From assembly GCF_014203095.1 (NCBI RefSeq), contig NZ_JACHIG010000002.1:53695-117694 (forward strand): a DNA stretch of 64,000 bases, read 5' to 3'. This document shows positions 1 to 64,000 of this stretch, piece after piece (the first letter of the stretch is position 1; each line of letters opens with the position of its first letter). The stretch is from Prosthecobacter vanneervenii (GTDB taxonomy: Bacteria; Verrucomicrobiota; Verrucomicrobiia; Verrucomicrobiales; Verrucomicrobiaceae). Under the pieces are notes generated by a model that saw only the letters and a list, made by a program, of their open reading frames with translations, searched no databases and was not told the DNA's origin. The position numbers and the translations under genes are program-made.

Positions 1-1250
1 CCCCGGCGCTTCCGGCCAGCGTGCTCACCACCCCTGCCGCTGTCACCTTGCGGATCGTGTGGTTGAATTGATCCGCCACATACACGTTGCCTGCGCTGTC
101 CACCGCAACGCTGCTGGGGTAATAAAACTCTGCGGCGCTTCCCGTGCCATCGGCGCTGCCGCTCACCCCGGCGCTTCCGGCCAGCGTGCTCACCACCCCT
201 GCCGCTGTCACCTTGCGGATCGTGTGGTTGAATTGATCCGCCACATACACGTTGCCTGCGTTGTCCACCACCACGCCGGTGGGGGTGTTAAAACTCGCGC
301 TGCTTGCCGTGCCATCCACGCTGCCGCTCACCTCCGCGCTGCCCGCCAGCGTGCTCACCACCCCAGCCGTTGTCACCTTGCGAATCGCGCTGTTGATATA
401 ATCTGCCACATACACATTGCCTGCACTGTCCACCGCCACGCCGCCGGGGTTGTTGAACCTCGCAGCGCTTCCCGTGCCATCCGCACTGCCCCTTGCTTCA
501 GCGCTGCCGGCCAGCGTGCTCACCACCCCTGCGGAGGTCACCTTGCGGATCGTGCTGTTGCCACCATCCGCCACATACACGTTGCCTGCGCTGTCCACCG
601 CCACACCGCTGGGATTGTTAAACCTCGCTGCGCTGCCTGTTCCGTCCATGCTGCCCGTTGCTTCAGTGCTGCCCGCCAGCGTGCTCACTACTCCTGCCTC
701 TGTCACCTTGCGGATCACGGAGTTGCCACTATCTGCCACATACACGTTGCCTGCACTGTCCACTGCCACGCCGCTGGGAATGTTAAAACTCGCGGCGCTT
801 CCCGTATCATCCACGCTGCCGATCACCCCCGCGCTGCCCGCCAGCGTGCTCACCACCCCAGCCGCTGTCACCTTGCGGATCGTGTGGTTGCCCAGATCCG
901 CTACATAAACGTTGCCTGCGCTGTCCACTGCCACCCCGCTGGGGCTAAAGAACCTCGCGGCACTGCCTGTATCGTCTGTGCTGCCCTTTACTCCAGCACT
1001 GCCAGCCAGCGTGCTCACCACCCCTGCGGAGGTCACCTTGCGGATTGTGTGGTTGTACTTATCCGCCACATACACGTTGCCTGCGCTGTCCACTGCCACG
1101 CCAGTGGGGTTGTTAAACCTAGCGACGCTTCCCGTGCCGTCTGCACTGCCCGATTCTCCCGCGCTTCCGGCCAGCGTACTCACCACTCCTGCCGAGGTCA
1201 CCTTGCGAATCGTGTGATTGAATGTATCCGCCACATACATGCTGCCTGAG
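1..1250 (-). repeat. 165-bp tandem repeat encoding NHL blades
   Basis: The anchor word CACCTTGCG (plus strand) recurs with CTTG at 47, 212, 377, 542, 707, 872, 1037 and 1202, a spacing of exactly 165 bp (55 codons) each time. Eight units lie inside the window and the array continues off the edge. Units differ by scattered substitutions with no visible indels. Confidence 0.95.
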
Positions 1251-1747
1251 CTGTCCACCGCCGTGCCAAAGGGATAGTAAAAAGAAGCCTGTGCTCCGGT
1301 GCGATCTTGCGAGCCCACGCCACCCAGGCTTCCCGCCAGGGTCGTCCAGGTGTAGCCTCCTCCATTGGGTATCTGCGCGGTGCCCCCCACGCGCGTCAGG
1401 GTGATGTCGTTGCCATCCCCACCCACATAGCTGATGCGGAGAGTAAAGGTATTGCCGCCATAAGCCGCGCTCAGCTTGGCTCCCTCGGCCAGCCCGGTGA
1501 ATATCCCGCTGATCGTACTGATTCCCGTATTGTTTACCACCGTCAGCACCTGGCTTGGGCTGGGCGAAAAACCCAAGGTCACCGCGCCCAGCGAACTGCC
1601 TGTGGCAGTGTAAGTCGTCGTCGTCACAGGCACTTCAGAACCGATGGTGTATGCTGGATTAATCACAGCAGCCCGCACCACGGCGGTGGTGAGGCACAGT
1701 AATATCAGCAAACGCTGGGAGAAGGAAGTGAGACACAAAGCAATCAT
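1..1747 (-). CDS. Secreted NHL-repeat protein, C-terminus beyond the window
   Basis: The minus-strand frame is open from an ATG at 1745-1747 to the window edge. It starts with a signal peptide (Leu-rich stretch, then VVRAA). Next comes a beta-rich segment of about 100 residues ending in GGDGNDITLTRV, a phrase common in verrucomicrobial exported repeat proteins. From about residue 160 it enters a tandem array of 55-residue units, each with the NHL signature (GVAVDSAGNVYVAD followed by HTIRKVT). NHL units fold as beta-propeller blades and usually mediate extracellular binding; no catalytic residue is visible. The plus-strand frames over this stretch are antisense shadows. Family call is strong, function unknown. 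Confidence 0.88.
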   Translation of the reverse strand, partial: MIALCLTSFSQRLLILLCLTTAVVRAAVINPAYTIGSEVPVTTTTYTATGSSLGAVTLGFSPSPSQVLTVVNNTGISTISGIFTGLAEGAKLSAAYGGNTFTLRISYVGGDGNDITLTRVGGTAQIPNGGGYTWTTLAGSLGGVGSQDRTGAQASFYYPFGTAVDSSGSMYVADTFNHTIRKVTSAGVVSTLAGSAGESGSADGTGSVARFNNPTGVAVDSAGNVYVADKYNHTIRKVTSAGVVSTLAGSAGVKGSTDDTGSAARFFSPSGVAVDSAGNVYVADLGNHTIRKVTAAGVVSTLAGSAGVIGSVDDTGSAASFNIPSGVAVDSAGNVYVADSGNSVIRKVTEAGVVSTLAGSTEATGSMDGTGSAARFNNPSGVAVDSAGNVYVADGGNSTIRKVTSAGVVSTLAGSAEARGSADGTGSAARFNNPGGVAVDSAGNVYVADYINSAIRKVTTAGVVSTLAGSAEVSGSVDGTASSASFNTPTGVVVDNAGNVYVADQFNHTIRKVTAAGVVSTLAGSAGVSGSADGTGSAAEFYYPSSVAVDSAGNVYVADQFNHTIRKVTAAGVVSTLAGSAG

Positions 1748-2222
1748 AGTTCGCCAAAGCAATTTTAATGAATTGCCAATTTCGCAGAAGTTATAATCAA
1801 TATGGAGAAGTTTTGTGAGTTAACTCATTAAGCTGTCAATTATGAGTCACAAAACAGCACAACCCAGGTACGCCTGTTCAATATCATCATCAGCAGCACA
1901 GGCGGAATGCTGGGCATTCCGGCAGGTTGATCCCATCTGCCTCTCATGCATCTACTTCACCATCACCTCTCGCTCTATTCCAGACGACTGTGCGCAAAAG
2001 CTCCAAGCCTCCGCAGGGCAGGCCATCACCAATCTGCGCCAAGTCTTGTGAAACAACGCCGTGTCTCCAGCGAAGCTTCTTGCGTAGCCTTCGGCGGAGC
2101 GGGATCGTCCCGGTCCCACTCGCGCACGCGAAGACCAGCGCGTACGCGCTGCCACCACACCATTCCACATCCCCATGCCACGTGAGGGCATCAGGATGAT
2201 CCCCTCTGTCGTAGCCCTCGCG
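1748..2222. other. Intergenic stretch with one palindrome
   Basis: The stretch lies between the start of the NHL gene and the stop of the response regulator. Short frames on both strands overlap each other and none resembles a protein. The only structure seen is an imperfect palindrome at 2099-2119 (core GGGATCGTCCCGGTCCC) that recurs near 41284. Confidence 0.6.
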
Positions 2223-2903
2223 CTAATCCTTCTTTTGCTGCGCCAGCACCTCCAGTGCCTCCTCCTTCGACTTCACGTGCAGCTTCTGGTAGATCTTCTT
2301 CATGTGCACCCGCACGGTCTCGTGGCTCAGGCCCAGGGCGGCACCCACCTCTTTGGCGTTGCCGTGCTTGGCCATGGAGCTCAGCACCTCGCGCTCACGC
2401 GTGGTCAGGTTGCGCAGCGCGCTTTTTTTCTGCGCGGGCGAAACCGAGTTGTGGCGGAATTCATCCATCAGCATCTGCGCGATCACCGGACTCAGGCTCA
2501 CGCCATCCTGGATGATCTGCCGCAGCCGCTCCGCAAAAATCTCCGGGTCCGCCGTCTTCACCAGATAGCCTGAGGCGCCGCTGCGCATGGCCGCAAAGAC
2601 GTCTTCAGGCTCGCTGGAGGAGGTCAGCATCACACACAGCGGTGGGGTGGGCAGCTTTTGCAGATTCGCGGTCAGTTCCACACCGCTGAGCCCCGGCAGT
2701 TCCAGATCGATGAAGAGCAGGTCCACCTCCAGAAAGCGCCTGTCTGCCACCAGCGCCTCGGCGCTCTCCCAGGCATGCACCAGCTCCACCTCGGGTGTGT
2801 TCTTCAGCAGCCCTGAGAGGTAGGCACGGTAAACGGGGTCGTCCTCCACCAGTGCGATCCGCGTAGGACTGCCTTTGGCTCGACGTGTGGCTTTATTTCT
2901 CAT
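2223..2903 (-). CDS. NarL/FixJ-family response regulator
   Basis: This is a 226-residue two-domain regulator. The receiver domain (about 14-135) has the acidic pair D21/D22, the phospho-acceptor D66 in FIDLELPG, T94/S95 and K116 in the GYLVKT motif. The LuxR-type helix-turn-helix (about 164-226) reads LTTREREVL and then LSHETVRVHMKKIYQKL. Phosphorylation would control DNA binding; the partner kinase is not evident. The gene starts 15 bp after the stop of the GAF-like/Cys-tail gene, so the two are probably co-transcribed. That neighbour may be its signal input (inference). Confidence 0.95.
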   Translation of the reverse strand: MRNKATRRAKGSPTRIALVEDDPVYRAYLSGLLKNTPEVELVHAWESAEALVADRRFLEVDLLFIDLELPGLSGVELTANLQKLPTPPLCVMLTSSSEPEDVFAAMRSGASGYLVKTADPEIFAERLRQIIQDGVSLSPVIAQMLMDEFRHNSVSPAQKKSALRNLTTREREVLSSMAKHGNAKEVGAALGLSHETVRVHMKKIYQKLHVKSKEEALEVLAQQKKD

Positions 2904-2918
2904 TGATTTTTAAAAATA

Positions 2919-3635
2919 CTACAATCCATTCTGCAGCACATCAGAATACAGCTCGTCAGCGCATTTCTCGCACACGGTATGGGAGCTGCCTTGGCCGGTG
3001 GTCATCAGCCGCAGGTCGTCCCAGTGCATCCACCCATGCTGTGGCGTATGCACTTTGCGGCAGCAGCAGCATGTCACGGGCTGGTTGGCCACCATGGGGG
3101 TGCTGGGGAAAGACGCTGGTTGTTCATAGGACGTCGGCATCCGGCTGAAGTAGTTCTTCAAGCAGCAGCGCAACCCGTCCATGATTCCCGAGCGGCGTTC
3201 GGTCATCTCATAGGATTTCTCAAACAGCATGCCAAGGACATACCAGGAGGGATCTGCAGCCGATCCTGCATAAAGCCCAGCAAAAAGGAGGGATCTCTGC
3301 TTCCAAGGCATCAGCATGATATTGTCCTCAGGGACACTTTTTGACGCAAGCTCCAGAAGGCTCACCAGCGGAGGCTCCAGTTCCATGTCTGCATTCAGCC
3401 TGAGCATTATCTTGCAAGTGTCTGCGTGATGACGCGTCACCCATGCATGGTTGCAGCCCAGCAGTCTGCTGGCTGTGTCGAGGGCATACAGTGCGATCCA
3501 AGGCAGGCTGCCGACATTGCCAGCATCAGAGATTTGCATCTCACAAACGGAATTCGGCGCAGGTGGAATGAACATAAGACGAGAGATGTTATAAATAACA
3601 TACATAACATACAGCGCACTTTGCGATCCCGGCAT
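2919..3635 (-). CDS. GAF-like protein with Cys-rich C-terminal tail
   Basis: The product is 238 residues; the start at 3635 is an ATG, and an alternative at 3575 gives 218. The middle (about 100-165) has the spacing of a GAF-type sensor (FAGLYAG, then a hydrophobic strand and a long helix), but similarity is weak. The C-terminus is distinctive: CCCC, then GWMHWDDL, then HTVCEKCADELY. It matches the Cys-x-x-Cys ... Gly-x-Trp ... His-Gly-x-Cys-x-x-Cys tail on many PAS/GAF sensors and response regulators, which presumably binds metal or a cofactor. No kinase domain is present. It lies immediately upstream of the NarL-type regulator and may feed it a signal. Confidence 0.72.
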   Translation of the reverse strand: MPGSQSALYVMYVIYNISRLMFIPPAPNSVCEMQISDAGNVGSLPWIALYALDTASRLLGCNHAWVTRHHADTCKIMLRLNADMELEPPLVSLLELASKSVPEDNIMLMPWKQRSLLFAGLYAGSAADPSWYVLGMLFEKSYEMTERRSGIMDGLRCCLKNYFSRMPTSYEQPASFPSTPMVANQPVTCCCCRKVHTPQHGWMHWDDLRLMTTGQGSSHTVCEKCADELYSDVLQNGL

Positions 3636-3970
3636 TGAGGTAACCTGTTTCTTTCCAAGTTTGGGTTAACTCAACCCGTGGTTAGGCAAGGGGGAGAAAA
3701 AGTATGATCTTTGCCAGCTATCTCCGCACAAGACAGGTGTGCCTAGCTGCAGGAGTATCGGCAGGAGCGTCGCAGGAATGCCTACATGACTCAAGGTGCT
3801 GCAACGTCATCCCATGCAGCGCGCATGAGGTGACCTTTGCGGTGGATGAACTTCAGCCTGAGCATGGCAGGGGGTAGTAACTGCGCCAGAAGCTATAGCT
3901 TCCGAATTTGAGTTACCCCAATTGTTTAAAGGTGATCGGGAATGTTTTATTTATTGTTATTGTGGTTTTT
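3636..3970. other. Intergenic region between divergent units
   Basis: This stretch separates the minus-strand sensor/regulator pair from the plus-strand secretin gene, so it should hold promoters in both directions. No clear -35/-10 pair, hairpin or conserved frame is visible. A TTG at 3908 opens the secretin frame but lacks a ribosome binding site. Confidence 0.5.
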
Positions 3971-6298
3971 ATGCAGCATTCCAAATCTTTGCACCTCCTT
4001 ATTCCCTGCCTCGTTCCACAACGAGCATTACTGTCTTTGCTGTGCATGGCTGCTTTGAGCTCAGGGCCTGCCCAGGAGACAGGGATAAAAGCGGAAGGCT
4101 TTTCGCCCGTTGCTGAGAGCGAAGGAAATTCGCCGATCAACGACAGCGCCTTGATCAAGGTCAATTTCCCGAGCGCCCCCATCCAGGCGATCATTCCGTT
4201 CTATACCAACCTCACGCGGAAAAAGCTCATTCTGGACTCCGCGCTCAAGGGGGAGCAGCTGCGCATCATTTCCCCCGAGCCGCTGACTAAAAACGACGCG
4301 ATCGCCTTCATCGAGGCCACTCTGCTGCTCAATGGCTATGCACTCATCGAGGTGGATTCCACCACGTCGAAACTGATCAACAGCGGCGCAGGCAAAAGCC
4401 CGACCTCAGATGGCCTGAGGGTGTACCATAACATCCGCGACATTCCGAACCATGAGGAAATCTGCCACTTCATCCTCGCGCTGCGGCACATCTCCGGAGA
4501 CGATGCCTCCAAGGCCTTTCAGGAGGTGATCAAAATGCATCCCTATGGGGCCATGTCGGTGGTTTCAAACAACACGGCGCTGATCATCACAGAAAACAGC
4601 GCCACGATCCGCACCATCTATGAGATCGCCCAAGTCATCGATGTGCCTTCTGCATCGGTGGAGAATGAAATGATCAAGCTGGAGAGGTCTGACGTGGAGC
4701 TCGTGGCCGAAATCATCAACGAAATTTTCGGAGAACAGGAGAAAATGGGAGGCGCTGCGCCGGAGGCACGTGCGAATGCCGGGGAAAAACTGGGTGCTCC
4801 AGGCTCCGGCGGCGCGGTGGAGACTTCTGGAAATTCCGGCGGCAGCAAGGTCAAGGTTTTCCCCTACCGACGCACAAACGAACTGCTCGTGATTGGGCGG
4901 CCGGTTGACATCATCTACATCAAAGGATTGGTGGAAAAGCTAGACCGGCAAAACCACAGCACCGACTTTGTGAAGCGGCGGCTGAAGTGGCTCAAAGTGG
5001 AGGACTTCATCTCCGTGGCATACAACGCACTGGCTAAAGACACGGACATTCAGAGCGGTGACGGCGGGGCTGTAAGCGGCGGTGGCGGACGGAGAAAAAC
5101 AAAGCAGCCTGGCAGTGACGCTGATGCGCTGGGAGCAGGCGCCCTGACTGGCGGCGCAAGCGATGCCTCCCGAGGACTGAACGCCATGGCCATGGGAGCC
5201 AACAACGCTGCGGGTGGGTTGAATGGAAGAAGCGGCGGCAGCAATGCGAACCGCAGCCTGCTCTCCGCACCTGAAGAGGCCGGAGCTCCGGAGTCCATGG
5301 TGGTGGGCAAGACGCTCCTGATCGCAGACCCCCAGTCCAATAGTCTTGTTGTCTCAGGATCCCCCGAGCACATCGCACGCATTGACCAGCTGCTGCAGGA
5401 GCTGGATGTCCGTCCGCAGCAGATTTATATCTCAGCGATCATCGGCCAGCTGAGCCTCGGGCAAAACTACAATTACGGCTTCGATTTCCTGAAGATGCTG
5501 GATGACTTCAGCCTGCGTCAGACCAACGGCTCCTCCAGCAGTTCCGGTCTTGTGGGCAGCACTTCCAGCACCGGCGGGCTGTCCGCCTCCAGCGCCGTCA
5601 ACTTTTCATGGAACCGCCTCAACCTCTACGGGCAGATCGGCTCTCTGAGCAGCTACATCAAGATGATCGACAGCAACAATGACTTCAAGATTCTGGCCAC
5701 GCCCAGCGTCTATGCCAAGAACGCGGCCAAGTCTGTCATCTCCTCGGGGCAAAAAATCGCGGTGCCTGCCCAGATCCTGTCCAACAGCGGACTTCAGGCC
5801 GGCATCGTCAACAACAGCGTCAGCGTGGACTACCGGGATGTGCTGCTGAAGCTGGAGGTGATCCCCCTCATCAATTCTGATGACGAGGTCACCCTGCGCA
5901 TTGCGCAGATCAACGACAACATCGTTGGCAGCCAGACCATCTCCGGCAACACGGTGCCGACCATCGGCACGCAGCAGCTGGTGACCGAAGTGGCCATCAA
6001 GAACAATGCGACCGTCGTTTTAGGCGGCCTCATCACAGAGCGCACGAGCAAGGAGGGCAAAGGCGCCCTGGGCCTGCGCCGGATCCCTGTGCTGAAGAAT
6101 TTCTTTGGCACCACCACGACTGAGCACAAGCGGGAGGAGCTGCTGATTTTCATCCAGCCGCACATCATCAAAGCCGAGGACCCCAGCGTGACGCCCAACT
6201 CCATCGAATCCAGCCGCACCACCTTGTTCAAAGACACAAGGAATTTCGGCGGAGTCATGCTGGAGGATGTGCCCAAGGCCCTGCCGTTTCGAGAATAA
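3971..6298 (+). CDS. Secretin (GspD/PilQ family)
   Basis: This outer-membrane secretin subunit forms the exit channel for type II secretion or type IV pili. With the ATG at 3971 it is 775 aa with an N-terminal signal sequence; a TTG at 3908 would add 21 residues. N-terminal N0/N1-like modules come first (VNFPSAPIQAIIPFY onward). A second repeat (ERSDVELVAEIINEIF) leads to NELLVIGRP, and a third is SNSLVVSGSPEHIARIDQLL. Long Gly/Ser/Asn-rich insertions separate them. The secretin domain fills the last 300 residues, with VVLGGLI, then RRIPVLKNFFG and ELLIFIQPHII. A GspM/PilO-like gene follows 55 bp later. No secretion ATPase or pseudopilin is nearby. Confidence 0.92.
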   Translation: MQHSKSLHLLIPCLVPQRALLSLLCMAALSSGPAQETGIKAEGFSPVAESEGNSPINDSALIKVNFPSAPIQAIIPFYTNLTRKKLILDSALKGEQLRIISPEPLTKNDAIAFIEATLLLNGYALIEVDSTTSKLINSGAGKSPTSDGLRVYHNIRDIPNHEEICHFILALRHISGDDASKAFQEVIKMHPYGAMSVVSNNTALIITENSATIRTIYEIAQVIDVPSASVENEMIKLERSDVELVAEIINEIFGEQEKMGGAAPEARANAGEKLGAPGSGGAVETSGNSGGSKVKVFPYRRTNELLVIGRPVDIIYIKGLVEKLDRQNHSTDFVKRRLKWLKVEDFISVAYNALAKDTDIQSGDGGAVSGGGGRRKTKQPGSDADALGAGALTGGASDASRGLNAMAMGANNAAGGLNGRSGGSNANRSLLSAPEEAGAPESMVVGKTLLIADPQSNSLVVSGSPEHIARIDQLLQELDVRPQQIYISAIIGQLSLGQNYNYGFDFLKMLDDFSLRQTNGSSSSSGLVGSTSSTGGLSASSAVNFSWNRLNLYGQIGSLSSYIKMIDSNNDFKILATPSVYAKNAAKSVISSGQKIAVPAQILSNSGLQAGIVNNSVSVDYRDVLLKLEVIPLINSDDEVTLRIAQINDNIVGSQTISGNTVPTIGTQQLVTEVAIKNNATVVLGGLITERTSKEGKGALGLRRIPVLKNFFGTTTTEHKREELLIFIQPHIIKAEDPSVTPNSIESSRTTLFKDTRNFGGVMLEDVPKALPFRE

Positions 6299-6353
6299 GA
6301 ACGGCCTGGTGATCAAACGACGCCCCCACAAGAAAGCCCCTGTTTACTGACCA

Positions 6354-6920
6354 ATGAAAAAGAGTGAAAAGCTTCTGCTGACGGTGTTTTCCTTCATGTG
6401 CCTTGTCATTGTGGGTGGAGGGGCCATCAAGTACGCCTACTCCAATTACAGGGCCATCTGCGAAGAGAATGAATCTCTCGCGGACCAGATAGCCAACATG
6501 GAGCATGCGATCTCCACCGGCGCGGAGTGGGCCGAAAAATATGCCTGGATCGAAGAGCACCTCCCGGTTTTTGCCAGCCACCAGGAAGCTTCTTCCAAAC
6601 TGCTCAGCGTCATCACCGCCCGTGCGGAAAAACGGGGCCTCAGCATTGGTGGCAAGGAATTTGTGGAAGACGATAAACAGACCGGTCCGGACGGCCTGCC
6701 ACTGGATGGAAAGCAAAGTTTCTTCGACTGCACCCGGGTAAAAATCACACTGACCGGTGTGGTGGAAAAAGTCTTCTTTGAATGGCTGGAAGACATCCAG
6801 CAGGCTAAGCTTTTCATTGGCGTCACGCACATTTTGATCAATCCCACCGGGACCAACAAGACCGTTAATTGCGAAGTAGAGTTCACCCAGTTCTTCCGTG
6901 AAAACGTGGGTGGCAAATGA
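6354..6920 (+). CDS. GspM/PilO-like inner-membrane assembly protein
   Basis: The product is 188 residues. A Lys-rich start precedes one transmembrane helix (about 7-27), a coiled-coil stretch (about 33-60) and a globular C-terminal domain (about 75-185) with alternating beta and alpha segments. This is the architecture of GspM/PilO, the bitopic proteins that link the inner-membrane platform to the rest of a secretion or pilus machine. The call rests on architecture and on its place directly behind the secretin; residue-level similarity is too low to choose between GspM and PilO. The expected partner GspL/PilN is absent here. Confidence 0.65.
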   Translation: MKKSEKLLLTVFSFMCLVIVGGGAIKYAYSNYRAICEENESLADQIANMEHAISTGAEWAEKYAWIEEHLPVFASHQEASSKLLSVITARAEKRGLSIGGKEFVEDDKQTGPDGLPLDGKQSFFDCTRVKITLTGVVEKVFFEWLEDIQQAKLFIGVTHILINPTGTNKTVNCEVEFTQFFRENVGGK

Positions 6921-7240
6921 GCTGGCTTCATCAATACAGGGGGCTTTTCAAGGGCGTTTTTGCCCACGTGCCGGTCTAAATCGACCCGCATAAAAACCGA
7001 GATCCCGTCAAAAAGAACTTCCTAAAAGCACTTCATTAAGGGGCTGTTTTTCTTATTCCAACTAAGAGAGAGGGTTCCCGAGTGATGAAATCCTGCGAGA
7101 GAAAGCGCGATGCATTGAAAACGAATAACCGCGCAACTGAATAGAGGTTCAAAATTCAGAGTTAACCCATCCAATAATTAGCACCAAAAACAAATTCACC
7201 ATAAATTCCACTCAAATTAGCTACGGATAATTATCAATAA
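6921..7240. other. AT-rich intergenic region
   Basis: About 320 bp without a credible gene. The last 120 bp are clearly AT-richer than the surroundings and precede the first gene of the long plus-strand redox/export block, so they probably hold its promoter. No specific box can be named with confidence. Confidence 0.5.
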
Positions 7241-9409
7241 ATGCAAACTAACGCAGTCATTACAAATTCATCTCCCCGCTCCAGGTGGTCAGCCTGCGGG
7301 GTGTCTTTGTTTGGCTGTGGAGCCCACTGGCTCAGGGCCACGGGCCTTTGCTATCTTGTCTTGAGTTCATTTGGCAGCTGTCTGGCCCAAGGCTTTGTCC
7401 TTTCCAAGGAACTGCCAGAAACGGACGAGGTGATCATTGCCGCCGGCGAGCAGGCCAAGCTGCTGCGGAGTCTGAAAACGCTTCCTGTGCCGGGGCCGAT
7501 GAACCTCGAAGAATTTGTCAAAGACCGCCGGCAGGCGCAGATTTTGGGCAAGGCCCTTTTCTGGGACATGCAGGTGGGGAGTGACGGAGTCACCTCCTGC
7601 GCGACGTGCCATTTCCACGCTGGTGCAGACACCCGTGTCACCAATACGCTAGCACCCAGCCTGCTGCGTGTGGATGAGAGCGGCCACCCCGCCCCCGTGA
7701 CTGTGGTGGATGGCGGTGCCAACCGCACGCTGAAGACATCCGACTTTCCGTTTCATCGTCTTTCCAATCCGAATGACCGGCATTCGCAGGTGCTGAGCGA
7801 CTCAGCACACATTGCAGGCTCTCAAGGGGTGACCAAGGAGCGTTTTGGCGGGGTTTACCCCAGACGATCCGAGGAGGTGCGTGATCTCGTGCCGGATTCC
7901 GCTTATCAAGTGGGCGGAGTGAACACCAGGCGCGTGGCTCCCAGAAACACGCCATCGGTCATCAATGCGGTGTACTTTTTGCGCAACTTCTGGGACGGCC
8001 GCGCCCAGGACGTCTTCAACGGCGTCAATCCTTTCGGCACACGGGACCCGAATGCGTTTGTGATCCAGGCTACCACACCGGACACGATGCAGGAGGTGCA
8101 GGTGAGGCTCAGATGCTCCAGCCTGGCATCCCAGGCGGTGGGACCGCCGCTGAGTGACGTGGAGATGTCGGCTGCGGGACGCAGCTTTGCAGACATTGGC
8201 AAAAAGGTTCTGGCCCTTCGTCCGCTGGCAAAGCAGACGGTCCATGCCGAGGACAGCCTGCTTGGAGAGCTGCTGCACCCGTCTGGCAAAGGCCTGTCTA
8301 TTCAGACCTACTTTGATTTGGTCAAAGCCGCCTTCCACCCAAAATGGTGGCAGGGCATGCACTGGGTGGATGCCACCTCTACAGGTGCACCTGCGGTGGT
8401 GGCTGCTCCGGCCAGCCCGGGTGCCAGACAATACAACCACGCCAGCTGGAACTTTGCCCTCTTCTTTGGCATCGCCATCCAGATGTATGAGTCCACCTTG
8501 GTGTCTAATGACGCGCCTTTTGACCGCTATGCAGAGGGAAATGACGGCGCGCTCACGCCCCAGCAGAAGTGGGGGCTGAATTTGTTCAAAGGAAAGGCCA
8601 AGTGTGTTTCCTGCCATAATGGGCCCGAATTTTCCGCAGCCACGGTTTCAAAGCTGAATGACCTCGAGATTGCCGTGGCGGGAGATCCGCTGATCAAGCT
8701 GCCTGGCACGCGGGGCGCACGCGCCAGTGTGCCAGAGAGGATCGAGCGCATGGTTTTCGCCTCGCTGCCGCCCGTGGCAGATGCCTCAGGCATGGTGAAT
8801 ACGACCGGACACCATGTGGTGTATGACAACGGCTTCTACAATATCGGCGTGCGGCCCACGCATGAGGATCTCGGCGTCGGCGCGAATGATCCCTTTGGCA
8901 ATCCTCTTTCCGAGTCCCGCTTGTTTTACGCCGGCAGGCTGCAGGAATTGGAGCTCCCGCTGCCAATCTTCGCCGTCGACCAGCACTATGCACCTTCTGC
9001 CGATGGCTCGTTCAAAACACCGTCTCTGCGCAACGTCGAACTCACGGCTCCTTATTTTCACAATGGCGGGCAGCTCACGCTGAAGCAGGTGGTGGACTTC
9101 TACAACCGTGGCGGAGACTTCCGCGACAACAACATTGCAGATGTGCCCGTGGACATCACCGAGCTGGGGCTGACTCCGGCGGAAAAAGAGGCCATCATTG
9201 CCTTTCTGTACAGCCTGACGGACCCCCGGGTCAAATATGAGCGTGCGCCCTTTGACCACCCCCAGCTGCTCGTGCCCAATGGCCACCCCGTCAATGCCGA
9301 CGGCAGCGTCCAGACAGACGCGCGTGGACAAGCGCTCACCATTTTCCAGGAAATCCCTGCCGTAGGCCGCAAGGGAGGTCCTGGCACCCCAAACTTCACC
9401 ACCAAATAA
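7241..9409 (+). CDS. Di-heme cytochrome c peroxidase (MauG/CCP family), long form
   Basis: The product is 722 residues with an N-terminal export signal ending near LAQ. Two c-type heme sites are visible: C120-x-x-C123-H124 (CATCH) and C455-x-x-C458-H459 (CVSCH). Conserved family phrases include FWDGRA after the first heme and KTPSLRNVELTAPYFHNG near the C-terminus. Members reduce peroxide or oxidise protein and small-molecule substrates in the periplasm. At 722 aa it is about twice the classical CCP, with much of the extra length between the hemes. A small gene starts 6 bp after the stop, then the multicopper oxidase, so it probably acts in the same periplasmic redox system. Confidence 0.93.
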   Translation: MQTNAVITNSSPRSRWSACGVSLFGCGAHWLRATGLCYLVLSSFGSCLAQGFVLSKELPETDEVIIAAGEQAKLLRSLKTLPVPGPMNLEEFVKDRRQAQILGKALFWDMQVGSDGVTSCATCHFHAGADTRVTNTLAPSLLRVDESGHPAPVTVVDGGANRTLKTSDFPFHRLSNPNDRHSQVLSDSAHIAGSQGVTKERFGGVYPRRSEEVRDLVPDSAYQVGGVNTRRVAPRNTPSVINAVYFLRNFWDGRAQDVFNGVNPFGTRDPNAFVIQATTPDTMQEVQVRLRCSSLASQAVGPPLSDVEMSAAGRSFADIGKKVLALRPLAKQTVHAEDSLLGELLHPSGKGLSIQTYFDLVKAAFHPKWWQGMHWVDATSTGAPAVVAAPASPGARQYNHASWNFALFFGIAIQMYESTLVSNDAPFDRYAEGNDGALTPQQKWGLNLFKGKAKCVSCHNGPEFSAATVSKLNDLEIAVAGDPLIKLPGTRGARASVPERIERMVFASLPPVADASGMVNTTGHHVVYDNGFYNIGVRPTHEDLGVGANDPFGNPLSESRLFYAGRLQELELPLPIFAVDQHYAPSADGSFKTPSLRNVELTAPYFHNGGQLTLKQVVDFYNRGGDFRDNNIADVPVDITELGLTPAEKEAIIAFLYSLTDPRVKYERAPFDHPQLLVPNGHPVNADGSVQTDARGQALTIFQEIPAVGRKGGPGTPNFTTK

Positions 9410-9415
9410 ACACCC

Positions 9416-9679
9416 ATGCCTGCATCTCCCGAACGATCCATCTTTTCTGAGAAACGCCACTTTGGCCAGCATGATGCCGCCATCAAAGCGCTGCGCGCCC
9501 GTGCGCTGGAAATGATGAGCAAGGTGGTGCGCGCCAAGGGTGTCTCCAACCCAACCGCCGAGGCCCGCTACCTGGCCGAAGCCAAGATGCTCCAGACGGC
9601 GGCCGCGTGGCTTGCCTCTCTCGAATACCCTTCCGTGCGCCGCAGGACCCAAGGTCTAAAAAGCACCAGCGCAGCCTGA
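9416..9679 (+). CDS. Small Ala-rich helical protein, unknown
   Basis: This 87-residue frame starts 6 bp after the peroxidase stop, spacing typical of translational coupling. It has no signal peptide or membrane segment. Its composition (Ala, Arg, Lys, Glu, with AEARYLAEAKMLQTAAAWL) predicts two or three helices and a basic tail. Not recognised. The tight spacing and plausible composition make it likely real; it could be a cytosolic accessory or regulator of the redox operon. Confidence 0.55.
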   Translation: MPASPERSIFSEKRHFGQHDAAIKALRARALEMMSKVVRAKGVSNPTAEARYLAEAKMLQTAAAWLASLEYPSVRRRTQGLKSTSAA

Positions 9680-9788
9680 TTCCCCCAAAATAACAACCTG
9701 TGGGGGCTAACGCGCAAGCCAACCTCAGCTAATACCACAAAAGACCACAAAATAGTTACCATAAAACACCATAAAATAATACATAACA

Positions 9789-11642
9789 ATGCAATCAGAA
9801 TCCAAGCCTCAGACAAGCCGTCGTGATTTCATCAAGGCAGGGCTCACCGCAGCAGCCGGCACATCCGTTTTTGGAATCGGCAACTCCTCCCGCGCCGATG
9901 TCCCGCTGCCCATCCCCTCAACGATTTTCAAAGGGGCCATTGAAAACACCGTGGTGCCACGCTGGACGGATGAGATGCCCCGCCACCAGTGGGTGCCGCC
10001 GCTCAGCGCCGGCACTGAGCCTGCCGAATACAATGGCGTGGGCGTGGGCAAGGTCTTCCACGGCGTGGCTCCGGAATGGGATCCAGCCGTGCGCGGCAAG
10101 GACATTCCGCAGATCCCCGAGGCAGAGTGGAGCAAGTATCCCGTGCAGTACTACCGTATGCATGCGGATGTGGAAAACATGCAGATCCTGCCCACCAAGA
10201 TGGGGCTGCAGACGCCGCTGTGGCGCTGGTGCGGCCGGGGTCCGGGACTCACCGACATCACGACGCCGCAGTTCCGCTTCCGCGTGGGACAGCCTGCGAT
10301 GGTCCGCGTGACCAACAACCTGCCGGAAGAAACCGGCATCCACATGCATGGCGGCCACTGGCCGAGCCATTCAGACGGCCACGCCTCCTTCTTTGTCCTT
10401 CCTGGCGAAGAGCGTGACTACTATTACCCGAACGTGCTGCCACGCAAACCCGGCACCAACATTGCCGATGTCTCCGAAAGCCCCTCCACGATGTGGTTCC
10501 ACGACCACGCCCAGGACATGACGGCCATCCACGTGGCCCGCGGTATGGTCGGCACCTGCAAAGGCTTCGATGATCTGGAGCTGGGCCTCATCACACGCGG
10601 TGTGCTGCCTGGCATCAAAGGCAAGTCCGATGTGGGACCGGAATACTACAACCCGTATGATGAATATCTCACATTTACGGACCGTGTCTTCACCCAGGCC
10701 GGTGCTGCCTGGTATGACTCCAACAGCCACAACGGCTACATCGGCAATGTGGAGACGGTCAATGGTCGTGCTTATCCGAAAATGACGGTGGAGGCGCGCA
10801 AGTACCGCTTCCGTCTGCATGGAGGATCCACAGCCCGCTGGCGCCGCATCCGTGTGGCTGATGCCGCCGGAGCCACCATCAGCTACCTGCACATCGGTCA
10901 TGATGCCTGGCTTTTTGACAAGGCACAAACGACACAGAGCGTGCTCATCTCCCCGGGCAAGCGAGCCGATGTCATCATCGACTTCTCCAAGTTTAAACCC
11001 GGCACCAAGCTGTACATCGAAAACATCCTCGATCAGACGGCGGGCACCGGCCCAACGGGCACGCTGGAGTCTGAAAACGTGAACGTGGTCGTCGGCAAGC
11101 CTGCCTACAGCCATCAGCTTCTGGAGTTCAACGTCGTGGCCAAAAACGCCGCCTATCCAGATGCTTCCATCATCGCCGGCACACCGCTGCGTCCGCATGA
11201 GAAGATCCTTGATTCCGACATCGTGGCCCGCCGCAGCTTCCTGTTTGAGCGCAAGAACGGCGCCTGGTCCATGAACGGCGGCTTCTACGACAAGAACGTG
11301 GCCAACGCCTGCCCGACGATCAATACGGCGGAAGAGTGGACGCTGACCAACAGTGCCGGCGGCTGGTGGCACCCCATCCACATCCACCTGGAATCCCACC
11401 AGCAGGTGGCGAATCTGACGACTGGTAAAGTGCCGCCCTACTGGGATACGCAAAAGCAGGACATCACAAAACTCGGACCCAATTCGAGCATCAAGATCCG
11501 CCTGCGCTTCCGCACCTTCAAAGGCCCGTTCGTCTTCCACTGCCACAACAACGAGCATGAAGACTTCGAGATGATGAACCAGTTCGACCCGCGCGCCGTG
11601 GGCAGCCTGCTGCCACAGCCGCCTCAGCAGTTCTTCCCGTAA
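9789..11642 (+). CDS. Tat-exported multicopper oxidase
   Basis: The product is 617 residues. The N-terminus has a twin-arginine signal (SRRDFIKAGL) followed by an Ala-rich hydrophobic stretch. Copper-binding motifs are complete: HMHGGHW (185-191), WFHDHAQD (HDH at 238-240), HPIHIH (528-533) and HCHNNEHEDFEM (584-595). The last gives the type-1 Cys585 with Met595 as axial ligand, so all mononuclear and trinuclear ligands appear present. The layout resembles CotA/bilirubin-oxidase-type laccases, which couple four one-electron oxidations of phenols, metals or pigments to O2 reduction. Downstream SCO and HMA genes could supply copper to it. Confidence 0.95.
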   Translation: MQSESKPQTSRRDFIKAGLTAAAGTSVFGIGNSSRADVPLPIPSTIFKGAIENTVVPRWTDEMPRHQWVPPLSAGTEPAEYNGVGVGKVFHGVAPEWDPAVRGKDIPQIPEAEWSKYPVQYYRMHADVENMQILPTKMGLQTPLWRWCGRGPGLTDITTPQFRFRVGQPAMVRVTNNLPEETGIHMHGGHWPSHSDGHASFFVLPGEERDYYYPNVLPRKPGTNIADVSESPSTMWFHDHAQDMTAIHVARGMVGTCKGFDDLELGLITRGVLPGIKGKSDVGPEYYNPYDEYLTFTDRVFTQAGAAWYDSNSHNGYIGNVETVNGRAYPKMTVEARKYRFRLHGGSTARWRRIRVADAAGATISYLHIGHDAWLFDKAQTTQSVLISPGKRADVIIDFSKFKPGTKLYIENILDQTAGTGPTGTLESENVNVVVGKPAYSHQLLEFNVVAKNAAYPDASIIAGTPLRPHEKILDSDIVARRSFLFERKNGAWSMNGGFYDKNVANACPTINTAEEWTLTNSAGGWWHPIHIHLESHQQVANLTTGKVPPYWDTQKQDITKLGPNSSIKIRLRFRTFKGPFVFHCHNNEHEDFEMMNQFDPRAVGSLLPQPPQQFFP

Positions 11643-11842
11643 GACGAATGCAAACCCCCGCTCCGCAGGGAGAGCCATCTCCCTGCGGAGCACCCTCTGC
11701 ATGGCCAGCACGCCGGCCCTGCGGGGTGCCCCATGTCCTTTTTTGAGCAAGCGCCTTCGCAGCTCCTCCTCCTCCCATTCATCCGCCGCCCCGGTTCGAA
11801 GCCTTCATTGGTGAAGTTTTTCCTCCGCCCTTCGTTTCTTTC

Positions 11843-13222
11843 ATGCCTTCCTATTCCCCACTTTTTTTCAAGCGTTTTCAGCTGCTCCTTGGCCTGATAG
11901 CTTTGACGGCGGCCATGCAGCACAAGATGCAGGCCGCGCCACTCGCTGCAGGAGATGATCTGCAAAGCGAGAACCAGCGCCTCATGCGCCGGGGCTATGG
12001 CGACAAGCTGCCAGACATCCCTCTGGTGGACCAGCACGGCAGGCACTTCCGCCTGTTTTCCGATCTCATCAAAGACAAGGCGGTCATCATCAGCTTCTTC
12101 TACACCAACTGCGAAGACGCCTGTCCCGTGACGAACAGCAAGCTGGCGCAGATGCGCAAGGAGCTGAAGAAGAGCTTTGGCCGCAGCATCCAGATCCTCT
12201 CCATCACTGTGGATTCAGCCCGGGACACTCCGGAGAAGATCGCGCGGTACGCCCGCATGCAGAAGGTGGAGACGTCAGATCCAGACATGCCGGACTGGAA
12301 GTTTCTCACTGGAGATGCCGCCGACATCCTCAAGGTGCGCGAGACGATCGGTCTCGTCTCGAATGACATCACCCGCAAAGAAGACAGCAAGCCCAGCGCC
12401 CATGGCACTGTGCTCGTGGTGGGGAATCAGTCCACTGGACGCTGGACCCTCCTTTCCGCCACGGGTCCGATGGAACAGAACATGGAGCGCCTGAAGCGCA
12501 TCGCTGGCTGGACCCAGCAGGTGCGCTATGAGGAGCATCGAAAATCCGTGCTGGAGACCCGCTCTGCAGCGGCCGGGCAGCCACAGGCTGAGGCAGCTGC
12601 TGCAGTCATCCCTGCAGGCACTGCCGCCACCATCCCCGTGCTGGGAAAGCTCACAGGAGATCTCACCGGCGTGGAGCGTGCGGGCCGTGGCGTCCGTCTC
12701 TCGGAGCTGAGCGGGAAAGTGACCGTCTTGAGCCAGCTCTACACTGTCTGCCCGCATGGCTCCAAAGCCGTCATCGCCGCCATGCGCGCACTGAATGAGG
12801 AGTTCGGCGGACGTGCGGACTTCCACCAGCTTTCCATGAGCGCGGCCAGCGAGCGCGAGACGCCGGAATACTTCCGCTCGTATGCCGAGGGCATCGGCGT
12901 GGGCACCGCGGCACCCTGGTGGTTTGTCACCGTGGAGCGTCCGCATCTCCATGCCTTTGCCAAAGATCAGCTCGGTCTGGCACCCGCAAGACTGATTCCT
13001 GAAGAGGAACGCCTGAACACCTTTGATCTCTACGAGAACGACCTCCGCCTCGTGCTGCTGGACCGTCAGGGCCAGGTGCGTGGGCGCTACCAGGTCTTTC
13101 ATCCTGATCCCGACATCGGAGCCACGGCTGTCGAGATGCTCCGGCGGGATGTCCGCCACCTCCTGAATGAACCCGCCGCTGCTCCGCTGCGCAACCTCGA
13201 CACCGCCTCCCTACGCCCATGA
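11843..13222 (+). CDS. Two-domain SCO1/SenC-type protein
   Basis: The product is 459 residues with an N-terminal hydrophobic export segment. The first domain (about 45-220) is a typical SCO thioredoxin fold with the copper-binding CxxxC (C90 and C94, CEDACP) and the later GTVLVVG segment holding the family His. The second domain (about 265-445) repeats the fold, but the site reads CPHGS (from residue 303), so the second cysteine is lost. SCO proteins deliver copper to oxidases or reduce their cysteines. Placement between a multicopper oxidase and an HMA protein suggests a copper-insertion role here. The stop overlaps the next start by 4 bp (ATGA). Confidence 0.9.
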   Translation: MPSYSPLFFKRFQLLLGLIALTAAMQHKMQAAPLAAGDDLQSENQRLMRRGYGDKLPDIPLVDQHGRHFRLFSDLIKDKAVIISFFYTNCEDACPVTNSKLAQMRKELKKSFGRSIQILSITVDSARDTPEKIARYARMQKVETSDPDMPDWKFLTGDAADILKVRETIGLVSNDITRKEDSKPSAHGTVLVVGNQSTGRWTLLSATGPMEQNMERLKRIAGWTQQVRYEEHRKSVLETRSAAAGQPQAEAAAAVIPAGTAATIPVLGKLTGDLTGVERAGRGVRLSELSGKVTVLSQLYTVCPHGSKAVIAAMRALNEEFGGRADFHQLSMSAASERETPEYFRSYAEGIGVGTAAPWWFVTVERPHLHAFAKDQLGLAPARLIPEEERLNTFDLYENDLRLVLLDRQGQVRGRYQVFHPDPDIGATAVEMLRRDVRHLLNEPAAAPLRNLDTASLRP

Positions 13223-13539
13223 AAAAGCTCCTCCTTGTTCCTGCCGCCCTGTTTTGTCTTTTGCTGAACCAGTCTGATGCTGGTGATGCTCCATTCTGCT
13301 ACCAGGGAGAAGTGGCCGGCGTCGTGTGCAACGTCTGCGCCACCAATGTGAAGACGGCCCTGCTCAAGCTGGATGGCGTGCAGGACGTGAAGATCACGCT
13401 CAACAAAGAAGGTGGCAATCCACGCCTGACGATCCTCTCCCAATCCCCGGCTCTCACACGCGAGATGGCAGTGAAAGCCCTCGGCAAGGCTGCGGAACAT
13501 TACGACATCCGCAGCCTGGAAAAAACCTCCAAGCGCTGA
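13219..13539 (+). CDS. Periplasmic heavy-metal-associated (HMA) protein
   Basis: The product is 106 residues, translationally coupled to the SCO gene by an ATGA overlap. The signal peptide covers the first 20 or so residues. The mature part is one HMA ferredoxin-like domain with C37-N-V-C40 at the usual loop position and the DGVQDVKI strand that follows in the family. Such domains bind Cu(I) or other soft metals and pass them on. Unlike cytosolic CopZ it carries an export signal, so it would act in the periplasm, fitting a role with the SCO protein and the multicopper oxidase. Confidence 0.85.
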   Translation: MKKLLLVPAALFCLLLNQSDAGDAPFCYQGEVAGVVCNVCATNVKTALLKLDGVQDVKITLNKEGGNPRLTILSQSPALTREMAVKALGKAAEHYDIRSLEKTSKR

Positions 13540-13571
13540 GTGCGCCACCCTCACCTCAAGACTCCACGCTC

Positions 13572-14369
13572 ATGCAGACTCTCCAGAGATTCATCTTCCT
13601 CCTCATCTTCCTCAGCGCGCTCTTCATTGCGGCGACCATGGCTCCGGCCCAGACCAATCTTGGCTGGAACACGTTTGACTATGGCAGCACCACCACGCTG
13701 GGACCTACGATCAGCACCTTCGGCGGTGTGCTCGACATCAGCAGCCGCATTGGCATCACAGACATCTATGGCGGCGCGGGCTCCCTCGGAAACGGCACGG
13801 CTGGCAATTTGGCCTACCTGCATGACAGCAACTGGCTCGTCGGCGGCATCGGCACTTCACTCGACGGCATTCGTGGGGATCTTGGAACTGCGAGCGAGCT
13901 GGTCTTTGACTTCCACGGAGCTGCGCGCCTGGACAGCCTGGCGCTGACCATCAGCGGGCTCACTTTTGGTTCCTCTGCTTATAACGCGCAGGGCTTCAAT
14001 ACGAGCAGCGATGACCCCATGATGTGGTTCAACACCAGCAACGGCGTCTACAGCATCTCCGAGCAGGAAATGACATCAGCTACCAGCTTCTTCATTGATG
14101 GCACCGCCGCCGGGGCGGAAAACGGCTACGTGGACTTTGCCTACTTCACTCAAAAGATGGGGTTCGACACCACCATCACCAGTTTTGGCCTGCGTGAGAC
14201 GAACGGCAACCTCTGGGTCAAGGACATCTACGTGGGTGACTTCACTGACACCTATCCCGTGCCCGAGCCAGGTTCTGCGCTGCTCATGCTCAGCAGTGCC
14301 TTGGTGCTGCTGCGCCGTCGCCGCCCTTCACACGCTTCCTCAATTTTCTCCCGACTGGCTGTTGGATGA
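13572..14369 (+). CDS. PEP-CTERM sorted surface protein
   Basis: The product is 265 residues counted from the ATG at 13572; the frame is open upstream, but that stretch overlaps the HMA gene. A signal peptide ends at APAQ. The body is Gly/Ser/Thr-rich and predicted beta-structured. The C-terminus is a PEP-CTERM tripartite signal: VPEPG at about 238-242, a hydrophobic helix (SALLMLSSALVLL) and an arginine cluster RRRR. Such signals are processed by exosortase, which is not encoded here. Function of the body is unknown. Confidence 0.85.
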   Translation: MQTLQRFIFLLIFLSALFIAATMAPAQTNLGWNTFDYGSTTTLGPTISTFGGVLDISSRIGITDIYGGAGSLGNGTAGNLAYLHDSNWLVGGIGTSLDGIRGDLGTASELVFDFHGAARLDSLALTISGLTFGSSAYNAQGFNTSSDDPMMWFNTSNGVYSISEQEMTSATSFFIDGTAAGAENGYVDFAYFTQKMGFDTTITSFGLRETNGNLWVKDIYVGDFTDTYPVPEPGSALLMLSSALVLLRRRRPSHASSIFSRLAVG

Positions 14370-14438
14370 ACCCGCGAGGCGGAGGCGGGACCCGGTTTGG
14401 CCCGCCTCCGCCGCCCTCACATTTTTTCTCATAATCAC

Positions 14439-15389
14439 ATGAAAAAGCTTCATTCTCTGTTCCTGCTGCTCTTGGCGTGCACGCTGCCCGCTTATTCGCA
14501 GGTGGTGGATCCCGGTGTGCCCCTGGTCACCATCGCCGAGGGGCCGATCAAGGGGCTCGTGCGTAATGCCGATGGCACGGTGCTGATGACGATCATGGGA
14601 GTGCCCGTGATCCTGAATGCGAACACCCGAGTGCGCACCCCGATGGCGGTGCTGACTTTCAACCAGCTCATGAGCATCACCAAGATGCCGGGGCGCAATC
14701 AGCGCGGATTTATGAACGGCACCGCACTCGCCAGAGGCTTCCAGGATGCCAATGGCGTCATGACGGCTGTGGATGTGCTCGTTCAGCCGGCGGAGAATGT
14801 GGTGGTGGGCATGATCACGAAAAACTCCGGCGGCCTGTTGGAGATGAACCAGATGCCCGTGAAGTTCTGCATGGATGCCCGCATGCCCAGCCGCGGGGCC
14901 ATGAACGGCTTCGCTATTCCGATTGATCTCGCGTCGGTCACTGTCGGCTCCACGGCCAGCGTCGAAGGCTACTATGACGACGCCTCCACCTTTCAGTCGA
15001 TCAACCTCTACATCGACACCCTGGCGCCGCCGCTCAGCAGGGCGCCGCAGGTGGCGTTCATCGTCACCCGTGCCGTCGAAAACATTCCAAACACCAAAAA
15101 GGGAGACACCCTCGACATTCGCGGCGGGGTGACCTTCTTTCATGACAAGGCGGCGCTCACCCAGAGCATCAACCTCTACCGCATCGACAACAATGTGGCC
15201 ACCTTCCTTGGCAGTGCGGTGGCCACAAGAAGTCTGGTCTATCCCGACTACGGCCTCTGGCGGTTCAATGGGACGACGTTTCCCACCGCCGATCCCGTGC
15301 TCGGCAACGCACCGACCGTCATCCGTGCTGTGAACACCAGTGCCGGAGCCAACATGGCCTTCACCGAGGACATTGTGGATGTCCGCTGA
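14439..15389 (+). CDS. Exported DUF5666-like protein, paralogue A
   Basis: The product is 316 residues from the ATG at 14439, with a signal peptide (KKLHSLFLLLLACTLPAYS). The mature N-terminus has a short OB-like beta segment (DGTVLMTIMGVPVILN) resembling DUF5666. It is followed by conserved phrases PGRNQRGF, QPAENVVVG and DARMP. These recur in the same order in the protein at 17761-18705, so the two are paralogues. No catalytic motif seen. It sits between two PEP-CTERM genes in the same orientation, so it is probably part of one exported complex or envelope structure. Confidence 0.75.
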   Translation: MKKLHSLFLLLLACTLPAYSQVVDPGVPLVTIAEGPIKGLVRNADGTVLMTIMGVPVILNANTRVRTPMAVLTFNQLMSITKMPGRNQRGFMNGTALARGFQDANGVMTAVDVLVQPAENVVVGMITKNSGGLLEMNQMPVKFCMDARMPSRGAMNGFAIPIDLASVTVGSTASVEGYYDDASTFQSINLYIDTLAPPLSRAPQVAFIVTRAVENIPNTKKGDTLDIRGGVTFFHDKAALTQSINLYRIDNNVATFLGSAVATRSLVYPDYGLWRFNGTTFPTADPVLGNAPTVIRAVNTSAGANMAFTEDIVDVR

Positions 15390-15397
15390 GAAAAGCA

Positions 15398-16432
15398 ATG
15401 AATACCATGACATACCATTTTAATCCCCGACTCCTCATTCTCTTGATCCTGGCCAGCGCGGCGGTGCCACGCTCCATACTCGCTGCCTTGGGCGGCTTTG
15501 AGGCGTCAGACGGCTACCACATCAGCCTCAACGGCGGCGTCTTGTCCGACCAGGTGCTGGTCAATGCAGGGGAGTTCACTCTCAACGGATACCTGCCCAC
15601 TGCGGAGTACTACAACGTCACCCTCGCAGCTCTGGCGCCGGACTTCCGCTACGGACCCGATGTGAGCCGCTACAATGCGGGCGCTTATACTGGCGGGCTG
15701 CCGAGCGACATCAAAGATAACACCGGCCTGTGGACCTCCCTCTACGGCGGCCGCATTGTGGAGGATGACTTTGCCGGCCCCTGGGACGGCTGGGGCTCTG
15801 ACTATGCGGCAGCCACTTCTGTGACAGCCCACAGCGGACAGCAAAGCCTGGCGTTGCGTGCCATGGATGACCGCATCGTCTATGGCTATGCGCTGGATGC
15901 GCTGGAAAGAGCCGCCACGGCCTCATCCTACCAGCTCAGCCTGTGGCTGGATCCCTCCGCGACTGACAACACCTACACGAACAACGTCTTTGACCTGGCG
16001 CTGAACGACGCCAGCGGGGCCGCATTCATCGAGATCGGCTACACCGGCAGTGATTTTCTGCAGTATCGCCTCCATGGCCAGAGCGCATGGATCACGACGG
16101 ACCTTCATTTTGGCAATCACGGCTGGTCGGAGCTCTCTCTCCTCATCAATACTGACGCTGACACTTTCAGCCTGAGCGGCCAAGGCTTTGATGATGCGCA
16201 GGGCACACTGCAGGCAGACCGGACACTGATCGCGGACGCAGCCTTGGGACTTCATCCGGGGCAGCTCAGTTCCCTCAACTGGAACCTTGAAGGCGGTTAC
16301 CTTAACGCCGGCAGCACGGACTCAGCCCACTACTTCGACGACCTCAACCTGATGGCTGTTTCGGTGCCCGAGCCCGGATCTGCCCTGCTGCTGCTCCTAG
16401 CCGGACTGGGACTCCTGCGCCGCCGCCGCTGA
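15398..16432 (+). CDS. PEP-CTERM sorted surface protein
   Basis: The product is 344 residues and starts 9 bp after paralogue A. It has a signal peptide (LLILLILASAAVPRSILA). The beta-rich body has a segment around 115-325 (VEDDFAGPWDGW ... GHSGQQSLALRA-like strands ... SAHYFDDLNL) that resembles carbohydrate-binding or lectin-like jelly rolls; that fold is a guess from the FDDL ending. The C-terminus is a PEP-CTERM signal: VPEPG, the helix SALLLLLAGLGLL and the basic end RRRR. Substrate unknown. Confidence 0.85.
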   Translation: MNTMTYHFNPRLLILLILASAAVPRSILAALGGFEASDGYHISLNGGVLSDQVLVNAGEFTLNGYLPTAEYYNVTLAALAPDFRYGPDVSRYNAGAYTGGLPSDIKDNTGLWTSLYGGRIVEDDFAGPWDGWGSDYAAATSVTAHSGQQSLALRAMDDRIVYGYALDALERAATASSYQLSLWLDPSATDNTYTNNVFDLALNDASGAAFIEIGYTGSDFLQYRLHGQSAWITTDLHFGNHGWSELSLLINTDADTFSLSGQGFDDAQGTLQADRTLIADAALGLHPGQLSSLNWNLEGGYLNAGSTDSAHYFDDLNLMAVSVPEPGSALLLLLAGLGLLRRRR

Positions 16433-16502
16433 GCCATGCCAGCGCCTCTGAATTTGGTGCCTCACACGCACCCGACATTGCAAATGCAAACCACAAAACC
16501 CA

Positions 16503-17723
16503 ATGAAACCAAACACCTCGTTCATCCTCGCTGCAGCCGTAGTGCTTGGCAGCCAATCATCCCATCTTAGCGCCAACGCAGCTGAGGTGGAAGTGCGTCG
16601 CGCCATCACTGACCGCATCGCTCAAGCGGTGACCAACGATGCCGCTGCCACGACCGACGTCCGTCAAGCACGCGGTGCTGACAACGTTGCCGCTGCCACG
16701 ACCGATGTCCGTCAGGCACGCGGTGCTGACAACGTTGCCGCTGCCACGACCGATGTCCGTCAGGCACGCGGTGCTGACAATGCTGCCGCTGCCACGACCG
16801 ATGTCCGTCAAGCACGCGGTGCTGACAACGCTGCCGCTGCCCGCCAAGCACGCGGTGCCGACAACGCTGCCGCTGCCACGACCGACGTCCGCCAAGCACG
16901 CGGTGCCGACAACGCTGCTGCTGCCACGACCGACGTTCGCCAAGCACGCGGTGCTGACAACGCTGCTGCTGCCACGACCGACGTTCGCCAAGCACGCGGT
17001 GCCGACAACGCTGCTGCTGCCACGACCGACGTCCGCCAAGCACGCGGTGCTGATCACGCCTCCGACTCCCGCAGAGGACATGGTGCTGATGATGTGATTG
17101 CCACCTCCTCAGGCGCTTTGATTCCTACCATCTCAGCCTTGACGGCCCCTGCCCAGTCTGCACCCCAGACGAATGGACAGGAGGACAGGGTGTCTTTTGG
17201 CGCGGCTCAGCAGGCAGCTCAGACATCAGGCCTCGTCCCGGAAGCCGTGCACCGGAATCAAGGAGGGCAGCACATTCTAGACGTGCGTGTGAACGGCTTT
17301 GAAAAGCTGCCTGGGACGGCCACGGCCGACCTCGAAAATGGCGAAATCATCGGCAATCTGCCGAAAAAGCAGCGTCTGCGCTTTGCCCTCTATGCCAATG
17401 CCGAGCAGGCCCGGGCCGCCGCCGCGCTATGGTCCGCACCTGCCGCCGATGACAAACGCGCCGATGGTGCCGTGGCTGCAGCAGAGACCGGAATCATCAC
17501 CTGGGAAGAACAGTCCAGCGCCACCGATGCTCCGGCTTCTCAGCCAAAGGGCAGCATCAATGGGCTCTTTTTGAACAGCGCCCGCATGCCAGAACTGAAT
17601 GACGATTTCCTGCGTGGCAAGGTCATCCAGATCTACGGCCCTCAAGTGAAGACCTTGGACGACTCAGGCAAGCCGCTTTCCAGCACCCGGCAGGTCTACT
17701 GGACCAGCGCTCCTATCCGCTGA
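16503..17723 (+). CDS. Exported protein with 16-residue RQARGADN repeats
   Basis: The product is 406 residues with a signal peptide ending near SANA. Residues about 47-188 are nine near-identical repeats (TTDVRQARGADNAAAA); the fifth is shortened to 12 residues. Repeats carry one Asp-Val-Arg-Gln and one Arg-Gly-Ala-Asp each, so they are charge-balanced and probably helical or disordered. The C-terminal part (about 230-406) is a separate globular region with DVRVNGFEKLPG, and near its end a VIQIYGPQVKTL strand. Family not recognised. Lies between a PEP-CTERM protein and DUF5666-like paralogue B, suggesting a structural envelope role. Confidence 0.78.
   Translation: MKPNTSFILAAAVVLGSQSSHLSANAAEVEVRRAITDRIAQAVTNDAAATTDVRQARGADNVAAATTDVRQARGADNVAAATTDVRQARGADNAAAATTDVRQARGADNAAAARQARGADNAAAATTDVRQARGADNAAAATTDVRQARGADNAAAATTDVRQARGADNAAAATTDVRQARGADHASDSRRGHGADDVIATSSGALIPTISALTAPAQSAPQTNGQEDRVSFGAAQQAAQTSGLVPEAVHRNQGGQHILDVRVNGFEKLPGTATADLENGEIIGNLPKKQRLRFALYANAEQARAAAALWSAPAADDKRADGAVAAAETGIITWEEQSSATDAPASQPKGSINGLFLNSARMPELNDDFLRGKVIQIYGPQVKTLDDSGKPLSSTRQVYWTSAPIR
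16641..17064 (+). repeat. 48-bp tandem repeat inside the 406-aa exported protein
   Basis: The unit GCCGCTGCCACGACCGAC... recurs every 48 bp starting at 16641 and 16689. There are nine units in total; the fifth is 36 bp (12 bp deleted in frame). Units differ mostly at silent positions (GTC/GTT, CGT/CGC, GCT/GCC), so the array is recent or kept similar by recombination. Confidence 0.92.
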
Positions 17724-17760
17724 GCCCATTGCCGCATTCACCACCCCACCCCTCCTTGTA

Positions 17761-18705
17761 ATGAAAGCATTCGTTTCCGTGCTGAGCCTCCTGCTGGTCC
17801 TCATGACCGCGCAGTCGGCCCGTGCCCAGGTCACGCCAGTGCCAGCGACGACTCCAGGTTACACGGAGGGCCCCATTTCCAGCATCACACTTCAGCCTGA
17901 TGGGAGTGTGGTCATGACCGTCATCGGCGTGACGGTGACGGTGCCAGTAGGTACGCCTGTGCGTTCTCCATCCCGCAGCTTGACCTTGCGCCAGCTGGCC
18001 TTGCGCACACGGCTGCCGGGACGTTCACAGCCTGGATTTATCGGAGGCACTGCACTGGTCAATGGGGTGGTGGATGTCGCTGCAGGCACCTTCACAGCCA
18101 CAGACATGGTTGTGGAACCTGCGGAAAATGTGCTCATCGGCGTGGTCACCCAGGCCTCGCCGTTGTGCATTCTAAACAGTGAGATCGTTCCCGGCACCGA
18201 TGCCCGCATACCCTTCAGCATGGTGAATCAGTTCGGCTTTGCCATCACGGCTCCGACGATACCGTTGGGTACGAATGCCGCTGCGGAAGGTTACTATGCC
18301 AGCGGCAAGTTCCAAACATTCCTTCTGGAGCTCACTGGGGATTTCCCCTTGGTGAACCCGAACTCTCAAATCAATATCATTCGTGCACAGTGCCGGGAGC
18401 GCGGCCCCAGCACGCAACGTGGGGATGAGGTGACCATGCGCGGCTTCTACCATGCTCGAAATGGTGGCCTGCCGGAAATTCAAATCTTCCGCGTGGATGG
18501 TCTTGTGGAGACGCTGCTCGGAAACGCCACCCCCATACCGGATGCCACTCTCCCCAAGTTTGGCGTGTGGAATTTCCGCATCGACACCCCTCTCACAGCC
18601 GCCCCCGTGCTCGGAACAGCTCCTGTTAAGCTGCGGGTGGTGATGGTCGCACCCGATGGCTCCCGTGCCTCCGCCGCCATCGAACCTGACCTCACACCCA
18701 ATTAG
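17761..18705 (+). CDS. Exported DUF5666-like protein, paralogue B
   Basis: The product is 314 residues with a signal peptide (SLLLVLMTAQSARAQ). It shares with the protein at 14439-15389, in the same order: EGPI, DGSVVMTVIGV, PGRSQPGF, then GGTAL, VEPAENVLIG, DARIP and EGYY. Hence a duplicated family. The first domain looks like DUF5666 (OB-like beta barrel). The last 130 residues form a second beta domain present in both. No catalytic residues seen. The two copies flank one PEP-CTERM gene and the repeat protein, as if a two-gene cassette had been duplicated. Confidence 0.75.
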   Translation: MKAFVSVLSLLLVLMTAQSARAQVTPVPATTPGYTEGPISSITLQPDGSVVMTVIGVTVTVPVGTPVRSPSRSLTLRQLALRTRLPGRSQPGFIGGTALVNGVVDVAAGTFTATDMVVEPAENVLIGVVTQASPLCILNSEIVPGTDARIPFSMVNQFGFAITAPTIPLGTNAAAEGYYASGKFQTFLLELTGDFPLVNPNSQINIIRAQCRERGPSTQRGDEVTMRGFYHARNGGLPEIQIFRVDGLVETLLGNATPIPDATLPKFGVWNFRIDTPLTAAPVLGTAPVKLRVVMVAPDGSRASAAIEPDLTPN

Positions 18706-18893
18706 CGCCCCGCTGCTGAGGCCCGGGAATGCGCGCACATGCCCCACACTTTTCCCCCTTTCCGAAATCTTCCTCCTTCGCCACGAAGAGGGAAGATCAA
18801 GAAAACCAAACCAAACCAAACAAAAAACCCTGATCAGTAGCACACAAACAACACGCCAATCGTCAGCTCACGCAATCACGCTCTTAAACTGAA

Positions 18894-20360
18894 ATGAAAT
18901 CAAAATATCAAACATCAGCGCGCAGCTTTGCCTGCTCGCTTCTCGCCATGGGCCTCACGGCCACGGTCTTCACGACCGCCAATGCCCAGCCTGTTAACTC
19001 GGTGATCTCCACTGGCGCCAATGTCGGCCTCCAGCGCTCGGGGCCCATCGATCCCATCAACGGCTTCCCACAGTGGTATCAGGATAAGACGGGCCTGGCT
19101 CTGGAACTGCTGACGCCCAAAAGCCTGGCTGAACTGACCGCCGGCTACGATGTACTCCTGCCCACGGACACCGTGTATCCCGAAGTCTTCCCCACCTCCT
19201 GGTTTGTGGAGCACTTCTACTACATGGCCCGTTGCATCATGAACGTCCCCGTCTCTGCGGGGGCTGGCGCTCAAACTGGCCGCTGCACGGTCAGCTGTGC
19301 TCAAGAAGCCAGCTTCGCCACCGGCGTCACCAAGCCGGGCGATCAGATCGCGTTCACCCGCATCCGCATCGACTGGCGCGGAGTACCCTATGATGGCGAC
19401 TACATCATCGAGACTCCCTATAGCACCACCACGTTCACCACCATCAAAGCTGGAGACCGCATCTTCAACACTGAGGATGTCGGACTGGCCCCAGCTCCGG
19501 CGGGATTCCAGCTTTCGCTCAACAGCAAAGTGGGCCCCTACCTCACGGCCTCGGCCACCCCTGGTGGTGCAGAGCTGCCTCCGGTCACCTTTGAAGGCCG
19601 CAGCTACCTGGCAGACCCGGTCGCTCTGACCAAGGTCACCGGCAGCCCCCTGGGTGCCAACCGCAACGCCTGCCGCATCTGGTATGTGGGGCCTCCGGTG
19701 AACAACGTCACGCCTGCTCCGGTCCTCCTCAGCGAATCCACAGACTTCAACCTCTTTGGCCGCGTCAAGACCGGTGCCATGCCCAGTTTGACACAGATCA
19801 TCCGCGCCTCCCGCACCTTCGTCTCGGCAGCACCGGGTGATCGTCGTGTGGACGTCTGCGCCATTGCGCCTAGCACGCTCGCCAGCCGCTTGCCCGGCGC
19901 CCCCGCCTCAACGGTGGCCCAGCCTACGCTGAATGTGTACTTCGCCCCTCCGGTGAATACGAACGGGGTCCTGAGCGCTCCGGCGGTTACGCCGGCGGTG
20001 ATGAACAGAAGTGGCACCCAGTACTCTTATCAGAGCGCCCAGTATGCCACACGTGCAGCCATGCCGACGGCTGTGACCGTTACCGATGGACAGGGCGGGG
20101 TCTTCACCCTTCCGGTGACTGACAACATCGTCCTCGCATCCTGCGTGTACAACTACACGACGAAGGTGCTGACCGTGAATGCAAACTCCACCGACAACGG
20201 TGCACTGCTCACCATCAACACCGTTGACGGTCCGCTGACGACCACCAAGTCGGGCTTCAACTACACCACGGGAGTGCTTCCCTTTGCTCCGTGCGATGTG
20301 ATCGTGACCTCCAACCAGGGCGGCATCAATACCATCGAAACTGCCACCACCAAGAAGTAA
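18894..20360 (+). CDS. Large exported protein of unknown function
   Basis: The product is 488 residues with a signal peptide ending near ANA. The early part contains GPIDPINGFPQWYQDKTGL and then IAFTRIRIDWRGVPYDGDY. From memory this order (GPxDPxNGFPxWYxD then xFxRIRIR) occurs in exported proteins of several phyla, but I cannot name a domain entry. Later residues look like beta-sandwich or Ig-like segments (residues about 330-480), ending TIETATTKK without a sorting signal. Several cysteines (about 112-145) could form disulfides. A 188-bp spacer and its own upstream AT-rich patch suggest it may have a separate promoter. Confidence 0.7.
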   Translation: MKSKYQTSARSFACSLLAMGLTATVFTTANAQPVNSVISTGANVGLQRSGPIDPINGFPQWYQDKTGLALELLTPKSLAELTAGYDVLLPTDTVYPEVFPTSWFVEHFYYMARCIMNVPVSAGAGAQTGRCTVSCAQEASFATGVTKPGDQIAFTRIRIDWRGVPYDGDYIIETPYSTTTFTTIKAGDRIFNTEDVGLAPAPAGFQLSLNSKVGPYLTASATPGGAELPPVTFEGRSYLADPVALTKVTGSPLGANRNACRIWYVGPPVNNVTPAPVLLSESTDFNLFGRVKTGAMPSLTQIIRASRTFVSAAPGDRRVDVCAIAPSTLASRLPGAPASTVAQPTLNVYFAPPVNTNGVLSAPAVTPAVMNRSGTQYSYQSAQYATRAAMPTAVTVTDGQGGVFTLPVTDNIVLASCVYNYTTKVLTVNANSTDNGALLTINTVDGPLTTTKSGFNYTTGVLPFAPCDVIVTSNQGGINTIETATTKK

Positions 20361-20377
20361 CCCCGTCCTGTAAAATC

Positions 20378-20402
20378 GCGGGGGGGCGTCATGCCCCCCC
20401 GC
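20378..20402 (+). terminator. Perfect GC hairpin after the 488-aa gene
   Basis: Ten-base arms GCGGGGGGGC (20378-20387) and GCCCCCCCGC (20393-20402) flank a 5-nt loop, 18 bp after the stop codon. No long T tract follows, so it may be a weak terminator or an mRNA 3' stabiliser rather than a classical intrinsic terminator. Confidence 0.6.
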
Positions 20403-20433
20403 CAACAGCAGTCTTTACAATTGTTTCATTGCA

Positions 20434-21156
20434 ATGTTCCACCGATTCTCCGCCCCGCTTTTTGCCGCATTGGCGGCCGGCGCCTTGCATGCCCAGGAGA
20501 CGGAACAGCCATCGTTTGAGCCCAAGCCACTGGCAGGCTACCAGGCACTCTGGACGCGCTCCCTCTTCACCACGCATGAGGTCAAACCTAACGTGCCCAC
20601 GGTCGAAAACGCCGACTGGGCAGCCAATCTGCAGCTTTCTGGCTGGTCAGAGGTGGACGGGCAGCTTTACGTTTACCTGTATCGCACGGACACCACGCAG
20701 ACCTTTATCGTCAAACAAAATGAGCCCGCTGAGGCTGGGGTGATGCAGGTCGTGGAAATGGAGAATGCCGAATCTATTGTCGATGCCCGTGTGCGCGTGC
20801 AACTCAACGGGCAGGGGGCCTGGATCGCTCAGCAGAAGGAATCCGAGGTCCCGCAGCCCCCGCAGTCTTCGCCACAGCAGCCTGCTGCTCAGCAAGCCGT
20901 GGCAGGGGTGCAGGCACCTACCTCTGTGGACTCCCGCGCCGCACTTCTGCGCCCCGGAGTCGTCTTGGACGCCGGAGCCACTTTCGAAAACAGCCTGGCA
21001 AAGCCCGGTACAACGCCCTCAGCCATGGAGTCCACCACTGCCGCACAAACCAGAAATTCAGAAGACGAAAGCCGATCCAATGCGGCGGTGCTGCTGCGGC
21101 TGCGGGAACGCCACGAGCATCTTTACCGCATGTTTCCGCGGCAGGGAGGGCCGTGA
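20434..21156 (+). CDS. Exported GspC/PilP-like protein
   Basis: The product is 240 residues with a signal peptide (APLFAALAAGALHA). Residues about 35-130 contain LWTRSLF, then LQLSGWSEVDGQLYVYL and VVEMENAESIV. This matches the outline of the HR domain of GspC/PilP: a short RplF-like motif, then a small beta domain that docks on a secretin N0 domain. A Pro/Gln-rich linker (about 135-155) and a helical tail follow. The GspC reading is inference from pattern only. It would fit the orphan secretin at 3.9 kb. Otherwise an unrecognised exported protein closing the plus-strand block. Confidence 0.55.
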   Translation: MFHRFSAPLFAALAAGALHAQETEQPSFEPKPLAGYQALWTRSLFTTHEVKPNVPTVENADWAANLQLSGWSEVDGQLYVYLYRTDTTQTFIVKQNEPAEAGVMQVVEMENAESIVDARVRVQLNGQGAWIAQQKESEVPQPPQSSPQQPAAQQAVAGVQAPTSVDSRAALLRPGVVLDAGATFENSLAKPGTTPSAMESTTAAQTRNSEDESRSNAAVLLRLRERHEHLYRMFPRQGGP

Positions 21157-21257
21157 GAAAAATGCTTTCCCTCCATCGGATAGGGTGAGTGATTTGGGAT
21201 AACCCATCAAGCTCTTGGCATGGATCGAACAGGCGATGCCTAGTTAGGAACTACAAA

Positions 21258-21446
21258 ATGAATGAACGAGAGCAAGACGAAAATCGGATTCAAAAGCTGG
21301 TGGTCGAGGGAGCTTGTTATCCGATGGCCATGATGCTCTGGCAGCATTTGCTGCCGGATAGCGCAAAAGTTGCAGCTTCAGGCTTGTATGGAAGCCCCCT
21401 CTCATTTTCCAGCCTTGAAGAACGTGAGGGTGATGCTGATCCTTAG
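21258..21446 (+). CDS. Possible small protein, unknown
   Basis: A 62-residue frame starts at the ATG at 21258 (MNEREQDENRIQKLVVEGA...). It begins with a charged stretch, then a hydrophobic middle (CYPMAMMLWQHLL). No strong ribosome binding site or recognised family. It is the only plus-strand small frame between the export block and the peroxidase/HExxH pair, so it is listed as a weak candidate. Confidence 0.25.
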   Translation: MNEREQDENRIQKLVVEGACYPMAMMLWQHLLPDSAKVAASGLYGSPLSFSSLEEREGDADP

Positions 21447-21523
21447 AGGATTGCACCTTCTAGTGATTCATAAGCCAATCACAGGGCCCCGAAAAAAGAG
21501 GTCGAAAATTTGCCTTCATCCTG

Positions 21524-21787
21524 TCAACGCAATGGGACCACCACCACCGCTTTCAGGGGGACTGTAAATGAAGCCGGCTTCTTGAAGAAGCGCTCATGGC
21601 CCCAGTGAAAGTCAATTGGCGGAAGCGCTATGGCATTGGGGGCACCCTCGATATAGAGCAATCTGTAACATGATGGATGACGCAGATCATGTCGGCATGT
21701 GTTCGTGATAACTTGACCGGGCAGTTCCACGCACATGGAGTTCTGGGAAAACAGCAGTTTTTTTCGACCATACAAACTCCATGCCAT
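21524..21787 (-). CDS. Possible small protein or gene fragment
   Basis: This 87-residue minus-strand frame has protein-like composition (MCVELPGQVITNTC, then LYIEGAPNAIALPPIDF). There is no ribosome binding site, neighbour or recognised family. It could be the 3' remnant of a larger gene whose upstream part is lost. Confidence 0.25.
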   Translation of the reverse strand: MAWSLYGRKKLLFSQNSMCVELPGQVITNTCRHDLRHPSCYRLLYIEGAPNAIALPPIDFHWGHERFFKKPASFTVPLKAVVVVPLR

Positions 21788-22264
21788 GAGTAAAAGCGTC
21801 TTGATCGTTTCAGGAGGTTTCCGGTTGTTACCTGTAGCTCAGGAAGAGACATGCGCATGATGTTGATGGCTGTTGTTTTGGTAGAGCCGGAGTGGTAGAA
21901 CAACAGGCTGAAGAACCTCTTAGCCGACCAAGGTCCAGACAACGCGATGCGCAATGAACTGGTGGAGGGAAAGTGGTGGCCGGCGCACAAACGCGAAGCA
22001 TTCGCGCATCTGGAACGCAAGCTCAGGCTGCCGCAGCGCCAGCACCTATGCAGCAGACGGGGCCGCTGAGGTAACAACACACAGCACCACAAACATCAGG
22101 AAGTTTGGAAGCAGCTTCACCCATTCTCTGCCTGATGAGCTGCTCCATTGAGGATGCACCTCATGTGAGCTGAGGCTGGAACGAATGCCCTCTCTCTCAA
22201 ATGCTTTGTAGTAACCCAATCAACATATTGTTAGATAATATAAATTTAATAACAATGATATTCT

Positions 22265-23644
22265 ATGGTATACATTTTCAGAACAGTTGTATTGAGTGCG
22301 CTTGTAGTAACTGGGTTGCCAACCCTGGCCCCGGCGGAACGACCCATGCCGAAAAATGAAATCGGTTTCTTTCGTGACTGGCTCAAACGAAACAGTGGGA
22401 AGCACATTGCCAAACAGTCCCCTGTGACAAATGAGCAGAGCCTGGGAGCCACCCTGTACTCTGACAAGAACCTCTCGCTGCTCCGCAATCAATCCTGCGC
22501 TTCATGCCACAGTCTGCAGCCTGCCAAAGACCACATCACACATGAGCCCTTGGGCGCGGCCGGATTTGTGGACCCCGCCAATGTGGAGCTCCTGACCCCT
22601 GTGTCCAAAGGATCGGTGCCAGGCAGGTTTGGCGGACTTAACGCCCCTGCATCCGGTTATGCTGCCTTCAGCCCTGCGTTTCAGTGGGACGGCACCCAGG
22701 GACTGTTCTTCGGCGGACAGTTCTGGGATGGTCGCGCACCGGACCTCAAGACCCAGGCTGGAATGCCCTTTCTCAATCCTGTGGAAATGGCCATGCCTAG
22801 CCAGTGGGCCGTCGTCTCGCGCCTGAAAGGCAACCCCTACTACCGGCGTGCGTTTGCCACGCTCTACAAATTAGATCTGGACTCAATACCCGAGCGGGAG
22901 GGAGCTGCAGCGTCTGCCCAGGCACCTGCAGGTGTGGCGGCCGTGTTTGCAGCCCTCACGCATGCGATCGCCGAGTTTGAAAAGAGCCGTCTGTTTAACC
23001 GCTTCACCTCCAAGTTCGACTTCTATCTTGCCGGCAGGATAGAGCTGGCACCGCAGGAGGTCCGTGGGCTGAACCTCTTTACCGGCAAGGCCAAGTGCGC
23101 GGGCTGCCACGTTTCAAACCCGACCGTCGCCACCGATGGCACGCCGTTCCCGCCTCTGTTCACCGACTTTTCTTATGACAATATCGGCGCGCCAAGAAAT
23201 ACCCGCATTCCTGGAAACCCGGAGCCAAACCTTGGCCTCGGCGGGCGTGCGGACGTCGCTGACATCACCTTTGGTGGTGAGGTGGGAAAGCACAAGGTCA
23301 TGTCCCTGAGAAACATCGCCGTCACCGCTCCGTACGGGCATAATGGTGTCTTCACCACCTTGGAGCAGATTGTGCACTTCTACAATACCCGGGACGTGCT
23401 CGGCCGGGTGGCGTCCAATCAGGCAGCAGGTTTTGGCACCGCAGGGTGGCCCGCACCCGAAGTCCCAGCCAACGTAAACGATGTCGAACTGGGAGCCCTC
23501 GGTCTCACGGACCAGGAGGAGGCAGATGTTGTGTCCTTCCTGAAGACCCTGACAGACGATTACCCGACCTGGGGCAAAGATCCCAAGATACCTGCCGGGA
23601 CACCGTCTCCCTTTGCAGCCACGCCCTTTCCTCCGATGCCCTAG
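22265..23644 (+). CDS. Di-heme cytochrome c peroxidase (MauG/CCP family)
   Basis: The product is 459 residues with a signal peptide (LSALVVTGLPTLAPA). Heme c sites are C78-x-x-C81-H82 (CASCH) and C278-x-x-C281-H282 (CAGCH). Family landmarks are visible: FWDGRA between the hemes, and KVMSLRNIAVTAPYGHNG, then TLEQIVHFYNTRD near the end. It is closer to the canonical family size than the 722-aa relative at 7.2 kb. The following gene, 57 bp downstream, is an HExxH-domain protein. MauG itself modifies a protein substrate, so this enzyme may act on a peptide or protein and not only on H2O2 (inference). Confidence 0.93.
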   Translation: MVYIFRTVVLSALVVTGLPTLAPAERPMPKNEIGFFRDWLKRNSGKHIAKQSPVTNEQSLGATLYSDKNLSLLRNQSCASCHSLQPAKDHITHEPLGAAGFVDPANVELLTPVSKGSVPGRFGGLNAPASGYAAFSPAFQWDGTQGLFFGGQFWDGRAPDLKTQAGMPFLNPVEMAMPSQWAVVSRLKGNPYYRRAFATLYKLDLDSIPEREGAAASAQAPAGVAAVFAALTHAIAEFEKSRLFNRFTSKFDFYLAGRIELAPQEVRGLNLFTGKAKCAGCHVSNPTVATDGTPFPPLFTDFSYDNIGAPRNTRIPGNPEPNLGLGGRADVADITFGGEVGKHKVMSLRNIAVTAPYGHNGVFTTLEQIVHFYNTRDVLGRVASNQAAGFGTAGWPAPEVPANVNDVELGALGLTDQEEADVVSFLKTLTDDYPTWGKDPKIPAGTPSPFAATPFPPMP

Positions 23645-23701
23645 AGAGCGCACGTTCAGCGCCCCCCACCCAAAACAAAACAGCAGAAGGTAATTTACTC
23701 T

Positions 23702-24718
23702 ATGAGCATGGTCGCAGGCAGTCCCTATGTTTCGATGATTTCCAAACCGTCCCAAGGCGTGGACGAGACGTGGTTCAGCGCCGTGCCATCTGCCGGAAAA
23801 ACGCGGGAGCTGGCCACGGCCTTCAGACAGTTCTGGCAGCACCAGGCCAGGATGGCGCTGGAGGCCGCTGCTGAAGGCGTGGGGCGGAGTCTTCCCCAGC
23901 TGATGGAGCGTGTGGCCCAGCTGGATACCCGGCGAAGAATTTCGCCCAAGATGTTTGCGCGGCTTGCCACACTGATGGAAGCGATGTCTTTTGAGGACGG
24001 GTATGGCGTCTTTGACACCCTCCAGGCCTGGTCTGGTGACAAGCCGGAAGACTGGTGCCACGATGAGCTCCCGGTGGAGTCCGTGGCCTCCCACGCCTGG
24101 GAGGCATCTTTGCTTCGAGAAATCCGCAACACCCAGGTGGCCGGCGTGGCACCGCTGGAGTTTTTCCCCCTTCTGGAGGCAGACCTGACTCCGCATCAGA
24201 ATGCTTTGACACAGGCACTCGATTTCATCCGGCAGGTTGATCAAGACATGCATGACGAAATTCGGACTCATGTGGGCCTGATCAAGCTCTTTGACGGTTC
24301 CGGCATTGAAGGACTGAGCTCTCCGAAGGCCTTTGGGGCCATCTGGTTGAAGGTGCCTGCTCCGGAAAAGGCACTCGCCTGGTTTCTGGAGCACCTGGTG
24401 CATGAATGCTCTCACCTGCACCTCAATGCGCTGATGGCTTTCGACCCTCTGCTAACCAACCCCAATGAGATCAATCGCTCGCCGTTGCGACCAGATCCGC
24501 GTCCGATGTTTCAGGTGCTGCACGCCACCTTTGTGCTTTTCCGAAACCGGCGTGTGCATGCGCGGTTGCATGCCAGGTATCCAGACCTCGGTCTAGGGGC
24601 TGAAACGGAGGAATTTGCCATGCAGTTTGAATCGGGGGTGGCCATTTTGAATGAGTACATGAAACCCACGCCCTTAGGCCAGAAACTGCTCGACTCCATG
24701 ATTTCAGACGGTGTGTAG
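23702..24718 (+). CDS. HExxH-domain protein (peptide beta-hydroxylase-like)
   Basis: The product is 338 residues, cytosolic, with no signal peptide; AGAAGG lies about 10 nt before the ATG. Residues 234-238 are HECSH, preceded by LAWFLEHLV. They are followed by LRPDPRPMFQVLHATFVLFR-like sequence and a late EEFAMQFESG. This order (HExxH, then an RPDPRP loop and a helix with LH) is what I know from the HEXXH-motif domain family, now assigned to alpha-ketoglutarate-dependent peptide beta-hydroxylases of RiPP pathways. The match is by motif, not by search. No radical SAM, transporter or obvious precursor lies adjacent; the upstream gene is a di-heme peroxidase. Confidence 0.75.
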   Translation: MSMVAGSPYVSMISKPSQGVDETWFSAVPSAGKTRELATAFRQFWQHQARMALEAAAEGVGRSLPQLMERVAQLDTRRRISPKMFARLATLMEAMSFEDGYGVFDTLQAWSGDKPEDWCHDELPVESVASHAWEASLLREIRNTQVAGVAPLEFFPLLEADLTPHQNALTQALDFIRQVDQDMHDEIRTHVGLIKLFDGSGIEGLSSPKAFGAIWLKVPAPEKALAWFLEHLVHECSHLHLNALMAFDPLLTNPNEINRSPLRPDPRPMFQVLHATFVLFRNRRVHARLHARYPDLGLGAETEEFAMQFESGVAILNEYMKPTPLGQKLLDSMISDGV

Positions 24719-24925
24719 CTGGCAGACACGGGCAGTGGCGGAAACGATGGCGTTTTTCTGAGAATGCCATCGCTTCCATACCATGGTAAGGCAGGCGCTG
24801 GTCACCCTGCCGACCTTTTCAGCCGGCATTTTTAGCAGACCGTGCTCAATGCAGCAGACTTGATGCAGGTCTTTTTGCTGATGGTAAATTGATGCACGGC
24901 AACAGTCCTCGCGCACAAGTTCAAA

Positions 24926-25159
24926 TTAGATGAGCCTTTTTTTGAAAGGCATTCCCTGGGCCAATTGCGCAAACAATTCATACTCATGCGCGCTCAATGA
25001 GTCATGAAGCTTTTCACTTTGATAATAAACTATGCAGTCATTCAAGCTTTGCATCACCTCAAGGGAAAGGTGCATTCGACCATCAATCACTGTGTGTGTG
25101 GCGTTTGCAATCTCATCGCTTGAGCAAGTTGTGGTGACGATACTTCGTGGCGCCGTCAC
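24926..25159 (-). pseudogene. Truncated NarL/FixJ response regulator
   Basis: A 77-residue frame. SSDEIANATHTVIDGRMHLS matches the last receiver helix and linker of NarL-type regulators (the usual form is DELxxAIxxVxxGxxYLS). LHDSLSAHEYELFAQLAQGM then matches the start of the LuxR helix-turn-helix (LSxREREVLxLLAQG). The frame stops right after, before the recognition helix, and lacks the phospho-acceptor half. It is therefore a remnant, at the left edge of the accessory island. Confidence 0.6.
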
Positions 25160-25182
25160 GAAGCACTCGATCCAACCAGTAG

Positions 25183-25347
25183 GATGAAGAGGGGAGTCAA
25201 ATCGAGTTCCGCGCTGAACTCTCCGGCCTGGAGAAGATCACCCGCTGGGTGCTTAGCTGGGGTAGCAAGGCCCAGGTGTTGGGACCACCGGAGCTCAAGA
25301 CGCGGGTGCAGAAAGAGCTGAAGGCGATGGTGGGAGCCTGTGGGTAA
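25183..25347 (+). pseudogene. C-terminal remnant of a WYL-domain regulator
   Basis: After an in-frame stop at 25180-25182, 54 codons read like the C-terminal end of WYL transcription factors: FRAELSGLEKITRWVLSWG, then AQVLGPPELKTRVQKEL. The family form is FxVxGLxEIxRWVLxxGxxAxVLxPPEL. The DNA-binding and WYL parts are missing upstream, where only the opposing regulator remnant is found. WYL regulators often sit in phage-defence or mobile islands, so this scar marks a rearranged boundary. Confidence 0.65.
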
Positions 25348-25421
25348 AGCCTGCCAGCTGCATTCCAGCTGCTGCTGCGAGTCAAATAGATCAACGCAAG
25401 CCAGTTTAGCAGTGATAGCTA

Positions 25422-25467
25422 AAAGAAAGAGGTCCGGCATCAGCCGAACCACTTTCCAATCTTTCTT
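25422..25467 (-). terminator. Hairpin after the DUF932 gene
   Basis: Outer arms AAGAAAGA/TCTTTCTT and inner arms GGTCCGGC/GCCGAACC (one mismatch) form a two-part stem just past the stop codon of the minus-strand gene at 25470. It is a likely intrinsic terminator for the end of the island operon. Confidence 0.6.
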
Positions 25468-25469
25468 CT

Positions 25470-26246
25470 TCAAGCGGCTAGCCCGACATGAGTGTCGAGT
25501 AGGCCGTGAAGCGCCTCAGTGCGCTTGGGCAATTCTGCCAGGCTGCCCTCCTTCAGAGCTTCCGTAAAGGCATTGAACAGGCTCCAGACGTTTCGGCTTT
25601 CGAAGGCTGCATGCCGAGGCTCGCGCCATTCCTGCAGCACGGGCGGGATGAGGCGGTTGCTGCACACGCCCACATCGGTGGCTCGGATGACGAGATCGTG
25701 GGCCTGCGTATCGCTGATCTCTGCCTCTTTATAGGCGGCGATGCGTTTGTCCTGGTCGTGCCACTTGGCCAACAGCTGTCCGATGGAACGGGATACCAGT
25801 TGAGGGAGGTCACGGTTGATAAACCGGGTGTGTTTGCGCCCGAATTTGATCTCGCCGCTGAACGACAAATTATCACAAACCAGAACCGCAGCTCCGGCGA
25901 CGATGCCGGCGGGGAAGGTCTTGTCGTGGCTGTTGCGCAGGCCGAGCACCCAGCAGTAGTCGTCGCTGGCCTTCTGAGCGTGGACTTCCATGAGCCCGAA
26001 GTAGCGCTGACCTTCGTGGGACAGCGAATGGGCCTGGGTGCCGATGCGCAGATTGGTGGTGGCCAGGGCTTTTTGCACGGTGGTGATGAGCTGATGGTGC
26101 GGAATGGGACACCAGCTTGTGGTGGAGCGCGGTGTGCGGACTTTGCCGACTTCCGAAAGATCCACGCTGTGTGCACCGCAGTGAAGAATGAGGTTGGGAT
26201 GCCTGGGGGTGGTTATTGGGGACTGAGGTTCAAGATTTGCGATCAT
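25470..26246 (-). CDS. DUF932 (phage/plasmid-like) protein
   Basis: The product is 258 residues. Landmarks of the DUF932 family are present: an early VPHHQLITTVQKAL-type segment (here PIPHHQLITTV), FGLMEVHAQ, then LGLRNSHDKTFPAGIVAGA and VCDNLSFSGE. It ends with FNAFTEALKEG. These proteins are carried by plasmids, phages and integrated elements; their biochemical role is unsettled. The gene is the last of the island's minus-strand series and follows a 64-residue gene by 30 bp. No catalytic motif stands out. Confidence 0.85.
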   Translation of the reverse strand: MIANLEPQSPITTPRHPNLILHCGAHSVDLSEVGKVRTPRSTTSWCPIPHHQLITTVQKALATTNLRIGTQAHSLSHEGQRYFGLMEVHAQKASDDYCWVLGLRNSHDKTFPAGIVAGAAVLVCDNLSFSGEIKFGRKHTRFINRDLPQLVSRSIGQLLAKWHDQDKRIAAYKEAEISDTQAHDLVIRATDVGVCSNRLIPPVLQEWREPRHAAFESRNVWSLFNAFTEALKEGSLAELPKRTEALHGLLDTHVGLAA

Positions 26247-26276
26247 GGTGATGAAATGGGTTTGATGTTGAGAGCG

Positions 26277-26471
26277 TCAGCAAAAGAGACGCTCGATTCT
26301 TTGGATGACGGGCACGGCGAGCTGCTTGGCTGGCAGCTCACCTGAGCTGGTCCAGTAGCGTTCACCGGCCACCTCCCGCCACTCGACCCTGATGGTGCCG
26401 AGCGGGGTGATGATGGTGGCTCGCTTGGGATGCTCGTGCCGGTCGAAGACAATGGACGAGATGCGTTTCAT
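26277..26471 (-). CDS. Small protein of the island, unknown
   Basis: The product is 64 residues: MKRISSIVFDRHEHPKR, then TIITPLGTIRVEWREV and a short helix ending RIERLFC. Two or three beta strands and a final helix are predicted, without membrane segment or known motif. It sits 30 bp upstream of the DUF932 gene in the same orientation and just after the hairpin that ends the clamp gene, so the two probably form one transcription unit. Confidence 0.6.
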   Translation of the reverse strand: MKRISSIVFDRHEHPKRATIITPLGTIRVEWREVAGERYWTSSGELPAKQLAVPVIQRIERLFC

Positions 26472-26480
26472 AAAACGACA

Positions 26481-26515
26481 GGAGCCAGGCGCGCTGATGA
26501 GGCACGCCTGGCTCC
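26481..26515 (-). terminator. Perfect 11-bp hairpin after the clamp-like gene
   Basis: Arms GGAGCCAGGCG (26481-26491) and CGCCTGGCTCC (26505-26515) are perfect complements. The hairpin lies between the clamp-like stop (26535) and the next start (26471). On the minus strand it is followed by TGTCG and TTTTATG, only a short T run. Confidence 0.65.
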
Positions 26516-26534
26516 TTGAGGTTGAGTGTTGGAT

Positions 26535-27968
26535 TTACAGCTTGAGGCCTTGCAGTGAGCGCAAGGTGGAGCGGACGGAATTCAGCTCCCGTGCGCTCGT
26601 CTTCTGGTCACGGTTGATGGCCTTCAGTTTGAGTGAGAGCTCACGCAGGAGGTTGAAGCCTTCGTTGAGCTTGTCCCGGAGGAGCAAGGTCAGGTCGATG
26701 ACTTCTTCCGTGGCGCTTTTGGGCTCGCCCGATGCAGGCCCTTCGGAGGTGGGATGTGTGATCATGGGTTGGGGTGGTGGTGCAGGCGGAGGAACTGGCC
26801 GGGAAGGCGGCGGGTTTACCGGTGCGGGTTGTGGGGTTGCTGGCTTCCTGGAGGAAGGGCCATCTATCCGCAGGGGCATGACGATCATCTGCCTGCCTTT
26901 GTGGTGAAAACGCAGGGGATGGATCTCCTCATTGAGGCTGATGGTGTTGAGACCGTATTCGAGCGCCTTGATCAGATAGCGACGGCACAGGAAGATGGAA
27001 ACCTCCTGGCCTTCGATCTTGGCATCGAGAACTGGAACCCGAGTCCATGGAGTGTCTGGGGTGTCTCTGCCGAGAAGCATGAACTGGCCCTGCTGACACT
27101 CCAGGCCGATGGTCTGGTATTTGTCGGGGTCGTGACAAGGCATGCGCTGGATGAGCTTGATGAGCGCGTCCAGTTTGGCCGGGTCGAGAGTAACGTGGGT
27201 TCTGGCGTCACTGGGATTGGGGACCGTCACGCGCCAGTCGGGGTATTTTCCGTCGATCTGTTTGGAGATGAACCGCCAGCGCCGGCTGCTGATCTGAACG
27301 GTTGTGCCGTCCGCCTTGAGCTGCCATTCCCCGTCATTGTCAAACTCCTTCCAGCCAAGGAATTTGTTGTTGGGAATGAGGACGGAGTTCTTCAACGGCA
27401 GCGCGAAGGAGTTGGCGCTGTACAGATGCCTGCCATCGGTGCCAACGATGTAGTTGGCCTTTGGGTTGCTGGCGTCGATGAACGTACCGTTGAGAACGTA
27501 GCGTGTTTCGTCAATGCTGGCGCATTCCATCGCTTCGTGGATGGAGTGGCGCAGTTCAGATGGCAGTGGGATGGACTCGCCGGGAAGGCGAGGCGTCACG
27601 GGGAATTCCGCCAGTGGAATGAGTTTCACCTTGGATTCGCCGAGGTTGTCAGCCAGGGCGAATTTGATGACGGGGCCTCCCGGTGTGGTATCAATGAGCA
27701 GACTTTCATTGCGGTCACTGTTCTTGGTGAGCTGAACGAGCTGCTCATGAGGGATAAACACCGTCATGGCAGGTCCGGTGGAGGGTTGTTCAAGACGAAC
27801 GGTGACGAAGCGGTCGAGATCGGTGCTCGTGAGAGCGACCCATCCATCGGTCGTACGCTCGACTTTAACGTATTGCAGAACGGGCAGCGTGGATCGTGAA
27901 TTGATCACTTTGCCGAGTCCCACAAGGGCGGGCTTCAATTCCGCAACGGGCAGTGAGATGGGGTTCAT
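26535..27968 (-). CDS. DnaN-like sliding clamp with proline-rich tail
   Basis: The product is 477 residues from the ATG at 27968, which overlaps the upstream lipoprotein stop (ATGA). The first 375 residues follow the beta-clamp pattern: LGKVINSRSTLPVLQYV, then STDLDRFVTVRL, LPLAEFPVTP-like, RYVLNGTFID, TDGRHLYSA and a final YLIKALEYG/MPLRI end. Clamps tether polymerases, ligases and mismatch enzymes to DNA. A normal DnaN ends here; this one adds a Pro-rich linker (about 385-415) and a coiled-coil tail (about 425-477). It is therefore probably not the housekeeping dnaN but an element-borne clamp, next to a ligase. Confidence 0.82.
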   Translation of the reverse strand: MNPISLPVAELKPALVGLGKVINSRSTLPVLQYVKVERTTDGWVALTSTDLDRFVTVRLEQPSTGPAMTVFIPHEQLVQLTKNSDRNESLLIDTTPGGPVIKFALADNLGESKVKLIPLAEFPVTPRLPGESIPLPSELRHSIHEAMECASIDETRYVLNGTFIDASNPKANYIVGTDGRHLYSANSFALPLKNSVLIPNNKFLGWKEFDNDGEWQLKADGTTVQISSRRWRFISKQIDGKYPDWRVTVPNPSDARTHVTLDPAKLDALIKLIQRMPCHDPDKYQTIGLECQQGQFMLLGRDTPDTPWTRVPVLDAKIEGQEVSIFLCRRYLIKALEYGLNTISLNEEIHPLRFHHKGRQMIVMPLRIDGPSSRKPATPQPAPVNPPPSRPVPPPAPPPQPMITHPTSEGPASGEPKSATEEVIDLTLLLRDKLNEGFNLLRELSLKLKAINRDQKTSARELNSVRSTLRSLQGLKL

Positions 27969-28162
27969 GGGCGTGATGGTTGAGGTTGTTCGCCGGATTT
28001 TTGCGGCGGTTCCGGCGTGGTCTGGGTTTGAGGAACGACGATGATGATGTCCTGCCGCAGTTCCTTGATCGCTGGTTGCGAAGAGGAATGGGGGCAGGCG
28101 GTGCCTGCGAGGACGAGCAACACGCAGGCTGCCAGCCGGATGAAATAAACAATGTGCTTCAT
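27965..28162 (-). CDS. Small proline-rich lipoprotein
   Basis: The product is 65 residues: MKHIVYFIRL, a hydrophobic stretch and the lipobox LAGTAC (Cys at 23). A short polar segment and a Pro/Gln-rich tail (TTPEPPQKSGEQPQPSRP) follow. It is coupled to the clamp-like gene by an ATGA overlap. Size, lipobox and proline content resemble phage Rz1-type outer-membrane spanins, but no matching inner-membrane partner overlaps it, so that reading is only a possibility. Confidence 0.65.
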   Translation of the reverse strand: MKHIVYFIRLAACVLLVLAGTACPHSSSQPAIKELRQDIIIVVPQTQTTPEPPQKSGEQPQPSRP

Positions 28163-28191
28163 GAGTGTGTACTTTGGGGGTTGTACGCAAA

Positions 28192-28225
28192 CAAGCCCAG
28201 GCACCGGTAAAGATGCCTGGGCTTG
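28192..28225 (-). terminator. Perfect 12-bp hairpin after the ligase gene
   Basis: Arms CAAGCCCAGGCA (28192-28203) and TGCCTGGGCTTG (28214-28225) enclose a 10-nt loop. The hairpin lies between the stop of the ligase gene (28242) and the lipoprotein start (28162). On the minus strand it is followed by TTTG. Confidence 0.7.
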
Positions 28226-28241
28226 CGCGTGGGTTGTGGTT

Positions 28242-29303
28242 CTATGCCTCCGCCTCAGTTTTGTATTTGAGCTGGGCGGTGGTGCATTCGGCGGCGCGAA
28301 TGTCGGGACGCGGCCCCAGGTAAACCGGCTGGTAGATGCTGCCGGATTCCTTGAACGCGTACAGGTAACGACACTCCACCACGGTTCCCGGTTCAGGAAC
28401 ATCGTGGTTGGATGGAATGGTGACGTTGCCAGCGGGGCGCACTTTCTCGCCGTCGAACAAGATCAAGGAGACGCTGCGCTTGCCGTTCAACTTGGTGACG
28501 ATGAACGAGGCGGTCTCGTGGAACTTGTATTTAAACTGGCTGCCGCCGCTGTTGGGACGTCCGGGTGTGTACGGCGCGTCCTTGTGTTTGAACACCACGC
28601 CTTCTTTGCCTTCCTGCTTGAACCGCTGGAGCTGGCCAGCCGTTTCAGATGGGAACATCACCTGAACCAAGCGGATGTGCGGATGATCGAAGACGTTGAG
28701 CATGTTGCGCATCCGCAAATAGCGCACCGCGAAGCCCAAAGGACGCATGTCCTCGGGGCCGATGGTGAGCAAATCGAAGGCATGGAAGGTGTCTCCCACG
28801 GCTTCACCATCGAGGATGAAGTCGCGGGGATATTGGGCGGCTTCGTGGGCGATGGGTTCGGGGACGGCCGTGGGAAATCCCAGGCGGTTGATACCGGTGA
28901 TCTGATCGCCGGCTTTTTTGATCAGCAACCGGCGTCCGTCGAGTTTCTCCTGCATCCAGTAGTCCGGATTGAGCAGCATCTGGTCGAGTTGCTGCTCATG
29001 GAGGGGATTGAGCAGCTGACAGTGAATGCCGGTGTGCTTGTTGGGGGACTCCGGTGGTGGGGTAACGGCACCGGCGACTCCAGGCTTGTAGCCCTTCGCC
29101 ATTTTCTCCCGGATCAATTTGTCGTAGATGCCCTTGGCAATTGGGTAGGCGACCGGCGTCTGCGTTTTGCTGCCGGTGTTAAGGGTGGTGCCGCGACGGC
29201 CATACGCGAAGTGCACGTGGTAGCCGTCATCTTTTTGGGAAATGCTGGCTTGGTACACTTTGTCTGAAGGGCCTTCGCGGAAATACAAAGTGATGCTTTC
29301 CAT
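28242..29303 (-). CDS. WGR domain fused to ATP-dependent DNA ligase
   Basis: The product is 353 residues; AAGGAAA lies about 10 nt upstream of the ATG. Residues 1-75 form a WGR domain (SDKVYQASI, then YHVHFAYGRRGTTLNTG), a nucleic-acid-binding fold known from PARPs and MolR-like proteins. The nucleotidyltransferase core follows. Motif I is EKLDGRR with the adenylated Lys at K120; then LDGEAVG (165-171), EGVVFKH (234-240) and FKYKF (257-261), the expected ligase motifs. A short OB domain ends the protein (about 262-350). It would seal nicks with ATP. It lacks the large N-terminal domain of replicative ligases, like small viral or repair ligases. Its neighbour is a sliding clamp. Confidence 0.88.
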   Translation of the reverse strand: MESITLYFREGPSDKVYQASISQKDDGYHVHFAYGRRGTTLNTGSKTQTPVAYPIAKGIYDKLIREKMAKGYKPGVAGAVTPPPESPNKHTGIHCQLLNPLHEQQLDQMLLNPDYWMQEKLDGRRLLIKKAGDQITGINRLGFPTAVPEPIAHEAAQYPRDFILDGEAVGDTFHAFDLLTIGPEDMRPLGFAVRYLRMRNMLNVFDHPHIRLVQVMFPSETAGQLQRFKQEGKEGVVFKHKDAPYTPGRPNSGGSQFKYKFHETASFIVTKLNGKRSVSLILFDGEKVRPAGNVTIPSNHDVPEPGTVVECRYLYAFKESGSIYQPVYLGPRPDIRAAECTTAQLKYKTEAEA

Positions 29304-29331
29304 GGGGTGAATTTCCTTTCTTGAAATGAAA

Positions 29332-29363
29332 AGAGCCGGACGATCCTGCGATCATCCGGCTCT
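29332..29363 (-). terminator. 14-bp near-perfect hairpin
   Basis: Arms 29332-29345 (AGAGCCGGACGATC) and 29350-29363 (GATCATCCGGCTCT) pair with one mismatch around a CTGC loop. It lies between the stop of the two-TM protein gene (29395) and the ligase start (29303). The minus strand reads into TTTTCATTTC after the stem. Confidence 0.7.
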
Positions 29364-29394
29364 GGGGTTGGGGTTTTGAGACGTGGGTGCCGCG

Positions 29395-29904
29395 TCAGTA
29401 GTTGTAGGGATCCCGGCGTTGCTGATGGCGCAGGCGCATCGACAGAATGGATTTCGCGATGGAAACCAATCCGGCGATGAGCCCCACGACCAGCAGCACT
29501 GAGAGCGGCACCAGGACGAAATTGGACGTCGATTTGCTGATGAGGTCGATCCAGAGGTTGAATCGTTCCAAGGCCAGCGTGACCAGAGGTGCCACCAGCA
29601 AGGCGGGCACCGCGATGCCGATGGCAAGGCGCAGGTTGAACTTCAGCCACTCCCGCAGGGTTCCCTGCGGTGAGAGCCAGTATTCAGCCCGGCGGCAGGT
29701 GAAGCTGATCACCTCGGCCGAGCGCTCAATGGCGCTGAGGTTCGGCAGTTCTTCGTCGATGACGGGTTCGCTGAGCGGTTCAGGCTGCCAGCGTCGAATG
29801 ACGATCTGGCGGGCCTGTTTCGCCCAGGTGGTGGCGGGCACCGTTGGGAGCTGCTGGGGCAGCGGTGGGTGGGACTGTTCGTCCCAGTCGGGTTCTTCCA
29901 TCAT
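29395..29904 (-). CDS. Two-TM membrane protein of the island
   Basis: The product is 169 residues from the first of two adjacent ATGs at 29904. The N-terminal half is soluble and acidic/Pro-rich (EEPDWDEQ, then QPEPLSEPVIDEELP). The C-terminal half has two transmembrane helices (about 98-120 and 136-158) and a basic end (RLRHQQRRDPYNY). No family recognised. Its first 125 bp overlap the end of the upstream gene in another frame. The frame remains open upstream of 29904, which leaves a frameshift or longer start possible. Confidence 0.6.
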   Translation of the reverse strand: MMEEPDWDEQSHPPLPQQLPTVPATTWAKQARQIVIRRWQPEPLSEPVIDEELPNLSAIERSAEVISFTCRRAEYWLSPQGTLREWLKFNLRLAIGIAVPALLVAPLVTLALERFNLWIDLISKSTSNFVLVPLSVLLVVGLIAGLVSIAKSILSMRLRHQQRRDPYNY

Positions 29905-30157
29905 AATGTTGGCGTGTTTTGGCCCCGAGGGCGGTTCCGATGACAAATAACAGCACGCAGCCCACGGCGAGAGTGCCGGTGGCGATCTCCCAGCGTGTGG
30001 TGACGGCGTGCTGTTCCGAGAGGCGATCTTCCAGGCTGACAATTTTGGCCCGGTATTCCGGGCCGAGATCAGGCGGTGGATCGTCGAAGAACCAGCCTGC
30101 ATGCATGTTCGGTGCGAACAGCATCAGCAGGCCGGTGATGAGGATGAGATGTTTCAT
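29780..30157 (-). CDS. Small membrane protein with signal and coiled coil
   Basis: The product is 125 residues from the ATG at 30157. A signal-like start (LILITGLLMLFAPNMHAG) precedes a short coiled-coil segment (YRAKIVSLEDRLSEQ) and one transmembrane helix (about 59-78). The last 42 residues overlap the next gene out of frame and are low-complexity (TAAPAAPNGARHH), so the natural C-terminus may be shorter or a frameshift may exist. Not recognised; probably works with the two-TM protein that it overlaps. Confidence 0.5.
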   Translation of the reverse strand: MKHLILITGLLMLFAPNMHAGWFFDDPPPDLGPEYRAKIVSLEDRLSEQHAVTTRWEIATGTLAVGCVLLFVIGTALGAKTRQHYDGRTRLGRTVPPTAAPAAPNGARHHLGETGPPDRHSTLAA

Positions 30158-30217
30158 GGTGGGTGTGGGGATGGGCCACAGGCCGGCGCCCGGGCTGAGC
30201 GCCGACATGCAGCAGGG

Positions 30218-31030
30218 TTAACTCCATAGTCGGCATTCGTTGAAGAACTCGCAGCTTGAGCAGTGCATCCCAGGCGAAGGGATGAAGTCGCGGCGCTGCA
30301 ATCCTTCGAGGTAGGCTTCCATTTGCCGGAACAGCCGGGTTTCCTGGCCTGGGCTCATGGGAGGCAGTGTGGTAATGACCACCTTGGGGTTCTTGAGTTT
30401 GACCAGGTGATGCAGCTGCATGCCTGCTTCCTGTGCGCCGGTGTTGTGCCGGTACAGGATGGCGTAGCTGCAGGTTTGGATTTCCGTGGTGTGGGAGACC
30501 TTGTCGGCATTGGGAGTGGTGGCGCTGGTCTTGTAGTCGATAATCTGGCGTTGCTGCACCAGATCGAGGATGCCGATGAGACGGGGCAGCCCATGCTGCT
30601 GCAAATCGGCCTCTACCGGGACTTCCACGGCGTCAGGTTTGATGGCGGCAGGGAGGTGGCTTTCACGCAGGTAGGTATCGAGCAGACGCCAACCGGTGGT
30701 TTTGTCGGCCTCTTCCTCCCCGGGTTCCCATGCTACCGATCCTTCGGTGTTGTCCGCCCAGGCTGTCTGGTAGGTCTCGTGGACCACCTTGAGCGAGAGC
30801 GGCTGCTGCACCCAGCGTGCCTTGTTCCAGGCCTTCAACACGGCGTGAACCGCATTGCCGAGATGGAGCGAGGCTGTCTTGGGCTTTTTGAGCTTGAGCA
30901 CGTAGCGGAAGTAGAACTTCAACCGGCATTGCAGGAACAGCGACAGCCGTGAAGCTGACACGGTTGCCTGCAATGCGGTGAGGACGTCCTGCTCGCTGCG
31001 CTCAGGTGATGAGGCAGCGAGCGTGTTCAT
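30218..31030 (-). CDS. PD-(D/E)XK nuclease (Cas4/RecB-type)
   Basis: The product is 270 residues, coupled to the upstream 175-aa gene by ATGA (31027-31030). It starts with the family pattern SASRLSLFLQCRLKFYFRYV-like (first Cys about 35) and GNAVHAVL with the helix His. IGILDLV and IDYKTSAT then give the catalytic Asp and the D-x-K pair. The C-terminus HCSSCEFFNECRLW supplies three more cysteines, so a 4Fe-4S cluster of the AddB/Cas4 type is likely. Such enzymes trim DNA ends in recombination or adaptation. There is no CRISPR array or cas gene nearby; the partners are clamp, ligase and DUF932, pointing to a recombination or replication role. Confidence 0.88.
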   Translation of the reverse strand: MNTLAASSPERSEQDVLTALQATVSASRLSLFLQCRLKFYFRYVLKLKKPKTASLHLGNAVHAVLKAWNKARWVQQPLSLKVVHETYQTAWADNTEGSVAWEPGEEEADKTTGWRLLDTYLRESHLPAAIKPDAVEVPVEADLQQHGLPRLIGILDLVQQRQIIDYKTSATTPNADKVSHTTEIQTCSYAILYRHNTGAQEAGMQLHHLVKLKNPKVVITTLPPMSPGQETRLFRQMEAYLEGLQRRDFIPSPGMHCSSCEFFNECRLWS

Positions 31031-31554
31031 GCGGCTTGGGCGTTGGTGGGTTGCTGCTGCCAGCGGGTCTGGCGTGGAGTGGGCTTCCCCGCCAGGACGA
31101 GCAGATCCTCGATCAACTGGGAAGCCTGCATCTTGTTGAGCTGCTTGACGCCGATGCCGAAAAGCTGCTGGGACAGCTCCTCCGCCACCTGCTTGGTGAT
31201 GCCGGGGTTTTCATTGACGATGCGCAGGATGAAGCCGCGCTGACCGTCGGTGCAGTTCCAGCGGTCGGCGTTGGGTGGTGCAGATGGGTGACCACTGCCA
31301 TTGACCGGCTGGGCACGTCCTTTTTGCTGGGGCGCTGGACGGCTGTTGCCGTTGGTGTTGGCAGTCGGGACGAAGCCAGGTTGTTGGATTTCCTGATCGA
31401 CGGACTGCTGCAGGAGCTGGTAGAGCTTCTGCACTTCGGCTTCGACCTGGGTGATGTCGTTGAGTTCGACTTCAACCGAAGCGCTGAAGCTGTGGCTGCT
31501 GTACTGGGGCAGCCCGAGTTTTTTGCTGTAGTTGGCGCTGAGTTTGATGGCCAT
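31027..31554 (-). CDS. Nuclease-coupled element protein, unknown
   Basis: The product is 175 residues from the ATG at 31554 (MAIKLSANYSKKLGLP). The N-terminal 65 residues form a beta-rich segment (SSHSFSASVEVEL) and a helix (EAEVQKLYQLLQQSVDQEI). A Gln/Pro/Asn-rich linker (about 75-105) follows, then a helical C-terminal domain (GFILRIVNENPGITKQVAEELSQQLFG) that looks like a small recruitment module. It overlaps the nuclease start by 4 bp, so the two are probably made in fixed ratio and work together. A single-strand-binding or annealing role is a guess. Confidence 0.7.
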   Translation of the reverse strand: MAIKLSANYSKKLGLPQYSSHSFSASVEVELNDITQVEAEVQKLYQLLQQSVDQEIQQPGFVPTANTNGNSRPAPQQKGRAQPVNGSGHPSAPPNADRWNCTDGQRGFILRIVNENPGITKQVAEELSQQLFGIGVKQLNKMQASQLIEDLLVLAGKPTPRQTRWQQQPTNAQAA

Positions 31555-31628
31555 GGTGGTGTTTCTCCTGATGTGGGGTGGGTGTGCTTGGGTGGATGAA
31601 GAAGCCGCCACATGACCCGGAAACAAAA

Positions 31629-31659
31629 CACCCGGCCTCTCGTGGGAGGGAACCGGGTG
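31629..31659 (-). terminator. Hairpin between the first two island genes
   Basis: Arms CACCCGG (31629-31635) and CCGGGTG (31653-31659) pair perfectly, and an inner CCTC/GGAGG pairing may extend the stem. The minus strand then runs into TTTTGTTTCC, which fits an intrinsic terminator or attenuator between the genes at 31693 and 31554. Confidence 0.6.
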
Positions 31660-31692
31660 AATGAAGTGGGATGCTGTGACGACGTGGTGCGG

Positions 31693-31905
31693 CTAGCTGG
31701 TGGTGCCAGCCTCCTGAATGCGGCCCTGAGCCGGGACGCTCATCTGCGTGGCAGCGATGCTCCAGCCCTGAGTGTTTTGCAGGGATGAGGTGAGCAGATC
31801 GTTGACCAGTCGCGTCATGGGACGGCGGAGCCGTCGGCCTTCATGATACAAAGCGCAGACGATGACCCGGTCGATGCAGGGCGAATAATGGGTTCGCCGT
31901 GGCAT
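31693..31905 (-). CDS. Small basic protein, possible ribbon-helix-helix regulator
   Basis: The product is 70 residues. After RTHYSPCIDRVIVCALYHEG comes a basic RRLRRPMTRLVNDLL helix. A short strand followed by two helices with a basic turn is the outline of a ribbon-helix-helix or small accessory regulator, but the match is weak. It is the first island gene after tRNA-Tyr, the place where an element's transcription regulator is often found, and an inverted repeat lies about 150 bp upstream of it. Confidence 0.5.
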   Translation of the reverse strand: MPRRTHYSPCIDRVIVCALYHEGRRLRRPMTRLVNDLLTSSLQNTQGWSIAATQMSVPAQGRIQEAGTTS

Positions 31906-32053
31906 GGTGGGTGGATGAGTGAGCCAAGAATAAACCCCGGTCGCTCAAGTTTTTATAACGCGGAAAAGCGGGGAATTGCAGTCCCTTCAGAATTCAAAAA
32001 CTAGTGTTCGAATTTGATTGAGTCATGGAGACGCACGCACAGTCAAAAAAGTG

Positions 32054-32070
32054 TGTACATATTGCGTACA
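32054..32070. promoter_or_regulatory. Inverted repeat TGTAC-N7-GTACA
   Basis: TGTAC at 32054-32058 and GTACA at 32066-32070 are symmetric around a 7-nt AT-rich spacer. They lie in the control region between tRNA-Tyr and the first island gene. It could be an operator for an element regulator; it does not match a LexA box of the TGTTC-N4-GAACA type. Confidence 0.35.
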
Positions 32071-32082
32071 CTCAAAAAAAGA

Positions 32083-32105
32083 AGCCCCGCCTTTGGGGCG
32101 GGGCT
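32083..32105 (-). terminator. Intrinsic terminator downstream of tRNA-Tyr
   Basis: Nine-base perfect arms AGCCCCGCC (32083-32091) and GGCGGGGCT (32097-32105) enclose a 5-nt loop. In the minus direction the stem is followed by TCTTTTTTTGAG, a good U tract, so it terminates tRNA-Tyr transcription. A shorter T run on the plus strand could make it bidirectional. Confidence 0.85.
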
Positions 32106-32133
32106 TTTGTCTTTAACTCACTCAGAATGAAGG

Positions 32134-32219
32134 TGGTGGGCAGGGCTGGATTCGAACCAGCGTAGGCGTAAGCCAGCAGATTTACAGTCTGCCCCCTTTG
32201 ACCGCTCGGGTACCTACCC
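32134..32219 (-). tRNA. tRNA-Tyr (GTA)
   Basis: The minus strand reads a class II tRNA: acceptor GGGTAGG pairing with CCTGCCC (one G-T pair), anticodon loop CTGTAAA with anticodon GTA, a long variable arm, T-arm GGTTCGAATCC, discriminator A and an encoded CCA (32134-32136). Length and long variable arm fit bacterial tRNA-Tyr. Its 3' end faces the accessory island, the usual orientation for tRNA-targeted integration; no second copy of the tRNA 3' end was found at the left side. Confidence 0.95.
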
Positions 32220-32313
32220 ATTCTCCTTTCGAAGTGGGCCGCGATTATGGTGTGTGGTTGAGGCTTTGCAAACGCTTTGTTCCTCTCTTTTGCATTCTTC
32301 TTCCATCTTCTCT

Positions 32314-33378
32314 TCAGCGGCGGCGTTTGCCACGCTGTGCGCGGCTGTGCTTAACGATGGGATGACTGGCGTGCAGCACCTTGAATCCACCAGTTTCGAC
32401 CACCTTTTCCATCTGCGCAAAGGTCTCGGTGAGGAGGTTTTCATACGGGAGCTGGCGGTTGGCCACCAGCCAGAGATGGCCTTCCGGACGCAGGGCCTGC
32501 GCGGCGGCGGCGATGAACTTGAGCCCGATGAGGGGATCGGCCTCCTTGCCCTCGTGGAAGGGCGGGTTCATGACGACGGCATCAAACTTGGTGCGGTCAA
32601 ATCCTGCAGTGATGTCCTGCCAGTGCGGCGCGGCCTTGGTGCGTGTGGGCACCAGGCCGAGATTGCGCCGCGCACACTCAAAGCAGTCGGCATCGGCATC
32701 GTAGATGTCGAGGGAGTCGATGTCGTGACAGTGCCGCAGGAGATGATCGCTCAGGAAGCCCCAGCTGCAGCCAAAGTCAGCCACGTTTCCGGAGAGCGTG
32801 AGAGGCAGGTGCTTGGCCAGAAGGGCGGAGCCTTCGTCGATGCGGTCCCAGTTGAAGAGCCCTGGGCGCGACCAGAAGCGGCCTTCCAGGATGCGGCGCA
32901 TGGCGGCACCTTGGCGCCAGCGCTCCAGCATGTCGGCTTTCCAAGGTCTGGCTTCGTCCTTGGTGGCCCAGAAGACACGGCTGTGGTGCTTGGAAAGAGT
33001 GTCGGCATGTCCGGCCACCTCGCGCAGGTGCTGCTCGCAGCGTTTGCTGCCGGCGTCATTATGCACGGCGGCCATGAGCACGCCGCCAGGGGCCAGGTGG
33101 TCATGCGCACGGGCGAGATCGGCCACCATGAGATCGCGTTGCGGATCTGGGAGCACGAGCACGAGGTCAAAGAGGCCATGCGCCTCGCGCTCCACGCGAT
33201 GGCCTGCGGCCTGGAGCTGATTGGCAAAGGGCTTCCAGGTCTGCTGACAGACGAGGCGGCCCTCAAAGTGCTCTAGCGCGGGATGCGCCTGCGCACGGAG
33301 GAAAAGCACACGCCCCTCAGTGCTGATGTCTGGAGTAACGTCGAGGGCGAAGATGAGGGCGTCGAGAGCGTGGGACAT
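32314..33378 (-). CDS. rsmC: RsmC-like 16S rRNA guanine-N2 methyltransferase
   Basis: The product is 354 residues with two tandem Rossmann-type domains, as in RsmC. The catalytic C-terminal half starts around 165. It has the SAM-binding VADFGCSWGFLSDHLL, then LDIYDADADCFECARRNL, and the amino-methylation motif VVMNPPFHEG. The N-terminal half is a degenerate copy (LVLVLPDPQRDLMVADLARAHDHLAPGG), typical of the RsmC/RsmD-like family. Its product m2G1207 lies in helix 34 of 16S rRNA. It could instead be RlmG (23S), which shares the layout. It has an oppositely placed ABC transporter operon just upstream (22 bp). Confidence 0.85.
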   Translation of the reverse strand: MSHALDALIFALDVTPDISTEGRVLFLRAQAHPALEHFEGRLVCQQTWKPFANQLQAAGHRVEREAHGLFDLVLVLPDPQRDLMVADLARAHDHLAPGGVLMAAVHNDAGSKRCEQHLREVAGHADTLSKHHSRVFWATKDEARPWKADMLERWRQGAAMRRILEGRFWSRPGLFNWDRIDEGSALLAKHLPLTLSGNVADFGCSWGFLSDHLLRHCHDIDSLDIYDADADCFECARRNLGLVPTRTKAAPHWQDITAGFDRTKFDAVVMNPPFHEGKEADPLIGLKFIAAAAQALRPEGHLWLVANRQLPYENLLTETFAQMEKVVETGGFKVLHASHPIVKHSRAQRGKRRR

Positions 33379-33399
33379 GCAGGAAAGTGAAACGAAATA

Positions 33400-34569
33400 T
33401 CAAAGCGCCCACCGCAGCAGATGCGGCGCGGTGAGGGAGGAGATTTGCAGCAAAACGAGGCCGATGACCACAGCGACGATGCCGATGATGAGCACCTCGA
33501 GCACCTTGACCGTGATAAGCGAGACACGAGAGACGCCGACGTCTTCGAGGGTGGCGAATTCACGCGCACGCAGCCGGAAAGAGAGCGCAAAGACCAGCGC
33601 AGTGACGAGCAGTGCAGCCGTGGCAGTGAGGAGGAGCGCGCTGGCGGCAAAGCCCTCCAGCCGCACCAGTTGCGTGAGCAGCGCCTCCATCTCATCTCGC
33701 GGGCGGATGAGCTGCTGCTCTTTGGACCGGGCGTAGCGGCCTGCCAGCAGGGCCTCGGCCTTGGCATCCTGCGGCAGCACGATGATGGCGCTGATGGGAT
33801 AGGTGGAGACATCGCCATGAAAATGGAAGGAGGCGATGTTTTTGTCCGTGACCTCATTGAACATGCGCACGGCGGCATTTCCCACGATGTTGCCATCTTC
33901 CTCTTTCTTCAGCACCACGGACTGGTCCTTTTGCAGGTCGTCATGCCCATGCGAGCGGCCCTCGATGAGCCAGGCGGTTTTCAGGTCCACAAAGACAGCC
34001 TCGTCATCCGGTGTGCCGCTGGGGGCCAGAATGCCAGTGATGCGCATCTTCAGCGGATACACGCCCGCCATGTCAAAGGCCTGCTCGGGCGAGGAGAAAA
34101 CATGACCGCCGGGCTGCAGGCCGCGCTGCTTTGCGACGGTGGCTCCGAGCACGCAATCTCCCAGGCGGCTGAGTTGTTTCCCGGCAGAGAGGTGCAGACC
34201 GCGAAAGGTGAAGTACTCCAGCTCGGTGCCCACGATGGGCGCCCCCTGCGCCTGAAAGCGCACATGCAGCGGGATGGCGGCAGCCGAGTGATTTTGACGC
34301 AGCTCGGTCAGCACACCCACAGGCAGAGGCAGGAGATTCTCGCGCTTGAAATAGAGCGCGGTCATCATGAGGTCCAGCGCACTACCTCGCGTGCCCACGA
34401 TCTGCGGCGTGGCGGCGGCACGGGCGCGCAGCTCCTGCTGGGCGTGGGAGATGAGCACGCGCAGGCACAGCGGCAGGGCAAAGACGAGGCCCAGAGCCCC
34501 CGCGAGCAGCGCACTCTGCAGGCGGTGACGCAGCACGTAGCGCGCAGCCAGATGGAGTGCAGCTCTCAT
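33400..34569 (-). CDS. ABC transporter permease (FtsX/MacB/LolE family)
   Basis: The product is 389 residues. An N-terminal transmembrane helix (about 18-38) is followed by a large periplasmic domain of about 240 residues (FTFRGLHLSAGKQL, CVLGATVAK, then MRITGILAPSGTPDDEAVFV). Two or three transmembrane helices close the protein, in the order of FtsX-type permeases. The gene is coupled to the ATPase by ATGA at 34566-34569. Such transporters move lipoproteins, macrolides or peptides, or work mechanically. No substrate can be named from sequence, and no membrane-fusion partner is adjacent. Confidence 0.85.
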   Translation of the reverse strand: MRAALHLAARYVLRHRLQSALLAGALGLVFALPLCLRVLISHAQQELRARAAATPQIVGTRGSALDLMMTALYFKRENLLPLPVGVLTELRQNHSAAAIPLHVRFQAQGAPIVGTELEYFTFRGLHLSAGKQLSRLGDCVLGATVAKQRGLQPGGHVFSSPEQAFDMAGVYPLKMRITGILAPSGTPDDEAVFVDLKTAWLIEGRSHGHDDLQKDQSVVLKKEEDGNIVGNAAVRMFNEVTDKNIASFHFHGDVSTYPISAIIVLPQDAKAEALLAGRYARSKEQQLIRPRDEMEALLTQLVRLEGFAASALLLTATAALLVTALVFALSFRLRAREFATLEDVGVSRVSLITVKVLEVLIIGIVAVVIGLVLLQISSLTAPHLLRWAL

Positions 34570-35234
34570 GCGGCGGGCAGATCCTCCATGCGCAGGGTTT
34601 GGTCAAAGAGCGGCAGCAGATTGGGATCATGCGTGACCATGACGAGGCAGGCGCTGCGCTGGCGTGCATCCTCCAGCAGCATGTCCACCACGATGCGTCC
34701 ACGTGCCGGATCGAGCGATGCGGTGGGCTCATCGGCAAAGACAAACTGCGGCTGGTGCACCAGCGCACGCGCCACGGCCACACGCTGGCGCTCCCCCTGC
34801 GAGAGCTGGGAGACGCGCTTGTCCAGGTAGCGGTCGATGTGCAGTCGCTGGGTCAGGTCCTGCATCCTGGTGCGGGCAGTGACACCGGCATCACCTCGGA
34901 ACTGATGCGGCAGGAGGATGTTTTCAGACACCGTCAGGTAGTCGAGCAGGGCGAAGTCCTGGAAAACGAGGCCGATATGCTGTAGGCGGAAGGCGCGGCG
35001 TGCCTCGTGCGTCATGGCGCTCATCTGCGCAGCGCCCAGGCTGACCGTGCCTGCCGTGGGGGCCAGCAGCCCCGTGAGCAGTCGCAGCAGGGTGGACTTC
35101 CCTGCCCCGCTGGGCCCGGCCAGCGCCAGCGCCTTGCCTGCGGCCAGCTCCAGGCGCGGCAGATGCACACGGAAGTCCCCTGCCGGATAGGCAAAGCGGA
35201 GGTCGGAGACTTGAAGGCCGGTGGTGGCGGACAT
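34566..35234 (-). CDS. ABC transporter ATPase (LolD/MacB type)
   Basis: The product is 222 residues with complete ATPase motifs: Walker A GPSGAGKST (40-48), Q-loop VFQDFALL, signature LSQGE (144-148), Walker B FVFADEP with catalytic Glu169, D-loop SLD and H-loop VTHDP. Length and sequence fit the LolD/FtsE/MacB subfamily, whose partner permease is of the FtsX type, as found here. It is the first gene of this two-gene operon. Confidence 0.93.
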   Translation of the reverse strand: MSATTGLQVSDLRFAYPAGDFRVHLPRLELAAGKALALAGPSGAGKSTLLRLLTGLLAPTAGTVSLGAAQMSAMTHEARRAFRLQHIGLVFQDFALLDYLTVSENILLPHQFRGDAGVTARTRMQDLTQRLHIDRYLDKRVSQLSQGERQRVAVARALVHQPQFVFADEPTASLDPARGRIVVDMLLEDARQRSACLVMVTHDPNLLPLFDQTLRMEDLPAA

Positions 35235-35559
35235 GCAGGCCCATTCTTTAAAGAGACGCCGGTTGAATCCAACGAGAAAAAATCACCCGCTGGGTAGGTT
35301 GTGTAGAAAGAGGACGGCTGAAGAATGCGCGCGCATGATCACATAGCAGCGCGCAGCCCATCATCATTCATGAAAATTCGCGGCTATTCGCGCTCATTCG
35401 CGTTGGAGATCAAACGAGCGGGCGCTTCATCATGCGAACGCCTCTCCGCCAAACCGCCCGACCACGAGGACGCTCGTACGCCATGGTGTTTGCAGCACGC
35501 TGACGGACGGGCGGGCTTACGCCACACCCATCCCACGGGCCAGCATGCTGGCCCATTCT
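35235..35559. other. Intergenic stretch with a short direct repeat
   Basis: No gene is supported. The 16-mer GGCCCATTCTTTAAAG occurs at about 35238 and again at about 35549, at the two ends of this gap, each just past a CATGCAGGCCC or CATGCTGGCCC context. The middle has short inverted arms around CGCGGCTATTCGCG. The direct repeats could mark a past insertion; nothing mobile remains between them. Confidence 0.5.
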
Positions 35560-36801
35560 TTAAAGCAGCAATCCCGCGATACAAGCGGTGCAATAACACG
35601 CCAGCAGCCCGCCGGCCATGGCCTTGAGGCCGAGCTGGGCCAGCTCTCCGCGCCTCTGCGGGATCAGCGCGCCGATGCCGCCGATCTGGATGGCGATGCT
35701 GCCAAAGTTGGCAAACCCACACAGAGCGTAGGTGGTGATCTCCACGCTCCGTGGCGAGAGCGTGCTGCTCTGCTGGCTGAGGTGCAGGTAGGAGAAAAAT
35801 TCGTTCAAGACCACGCGCTCTCCCAGCAGCGCGCCCACCTGGCCGCACTCCGCCCAAGGCACGCCCATGAGCCAGGCGCAGGGCGCATTGATCCACCCGA
35901 GGATGAGCTGCATGGGCTGCGGTACATTCTGCCCAAAGGCACGCAGACCCAGCGACAGCAGGTAGTTAAAAAGCGCCACCACCGCGACAAAGGCGATGAG
36001 CATAGCCACCACATTGATGGCCAGCTTCATGCCGTCGCTGGCTCCGGTGCAGAGGGCGTCGATGCCGTTGGCGGTTTCGCGTTCGATGGGCTTGTTGGCT
36101 CCGTGCGCGGTCTCGCTCTCCTCAGTTTCCGGCAGCAGGATCTTGGACATCATCAGCGCAGCCGGCGCGCTCATCACGGAAGCCGTGAGCAGATGCCCCG
36201 CTGAGATGCCAAAGGACACATAGGCCGCCAGCACACCACCGGCGATGGTGGCCATGCCGCCCACCATCAGGCACATGAGCTCGCTGCGCGTCATGCGTGC
36301 GAGGTAGGGCTTGATCACGAGCGGTGCCTCGGTCTGGCCCATGAAGATATTCGCCGCAGCCGCCAGCGTCTCGCTGCCGCTGGTGCGCATGAGGCGACGC
36401 ATGACCCACGCGGCCTGCTTCACCACCCACTGCAGGATGCCGTAGTGGTAGAGAAAGGACGAGAGGGCCGACACGAGGATGATGGTGCCCGTGATCGTCA
36501 GCGCCAGGATGAGCCCGTTTCCTTTGCCAAAGGCCCCCTCCAGTGTGGTGGCCCCGCCCAGCGGTCCAAACACCAGCCCGATGCCCTCATTGGCAAAGCC
36601 CAGCAGGCGGCGGAAGACTTTGTCCATCAGCGCAAAGGCATCGTGCCCCATCTGCGTGCGCAGGATCAGCAGGCCAAACACGAGCTGCAGCCCCAGCCCG
36701 GAAAGCACCGCCCGCCACGGGAAAAGCCGCCGCTTCTCTGAAAGCGCCCACGCCAGCGCCACAAACACCACGAGACCAAGGAGACAGATGAGGCGGGACA
36801 T
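35560..36801 (-). CDS. Concentrative nucleoside transporter (CNT/NupC family)
   Basis: The product is 413 residues, with many hydrophobic helices. The start is at the ATG 36799-36801. Family landmarks are visible: FGLLILRTQMG and GFANEGIGLVFGPL near the N-terminus. Central landmarks are NIFMGQTEAPLVIKPYL and MTRSELMCLMVGGMATIAGGVLAAYV, and the C-terminus has ALCGFANFGSIAIQIGGIG. CNT proteins import nucleosides with Na+ or H+. No operon partner in the same direction lies within 100 bp. Confidence 0.93.
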   Translation of the reverse strand: MSRLICLLGLVVFVALAWALSEKRRLFPWRAVLSGLGLQLVFGLLILRTQMGHDAFALMDKVFRRLLGFANEGIGLVFGPLGGATTLEGAFGKGNGLILALTITGTIILVSALSSFLYHYGILQWVVKQAAWVMRRLMRTSGSETLAAAANIFMGQTEAPLVIKPYLARMTRSELMCLMVGGMATIAGGVLAAYVSFGISAGHLLTASVMSAPAALMMSKILLPETEESETAHGANKPIERETANGIDALCTGASDGMKLAINVVAMLIAFVAVVALFNYLLSLGLRAFGQNVPQPMQLILGWINAPCAWLMGVPWAECGQVGALLGERVVLNEFFSYLHLSQQSSTLSPRSVEITTYALCGFANFGSIAIQIGGIGALIPQRRGELAQLGLKAMAGGLLACYCTACIAGLLL

Positions 36802-36901
36802 TCGGTGTTAAGTTACAAGTTGAAGGTTCAAAGTTTCAAGTTGGGAGGCGCTCTCTCGATTCCATGCTGGACTTTCGTCATGCCCAGGAGCGTCCGCCCT
36901 T

Positions 36902-36931
36902 CCAAGTTTAAACTTGAAACTTTAAACTTGG
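36902..36931. terminator. AT-rich palindrome between lipoprotein and nupC-like gene
   Basis: Arms CCAAGTTTAAA (36902-36912) and TTTAAACTTGG (36921-36931) are perfect complements around an 8-nt loop. A related sequence (AAGTTGAAGGTTCAAAGTTTCAAGTTGG) lies at 36816-36844. It sits past the stop of the minus-strand lipoprotein gene, so it could act as terminator or belong to a dispersed repeat family. Confidence 0.5.
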
Positions 36932-36948
36932 AACTCCCCCCGCCCCTT

Positions 36949-37383
36949 TCACCGCCGGTCGATGTCCCAGCTGCTGTGGCTGACCTGGAAGGACTCGTCA
37001 AAACGGCCTTTTCCGGGTGTCCAGTCGGCAGGATAGCTACGCTTGACCATCTCGTGGTATTTTGAGGGATGATCTGGCAGCTGAAACGGCACGCTCGCGC
37101 TTTCAAAGATCTCTCTCGGTGTGCTGCTGAGAACGGTGGGCTTCACCTCCCAGTTCTTGCCATTGGGATAGTAAAACTGCTTGGACTCGCGATGGTAGTA
37201 GGCCTCAAAGCGTGGGTAGTAGGTGTAGTTCCCCGCACCGCCCATGCGCGGTGCCAGAGATGAAAGCCCAGGCGGGTAGCCGTAGCCAGGCGTGGGCAGG
37301 CCGTACTGGACATTGCAGGCGGTCATCCCCCCCAGGAGAGCGGTGCCAAAGACAGCGAGAGTACAGCAGCAAAGAAAGCGCAT
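36949..37383 (-). CDS. Lipoprotein of unknown function
   Basis: The product is 144 residues. A signal peptide leads to a lipobox (LGGMTAC, Cys about 23). The mature part is Tyr/Gly/Pro-rich (YGLPTPGYGYPPG) and then has a compact region with FEAYYHRESKQFYYPNGKNWEV and RSYPADWTPGKG. It probably faces the periplasm or cell surface. No family recognised; the gene is monocistronic between the nucleoside transporter and the divergent hydrolase gene. Confidence 0.7.
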   Translation of the reverse strand: MRFLCCCTLAVFGTALLGGMTACNVQYGLPTPGYGYPPGLSSLAPRMGGAGNYTYYPRFEAYYHRESKQFYYPNGKNWEVKPTVLSSTPREIFESASVPFQLPDHPSKYHEMVKRSYPADWTPGKGRFDESFQVSHSSWDIDRR

Positions 37384-37539
37384 CTCATACCCATAGCCAG
37401 CATATCCATTGCTGTAAAGACAAGCCGAAAGCCTATTAAAGCAGAGAAAAACATATATAAACAGAAAACTACTTATTGAATTTTAATTAATAACCTAAAC
37501 AATGACAATGCCCAATATTAAATACCTATTATATTCCCA

Positions 37540-39048
37540 ATGAGTCATAGCAGACATCTCTCGGCAGCGAAGCTTTTCACAATCAGCATGCTCCTGGCCA
37601 TATCACTAGGCATCAGCTCGTGCACCATCGTTACCGGCCCCCTTTCGCATTACACCCATAGACCGTGGCGCATGGACGCGCCCGTCATCCCCGTGACAGA
37701 TACTGTCTGCGTAAACGGGCAAAAGAAGGAAAAGAAAGTGGCCACGCTGGGCTTTGTGGAGTTTGACGACCAAGGGCAGCTTTGGCGGGACAACTACAAA
37801 AACAAAGACCCAAAGGATCCAGGCCACTCCGAGCTGGCTGTGGTGCTGAAGGCTCTGCGCGAGCGTGTGGCGAAAGGCCCCGTCCAGTTGGTCATCTTTG
37901 TGCACGGATGGAACAACAATGCCAAAAGTCTCGACGCGGGGAACCTGCAAAGTTTCCAGGAGACGCTCAAGAGCATCGCAAAGGTGAACCCCAATCCCTT
38001 TGGCGTCTTCATCAGCTGGCGTGGCATGGCCATGAGCTTCCCCACGCTGATCGATATTTACAATCGTGAGGCCGCCGCGCTGAAGATCGGGCAGTTGGAG
38101 GCGGCTGCCGCCATTGAGGCACTCTGCACCACTGCAAAGACGAATGAAAAAAGCCGTGTCATTGCCGTGGGGCATTCCCTGGGGGCCGTCATCCTGCTGC
38201 GCTCCGTGGCTCATACGCTGGCCACACAGATCGCCCAGGCTTCTGTGGAAGGCGCAGCCAAACAACCACGCTCTCATAAGCGCCCGTCAGTATCTCCCTC
38301 AGCCGACACCGTGGTGCTCGTCAACGCTGCAGACACCGCCGTGCAGGCATCCCAGCTGGTGCGGGTGATGCAGGACTATAAAGTCAGATTTGAGCGCAAC
38401 GGCAGGGAGGCACCGCTTCTCGTGAGCTTCACCTCGGAGGGAGACTGGGCCACCGGCTGGCTCTATTCAAGCGTCACCTGGATCAGCCGCTATCTGCTCG
38501 GCTCCTTCATGACGGCCTCATCCGGCGCCACCTCCAGCAGAACGCAGGCAAGTGCCACCGTGACCTCTGTAGGCTGGCATACCGCCATCCACAGCCACAA
38601 ACTGGAAAAGATCCCCTCCATGAGGCCAAAGCCCTGTCCGACCAACACCACGAAGGTGTGCGATGCGTCACTGGCCCAGCGTGCCGAGCAGCTCATGAAG
38701 GAGAACCTCCAGCCAGCTGGACCGAGAGATCCAGACGTCACCGTATGGCTCGATCCCAAAATGAATAACGGCAAGGGCGGCTCCGGCGTGCTCGAGGCCT
38801 ACCAGCTCGTACGCACGCCCGGTGCACGCAATCAGACCCCCTACTGGATCTTCCCGGTACCAAAGTTTGTTGTCTACAACCACACAGACGTCTGGAACCC
38901 AAATTTCATCGGCCTCGTCACCGCCATCCACAACGCAAGCCGTGATCACGCTGCAAGCGGCAGGAAATCAGACCCGAAAGCACCGCAGCCCCCCTCCAGG
39001 CAGCAGCCCATCATGAAAGGCCAGCTGTTTGCCCTCCCGCCTCAATAA
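37540..39048 (+). CDS. Lipoprotein alpha/beta hydrolase
   Basis: The product is 502 residues. A signal peptide with the lipobox-like ISLGISSC anchors it to the outer or inner membrane. The alpha/beta hydrolase core has VIFVHGWNNN (oxyanion-side strand) and the nucleophile elbow GHSLG (about residue 212-216). The late IHSHKLEK and TAIHNASRDHA segments may supply the His. The N-terminal 90 residues and the last 40 are specific to this protein. Substrate unknown; lipase or esterase activity is expected. The next gene, 18 bp downstream, is another lipoprotein hydrolase, so the two form an operon. Confidence 0.82.
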   Translation: MSHSRHLSAAKLFTISMLLAISLGISSCTIVTGPLSHYTHRPWRMDAPVIPVTDTVCVNGQKKEKKVATLGFVEFDDQGQLWRDNYKNKDPKDPGHSELAVVLKALRERVAKGPVQLVIFVHGWNNNAKSLDAGNLQSFQETLKSIAKVNPNPFGVFISWRGMAMSFPTLIDIYNREAAALKIGQLEAAAAIEALCTTAKTNEKSRVIAVGHSLGAVILLRSVAHTLATQIAQASVEGAAKQPRSHKRPSVSPSADTVVLVNAADTAVQASQLVRVMQDYKVRFERNGREAPLLVSFTSEGDWATGWLYSSVTWISRYLLGSFMTASSGATSSRTQASATVTSVGWHTAIHSHKLEKIPSMRPKPCPTNTTKVCDASLAQRAEQLMKENLQPAGPRDPDVTVWLDPKMNNGKGGSGVLEAYQLVRTPGARNQTPYWIFPVPKFVVYNHTDVWNPNFIGLVTAIHNASRDHAASGRKSDPKAPQPPSRQQPIMKGQLFALPPQ

Positions 39049-39066
39049 CCCCCGCCCCCACCTCCC

Positions 39067-40035
39067 ATGTCCCCGAGTCTCCCTTCATCCATCAGATGGC
39101 TGCTGCTCATCGCCCTGCCGGCCTTTCTCATTTGCTTTCTCTCCAGCTGCGGGTGCTGTGGCAGAGGCTCCTGCCACCCTAAAAACGCCCCCTGCATCTC
39201 CAGCTTTGAGGAAAGGCCGATCAAGGCGCACCGGCGCACCTACCCGGTGGACATCACCCGGACCGAGGGCCGCGTGGTGCTGCTCATGCATGAAATCAAC
39301 GGCCAAAGCCCCGGCGTCCTCTGGCTGGCCAAAGAGATGGCAGAGGCCGGATGCAAAGTATACGTGCCACGTTTCTTCGGCAGCTACGGGGCCAACCATG
39401 GCCTTCTCTACACCGTCTCGGTGCCCCTTTTCTGCCGGGACTGGCATTTCTTCAGCCTGACCGACACCGGCCCTATACGAAAAGAAGTGCAGGCTCTGAC
39501 CACCGCGATCGCCAAGGAGAATCCGGGGCGCAGCATCACCGTTATCGGCAGTTGCATGAGCGGCAGCCTGCCTCTGGAACTGCTGCAGCTCGACTGTGTG
39601 GACACGGCTGTCATCTGCCAGCCAGCCGTGCCCTTCCTGGCGAAATCTTCTGCTGCCAAAACATCCTTTGGGCTGCCTGAAAAGGTGATCGACCAGTCCA
39701 TCGCCACGCTGAAAAAGAACCCCAAAAAACAGCTCATCAATTTCAACTACCTCGATGACCACATAGGCGTCATCGAGCGCTGTGCAAACCTCGCCGAGAG
39801 AACGAAGAAGGCTGATGTAGCAAACCAGCACCACATGTTCATTGGCGCAGGCCCATGCCAGTCCACCTGCTGTCGCTCCTCAGACTGCAAGAAGCTGCCT
39901 ACAGGCGCAGCTCCCCTGATCACCTCCACCGCATCCGGGCACTCCACTGTCACCGGCGCGAAAGGCGAGGATCTGAAGATATTTCGGCAGCAGCTCTTCA
40001 AAGTGCTAGGCTTGCGCTCACCTGCCACGCCTTGA
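39067..40035 (+). CDS. Lipoprotein, dienelactone-hydrolase-like
   Basis: The product is 322 residues. The N-terminus has a signal and the lipobox LSSC followed by a Cys-rich stretch (GCCGRGSC). The alpha/beta fold shows VVLLMHEINGQSPG and the nucleophile elbow GSCMSG with Cys in place of Ser, as in dienelactone hydrolases. The later DDHIG and SGHSTV segments may provide Asp and His. It sits 18 bp after the other lipoprotein hydrolase. The additional cysteines (CQSTCCRSSDC) are unusual for the family and may form disulfides. Confidence 0.78.
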   Translation: MSPSLPSSIRWLLLIALPAFLICFLSSCGCCGRGSCHPKNAPCISSFEERPIKAHRRTYPVDITRTEGRVVLLMHEINGQSPGVLWLAKEMAEAGCKVYVPRFFGSYGANHGLLYTVSVPLFCRDWHFFSLTDTGPIRKEVQALTTAIAKENPGRSITVIGSCMSGSLPLELLQLDCVDTAVICQPAVPFLAKSSAAKTSFGLPEKVIDQSIATLKKNPKKQLINFNYLDDHIGVIERCANLAERTKKADVANQHHMFIGAGPCQSTCCRSSDCKKLPTGAAPLITSTASGHSTVTGAKGEDLKIFRQQLFKVLGLRSPATP

Positions 40036-40077
40036 TTGCCAATCTTGGGGCTGGCAGGTCTCAACCGCCCTAAAGAC

Positions 40078-40944
40078 ATGCCAGCCCCCAGCTCCGCCGC
40101 ACCACGCACCGTCCTTGTCACTGGAGCCTCCACGGGCATCGGCGCGGCCTGTGCGCGCACGCTGGCGGCGCGCGGCTGGCGGGTTTTTGCCGGAGTGCGC
40201 AAGCTGGCCGATGGCGAGGCGCTGGCCGCAGGCAGCGAGGGGCGCATCATCCCGCTGCAGCTTGATGTGACCAACCGTGACCAGATCCAGTCTGTGGTGC
40301 GGGAAATCAGCGCGCAGTGCGGCGAGGCCGGGCTGCAGGGCGTGGTGAACAACGCCGGGATCGCCCTGGCAGGGCCGCTGGAGTTCATGCCGCTGGATGC
40401 CTTTCAGCGGCAGTTTGACGTGAACGTCTTGGGCCTCGTGGCCGTGACGCAGGCGGTGCTGCCGCTCATCCGCAAATCACGCGGGCGCGTGGTGCTCATG
40501 GGGTCCAATTCCGGCTTCATGTGCGAGCCCTTTCTGGCAGGCTACGGCGCCACCAAGCACGCCGTGGAGGCCATCGCCGACTCCCTGCGCATCGAGCTGC
40601 GCCCCTGGGGCATCGAGGTGGCGCTGATCGAGCCCGGAGCCATCAAGACGCCCATCTGGAGCAAATCGCGCGAGGCCGCCGAGCAGCTCTTTGTGGGCAT
40701 GCCGCCGGAGTGCGAAAAGCTCTACGCCGCCCCCATTTCCGCGCTGCGCAAGATGGTGGAAAAGATCCCCTCCAGCGCCATCCCGCCCGAGCGGGTGGCA
40801 GGTGCCGTGGCCCACGCCCTGGAATCCCGCAGGCCTCGCACCCGCTACCCGGTGGGGCTCGACTCCATCGCAGGCTCCCTGCTCGTCCGCATCATCCCCG
40901 ACCGCTGGCTGGACTGGATCATCCGCAAGGTGATGGGGCTGTGA
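40078..40944 (+). CDS. Short-chain dehydrogenase/reductase
   Basis: The product is 288 residues from the ATG at 40078; a TTG at 40036 also opens the frame, just after the preceding stop. Classical SDR motifs are present: TGASTGIG (15-22), NNAG, a conserved Ser in LMGSNSGF, and YGATKHAVEAI giving the Tyr and Lys of the active site. The pair suggests NAD(P)-dependent oxidation or reduction of a hydroxy/keto substrate. The C-terminus has a basic amphipathic stretch (DRWLDWIIRKVMGL) that may lie on the membrane, as in retinol-type SDRs. Substrate unknown. Confidence 0.9.
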   Translation: MPAPSSAAPRTVLVTGASTGIGAACARTLAARGWRVFAGVRKLADGEALAAGSEGRIIPLQLDVTNRDQIQSVVREISAQCGEAGLQGVVNNAGIALAGPLEFMPLDAFQRQFDVNVLGLVAVTQAVLPLIRKSRGRVVLMGSNSGFMCEPFLAGYGATKHAVEAIADSLRIELRPWGIEVALIEPGAIKTPIWSKSREAAEQLFVGMPPECEKLYAAPISALRKMVEKIPSSAIPPERVAGAVAHALESRRPRTRYPVGLDSIAGSLLVRIIPDRWLDWIIRKVMGL

Positions 40945-41019
40945 GGGTACGGGCCCCCGGAGACTTCCTCATTTCCTCCATTTCCACGGGAGCGTGTACA
41001 CGCGCGAAGCCTGCCCATT

Positions 41020-41505
41020 GGAGAAACTTCTCCAATTTCTCCAACTTCTCCGCAGGGGTGTACACATGCCCAAGGTGGGTAGGGCGGCTGGTCCTCCAGC
41101 CGCCGGGGTCTGTCGCACGGAGGCCGCCCCGGTGAGACAGCCACAGCCTGCCGCCCGCAGACTTCCTCATTTCCTCCATTTCCTCACCAGGGGGTACACG
41201 CACACCGCCCACTCATCAGAGAAACTTCTCCAACTTCTCCAATTTCTCCGGAGGGGTATGCACAAGGCGGAGCTGCTGGAGGAGTGGGATCGTCCCGATC
41301 CCACACGCCCACGCATCGCCCAGCGCCTGCGCGTGTCCAACACATCACACTGCTGAGCTGCTGAGCTGCTGAGCGCACAACCCCACCCAATCCATAAACC
41401 CACCCCATGGACCGGGGATCAAGATGATCTCCCTCCGGCGGTGGGGCGAATGCCCAGCGGAGAAACTTCTCCAACTTCTCCAATTTCTCCGGAGGGGTAT
41501 GCACA
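41020..41505 (+). repeat. Dispersed family A/B repeats, copies in direct orientation
   Basis: Family A copies at 41020-41067, 41218-41263 and 41459-41505 read GGAGAAACTTCTCC, then three TTCTCC words at 9-nt spacing and a GGGGTRTRCACA end. The first copy swaps the order of two words. A family B copy (GACTTCCTCATTTCCTCC then a GGGGGTACACGCACA end) lies between, at 41160-41206, with another at 40962-41001. Both families share a pyrimidine-rich body and a GGGGT...CAC end. Confidence 0.85.
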
Positions 41506-41951
41506 CAATACTGCCGGTGGCGGAATGCCGCAGGCTGTCATCTCGGAAATCAGGTCATGAAAATGCCATCAGCCATCTCATGCTGACCATTGATGGCAGC
41601 CAGTGGTAGAATCTGTCTTTTGGCACACCTTGGAACAGATGTAACACACGGCAGTGACAGGCAGAGGTAAAACAAGTCAGGTCATGGCACCATGAAACCA
41701 TGCTGGCCATCAACTCGTAGAAAACCATTCTTCCAGCATTCTACTGATGAATGGAATGCCACCATCAAAACATCCTATACCATGATTAACCATACCTGGA
41801 ATACGATGAACAGATCTGGCAACGGAGCGCATGAACGTGATGCTGGCAGCCATGAGTCTAAAATGGGGTAAAGAGAGTGATAGCCCGCCTCACGCTCCGT
41901 GCCGCAGCAGCCATAGTTGGAGGGGGGCATCTTGCCCCCGGGAAGGGCCAT

Positions 41952-42332
41952 GTGCGTACACCCCTCCGGAGAAGTTGGAGAAATTGGAGAAGTTTCTCCC
42001 GAGCATGCACCACATGTGCGTACACCCCTCCGGAGAAGTTGGAGAAATTGGAGAAGTTTCTCCCGAGCATGCACCACGTGTGCGTACACCCCTCCGGAGA
42101 AGTTGGAGAAATTGGAGAAGTTTCTCCTGAGCTTGCACCGCGTGTGCGTACCCCCCCCCGGAGAAGTTGGAGAAATTGGAGAAGTTTCTCCCGAGCATGC
42201 ACCACGTGTGCGTACACCCCTCCGGAGAAGTTGGAGAAATTGGAGAAGTTTCTCCTGAGCTTGCACCGCGTGTGCGTACCCCCCCCCCGGAGAAGTTGGA
42301 GAAATTGGAGAAGTTTCTCCGGTGGGTTGCGT
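41952..42332 (-). repeat. Six tandem 64-bp family A units
   Basis: GTGCGTACNCCCC starts at 41952, 42016, 42080, 42144, 42208 and 42272, a constant 64-bp step. Each unit has CCGGAGAAGTTGGAGAAATTGGAGAAGTTTCTCC followed by a spacer of about 18 nt ending in TGCACCRC. Units alternate between two spacer versions (GAGCATGCACCAC and GAGCTTGCACCGC). A family B copy in the same orientation closes the array at about 42335-42377. The units are inverted with respect to the single copies at 41.0-41.5 kb. Confidence 0.92.
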
Positions 42333-42780
42333 GTGTGTACCCCCTGGCGAGGAAATGGAGGAAATGAGGAAGTCTGCAGGCGGTGGTGCTGGCGGCAGCA
42401 TCGTGGTCCGCACAGTCCTTTGTGCGGCTCGTGCCCCCCAGCAGCACATCCTCTGCCCAAAACTCCGCAAAGAAGCCTGTTCCATCACAAACAGGATCAG
42501 CCTTGGTTCTGCGCACACAGACGGTGATTCGCACATCAGCGTGCTTGCGCGCCGCACAGAGGACTGTGCGGACCACGATGGAAGACCAGCCTGCGGCGCT
42601 GTTTGTCCTACCAGCGTGCCTGCCACCCGGCAGACCACGGCGGCTGGAGGACCAGCCGCCCTACATGCGCTGGGCCTGCGAGCGCCCAGCGCGAGAAGGT
42701 AGGGAGGGCTGTCCCCAGCCCTCCGCCTTCGGAGCCCTGTGCCTGCTAGAAACCCACTCGCACTGAGAGCCGGTCATCCT

Positions 42781-42867
42781 TCTCTTCCTCCTACTCTTCC
42801 TCCTACTCCTACTCTTCCTCTCGGAAAGGGAGGAGGAGTAAGAGTAAGAGTAGGAGGAAGAGGAAGA
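42781..42867. repeat. Long polypyrimidine/polypurine hairpin
   Basis: About 42 pyrimidines (CTCTTCCTCCTACTCTT-rich) are followed after CGG by about 44 purines (GAGTAAGAGTAGGAGGAAGAGG-rich). The two arms are imperfectly complementary over most of their length. It lies about 140 bp past the stop of the alpha-oxoamine synthase gene and could act as its terminator or form triplex DNA. Confidence 0.7.
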
Positions 42868-43005
42868 TGGCAGCTAGCGTTGAGGGATGACCTACGTGGG
42901 TGCTCTCCCTGCGACAGACCACGGCGGCTGGAGACCAGCCGCCCTACCTGCGCTGGGCCAGAACGACCAGCGCCGGGCATGCGGGTGCTCTGGACTTGCT
43001 CCGCC

Positions 43006-44223
43006 TCAGATAATCCCAAGTTCCTTGCCCACCATCTGGAACTTCTCCAGCGCGCGGTCGATCTGCGCAAAGGTGTGCGTGGCCATGAGGCTGACGCGCA
43101 GGATCTCCTCTCCGGGCGGCACGCCGGGGGGAATGACAGGATTGACAAACACGCCTTCGTCCTGCAGGCGGCGGCAGAAGGCGAAGGTCTTCATGGTATC
43201 GCGCACATAGACGGGCAGGATGGGCGTCTCCGTGGCACCGAGCGTGAACCCAGCGCTGAGCAGCCCCTGCTTCATGCGGGCGGTATTGGCCCAGAGCTGC
43301 TGCATGCGCTCGGGCTCGGAGATCATGATGCGCAGCGCAGCGAGCGCGGCGGCCACGTTGGCGGGGCTCATGCTGGCGCTGAAGACGAGCGGGCGGGAGT
43401 GGTGGCGCAGGTAGTCGATGGTGTCTGAATCCCCCGCGATGAAGCCGCCCAGGCTGGCGAGCGATTTGCTGAAGGTGCCCATGATGAGGTGCACATCGTC
43501 CACCAGGCCAAAGTGGGACGCGGTGCCGGAGCCGTGCTCACCGAGCACGCCGAGACTGTGCGCGTCGTCCACCATGATGACGGCATCGTACTGCTTGGCC
43601 AGTTTCACCAGTTCGGGCAGCTTGATGATGTCTCCCTCCATGCTGAAGACGCCGTCCACCACGATGATCTTGGGGGCCTCCGGGGGCAGATGCGCCAGGC
43701 GGCGCGCCAGGGAGGTCATGTCATTGTGGGAAAAGAGGAAGGTCTTGCCTGGAGACATCTGGCAGCCAGCGGCGAGGCTGGCGTGGTTGGCGCGGTCGGC
43801 GAGGATGCAGTCCTCCCGCCCCACGATGGCGCTGATGACACCCAGATTCACCTGAAAGCCGGTGCTGTAGAGCAACACGTCTTCTTTTTTCATGAGCTGC
43901 GCCAGCTCGCGCTCCAGCTGCACATGAATGTCCAGCGTGCCATTGAGAAAGCGGGAGCCCGCACAACCGCTGCCGTACTTCTGCACGGCCTCGCACACGG
44001 CCTCCTTGATGCGCGGGTCATTGGTCAGGCCCAGGTAGCTGTTGGAGCCCAGCATGAGCACCTGCTGGCCATTGATGATGACCTCGGTGTCCTGCGCGGA
44101 GGAGATCTCCCGGAAGTAGGGGTAGATGCCTGCTTCACGCACAGCCTGAAGGTCTCCCACCGCTCGGAATTTACGGACCTTGTCAAACAACGGCAGGGAG
44201 GAAGGAGCGTGAGATGTGGGCAT
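43006..44223 (-). CDS. Alpha-oxoamine synthase (serine palmitoyltransferase-like)
   Basis: The product is 405 residues from the ATG at 44223; a GTG at 44253 would add 10. It is a PLP-dependent fold-type I enzyme of the AONS/KBL/SPT family. [28 protein letters not shown] and [11 protein letters not shown] come before the catalytic core. [14 protein letters not shown] (PLP-binding Asp and His) and the Lys in [13 protein letters not shown] follow. It condenses an amino acid with an acyl-CoA. The N-terminal extension ([11 protein letters not shown], then GIYPYFREI) and the absence of bio or tdh neighbours favour serine palmitoyltransferase over KBL or BioF. Bacterial SPT starts sphingolipid synthesis. 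Assignment is by pattern and not certain. Confidence 0.82.
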
Positions 44224-44330
44224 CGGGGCGTAGTTAGAGACCGAAAATGCCACTGGAACGCCTGCTGTCCATGACCTCCTGATAGGAACAAACCACTACC
44301 CCAAATCAAGACATAGGCTTAATGCCCATT

Positions 44331-45875
44331 TTAATCCAGCGACCGCTTAGGCGGCGCAATGATCACTGCGGGTGCGGTGCCATTGGGCGCAGGCGGCGGA
44401 GGCGTGGGGGCGGTGCGCTGGATCTCGTAGCCAGTGATGTTTACGGTCAGATCCAGCTTGGCCAAAAAGTCCCAGGTGGCTGCCACTCCGACGTCATCGG
44501 CGATTTTTCGCGCCTCCAGGTAGGTGTCAAAGGCATCCTTCATCACCTGAAAGATGGCCACGCCATTGGGGTCGGCCTTGATGTCCCGCAGCAGGCGGAT
44601 GTAGGCGGAGTTTGGCTGCTTCATGGCCTCCACGCTCTCACCACCGCCACCTTTGGGTGTGAGCGCCAGCTGCACATAGGGCAGCGTGGGCAGCACCTTG
44701 GGCTCAAAGGCATAGGAGCCTGAGAGCAGCGGGCTGGTGGCCGCGCGCTTCAGCATGGCCATGATGCGTGTGGCATCATAGATGGTGCGGGCCTTGCTCA
44801 CATTTTCGATGCTCGGCACCTTGGCCAGATCGTGGAAGTATTTAAGCACATCCTTCGGCGTGGCCTTGACCTCCTGCGTCAGTGCCCCCCAGGAGAAGCT
44901 GATCTTGCCATTGGCGGCGCTGGCTTTGATCACCGGCTTGGCGGGATCGGCGGAGGGTTCCATCTTCACCCACTTCGTCACGTCCCCCTTGGTGGCAGTG
45001 GCGATGGCATCAGCCACGGCGGCCATGGGCTTGCGAGTGACCACGGCCAGGTCCGCGATGGCCCCTAGAAGCTGCTTGGTGGGCTGCACGCCGCCTTCTG
45101 CCAGCGCCTTGTAGGCCAGCGCCAGATACTCCATCTGCACATGATCCACCAGCGGGGCGATGTCCGGCCAGGCCTTCTGTGCCGCACCTGCATTGCCCAA
45201 GATGCCCTCCAGCAGCTTGGCAAAGGGCGCGTACTCCACCTTTTGATATTCGAGCTGTGACTTCACCTTTTCCATGCCATCGAGGATGGGCTGGAGGAAC
45301 TTGCCCTGGTGAAAGCTCAGGATGCCCTGCCGTGCCACGAGAATGCGTGTCTCGTCCGGTTTTTCAGGATAGGCGCGCGGATTGGGCAGGCGTACATATT
45401 TGGGCGGCTGCGGCACATAGACGGGCGTCTTGTCCAGCAGGGCCTTCAGGCGCTCCACCTCGGCCATCATCTTGTCTGTCTCGGCCTTGCTGGCGGTGCG
45501 CTCCTTGCGGCGCTGGTCCAGCTGCTTCTGGAAGGCGTCCAGGTCCATGAATTTGACCTTGGCCTGCGTGTCTGCGGTGTCCACGGTCTTCAGCTCTTCG
45601 ACGACCTTCTTCAGCTTGGCCTCGGCCTGCTTCTGGTCTTCCTCCAGCTTTTCAGGATCGATTTTTTCAGGCAGCTTCTGCACATCCTGCTGGATCTGCT
45701 GAAACTCCTCTTTTGTCACAGGCGGCAGGTCTGAGAGCACCTTCTTCACCGCGTCTGCCACGCTAAGTCCCACCATGACGAGCACGATGATGAGCACGCC
45801 CACGACGTTGGTCATCGTGTCCATCAAGGCGACGAACGGCAGTTCCTGCTCTTCGTGTGGTTTGCGTTTCGACAT
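44331..45875 (-). CDS. ExbD/MotB-like protein with long coiled coil
   Basis: The product is 514 residues. The N-terminus ELPFVALMDTMTNVVGVLIIVLVMVG is a MotB/ExbD-type helix with the conserved Asp at its start (LMDTM, about residue 19). A predicted coiled coil follows (about 55-160), then a large alpha-helical domain (about 195-480) and a Pro-rich end. It is the third gene of a unit with another ExbD-like protein (6 bp upstream) and a MotA/ExbB-like channel. Such pairs couple ion flow to mechanical work across the envelope. The C-terminal domain is not a peptidoglycan-binding OmpA fold; family unrecognised. Confidence 0.75.
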   Translation of the reverse strand: MSKRKPHEEQELPFVALMDTMTNVVGVLIIVLVMVGLSVADAVKKVLSDLPPVTKEEFQQIQQDVQKLPEKIDPEKLEEDQKQAEAKLKKVVEELKTVDTADTQAKVKFMDLDAFQKQLDQRRKERTASKAETDKMMAEVERLKALLDKTPVYVPQPPKYVRLPNPRAYPEKPDETRILVARQGILSFHQGKFLQPILDGMEKVKSQLEYQKVEYAPFAKLLEGILGNAGAAQKAWPDIAPLVDHVQMEYLALAYKALAEGGVQPTKQLLGAIADLAVVTRKPMAAVADAIATATKGDVTKWVKMEPSADPAKPVIKASAANGKISFSWGALTQEVKATPKDVLKYFHDLAKVPSIENVSKARTIYDATRIMAMLKRAATSPLLSGSYAFEPKVLPTLPYVQLALTPKGGGGESVEAMKQPNSAYIRLLRDIKADPNGVAIFQVMKDAFDTYLEARKIADDVGVAATWDFLAKLDLTVNITGYEIQRTAPTPPPPAPNGTAPAVIIAPPKRSLD

Positions 45876-45881
45876 GGCGCT

Positions 45882-46832
45882 TCAGGCGGCTTTCTTGGGT
45901 GGCGGATTTCCGGGGGGAGGAGGCGTGGGCTTGGGGGTGGGAGTGGGAGCGGGTGCCGGGGCCGGAGCTGGAGCCGCAGAGGGTGGCGGCGGAAGGGTGC
46001 CACGGAATTTGCTGAAGAGCGCCAGATCTAGCACACCGCGCCCGGGGATGGGCAGCTTGCCCACGCGCACCTTGTAGTCGTTTTCAGCGCGGCCAGCGCC
46101 GTTGTTAAAGGCCCCCTGCCCGTCATCGCGGATGAGGAAGAGCACCAGTGACTTGGGGTCTTTGGCCAGTTCGGTCAGAAAGTAATTATACACCGGGTCT
46201 GCCACCACCACGGCGGCGGAGGCGCTCAGCGGGTAGTCCTCTCCCCACGCGCCTAGAATCTTGAGCCCGCTGCCGGAGGCCTCCACAAAGTACACCTTGG
46301 TATCTGGAGCCATGCCGCTGCCAGAGGGCTGCACCACCACGGGTGGCAGGCGCTTCTCCGGAGGCACATCGCGCTTCTTCAGCTCGGCCATCAGCGCGGC
46401 GATCTCCTTCTTGCTTTCCGCCTGCTGCTTCTTCATGCCTTCAAGTTCCAGCATGAGGTCATCCAGCTCCTTCTGCATGCGCTGGCTGATCTTTTCATTC
46501 TCCTGCTGCATCTCCTTGGAGGTGTCCAGCAGCTTGCGCAGCTTGATGAAGCGCTGCTCCTTTTCCTCGATCTGCTCCTGCAGCTTTTGCAGGGAGGCGA
46601 TCTTCTCCTTGAGAGACTCCGCCTGCTCTTTGCGCTCGGCGATCTCCTTGCGCATGCGGCGGGCGTCTTCGGCCATCTGCACCTCCTCCGGCGTGCGCCC
46701 CTCCACCTGCTGCGTCTGGGACACGCACAGCACCACGATGAAGAGGATGAGCACCCCGATCAGCGAGCAGAGGATGTCCAGAAACGGCACCAGCAGGATC
46801 TCGTCTTTGGCACCATGTCGGCGTTTGGCCAT
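45882..46832 (-). CDS. ExbD/MotB-like protein, shorter paralogue
   Basis: The product is 316 residues. The N-terminal helix ILLVPFLDILCSLIGVLILFIVVL has the family Asp (FLDIL, about residue 18). A coiled coil (about 45-155, KEIAERKEQAESLKEKI) leads to a small alpha/beta domain (about 175-275) with VYFVEASGSGLKIL and VLFLIRDDGQGAF. The tail is Ala/Pro-rich (about 280-316). The gene lies between the channel gene (51 bp) and the larger ExbD-like gene (6 bp). Two different ExbD/MotB-type subunits for a single channel gene suggest a mixed stator. Confidence 0.75.
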   Translation of the reverse strand: MAKRRHGAKDEILLVPFLDILCSLIGVLILFIVVLCVSQTQQVEGRTPEEVQMAEDARRMRKEIAERKEQAESLKEKIASLQKLQEQIEEKEQRFIKLRKLLDTSKEMQQENEKISQRMQKELDDLMLELEGMKKQQAESKKEIAALMAELKKRDVPPEKRLPPVVVQPSGSGMAPDTKVYFVEASGSGLKILGAWGEDYPLSASAAVVVADPVYNYFLTELAKDPKSLVLFLIRDDGQGAFNNGAGRAENDYKVRVGKLPIPGRGVLDLALFSKFRGTLPPPPSAAPAPAPAPAPTPTPKPTPPPPGNPPPKKAA

Positions 46833-46883
46833 GATCTCAGAGGAGGAAGATGAAAAGGAGGAGTGGGAGGGATGGGGTGGCGG

Positions 46884-48350
46884 TTACTTGCTGCTGAACC
46901 AGCCCTTCTTCTTCACCTGATGAATCAGGATCTGCTTGCCGCCGAGCTCGGAGAGCAGCGAATTGAGAGACTGGATGCCGCTGGCCAGCGCACGGGTGTA
47001 GTCGGTGGTGGTCTTCACGCTGTCCTTCACCGCATTGGTCATGTCTTCGCGCATGCGGTTCAGCGTCATGGCAAATTCCGCATCCACGCGCTGCTGATGC
47101 GCGGCGGCGCGCTTGTCCAGATTGTCGGCCTGCTCCTTGATCTGCCTGGAGAGCGCATTGAGGTCCACCAGGAAGTCCTTCTGCGCATTGGCCACCGCCT
47201 TCACCAGCGTGTCCATGATGCCTGCGGTGTCACCGCCGGCGATGCTGCCGCCGTCATTCAGGCGCGGGAGCAGCACCTCATTGCAAAAGGCGTCGATGTC
47301 ATTGAGGCAATCGTCCTCAGACTTCATCATCGCATTCAGCGGGAAGTTCAGGCTCATGGCCAGCACGAGGCCGAGCAGCGTGGCGTCAAATGCCGTGCCC
47401 AGACCACCCGTCACGGCACCCAGCGTGGACGTCACCTGCTTGAGGTCCGTCATGTTGCTGAAGTTCATCCCGCCGATGGCGTGGGAGAGACCGATGACGG
47501 TGCCGATGAAGCCCAGGATGGGGATGGCCCAGAGGAAGGCCTTGAGCAGCGAGTAGCTGCCGCCGATGCGCATGCTGTCGATGTCCGACTGGCTGGAGAG
47601 CATGTTGGAGACATCGCCCGTGTTCTGCTTCACCTCAAAGAGCTCCAGCGCCTTGCGGATGCGGTTCACCATCATGCTGTCGCGCAGGCGGTGCGGCAGC
47701 TTGTAGAGGTTGTCGATGAAGTGGCCCACGTTGTCGCGGTTGATCTCCGCGCCCAGCTCCCACGGCAGCACGTCCAGAAGCAGGGCTTTGCGCTGGTGGC
47801 GCAGCTTCTGCAGCTTGAGGTAAAGGATGGACATGGACCACGTGAAGAAGAGCGTGTTCGTAAAGCTCACGAGCATGTGCTTGAAGAACAGCGATGCCAC
47901 AAACTGCATTGTGGTGTAGGTGGCGGGCGCGGTGCTCTCTGGTGCCTTGAAAGGATACAAAATGGCGATCCAGAGGGCAAAGAGCCCGAAACCGATGCCA
48001 AAGCTCAGCAGTGCATTCGGATTCGTGGGATCGATCTCCTCCCACCCGCCGCGCTCCCCCTGATGCTGCTGCGTTGTGGTGTTGCCAATGATCGGCTGGG
48101 GCGGTGCGCTGGCACCATGCTCATACTCGGCGCCAAAGGCATCGTTCTCCACCGGGGCCGGAGGCGTGATGCCGCCGCTGGGCGCAGGCAGACCGGAAGG
48201 CGAAGGCAGGCCCGAAGGTGCTGGCAGCCCTGCTCCCGCCATGGCCGGAATGCTCAGCTTGGTGTCGCATCCAGGGCAGCGTACAATTTTACCAGCCATC
48301 TCGGGCTCGGCCTTGAGCTGCATGTCACATGTAGGGCATTTGAACGTCAC
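46884..48350 (-). CDS. MotA/TolQ/ExbB-like channel with N-terminal zinc ribbon
   Basis: The product is 488 residues. It starts with a zinc ribbon (C5, C8, C25, C28: CPTC and CPGC) of the type seen in verrucomicrobial and planctomycete proteins, then a Pro-rich linker (about 40-95). Transmembrane helices follow at about 112-132, 150-172, 273-293 and 322-345. The MotA/ExbB core is visible in ILGFIGTVIGLSHAIGGM and LGTAFDATLLGLVLAMSLNFPL. A C-terminal helical domain closes it. It is the first gene of a unit with two ExbD-like genes. A cytosolic zinc ribbon on an ExbB-type channel is unusual. Confidence 0.85.
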   Translation of the reverse strand: MTFKCPTCDMQLKAEPEMAGKIVRCPGCDTKLSIPAMAGAGLPAPSGLPSPSGLPAPSGGITPPAPVENDAFGAEYEHGASAPPQPIIGNTTTQQHQGERGGWEEIDPTNPNALLSFGIGFGLFALWIAILYPFKAPESTAPATYTTMQFVASLFFKHMLVSFTNTLFFTWSMSILYLKLQKLRHQRKALLLDVLPWELGAEINRDNVGHFIDNLYKLPHRLRDSMMVNRIRKALELFEVKQNTGDVSNMLSSQSDIDSMRIGGSYSLLKAFLWAIPILGFIGTVIGLSHAIGGMNFSNMTDLKQVTSTLGAVTGGLGTAFDATLLGLVLAMSLNFPLNAMMKSEDDCLNDIDAFCNEVLLPRLNDGGSIAGGDTAGIMDTLVKAVANAQKDFLVDLNALSRQIKEQADNLDKRAAAHQQRVDAEFAMTLNRMREDMTNAVKDSVKTTTDYTRALASGIQSLNSLLSELGGKQILIHQVKKKGWFSSK

Positions 48351-48578
48351 TGATGATTTCCTCCTGAGTGTGTTTTGAAATGAAAGCGCTGGGGTCTGAC
48401 GAGAACGTACTCAAACCCATGATCATTTCTTGGGGTGAAATCCAGTGAAGCTGTAAAGATACCAGTGTACCTGACAAAAAGGTACCAGAGAACCGGCCAA
48501 ATGTATCACTTTTGACCAAGCCTCATGGAAGCTCGAAAAAGGAGGTGGTATTTGGCGCTACGCACATGCCCAAAACAG

Positions 48579-49210
48579 GCAGGGCGCTTGGTCCTCCAAG
48601 CACCGTCTCTCGCAGGCTGATGGACACTCTTGATGCCACGTGACCAGCTTCACCACGCAGACCTCTCGCGGCTGGTTGAGGACAACCAGCCCTACCCATC
48701 GCGTCATGCACGCTCAACGCATCGCGCATGCCCGGCGCAGGTAGGGCGCTTGGTCCTCCAAGCGCCGTCACCCTCAGGCTGATGGGTTCTCTCGATGCCT
48801 CATACCACATCCACCTCGCAGACCTCTCGCGGCTGGTTGGGGACAACCAGCCCTACCCATCGCGTCATGCACGCTGAACGCATCGCGCATGCCCGGCGCA
48901 GGTAGGGCGCTTGGTCCTCCAAGCGCCGTCGCTCGCAGGCTGATTGGTTCTCTCGATGCCTCATACCACATCCACCTCGCAGACCTCTCGCGGCTGGTTG
49001 GGGACAACCAGCCCTACCCATCGCGTCATGCACGCTCAACGCATCGCGCATGCCCGGCGCAGGTAGGGCGCTTGGTCCTCCAAGCGCCGTTTCTCGCAGG
49101 CTGATGGGTTCTCTCGATGCCGCATGACTGCTCCACCTCACAGACCTCTCGCGGCTGGTTGGGGACAACCAGCCCTACCCTGCAACCAGCCCTACCCTGC
49201 AACCAGCCCT
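48579..49210. repeat. REP-like array, four units of about 161 bp
   Basis: The palindrome GGGCGCTTGGTCCTCCAAGCRCC recurs with anchors at about 48581, 48743, 48904 and 49065 (161-162 bp apart). Each copy is followed about 75-90 bp later by a second palindrome, GGCTGGTTGRGGACAACCAGCC. The last copy degenerates into repeats of CAACCAGCCCT before the ftsY stop. Related palindromes occur at 41083, 42639 and 42923. The frames over this area are repeat artefacts, not genes. Confidence 0.9.
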
Positions 49211-49217
49211 GCCTTGC

Positions 49218-50063
49218 CTACAACAGCTCCTCAACAAAACGCTTGGAATCAAACGGCTGAAAATCCTCCGCCTTCTCTCCGAGGCCGATGAACCTTGTGG
49301 GCACGCCGAGTTCCTGCTGAATGGGCACCAGCACGCCGCCTTTGCCACTGCCGTCCAGCTTGGTGACGATGACGCCGGTCAGGGGAATCGCTTTATGGAA
49401 TTCGCGTGCCTGCTGCAGCGCATTGCCGCCTGTGGTGGCATCGCAGACCAGCAGCACTTCATGCGGTGAGCTGGTATCTTTGCGCCCGAGGATGCGATGG
49501 ATCTTCTTGAGCTCCTCCATCAGATTGTGCTTCGTGTGGAGGCGGCCTGCGGTGTCGCAGATGAGGAAGTCGGCTTCTGTTTTCACCGCTTTTTCGTAGC
49601 CGTCAAAACACACGGCTGCGGGGTCGCAGTTCGGCGGTCCTTTGACCAGCGGGATCTGCAGGCGCTCAGACCAGACGGTGAGCTGCTCCACAGCAGCGGC
49701 GCGGAAGGTGTCTGCAGCGGCCAGCACGATCTTGTAGCCGCGCTTGTGCAGCAGGTTGGCCAGCTTGGCGGTGCTGGTGGTCTTGCCGGTGCCGTTCACT
49801 CCCACGATCAGGAGCACCTTGGGCTTGCCTGGTATGGGCTCCAGCGGCGGCACGGTCTCAGGCAAAATCTTGCGCACATGCTCGCGTGCCACCTGCACGA
49901 TGTCCGCACCGTGCAGCGTGCGCTGGCGTGACTTGAGGTCCTTCACAATCTGCAGCGCCAGACGCGGGCCCAGATCTCCGGAGATGAGGGAGGCCTCCAG
50001 CTCGTCCCAGTCGATGTCGGGCTTGGTGAAGCGCTGAAGGAGGGATTTGAAGAAACCGGCCAT
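49218..50063 (-). CDS. ftsY: Signal recognition particle receptor FtsY
   Basis: The product is 281 residues with the NG domain of SRP GTPases. An N-terminal four-helix part (WDELEASLISGDLG) is followed by GVNGTGKTTSTAKLA (G1), DTFRAAAVEQL (G2), DTAGR (G3), TKLDGSGKGG (G4) and the end GLGEKAEDFQPFDSKRFVE. It lacks the acidic A domain of E. coli FtsY, as many bacteria do. It binds Ffh at the membrane and releases nascent chains to the translocon. The nusB gene lies 9 bp upstream. Confidence 0.96.
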   Translation of the reverse strand: MAGFFKSLLQRFTKPDIDWDELEASLISGDLGPRLALQIVKDLKSRQRTLHGADIVQVAREHVRKILPETVPPLEPIPGKPKVLLIVGVNGTGKTTSTAKLANLLHKRGYKIVLAAADTFRAAAVEQLTVWSERLQIPLVKGPPNCDPAAVCFDGYEKAVKTEADFLICDTAGRLHTKHNLMEELKKIHRILGRKDTSSPHEVLLVCDATTGGNALQQAREFHKAIPLTGVIVTKLDGSGKGGVLVPIQQELGVPTRFIGLGEKAEDFQPFDSKRFVEELL

Positions 50064-50072
50064 GCAGAGGGT

Positions 50073-50519
50073 CTAGGAAGGTTGCGGAGCAGAAGCGGCG
50101 GGAGATCCCGGTTTACGCAGAGACTTGGCCAGCTTGTCCAGCACGCCATTCACAAAGGAGCCGGACTCTCCAGCGCTCAGCGCCTTGGCGATGTCGATGG
50201 CCTCGTTCAGGATCACCGGCGTGGGCACCTCCGGGCAGTAAAGCAGCTCGTAGGACGCCACGCGCAGCACGTTGCGGTCCACGGCGGCCAGACGCTCAAA
50301 GCTGAAGTTTTCGATCTGTTTGGAGATCCCCGTGTCGATCTCCTCCTGATGGGAGAGCACCCCCTGGATCAGGCTTTCGGCAAAGGCACGTGTGGAGGTC
50401 TTGGCGCTGTGCAGCGTCCAGAATGCAGCTGCGTCCTCGGGTTTGGCTTCAGCCCCCTGAAGATCACGGGCAAAGAGAAATTGAATGGCGGCCTCGCGGC
50501 CTTCGCGGCGTCTTCCCAT
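50073..50519 (-). CDS. nusB: Transcription antitermination factor NusB
   Basis: The product is 148 residues, all helical. RREGREAAIQFLFARDL, DRNVLRVASYELLYCPEVP and NEAIDIAKALSAGESGSFVNGVLDKL are the classical NusB segments. NusB binds BoxA RNA with S10 and prevents termination in rRNA operons. It overlaps no gene but sits 2 bp from ribH, a common bacterial ribH-nusB arrangement, followed by ftsY. Confidence 0.96.
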   Translation of the reverse strand: MGRRREGREAAIQFLFARDLQGAEAKPEDAAAFWTLHSAKTSTRAFAESLIQGVLSHQEEIDTGISKQIENFSFERLAAVDRNVLRVASYELLYCPEVPTPVILNEAIDIAKALSAGESGSFVNGVLDKLAKSLRKPGSPAASAPQPS

Positions 50520-50521
50520 GG

Positions 50522-51025
50522 TTAGGCTTGGTCGATGGGTTCGCCGGCAAAGGTGGCTTTCATCTTGCCGAAAAGGTTGATCATCTTCACGCAGGTCTGC
50601 GCGGCTTCCGTGCCACGGTTGATGGTGGCGCCGAGGCAGCGCTCCTCTGCCTGCTCTTCGCTGCTGACGAGCAGCACCTCATGAATTACAGGGATGCAAT
50701 GCTTGACTGCCATCTGCTGCAGGGCGTCCGTCACAGAGGCACCCACCAGATCCGCATGCTCCGTGCTGCCACGGATGATGACGCCGAGCGTGATCACAGC
50801 GTCCGGCGTGCTGCCACGCAGCACATGCTCCACACACACGGGAATCTCAAAGGCTCCGGGCACACGATAGACATCCACTGAGGCATTGGGCGCGATGACC
50901 TCGATCTCTTCACGGGCGGCATTGAGCAGGCCCTGGACGAACTGGTTGTTATAGAGGGAGGCGACGATCGCGATATTGACCGGCTCCTGGGTGGGTCGTG
51001 GACGACTGGAGGCGTAATTGGACAT
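50522..51025 (-). CDS. ribH: 6,7-dimethyl-8-ribityllumazine synthase
   Basis: The product is 167 residues. Landmarks are VASLYNNQFVQGLL, YRVPGAFEIPV, TLGVIIRGSTEHAD and VLLVSSEEQAEER-CLG. It condenses the ribityl pyrimidine with dihydroxybutanone phosphate to lumazine, the penultimate riboflavin step, usually in an icosahedral shell. It follows ribBA by 42 bp and precedes nusB by 2 bp. The DTQN-type loop is here SSEEQAEE, within family variation. Confidence 0.95.
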   Translation of the reverse strand: MSNYASSRPRPTQEPVNIAIVASLYNNQFVQGLLNAAREEIEVIAPNASVDVYRVPGAFEIPVCVEHVLRGSTPDAVITLGVIIRGSTEHADLVGASVTDALQQMAVKHCIPVIHEVLLVSSEEQAEERCLGATINRGTEAAQTCVKMINLFGKMKATFAGEPIDQA

Positions 51026-51067
51026 GAGAGGGAAAAATGAGGAATGAACGGGAAGAAGGCGGCGGGC

Positions 51068-52282
51068 TCAGAGCTTGTGCCCCATCTTCTTTTTCTTGGT
51101 TTCGAGGTAGCGGGCGTTTTCGGGCTTGGGGGTGGACTTCACCGGCACCTGCTCCACGATCTCCAGCTTGTGGCCTTCCAGGCCCACCACCTTGCGGGGG
51201 TTGTTGGTCATGAGCAGGAGCTTGCGCACGCCCAGGTCGGAGATGATCTGCGCGCCGATGCCGTAGTCGCGCAGGTCCATGGCAAAGCCGAGCTTCAGAT
51301 TGGCCTCCACGGTGTCCAGCCCCTGCTCCTGCAGCTTGTAAGCCATGATCTTGCCGTGCAGCCCGATGCCGCGCCCTTCATGGCCGCGCATGTAGATGAT
51401 GATCCCCTTTCCTGCGGTGGCGATCTGCTTCATGGCAGCATGCAGCTGGCTGCCGCAGTCGCAGCGGCGGGAGGCAAACACATCGCCCGTGAGGCACTCG
51501 CTGTGCACCCGCACCAGCACCGGAGAGTCAGGGGTGATGTCCCCCATGACCATGGCCACGTGGTGGATGCCGTCGAGGTGGCTCTTGTAAAGGTGCAGCT
51601 TGAAGGTGCCGAAGTCCGTGGGCATGTCCACCACCTCCATCTTTTCCACCAGCTTCTCGCTCAGGCGGCGATGGGCGATGAGGTCGGCGATGCTGCACAT
51701 CTTGAGCTTGTGCTTTTTGGCAAATTTCTTCAGGTTCGGCAGCCGTGCCATGGTGCCGTCCGGGTTCATGATCTCGATGAGCACCCCGGCCTCCCGCAGT
51801 CCGGCCAAGCGGGCCAGATCCACGGCCGCCTCGGTATGCCCGGCACGGCGCAGCACACCGCCGGGCTTGGCCACCAGGGGATTGATATGCCCGGGCTGGA
51901 CCAGATCATCCGGCCTGCTTTTGGCGTCTGCAAGCAGACGGATGGTGTGGCAGCGATCGGCGGCGCTGATGCCGGTGGTGATGCCCTTGGCCGCGTCCAC
52001 CGTCACGGTGAAGTCCGTGCGGAAGGCCTCGCGGTTCTCCGGCACCATGCTGGCCAGGTTTAGACACTCAGCGATCTCCAAGGAAACCGGCACGCACAGC
52101 ATGCCCCCTCCCTGGCGCACCATGAAATTGACCATCTCCGGCGTGATCTTCTCCGCCGCACAGATCAGGTCGCCTTCATTTTCACGGTCTTCGTCATCGG
52201 TGACGATGACCATACGTCCGGCGCGAATGTCTGCGATGACAGACTCCACGGAGTCGAAAACGGATTCCTTTTTGCGGGGCAT
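51068..52282 (-). CDS. ribBA: Bifunctional DHBP synthase/GTP cyclohydrolase II
   Basis: The product is 404 residues from the ATG at 52282. The first half is RibB (VIVTDDEDRENEGD, then DRCHTIRLL and AGHTEAAVDLARLAG). The second half is RibA with LVRVHSECLTGDVFASRRCDCG (zinc cysteines) and RGHEGRGIGL. The two activities make dihydroxybutanone phosphate and the first pyrimidine intermediate of riboflavin. It is the first gene of a riboflavin unit with ribH. The frame runs open upstream across the divergent hprK promoter, but the upstream segment has no RibB sequence. Confidence 0.96.
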   Translation of the reverse strand: MPRKKESVFDSVESVIADIRAGRMVIVTDDEDRENEGDLICAAEKITPEMVNFMVRQGGGMLCVPVSLEIAECLNLASMVPENREAFRTDFTVTVDAAKGITTGISAADRCHTIRLLADAKSRPDDLVQPGHINPLVAKPGGVLRRAGHTEAAVDLARLAGLREAGVLIEIMNPDGTMARLPNLKKFAKKHKLKMCSIADLIAHRRLSEKLVEKMEVVDMPTDFGTFKLHLYKSHLDGIHHVAMVMGDITPDSPVLVRVHSECLTGDVFASRRCDCGSQLHAAMKQIATAGKGIIIYMRGHEGRGIGLHGKIMAYKLQEQGLDTVEANLKLGFAMDLRDYGIGAQIISDLGVRKLLLMTNNPRKVVGLEGHKLEIVEQVPVKSTPKPENARYLETKKKKMGHKL

Positions 52283-52416
52283 GAGAGAGGTGGGAAAGAG
52301 CCAGTGCCGCAGGGGAGCGGCTTCAGGGGTTAATGACTTAGCTGATGGACGACTGTTTTCCAGTGCGAGTTGGTTTTTCGTTGCTGAAAAGGACCGGGCT
52401 CGCGTAATGTCAAACC

Positions 52417-53385
52417 ATGCCGCCACCCGCCAAAGTGAAACGTCCGTCATCGGTGACTGTGGGCGAGTTTTTCAGTCTCAATGAAAAAAGCCTCAAGCTG
52501 AAGCTGGTGGGCACAGATGTGGGCTTCTCCCGCAAGATCAACGAGCCCTCCGTCAACCGCCCCGGCCTGGCCCTCTCCGGCTTCTTCACCTACTTTGCCT
52601 ACAAGCGCATCCAGGTCATCGGCAATTCCGAGCACTCCTTCCTCGAAGGGCTGGACCCCAAGCTGCGGGAGGCCCGCTTCAGCCAGCTCTGCTCCTGGGA
52701 CATCCCCTGCATCGTGGTGGCACGCGGCCACCGGCTGGAGGACGCCCTGGTGGATCTGGCCAACGAGGCCGGCATCTCCGTCTTTCAGACGAGCATGATG
52801 ACCATGAAGTTCCTCAACGCCGCCACCATCAAGCTGGAGTGGGCCTTTGCCCCCACCCTGCTGGTGCACGGCTGCCTGGTGGATGTACAGGGGCTAGGCG
52901 TGCTCATCCAGGGTGAAAGCGGCTGCGGCAAGAGTGAAAGCGTGATCGGCCTGCTACAGCGCGGGGCCAGCCTCGTGGCGGACGACGCCGTGCGTCTGCG
53001 CCTCATCGAGGACCGTGAGGTCGTCGGCTCCGCCCCGGACATCACCCGGGGGATGATCGAGATCCGCGGCCTGGGCATCCTCAACGTGGCGGCCCTCTTT
53101 GGCGTCAGCGCCGTGCGCCTCAGCAAGCGGCTGGACCTCATCGTGGAGCTCGTGCGCGGGGCCAAGACCGAGGACCTGGAGCGCGTGGGTGTCAGCAGCG
53201 ATACCAGCGACATCATGGGCATCAAGATTGGCCGGGTGGCCCTGCCCGTGGAGCCTGGGCGGGACGTGGCCGGGCTCATCGAACTGGCCGCCATCAACTT
53301 CAAGCTGCGCACCTTTGGCTACAACAGCGCGGTAGAGTTTGACCAAAGGTTGTTGAAAAAGATGACGGATGATCAATTAGGTTAG
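52417..53385 (+). CDS. hprK: HPr kinase/phosphorylase
   Basis: The product is 322 residues. The N-terminal domain (about 10-140) precedes the catalytic core, which has Walker A GESGCGKSE (about 165-173), LVADDAV (catalytic Asp region), MIEIRGLGILNV and DIMGIKIGRVALPVEPGRD-type signature. HprK phosphorylates Ser46 of HPr with ATP or PPi and removes it with Pi. The HPr gene follows by 26 bp, so a pair of regulator and substrate is encoded together. No PTS permease is nearby; the pair probably senses carbon or phosphate status. Confidence 0.95.
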   Translation: MPPPAKVKRPSSVTVGEFFSLNEKSLKLKLVGTDVGFSRKINEPSVNRPGLALSGFFTYFAYKRIQVIGNSEHSFLEGLDPKLREARFSQLCSWDIPCIVVARGHRLEDALVDLANEAGISVFQTSMMTMKFLNAATIKLEWAFAPTLLVHGCLVDVQGLGVLIQGESGCGKSESVIGLLQRGASLVADDAVRLRLIEDREVVGSAPDITRGMIEIRGLGILNVAALFGVSAVRLSKRLDLIVELVRGAKTEDLERVGVSSDTSDIMGIKIGRVALPVEPGRDVAGLIELAAINFKLRTFGYNSAVEFDQRLLKKMTDDQLG

Positions 53386-53411
53386 TCCCAGCCCAGCATT
53401 CCCTTTCCACC

Positions 53412-53684
53412 ATGAGCATCCAAAAAGAACTCACGATTCGCAACAAAATGGGCATGCACGCACGTCCGGCGGCGCAGTTCGTCAAACGCGCCAGCAAGTA
53501 CCAGTGCGATGTCTGGGTGGAAAAGGACGATGAGCCGGTGAACGGCAAGAGCATCATGGGCCTCATGATGCTGGCCGCCGGCCGAGGAGAGACCATCAAA
53601 ATCATCGCCGACGGCTCCGACGCTGAAGCCGCCGTGGCGGATCTGGAAGAACTGGTGACGTCCGGGTTCGGGGATTCGGAATAA
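53412..53684 (+). CDS. HPr-family phosphocarrier
   Basis: The product is 90 residues. The active His lies in MGMHARPAAQFV (His16 here) and the regulatory Ser in KSIMGLMMLAAG (about Ser47). The strand and helix order is that of HPr. It is encoded right after hprK and is surely the kinase substrate. Whether enzyme I phosphorylates the His here cannot be told, as no ptsI is in the window. Confidence 0.94.
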   Translation: MSIQKELTIRNKMGMHARPAAQFVKRASKYQCDVWVEKDDEPVNGKSIMGLMMLAAGRGETIKIIADGSDAEAAVADLEELVTSGFGDSE

Positions 53685-53692
53685 AAGAGGAC

Positions 53693-54175
53693 TCACTCCT
53701 CGAAGCGCTGCTTTATCCTGAGCCAGGTGATCGTTTTCATCAGTGCCTCCGGAGAAAAACCGACCTTTTGACGTGCGCGCCTGCGCAAATACAGCGGCAG
53801 CGCGTACGGCAGTGAAAGCAGCGGCAGCCAGATGAAAGCCGCCAGCTTTGGCGAGATGGCATCCCAGGACCAGCCGATCAGGGGCGGGACGTGGATCAAG
53901 GCCGCCACATAGGCGACGCAGAGCGCAATGAACCCATAGAGCATCAACACCTGTCGCCAGTGCAGCGGGATGCGCTCAACCAAGATTACGGACTTGGAGG
54001 AAAAGGCCACCGAATCCACGTCCCCCTTTCGATGGCGCATCAGGCGCACACTTCTGAGCGGGAATAGTGGCAGGTAAAACAACGAAACCCACTCCGTGGT
54101 GACGTAGGAGCCATCGGGCCTAAAGTCGCACTCACCGTAATAAGCAGTGCCAATTCCATTGAAGGTAAAGGGCAT
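53693..54175 (-). CDS. Integral membrane protein with conserved N-terminal motif
   Basis: The product is 160 residues. The N-terminus NGIGTAYYGECDFRPDGSYV followed by TTEWVSLFYLPLFPLRS is a sequence I recall at the start of many verrucomicrobial and planctomycete small membrane proteins, function unknown. Two transmembrane helices follow (about 77-99 and 112-128). A basic loop (YLRRRARQ) and short cytosolic tail end it. It converges on the HPr gene (8 bp between stops). Confidence 0.75.
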   Translation of the reverse strand: MPFTFNGIGTAYYGECDFRPDGSYVTTEWVSLFYLPLFPLRSVRLMRHRKGDVDSVAFSSKSVILVERIPLHWRQVLMLYGFIALCVAYVAALIHVPPLIGWSWDAISPKLAAFIWLPLLSLPYALPLYLRRRARQKVGFSPEALMKTITWLRIKQRFEE

Positions 54176-54202
54176 GGGAAGCCGCAGGGCTATGCCAAGG
54201 GT

Positions 54203-54478
54203 TTACTTCTTCCCCACCGACTCCTTGATCCGTGGAGACACCCGGATGTCGCTGCCATCCTTCACCTCGATGGGTGCTGGCTGCTGCGGAGCTGGCTCTT
54301 TGAGCGCCTGCACCAGCATCGTGCCCACAAAATAGATCAGCCCGCCCCCCAGCCCAGCCGCAATGGCGATCAAATGCCGCTGCCACACATGATCACGGTC
54401 GATAATATACCAGAAGCGCATGCAGAAGAGGATCCACATGATGCTGGCGGCTAGGACGAGGAGGAGGCCGGAAGACAT
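54203..54478 (-). CDS. Small membrane protein, two helices
   Basis: The product is 91 residues from the ATG at 54478. Two helices (about 4-20 and 34-57, with GLGGGLIYFVGTMLV) are followed by a Pro-rich acidic tail (KEPAPQQPAPIEVKDG) and a basic end. No family recognised. It lies past the terminator of the ribosomal operon and before the 160-aa membrane protein in the same direction, so those two may be co-transcribed. Confidence 0.6.
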   Translation of the reverse strand: MSSGLLLVLAASIMWILFCMRFWYIIDRDHVWQRHLIAIAAGLGGGLIYFVGTMLVQALKEPAPQQPAPIEVKDGSDIRVSPRIKESVGKK

Positions 54479-54523
54479 GGCGGAAAGTGTGGCGTGAAAT
54501 ACGAATGCCTGCGACAGAAAAAA

Positions 54524-54550
54524 CAAAACCCCGCACAGGGCGGGGTTTTG
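54524..54550 (-). terminator. Intrinsic terminator after rpsI
   Basis: Eleven-base perfect arms CAAAACCCCGC (54524-54534) and GCGGGGTTTTG (54540-54550) enclose a 5-nt loop. On the minus strand the stem ends in a GGGGTTTTG run followed by TTTTTTCTG. It lies 26 bp past the rpsI stop. Confidence 0.9.
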
Positions 54551-54575
54551 CACACATCGAGCTGAAAAAAGACGA

Positions 54576-54968
54576 TTAACGCTTGGAGAACTGGAAGCGC
54601 TTGCGGGCACCTGGACGGCCGGGCTTCTTACGTTCCTTGGCGCGGGAGTCACGGGTCAGCAGACCGTTCTGCTTGAGGACGCCGCGAAGCTCAGGATTCA
54701 CGCCGATCAAAGCACGGGCAATGCCCAGACGCACTGCACCGACCTGGCCGGTGGAACCACCGCCGGTGGCGTTCACCTTGAAGTCATAGGTCTGACGGGA
54801 ATTGGTGAGAGCCAGCGGGAAAAGGATCTGGTTCTGCAGGGCGACGGTGGGGAAGTACTCCTCGAAGTCGCGGCCGTTCACGGTGATGCTGCCGGAGCCT
54901 TCGGTGATGAAGACGCGGGCGATGGCGGTCTTGCGGCGGCCAGTGGTGGTTTTGAGAGGCTTGCTCAT
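54576..54968 (-). CDS. rpsI: 30S ribosomal protein S9
   Basis: The product is 130 residues from the ATG at 54968. TTGRRKTAIARVF, then GSGSITVNGRDFEEYF and the C-terminal SRAKERKKPGRPGARKRFQFSKR-type tail are classical. The tail reaches the P-site tRNA. It follows rplM by 22 bp in the standard rplM-rpsI pair. Confidence 0.97.
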   Translation of the reverse strand: MSKPLKTTTGRRKTAIARVFITEGSGSITVNGRDFEEYFPTVALQNQILFPLALTNSRQTYDFKVNATGGGSTGQVGAVRLGIARALIGVNPELRGVLKQNGLLTRDSRAKERKKPGRPGARKRFQFSKR

Positions 54969-54990
54969 GCGATGGGGTGAACGGTAAAAA

Positions 54991-55422
54991 TTAGGCGACG
55001 GCGAAAGGCTTCGGATTCTGAGCCTCATGCGGATGCTCGGCACCGGAGTAGATCTTGAGCTTGCCCAGGATGGCACGGCCAAGACGGTTGTGGGGGACCA
55101 TGCCCTTCACTGCACGCTCAACAAGAAGCTGAGGGCGGCGGGCGCGCACGCGCTCGACGTTTTCGACCTTCTGGTTGCCGACGTAGCCAGCCTTGGAGGT
55201 GTAGATCTTCTGCTCTTCCTTCTTGCCGGTCAGACGGACTTCAGCGGCGTTCAGAACGACCACGAAATCACCCGTGTCCACATGGGGGGTGAAGGTGGGC
55301 TTGGTTTTGCCGCGCAGGAGGTTGGCGGCTGCGACTGCGACGTCTCCAAGAACCTGGTTCTTGGCGTCGATGACCCACCACGTGGGGGTATGCTCCTGGG
55401 CTTTGGCTGAAAACGTCTTCAT
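54991..55422 (-). CDS. rplM: 50S ribosomal protein L13
   Basis: The product is 143 residues. TWWVIDAKNQVLGDVAVAAANLLRGK, HVDTGDFVVVLNAAEVRLTGKK and VKGMVPHNRLGRAILGKLKIYSG are classical L13 segments (quoted in pieces). It opens the rplM-rpsI operon that ends at the terminator near 54550. Confidence 0.97.
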   Translation of the reverse strand: MKTFSAKAQEHTPTWWVIDAKNQVLGDVAVAAANLLRGKTKPTFTPHVDTGDFVVVLNAAEVRLTGKKEEQKIYTSKAGYVGNQKVENVERVRARRPQLLVERAVKGMVPHNRLGRAILGKLKIYSGAEHPHEAQNPKPFAVA

Positions 55423-55590
55423 GAATGATGTGTACGAAAAATCTTCCGTTCTGGGGAAGAAGGGGGGCCGCGATGGTAGGAGGTTTGGTCAAAGAGTCAA
55501 GGCAGAAACAAAGTTATTCACAATGAAAATGCATCTGACTCGCGTTTTTGGGTCCGATTTCCCACTTTCGAGAGGCCTGCAGCCCATGCT

Positions 55591-56451
55591 TCACTTCCTC
55601 CACAGCCATTTCATCGCCTCGGGGAAGAGGCTCGCACCGTGCTTGCTGTTGTGGGCACCCGTCCCGAAGGAGAAGGTATAATCATACTTCTGGTAGGCCA
55701 GCGCGGCGGCCATCTGCTGATTGGCCAGCGGCCAGTTGCCAAAGGGGTTGTCCAGGTCGCTGCTGCCATCCTGCAAATACACCCGCAGCGGCTTGCGCTC
55801 CGTGAGGCGGATGATGGAGGGGTACACATGCCCGCCCGCCAGATCCACATAGCTGCCGATGGTGGAGAAGACCTTGCGAAACTTGTCCGGGCGCTCCCAC
55901 GCCACAGTAAAGGCGCAGATGGCTCCGCTGCTGGCACCTGCAAGCGCCCAGCCCTCGGGGTTTTCAGTCAGCTTGTAGTCCTTCTGCACCTGCGGGATAA
56001 TTTCTTCGAGGAGGAAGCGCGCATAGGTGTCTCCCAGCGTGTTGTACTCCTTGCCACGGTTGTTGTTCTTCCACGCGCTCTGCGGCTTCGTCTCGCCGAT
56101 GTGCCCGGGATTGATGAAGATGGCGATGGTGGGCGGCATGTCTCCGCTGGCGATGAGGTTGTCAAACACCACCGGCACGCGCCATGCGCCCTTCACGCCC
56201 ACGTAGTCGTGCCCGTCTTGAAACACCATCAGGTTGGCCGGCTGCTCCGCCTTGTACTGCGCCGGCACATAGATCCACCAGTCCCGCTTGGTGCCTGCAT
56301 AGATCTTCGACTCATGCACCGGCATCGCGATCACCTTCCCCTTCGGCACATCCGCCTTCTCCTGGGAGAGCGGCCCGAGTTGGTATTCGTCGGCAGCGAA
56401 GGTGGAAACACTGAGCAACGAAAGGATCGTCAGAGCAATACGAGATTTCAT
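55591..56451 (-). CDS. Exported esterase (enterochelin-esterase-like)
   Basis: The product is 286 residues from the ATG at 56451, with a signal peptide ending near TFA. The alpha/beta hydrolase core has WWIYVPAQY, LMVFQDGHDYVG, the nucleophile elbow AGASSGA (Ser about 177) and the late GAHNSKHG, which likely supplies His. This is the Fes/esterase-D layout used for siderophore, sugar-ester or feruloyl-ester hydrolysis. Periplasmic or secreted. The closest relatives in memory are enterochelin esterase-like enzymes of the Verrucomicrobia. No siderophore or polysaccharide gene flanks it. Confidence 0.85.
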   Translation of the reverse strand: MKSRIALTILSLLSVSTFAADEYQLGPLSQEKADVPKGKVIAMPVHESKIYAGTKRDWWIYVPAQYKAEQPANLMVFQDGHDYVGVKGAWRVPVVFDNLIASGDMPPTIAIFINPGHIGETKPQSAWKNNNRGKEYNTLGDTYARFLLEEIIPQVQKDYKLTENPEGWALAGASSGAICAFTVAWERPDKFRKVFSTIGSYVDLAGGHVYPSIIRLTERKPLRVYLQDGSSDLDNPFGNWPLANQQMAAALAYQKYDYTFSFGTGAHNSKHGASLFPEAMKWLWRK

Positions 56452-56577
56452 GATTTGGACGCCATGTTGAGGAAGGCTGAAGTGAACGTCAAGAATGTTG
56501 AACATCCTGCACCCAGCTGGCGAGCTGCCAGGATCATCATTGCATACAGCACTCGAATATGAACAATGCACCTGCAA

Positions 56578-58803
56578 ATGAGCGCTTCAGATCCCCAGTA
56601 TCACGTGATCATTGGCACACCCTCGTCATCATCTGGCAGGAGCCCTCTCACGGATAGTGCGCATGCCACCCGGGCGCAGGCCGCAGCTCGCTGCCGTGAA
56701 ATCATGTTCCGCTGGCTCGATGACCGTCATGCCGACAACACACCCCCGATCAGGAGTGTCCGCATGTACCGCTCAGAGGGTGCTTTCCCTTGGATCAAGC
56801 CTTTGACAGACGAACCCCCTGATGCCGAGACTCCTGTTTTTAGCGAGGCGCTGGCACAGGAGTGGGTGAATGAGACATCCGCCAAGGACTGGCCGCATCT
56901 GCTTGCGCGTGTTGCAGCGGCGAAACGTGAGATCCCTCGTGGCTGGTTCCGCTGGCTTCATCACACCTCTCTCGCGCGCTTCGAAGAAGAATATAGCAAC
57001 AACGGCCCCTCCGTCATGCAACAGCTGCAGTTCAGATCGGAGTGGCACGCTCTTTCTCAATCGGCCAGGCTTGATTCAAAACGCCTCGGTGAATTGCTGC
57101 CTCTGCTGGAGATCCATTCTTGGGAGGTCGGTTGCTACGGTCTTCATCGTCTCGCGGAGTCGGGCTGGAGGCAGCTGAGCCCGCGGGCACGTGGCAGGCT
57201 GCTCGCGGGCATGGCAAATTCAGAAAGTCTCTGTGATGAAGAATTGGTATGGCACGAAAGCCCCTCAGCACCTGGAGCCTTTCCTCCCACCCCAGCAGTG
57301 AGCGTCAGCACATGGCTCATGGCGCGTCTTTCAGACGCCGAGTTTGATGCGGAAAGTGTGCTGGAAATAGCCTGCCACGCAGTCAGAAATGAAGACCCCC
57401 AGCTGCTGGCCAGGATCCTCCACGCAGGAGCTGCACGCCTGGGAGAAAGCATCGAGCGCATGGAACCCTTCCATCCGGAGTCATGGACAAGGAATGTCCG
57501 TGATTTTGATGTCACCGGATACCTAAGCCACCGGGTTGTCGACATGGTGCTAGAAGCAGCCATCCTGCGCAGGTACAGAATGGGGCAGCGTCTGGCACTG
57601 GCCTCCGGGGCAAGCCCTAACATCCGCATCTGGGAGCTTGAATCATGCAGCAATGAGCAGTTCACCGCCTTGAGTTATGCGATTGATCAACACGATTTCG
57701 AACTTGTTGAACTGCTGCTCGCCCACCCCTTCGTCGGAGCCGATGAAGTCAGCAGCAAATCCCTTTTCCTGGCGATCAGAATGTGCCATCACAAGCTGGC
57801 CGAGCGCATCCTCGACAGGGGAGTTCCATTTGATCGTGGCGACTTCATCGAGGGTTTGGACCCATCACTTCCCGGCAGCAAACCCGGATGGAAAAACTTT
57901 CCCGAACTTCCCCAATGTGAACCAGCCGACTTTGAAAGAGCCGAACGCCTGAGCTCTGGGCTGCCTTTATCCCACCCCTCAGCGGTGCCTTGGTTCATCC
58001 ACGGCTGCAGCATGATGGGCGGCAGTTGCAGCACGATTTTGGCAGCGCTGCTTCACAGAGATGACCTGAAACATCTGCAATACTACCACTCCAGGGGCCT
58101 GCCGCTGCGAATGACGACGTCAGACTTTGCCATCGCACTCGCTGTGGAATCCTACGACTGCCTGTGCTGGCTGATGCAGCAATGGGGAGCACCCAAGAGT
58201 TTCTTGCTGAAGCTTCGGCGCGAAATCCCTGCATTCGGCACTCGGGGCAGGCTGTGGATGGTGCGCGCTGACGCTCGGCGTGTGGGTCTTCTGGATACCT
58301 TCGACACCAGTGGCCAGGAACCGCTCCATCTGCCTGATGGCGGACGCCTATGGATGGATTTCTCAGGCCTCGTCATCCAGGATGACCAACTAGGTCCGAG
58401 CTATAAACGCCAGATCTGCATCGACCCACGGCGGCGGCCTGGCTTCGTCGTCCTGCGCTCCGTCTCGATCACATGGGCATCCTGCCGCCACCCCAAAAGT
58501 GATTATGAATTACAAAGCATGATCCCTCTGATCAAAGAGATGAATGGCCAGTTTTTTTACACAGGCATGACACTTGGAACGCTAGGCGATCAGCGCGGCC
58601 TCAGCAGCATACACTCCCAACTGAAGTCGTGGAGTCAGGGCACGTATTGGAAGCAAATGCGCCCCGGAATCCTCGAACGCGCCATGCAAAACAACGTTCC
58701 ATTTTCATTCAAAACTCCGCAGCAGCCCCTCCCTCGTCGATCTGCCTTCACAGCCCTCAATAGCTTGCGACAGAAGCTGGCAGCGTTTTGGAGGAGTCCT
58801 TGA
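56578..58803 (+). CDS. Large protein with degenerate ankyrin-like repeats
   Basis: The product is 741 residues from ATG 56578; an ATG at 56566 adds four. No signal or membrane helix. The middle (about 235-560) shows degenerate ankyrin units: EQFTALSYAIDQHDFELVELLL, KSLFLAIRMCHHKLAERILDRG and DFAIALAVESYDCLCWLMQQWG (given in pieces). The N-terminal 230 and C-terminal 180 residues match nothing I know. Ankyrin proteins mediate protein contacts. The gene stands alone between an esterase and secA. Composition is ordinary for this genome. Confidence 0.72.
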   Translation: MSASDPQYHVIIGTPSSSSGRSPLTDSAHATRAQAAARCREIMFRWLDDRHADNTPPIRSVRMYRSEGAFPWIKPLTDEPPDAETPVFSEALAQEWVNETSAKDWPHLLARVAAAKREIPRGWFRWLHHTSLARFEEEYSNNGPSVMQQLQFRSEWHALSQSARLDSKRLGELLPLLEIHSWEVGCYGLHRLAESGWRQLSPRARGRLLAGMANSESLCDEELVWHESPSAPGAFPPTPAVSVSTWLMARLSDAEFDAESVLEIACHAVRNEDPQLLARILHAGAARLGESIERMEPFHPESWTRNVRDFDVTGYLSHRVVDMVLEAAILRRYRMGQRLALASGASPNIRIWELESCSNEQFTALSYAIDQHDFELVELLLAHPFVGADEVSSKSLFLAIRMCHHKLAERILDRGVPFDRGDFIEGLDPSLPGSKPGWKNFPELPQCEPADFERAERLSSGLPLSHPSAVPWFIHGCSMMGGSCSTILAALLHRDDLKHLQYYHSRGLPLRMTTSDFAIALAVESYDCLCWLMQQWGAPKSFLLKLRREIPAFGTRGRLWMVRADARRVGLLDTFDTSGQEPLHLPDGGRLWMDFSGLVIQDDQLGPSYKRQICIDPRRRPGFVVLRSVSITWASCRHPKSDYELQSMIPLIKEMNGQFFYTGMTLGTLGDQRGLSSIHSQLKSWSQGTYWKQMRPGILERAMQNNVPFSFKTPQQPLPRRSAFTALNSLRQKLAAFWRSP

Positions 58804-58860
58804 CAGGCGCTCATCATGCACACCGGTTTTCGCACGGCCCCACTTACTGGGCACAAAACA

Positions 58861-58895
58861 GATCAGCCCAGCCGCTCTGCGCAACTGGGCTGATC
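58861..58895. terminator. Terminator between convergent genes
   Basis: Eleven-base arms GATCAGCCCAG (58861-58871) and CTGGGCTGATC (58885-58895) are perfect complements around a 13-nt loop. The hairpin lies 28 bp past the secA stop and 58 bp past the stop of the convergent plus-strand gene, so it can serve both. The minus strand has TGTTTTGTG after the stem. Confidence 0.8.
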
Positions 58896-58922
58896 ATCGA
58901 ATGTGAAGCTGAGCACAGAGCC

Positions 58923-61900
58923 TTACGCGATCCGTCCACAGCACTGCTTATACTTCTTCCCGCTGCCGCAGGGGCATGGGTCATTGCGGCCGATGTTGGT
59001 CACTTTGGGCTTGGGGCGCGGACCTACGGAACTGGGGAGGATGAGGCGGGGGCCGTCGCGCTCAGGGCTGGGCGGCGGGGCTTCCTGCTCCTCTTCCTCC
59101 TGACGCTGCTGGGGGGCATCGCCTCCGCTCTGCTGCATGGCCATCTGGGCCAGGAAGTGCTCAAAGGCGGCGAGCTGCTGCGTGCTGCGGAAGAGATTGC
59201 CCAGGACCTCGCCGTTGATGTTGTTCATCAGTTCGGCAAAGATCGTGAAGGCTTCCTGCTTGAACTCGATGAGCGGATCCTTCTGGCCGTAAGTGCGCAG
59301 GTTCACACCTTCCTTCAGCGCATCCAGCGCGAAGAGGTGCTCCTGCCACAGGCGGTCGATGGCGTTGAGCAGGATCATTTTCTCGATCTCCTGCAGCACG
59401 GTCGGGTTGGCATTGCCCACCTTGACCTCGTAGGCACCGAGGATCTTGTCCTTGAGGAAGGCTGACTTGGCGTCGAAGTCGAGCGCCATGAACTCATCAT
59501 CAAACGCACGCAGGCCGATGGGGAAGGTCGTGTTCACCCAGGAGAGCAGGCCCTCGTAGTCGTCGCCTTCTTCGTTCTTCGCGTCCTTGGACACAAAGGC
59601 GCCAAGGCGTTCGGTGATGCCCTTTTCCACAGCCTCATTGATGAGGATGCGGGTGTCGTTGCTGTTGAGCACGTCGTTGCGCCATTCATAGACGACTTCG
59701 CGCTGCTGGTTCATCACGTCATCGTATTCCAGCACGCGCTTGCGCCAGACGTAGTTGCGCTGCTCCACGCGTTTCTGCGCGGTTTCGACGGAGCGGTTCA
59801 GCCAGGGGTGCTGGAGCTCCTCCCCCTCCTTCATGCCAAAGCGCTCCATCATCTTCGTCATGCGCTCGGCGGCGCCGAAGTTGCGCATGAGGTCGTCTTC
59901 AAAGCTGAGGAAGAACTTGCTCTCGCCGGGGTCGCCCTGACGAGCGGAACGGCCGCGCAGCTGGCGGTCCACACGGCGGCTTTCATGGCGCTCCGTGGCC
60001 AGCACAAAGAGGCCGCCCAGTTCGGCAACTCCTTCGCCCAGCTTGATGTCCGTTCCACGACCAGCCATGTTGGTGGAGATGGTCACAGCACCGCGCTGTC
60101 CGGCGCGGGCCACGATCTCGGCCTCCTGGCGGTGGTACTTCGCATTCAGCACGTTGTGCGTGATCTTCTGCAGCTTGAGCATGCGGGAGACCATTTCAGA
60201 GGCTTCCACGCTGGCGGTACCGACGAGTACCGGCTGGCCCTTGGCGTGCAGCTCGCGGATCAGCTCGATCACGGCGGTGAACTTCTCGCGGCGGGTCTTG
60301 TAGATGCTGTCGTTGTGGTCCTGACGTTTCACCGGACGGTTGGTCGGGATGGTGAGCACATCAAGGCTGTAGATGTCGTGGAACTCGGCGGCGTCCGTTT
60401 CAGCGGTGCCGGTCATGCCGCCAAGCTTCTGGTAGAGTCGGAAGTAGTTCTGAATGGTGATGGTGGCCAGGGTCTGTGTCTCAGCGTCGATCTGCACGCC
60501 TTCCTTGGCCTCCACAGCCTGGTGCAGGCCGTCGCTCCAGCGGCGTCCGGCCATCTTACGGCCCGTCTGTGCGTCCACGATGACGACTTTGTTTTCTTCC
60601 ACCACGTACTCCACGTCCTTCTCATAGAGGCAGTAGGCACGCAGCAGCTGGCTGATCTGATGGATGCGCTGTCCCTGGTGGGAGAGGCGGTCCTGCATTT
60701 CGGCCTTCTTGCGGGTGCGGGCGTCTTCAGAGAGCGTCTTGTCGCCGTCGATCTCAGAGTAAACCGTGGCGATGTCCGGCAGCACGAAGGCGTCCGGCTC
60801 GTCGGGGCTGAGGAAATTGCGGCCCATCTCGGTGAGGTCGGCGTCGTGGGACTTCTCTTCGATGAAGTAGTAGAGCTCTTCCTTGAGCTTGAAGTACTCC
60901 ACCTTCTGCGTGTCGGCATAGAGGGAGAGCTCGGCCTTTTCCATGGCACGGCGGAGTTCGGGCTCCTCCATGCAGCGGGTGAGGGCGCGGTTCTTGGGCT
61001 GGCCCATGTGCACCTGGAAGAGCTTCTTGCCGGCCAGATCCATGTCTCCGGCGACGGCGGCCTCCTTGGCCTCGGTGATGAGGCGGTTGCACAGCGTGTT
61101 CTGGCGGCGCACCAGCTGCTCCACCAGGGGCTTGTAGCGCTCATACTGGTGATTGCTCTCGGCAGCCATCACGGGGCCGCTGATGATGAGGGGTGTGCGC
61201 GCCTCATCGATGAGCACGGAGTCCACTTCGTCCACGATGGCAAAGTAGTGGCCGCGCTGAACCTGCTGGTCCTTGCTGGAGGCCATGCCGTTGTCGCGCA
61301 GGTAGTCAAAGCCGAACTCGCTGTTGGTGCCGTAGGTGATGTCCGTGAGGTACTGCTCGCGGCGGAGGTGCGGCGGCTGGTCGTTCTGGATGCAGCCCAC
61401 GGTCAGGCCCAGGAATTTGTAAAGGCTGCCCATCCACTCGCTGTCGCGTCGTGCCAGGTAGTCGTTCACGGTGATCACGTGCACGCCGCGTCCAGTCAGC
61501 GCATTGAGGTAGGTCGGCAGGGTGCCCACGAGGGTTTTACCTTCACCGGTGGCCATTTCGGCGATCATTCCGCGGTGCAGGGCCACACCACCAATGAGCT
61601 GCACGTCAAAGTGCACCATGTTCCAGCCCAGCGGGTGGTCGCACACCATGATCTCGCGGCCGCACATGCGACGAGCGGCGTTTTTCACCACGGCGTAGGC
61701 TTCCGGCAGGATGTCATTGAGCATCTTCTGCTCGATGGCGGCAAAGTCGGGCTGGATGGCATTCCAGGCTTCGCGGGAGCGGTCCACGCGCTCTTTTTTC
61801 TGCTCCAGGCTGGCGCTGCGCCAGGCTCCCTTGGCCAGGTAGCTGTCGTCCAGAGAGGGGAAATGCTGCTTCAGCGCGGCAAAGTACTGCTCCACGGATT

Positions 61901-62141
61901 CCAGGCAGGCATCCACCGCCGCCTCATCGGCGATTCGCAGGCCCACCCCGCCGAGAAACGGCGGCGTGTGAAAGGCACGGAACTGAGCCTGCCACTTCTG
62001 CGTACGTTCGCGCAGCGCCTCCTCGGGCTCGTTTTGCAGCTGCGCTTCGATGCGGTTGATCTCGGCCACCACGGGCTGGAGCTTGCGCACGGTGCGCTGG
62101 TTCTTGGTGCCGATGATTTTTTTGATGATCCAGTTGAACAT
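58923..62141 (-). CDS. secA: Preprotein translocase ATPase SecA
   Basis: The product is 1072 residues, longer than the 901 of E. coli. Walker A is ATGEGKT (197-203); VITVNDYLARRD, YGTNSEFGFDYLRDN, DEVDSVLIDEARTPL and the GMTGTAETDA and AGRGTDIKL motifs follow. The SEC-C zinc site NDPCPCGSGKKYKQCCGR ends it. The extra length sits mainly in the protein cross-linking domain (about 335-500, with a Glu/Lys/Arg-rich insert near KKAEMQDRL) and before the C-terminus (QRQEEEEQEAPPP). It drives export through SecYEG. Confidence 0.97.
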   Translation of the reverse strand: MFNWIIKKIIGTKNQRTVRKLQPVVAEINRIEAQLQNEPEEALRERTQKWQAQFRAFHTPPFLGGVGLRIADEAAVDACLESVEQYFAALKQHFPSLDDSYLAKGAWRSASLEQKKERVDRSREAWNAIQPDFAAIEQKMLNDILPEAYAVVKNAARRMCGREIMVCDHPLGWNMVHFDVQLIGGVALHRGMIAEMATGEGKTLVGTLPTYLNALTGRGVHVITVNDYLARRDSEWMGSLYKFLGLTVGCIQNDQPPHLRREQYLTDITYGTNSEFGFDYLRDNGMASSKDQQVQRGHYFAIVDEVDSVLIDEARTPLIISGPVMAAESNHQYERYKPLVEQLVRRQNTLCNRLITEAKEAAVAGDMDLAGKKLFQVHMGQPKNRALTRCMEEPELRRAMEKAELSLYADTQKVEYFKLKEELYYFIEEKSHDADLTEMGRNFLSPDEPDAFVLPDIATVYSEIDGDKTLSEDARTRKKAEMQDRLSHQGQRIHQISQLLRAYCLYEKDVEYVVEENKVVIVDAQTGRKMAGRRWSDGLHQAVEAKEGVQIDAETQTLATITIQNYFRLYQKLGGMTGTAETDAAEFHDIYSLDVLTIPTNRPVKRQDHNDSIYKTRREKFTAVIELIRELHAKGQPVLVGTASVEASEMVSRMLKLQKITHNVLNAKYHRQEAEIVARAGQRGAVTISTNMAGRGTDIKLGEGVAELGGLFVLATERHESRRVDRQLRGRSARQGDPGESKFFLSFEDDLMRNFGAAERMTKMMERFGMKEGEELQHPWLNRSVETAQKRVEQRNYVWRKRVLEYDDVMNQQREVVYEWRNDVLNSNDTRILINEAVEKGITERLGAFVSKDAKNEEGDDYEGLLSWVNTTFPIGLRAFDDEFMALDFDAKSAFLKDKILGAYEVKVGNANPTVLQEIEKMILLNAIDRLWQEHLFALDALKEGVNLRTYGQKDPLIEFKQEAFTIFAELMNNINGEVLGNLFRSTQQLAAFEHFLAQMAMQQSGGDAPQQRQEEEEQEAPPPSPERDGPRLILPSSVGPRPKPKVTNIGRNDPCPCGSGKKYKQCCGRIA

Positions 62142-62241
62142 GGGGAAATAAGATACGACGCCCGGCCTGCAATGGTCGGAACGGAGGGACGCCGAATGTG
62201 GCGGATGTCAGCCAGTGCGCAAGGACTCAAACGCGCTGTCT

Positions 62242-62484
62242 TTAGCGGAGTACCACGTCTTTGACCCGCCGTGGGATCATCGCGCTGCGCACCACGTCCG
62301 GACTCACACTGCGCAGGAAATCGAGCAAAACCACGGGAGATTCCACGATCATGCGCTCGATCTGGTCGCGCCGGTGCGTCCAGCGGGAGTTGCGGTGCAG
62401 GTATTCCAGGTCGGCCAGGATTTCCTCCACATCGCCCTCGCTGAAACCGGCGAGCTGGAATGCGTAGGGGTCAAGGAGTGGCAT
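62242..62484 (-). CDS. Small conserved-looking protein, unknown
   Basis: The product is 80 residues from the ATG at 62484, all helical: FQLAGFSEGDVEEILADLEYL, then RRDQIERMIVESPVVLLDFL (in pieces) and the basic end RRVKDVVLR. No signal or metal site. It stands just upstream of secA (100 bp) in the same orientation. Not recognised; helical content and clean start support a real gene. Confidence 0.65.
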   Translation of the reverse strand: MPLLDPYAFQLAGFSEGDVEEILADLEYLHRNSRWTHRRDQIERMIVESPVVLLDFLRSVSPDVVRSAMIPRRVKDVVLR

Positions 62485-62629
62485 GGCGTGGCAGGGGTGG
62501 AATGGGCCGGATGAAATCGAGAATGCGCGCGCCGACAAGCGCTTCGATGCGCATTTTTTTGGCAACGAGTGACATTGACCATGGTTGTCATGTAGCTTTT
62601 TGGCCGCACCTCACGTTTACTGGCAGCTC

Positions 62630-64000
62630 ATGCCCCGCATCCTCTGGCAGAACATCCACAGCACCTGGCTCGCCGCCGTGGTGGTCGTGGTCGTCCTCGC
62701 GCTGCTCTGGCTGGGCTACCGCCGCAGCCCGCTGCGTGGCTGGCGCAAAGTGGCCGCCATGCTCTGCAAGCTGGCCGCCCTCTCCCTTCTGGCCCTCTGC
62801 CTGCTGGACCCGCTGTGGACCAGGCAGCAGCCCAAGAAAGGCGAGAATGAAATCATTGTGCTGGTGGACACCAGCGCCTCCCTGGAAACAGCGGAAAAAC
62901 CCGGAGAGTCCACCCGCGCCGCGCAGGTGACAGCCGCACTCAATGATGGCCAGGAGGATGCCGCATGGATTCGCTCTCTGAGTGAAGACTTCCGACTCCG
63001 CCTCATGACCGCGGGCGCGCAGACGCAGAGCGTGCCGCATTTCCACACTCTTAAATACGATGGCACACGCTCAGACCTCTGCCGCACGCTCATGACACTG
63101 CGCAACGGCGGCAGCAATCTCGCCGCCGTGGTGCTCGTCAGCGATGGCAATGCCACCGATGCCTCCGCGTGGAAGGCGCAGGCGGGTGGCGCGCCCGTCT
63201 TCACCGTGCTGGCCGGAAAGCAGTCCCCTGCCCCGGACCTCGCCATCCTGGACGCCACGGTGGCTACCAGCCCTTTTGAGGACGCGCCCATCACCCTGAC
63301 CTCGCGTGTTTCCGCCCGTGGCCTGAGCGGCAAACAGGCCACGCTTTCCGCGCTGGATGAGCAGGGAAAGGCGGTGGTGACGGAAAAGATCATCTTTAAT
63401 GGAGACTCGCCGCAGACACTGCGCCTGCGCATCCCTGTGGCCAAGCCGGGCGTGACCTTTCACAAACTGGAGCTCAAGACCGAAGGAGTGCAGGAGGCCA
63501 CGCTGGCCAACAACACCCGTCTGCTGGCGGCGGATCGCGGCGCGGGGCCCTACCGCGTACTCTATCTCGCAGGCCGTCCGAATTGGGAGTACAAGTTTCT
63601 GCGCCGTGCGATCGCCGGAGATGACGACATCCAGATGCCCAGCCTCGTGCGCATCGCCAAACGGGAGCCCAAGTTTGAATGGCGTGGCCACGCCGGGGAG
63701 AGCACCAATCCTATCTTCCGTGGCTTTGGTGCCAAGGACGGCGATGAGGCCCAGCGCTACGACCAGCCCGTGCTCATTCGCCTGGGCACGCGTGATGCCA
63801 GGGAGCTGAGCGACGGCTTCCCCAAGGCCGCCGAGGATCTCTTCAGCGAGTACCGCGCCATCATCATCGATGACCTGGAGTCGGCCTTCTTCACCCAGGA
63901 GCAGATGCACCTGATCCAGCGCTTTGTCAGCGAGCGCGGCGGCGCGCTGCTCATGCTCGGCGGTCAGGAGTGCTACCAGGCGGGCGGGTATGACCACACC
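62630..64000 (+). CDS. Membrane-anchored VWA-like protein, C-terminus beyond window
   Basis: The frame is open from the ATG at 62630 to the edge (457 codons). Two transmembrane helices open it (about 12-28 and 43-62). A von Willebrand A-like domain follows (about 75-200) with IIVLVDTSASL, a DTSxS-type MIDAS, and VVLVSDGNATD. Next come an Ig-like stretch (about 205-300) and RVLYLAGRPNWEYKFLRRAI, typical of the glutamine-amidotransferase-like segment that follows in this family. Such proteins are common in Planctomycetes and Verrucomicrobia, often beside MoxR ATPase and DUF58 genes; none is seen in the window. Confidence 0.85.
   Translation, partial: MPRILWQNIHSTWLAAVVVVVVLALLWLGYRRSPLRGWRKVAAMLCKLAALSLLALCLLDPLWTRQQPKKGENEIIVLVDTSASLETAEKPGESTRAAQVTAALNDGQEDAAWIRSLSEDFRLRLMTAGAQTQSVPHFHTLKYDGTRSDLCRTLMTLRNGGSNLAAVVLVSDGNATDASAWKAQAGGAPVFTVLAGKQSPAPDLAILDATVATSPFEDAPITLTSRVSARGLSGKQATLSALDEQGKAVVTEKIIFNGDSPQTLRLRIPVAKPGVTFHKLELKTEGVQEATLANNTRLLAADRGAGPYRVLYLAGRPNWEYKFLRRAIAGDDDIQMPSLVRIAKREPKFEWRGHAGESTNPIFRGFGAKDGDEAQRYDQPVLIRLGTRDARELSDGFPKAAEDLFSEYRAIIIDDLESAFFTQEQMHLIQRFVSERGGALLMLGGQECYQAGGYDHT

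What the first reader, a model, noticed from the sequence alone, without database searches (positions are those of the whole stretch)
25470..31905. Island module: sliding clamp, WGR-ligase and Cas4-like nuclease beside tRNA-Tyr
Ten minus-strand genes at the 3' side of tRNA-Tyr encode a DnaN-like clamp, a small ATP-dependent ligase with a WGR domain, a Fe-S PD-(D/E)XK nuclease with a coupled partner, a DUF932 protein, and small membrane or lipoproteins. A clamp, a sealing enzyme and an end-processing nuclease make a coherent DNA repair, recombination or replication set. No polymerase, integrase, cas gene or capsid gene is seen. This combination is not a system I can name.
Basis: partly seen in the sequence, partly recalled or inferred. 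Interest (0 to 1): 0.82.

Follow-up and report, generated by a model that had tools for sequence, protein, structure and literature searches.

The report
Mobile island DNA-processing operon
Next to a transfer RNA gene sits a ten-gene operon (a DNA-cutting enzyme, a ring that slides on DNA, a DNA-sealing enzyme and helpers) that recurs in the same gene order, in up to four copies per genome, in related bacteria and sometimes right at the integration site of mobile islands, so it is probably the islands' own DNA repair, recombination or copying kit.

Summary
Window 25470-31905 (minus) holds ten genes: p70, partner, four-cysteine PD-(D/E)XK nuclease, two membrane proteins, WGR-ATP ligase, lipoprotein, DnaN-like clamp, p64, DUF932. 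It is a discrete cassette. The genome has three copies; the window and C7 copies align at 91.6% over 25182-31962 with unrelated flanks. In 29 chosen loci p70, partner, nuclease and clamp are in 29, DUF932 in 28, ligase in 23, and order is kept in 29. Partner-nuclease-DUF932 extends to other families. A tRNA gene lies within 400 bp upstream in 7 of the 29. In this genome the C7 and C1 copies lie in stretches of 71 and 32.5 kb, each bounded by a tRNA-Leu and a duplicated tRNA 3' end beside a tyrosine integrase. The window copy lacks integrase and second att: a remnant end, its genes still under purifying selection. Best reading: a replication/recombination/repair operon of tRNA-targeting islands. 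Function is inferred only. DUF932's fold matched nothing clearly, the membrane proteins are unexplained, and the polymerase fusion beside one copy does not co-occur (p=1.0).

The parts
25182..31962 (-). whole cassette as a unit shared with the C7 copy
   Evidence: single blastn match of 6,792 columns, 91.6% identity to L023, none outside it within window 20001-36000
25182..25347 (+). C-terminal remnant of a WYL-type regulator gene, convergent with the operon
   Evidence: tail also in the C7 copy (94%) and L010 (57%); an intact gene of this family (PF13280 WYL, PF25583 WCX) lies directly upstream of p70 in L044
25417..25469 (-). hairpin terminator followed by TTTAGCT
   Evidence: sequence read; TAGCT at 41-69 bp past the start of the DUF932 stop codon in 19 of 29 loci whose hairpins differ
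25470..26246 (-). DUF932 protein, 258 aa
   Evidence: PF06067 E 5.7e-8; AlphaFold2 model pLDDT 86
26277..26471 (-). p64, small conserved protein
   Evidence: found in 10 of 29 loci
26535..27968 (-). DnaN-like sliding clamp, 477 aa, with about 110-aa proline-rich and then helical-looking C-terminal extension
   Evidence: PF02767 above cut-off, PHROG 947; separate intact chromosomal dnaN on C3
27965..28162 (-). 65-aa proline-rich lipoprotein
   Evidence: signal and lipobox read from the sequence; in 4 of 29 loci
28242..29303 (-). WGR + ATP-dependent ligase, 353 aa
   Evidence: PF05406, PF01068; three copies in the genome
29395..29904 (-). membrane protein B, 169 aa, two hydrophobic segments
   Evidence: 22 of 29 loci
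29780..30157 (-). membrane protein A, 125 aa, its gene overlaps the start of membrane protein B's
   Evidence: 20 of 29 loci; hydrophobic segment near residues 55-81
30218..31030 (-). PD-(D/E)XK nuclease with a four-cysteine (Fe-S type) pattern
   Evidence: PF12705 E 1.7e-30; C..C.....C in 43 of 43 relatives, upstream Cys motif in 42 of 43
31027..31554 (-). partner protein, 175 aa: conserved N and C ends joined by an Asn/Gly-rich linker
   Evidence: alignment A1; 67 of 387 phylum genomes by profile at E<=1e-5
31693..31905 (-). p70, first gene of the operon
   Evidence: 29 of 29 loci
31950..31982 (-). promoter-like stretch (TGCAATT ... CGTTATAA)
   Evidence: conserved by eye among the related tRNA- or integrase-side copies
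32050..32073 (-). paired short repeats (GTGTAC ... TGTACAC, arm-type layout) between tRNA and operon
   Evidence: same layout with other letters in relatives; in the C7 and C1 islands the repeats next to the tRNA recur beside the integrase at the far end
32134..32219 (-). tRNA-Tyr, the attachment gene
   Evidence: ARAGORN, Rfam; its 3' end is duplicated in related genomes, beside an integrase in 6 of 9 places fetched

Best explanation
The window holds the tRNA-side end of a former integrative island. The ten-gene operon is a conserved DNA-processing module of a family of tyrosine-integrase islands of Verrucomicrobiota that insert in the 3' half of tRNA genes. Shown: composition, fixed order, multi-copy mobility, recurrent position at the attachment site, co-residence with integrase and duplicated att sites in the same genome, and purifying selection. 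Inferred: when the island DNA is excised, transferred or broken, the nuclease with its partner resects DNA ends, DUF932 acts on the exposed strand or the joint, the dedicated clamp holds host polymerase and the ligase at the site, and the ligase (WGR domain reading nicks or ends) seals it. The kit thereby repairs, recombines or copies the island, in the way exo/bet/ssb genes serve SXT-type elements. The membrane proteins may tie this to DNA entry.
For: Three copies in the genome. Sharp-edged 91.6% copy at another tRNA. Order kept 29/29; clamp, nuclease, partner, p70 29/29; DUF932 28/29; ligase 23/29. C7 copy in a 71-kb stretch: tRNA-Leu at C7:162795, 79-bp duplicate (97.5%) at C7:91815 plus a 26-bp arm repeat beside a Phage_integrase gene; C1 copy in a 32.5-kb stretch: tRNA-Leu at C1:92494, 69-bp duplicate (95.7%) at C1:125029 plus a 25-bp arm repeat beside an integrase. 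Integrase-like gene within 0.8 kb upstream of the operon in L033, L048, L058, L070 (in two frames), all five G194 copies and L165 (iterated profile). Of nine fetched tRNA-Tyr 3'-end duplicates six have an integrase within about 120 bp (L046, L172-L175, L178). dN/dS 0.03-0.44 in eight genes. Family functions: exonuclease PHROG 69 E 1.9e-18, processivity factor, DNA ligase.
Against: No activity is shown. No recognisable strand-annealing protein, SSB, helicase, clamp loader or polymerase is in the operon; the DUF932 model has no PDB match at E<=0.001 and only middling Z. Three small membrane/lipid proteins do not fit a purely cytosolic repair kit. Ligase is absent or broken in 6 of 29 loci. In 20 of 29 loci no tRNA, partial tRNA or integrase abutting the operon was detected, and the C1 copy lies in the interior of its island. 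Three of nine tRNA-Tyr duplicates (L176, L177, L179) showed no integrase. The G194 and L165 integrases are weak or absent by Pfam (L161 none, L165 below cut-off). L046 and L068, dropped from the 29, lack a detected clamp. The window copy has no integrase on its contig and no second att in the window, so this copy may be an immobile leftover.
Confidence: 0.53

Rival explanations
1. Anti-phage defence operon: the nuclease and partner sense or cut phage DNA, the clamp and ligase protect or repair host DNA, and the membrane proteins are effectors.
For: Islands at these sites carry defence genes: DruA in the C1 island with the cassette; Cas1, Cmr1, Cas10 and DpdE/Drm-type genes in a 61-kb G034 island at tRNA-Tyr whose second att directly precedes a cassette. 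Small membrane proteins in the operon. Cas4-like nuclease.
Against: PADLOC finds only domain-level Cas4 and WGR/HEAT matches for the operon. The operon recurs beside tRNA or integrase as a backbone gene set would. Up to four copies per genome.
Confidence: 0.2
2. Replication module of the excised island: clamp and ligase build the replisome, the nuclease matures primers.
For: C1 island also has a D5-like (DUF5906) primase-helicase; a relative of it (34%) precedes the partner in L163. Relatives of the WGR ligase and DUF932 occur in phage genomes.
Against: Among flank families shared by four or more of 40 loci none looked like a Rep, helicase or primase (judged from sequence, not family-scanned). 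The Y-C polymerase does not co-occur (12 genomes with both, 31 and 26 of 68, p=1.0).
Confidence: 0.2
3. Host-serving stress repair cassette that merely travels on islands (DNA-damage survival cargo).
For: WYL-type regulator gene or remnant beside several copies; WYL regulators of DNA damage response are known (recalled). SRAP-LexA-polymerase genes beside the C1 copy.
Against: Recurrent position against att/integrase and multi-copy state fit an element function better; 37 of 68 family genomes lack the nuclease at E<=1e-40.
Confidence: 0.2

Closest known systems
exo-bet-ssb recombination genes of SXT/R391 elements and IncC plasmids (with cobS, DUF3150, DUF932-type genes; recalled)
   Same: Mobile-element operon with an exonuclease-family gene and DUF932; one relative (L060) adds DUF3150 and an AAA ATPase in the same run of genes.
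   Different: No recognisable Bet/annealing protein or SSB; adds a dedicated sliding clamp and a WGR ligase; tRNA-targeting islands of Verrucomicrobiota.
WGR-domain ATP ligases of megaplasmids and jumbo phages
   Same: Same two-domain protein, 31-46% identity.
   Different: In the five regions read no neighbour is annotated as a clamp or Cas4-like nuclease (many neighbours are 'hypothetical protein'); partner absent from both collections.
Phage sliding clamps (PHROG 947)
   Same: DnaN-type clamp on a mobile element.
   Different: C-terminal extension, operon with ligase and nuclease, several copies per genome.
Cas4
   Same: PD-(D/E)XK nuclease with four cysteines.
   Different: Below the Cas4 cut-off; no cas gene among the ten operon proteins.

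Membership tests
Integrative genomic island (tyrosine integrase, tRNA att) | integrase gene inside the element | tested here: met
   C7 and C1 copies: Phage_integrase above cut-off. Window copy: no PF00589 match on contig C2.
Integrative genomic island (tyrosine integrase, tRNA att) | duplicated tRNA 3' end at the far side | tested here: met
   C7 79 bp at 97.5%, C1 69 bp at 95.7%. For the window copy none found in the window.
ICE (self-transmissible) | relaxase and type IV secretion genes | not tested
   island interiors were listed but not scanned for these families
Cas4 (CRISPR adaptation) | TIGR00372 curated cut-off 65 bits | tested here: not met
   34.9 bits
Cas4 (CRISPR adaptation) | PD-(D/E)XK domain with four Cys | tested here: met
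   PF12705; C..C.....C 43 of 43 and upstream Cys motif 42 of 43
Sliding clamp (DnaN) family | central clamp domain PF02767 above cut-off | tested here: met
   41.2 bits against 27; N-terminal domain PF00712 18.8, below 24.4
Replicative DnaN (TIGR00663 equivalog) | curated cut-off 137.65 bits | tested here: not met
   76.6 bits; a separate 365-aa dnaN exists on C3
ATP-dependent DNA ligase | PF01068 above cut-off and KxDG motif | tested here: met
   40.6 against 26.2; KxDG in 27 of 29 relatives, the other two (L050, L055) partial
NHEJ ligase D | TIGR02779/TIGR02776 cut-offs | tested here: not met
   51.3 of 227.75 and 35.6 of 373.2 bits
Exonuclease plus single-strand annealing protein pair (Red/RecET type) | exonuclease gene | tested here: met
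   PHROG 69 exonuclease E 1.9e-18; activity untested
Exonuclease plus single-strand annealing protein pair (Red/RecET type) | annealing protein (Rad52/RecT/Erf-like fold) | tested here: inconclusive
   partner has no family match; DUF932 model gives no clear PDB match
Known anti-phage defence system | match to a system model | tested here: inconclusive
   only domain-level Cas4, WGR_XIII and HEAT-ARM_XIII matches

The most novel reading that the evidence does not exclude
An unrecognised, phylum-wide family of integrative islands carries its own 'cut-clamp-seal' machine: a four-cysteine nuclease with a dedicated partner, a private sliding clamp that diverts replication enzymes, a DNA-end-reading WGR ligase and a DUF932 strand-handling protein, together performing integrase-independent recombination or repair of the island, for instance building incoming single strands into replicating DNA or shuffling islands at tRNA hotspots.
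Probability: 0.3. Interest if true: 0.85.

Novelty: new variant of a known kind. Interest (0 to 1): 0.62.

Why it matters
It ties several orphan families (DUF932, WGR ligases, a conserved partner protein without a family match) to one mobile operon, which makes their function testable together. A second, element-borne sliding clamp, here in three copies beside the chromosomal one, is a direct handle on how mobile DNA competes for the host replisome. Some of the islands also carry defence genes, so the operon may mark a vehicle for defence genes in Verrucomicrobiota.

Tried and rejected
DUF932 as an annealing protein: first AlphaFold2 job with 9 sequences failed (pLDDT 34); with 65 sequences pLDDT 86: helix, five strands, long helix, helical C-terminus. 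No PDB match at E<=0.001. VIA best Z 8.4 (Mediator), next an Fbxo7 domain 7.9; the TnsE C-terminal domain on DNA scores 7.2 at rank 6: within the range of unrelated folds. Rad52, RecT or Red beta are not among the rows shown; that excludes nothing. The viral library returns other DUF932/TIGR03299 proteins and unnamed ones.

Y-family/C-family polymerase fusion as a component: rejected, no co-occurrence.

Plasmid or phage origin of the whole set: partner not found in the plasmid or phage collections nor confirmed in viral contigs; none of the 80 loci L190-L269 has another cassette gene at E<=1e-4 within the roughly 3 kb held on each side of DUF932.

Island genes shared besides the cassette: clustering the flanks of 40 loci gave chromosomal neighbours of the tRNA-Tyr site, membrane protein B homologues and small shared groups. 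Profile search of PDB with partner: nothing below E 0.28.

Second att for the window copy: no tRNA-Tyr 3' end (28 bp, up to 7 mismatches) in the window besides the tRNA itself, no arm-region match in window 1-31900 or C2:33701-53700; the only other genome match was a tRNA-Ile on C29.

Rows dropped: of the 40 loci fetched entered the 29-locus count (with the three own copies and L017). Left out: L033, L035, L040, L042, L051, L055, L058, L061, L065, L070, L071, L072 (cut by contig or fetched ends), L069 (fetched stretch ends after the nuclease), L046 and L068. Against the reading: L046 has a ligase cut at residue 230, joined to a polymerase piece, and no clamp or DUF932 though its contig goes on; L068 has partner, nuclease, membrane protein A and a broken DUF932 but no detected clamp or ligase; L051 and L072 lack the ligase between nuclease and clamp. 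The membrane protein B counts used a wrong-frame query; one search replaces them (22 of 29). The loci were found through the nuclease or ligase, so nuclease presence is by construction. Partial tRNAs upstream were sought by a T-arm motif within 400 bp and by eye in 13 stretches; only L037 and L046/L020 turned up.

In one search many of the weaker matches (E above about 1e-12) cover only the N-terminal part of the partner and need not be cassettes. Integrases rest on an iterated profile, which can drift.

Papers: the searches listed nothing that by title or abstract start describes this operon (one search found no paper); passages read by 'find' in PMC8533742, PMC12926913 and PMC6511836. Subscription papers are mostly not held, so absence from print is not shown.

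Full report
What is there. Window 25470-31905 on the minus strand holds, in order of transcription, p70, partner, a PD-(D/E)XK nuclease with a four-cysteine pattern, two membrane proteins with overlapping genes, a WGR-ATP ligase, a proline-rich lipoprotein, a DnaN-like clamp with a long C-terminal extension, p64 and DUF932. tRNA-Tyr ends 228 bp upstream of p70 on the same strand.

It is a unit. The same genome has three copies of ligase, clamp and nuclease. The copy on contig C7 matches the window at 91.6% over 25182-31962 and nowhere else in the compared stretch, window 20001-36000. It sits beside tRNA-Leu, the window copy beside tRNA-Tyr. dN/dS between the window and other copies is 0.03-0.44 for the eight genes tested (membrane protein B and lipoprotein untested; p70 against L024 saturated), so the genes are maintained. 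Related loci with the cassette come from named Verrucomicrobiaceae (Prosthecobacter, Brevifollis and others).

Co-occurrence. Of 68 genomes of the family 31 carry the nuclease at E<=1e-40, with 0-4 copies. In 29 non-redundant loci chosen for reaching past the operon, p70, partner, nuclease and clamp are in 29, DUF932 in 28, ligase in 23, membrane protein B in 22, A in 20, p64 in 10, lipoprotein in 4, and order is kept in 29. Both membrane proteins are missing in L024, L041, L043-L045, L047, L050; A alone also in L056 and L057. Dropped rows and counterexamples are under Tried and rejected. A partner profile matches 67 of 387 phylum genomes at E<=1e-5, many of the weaker ones over the N-terminal part only. 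In other families the set shrinks to partner, nuclease, DUF932 (five copies in G194, one in G290), with a diverged clamp in G112.

Islands. Seven of the 29 loci have a tRNA gene within 400 bp upstream of p70 (Tyr five times, Leu twice), one has a partial tRNA 3' end (L037) and one an integrase abutting p70 (L048); in the other 20 none was detected that close. The orthologous tRNA-Tyr site in the genus carries the cassette in six relatives (L074-L076, L081, L084, L085), other genes behind a similar repeat layout in four (L078-L080, L083), an adjoining integrase-like gene in L082, and no such feature in others such as L087 and L090. The 3' end of tRNA-Tyr from the anticodon loop on is duplicated elsewhere; of nine such places fetched, six have an integrase within about 120 bp and three do not by the profile used. 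In the window's own genome the C7 copy lies at one end of a 71-kb stretch bounded by tRNA-Leu and a 79-bp duplicate beside an integrase, and the C1 copy lies inside a 32.5-kb stretch of the same build; in both the short repeats next to the tRNA recur beside the integrase. The window copy lacks both integrase and second att, so it is best read as a remnant end. The C1 island carries a DruA gene. In G034 a 61-kb island at tRNA-Tyr with Cas1, Cmr1, Cas10 and DpdE/Drm-type genes ends in an integrase and att copy directly before a cassette; no cassette gene was detected inside that island.

Edges. Upstream, similarity between the window and C7 copies ends near a promoter-like stretch shared by related copies. 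Downstream, a hairpin with variable letters is followed by TTTAGCT or close variants; TAGCT falls 41-69 bases after the start of the DUF932 stop codon in 19 of 29 loci with a complete DUF932 (a set that has L014 in place of L060). Whether this is a terminator feature or a recombination edge is open. Gene-by-gene identities to the window are uneven (DUF932 65% where the nuclease is 93% in L010), so parts are probably exchanged between cassettes.

Mechanism. Shown: families, order, mobility, selection. Inferred from the families: end resection by the nuclease with its partner; a private clamp to hold polymerase and ligase; sealing by a ligase whose WGR domain probably reads DNA ends or nicks, as in PARP proteins (abstract starts); an unknown strand-handling role for DUF932. 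The closest functional analogue is the exo/bet/ssb set of SXT-type elements (recalled); one relative, L060, has DUF3150 and an AAA ATPase in the same run of genes. An annealing protein was not found, and the DUF932 model has no clear structural match. A polymerase is not part of the set: the Y-C fusion gene beside the C1 copy is distributed independently (12 genomes with both; 31 and 26 of 68; p=1.0).

Novelty. Accessory clamps, ligases and exonucleases on mobile elements are each known (plasmid dnaN genes and phage clamps appear). The fixed set, its attachment-site position and its spread did not turn up in the papers I could search (limits under Tried and rejected). I file it as a new variant of a known kind: a recombination/replication backbone operon of integrative islands.

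Noticed in passing
L024:14676-18920 (G000:C1:108675-112916): A 1414-aa protein fuses Y-family polymerase domains (IMS, IMS_C) to C-family ones (PHP, Pol3 alpha, finger, HHH_6, OB), with Peptidase_S24 (LexA-like) and SRAP genes upstream; matches at E<=1e-120 in 26 of 68 family genomes, fragments included. Not mentioned in the passages found in PMC12926913 and PMC6511836.
   Followed up: partly
window 25417-25423 and related loci: TTTAGCT directly after the operon's terminator hairpin, although the hairpins differ; TAGCT there in 19 of 29 loci. Function unknown.
   Followed up: partly
L020:10001-11287 (same place in L046): Ligase frame cut at residue 230 and running on into a piece of the Y-C polymerase frame: a deletion joining two island genes.
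   Followed up: no
G000:C2:50665-51449, just left of the window: Broken remnants of a Y-C polymerase gene.
   Followed up: no
G194 (L157-L161): Five copies of integrase-like gene, partner, nuclease, DUF932 in a 3.8-Mb genome, 93-98% alike over main pieces of 2.0-3.8 kb with mosaic edges.
   Followed up: partly
NZ_CP096823.1:101733-102851 and 17 other plasmid records: WGR ATP ligases on large plasmids of mycobacteria, Variovorax, Rhodanobacter, Pseudomonas and others.
   Followed up: partly
L022: Viral contig with Mre11/SMC-like genes, a WGR ligase, helicase-, primase- and second PD-(D/E)XK-like genes in one block (names read from sequence, not family-tested).
   Followed up: no
L277-L282 (C7 island interior): Very large adhesin-like protein (3763 aa) with transport-like neighbours inside the 71-kb stretch (names not tested).
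   Followed up: no
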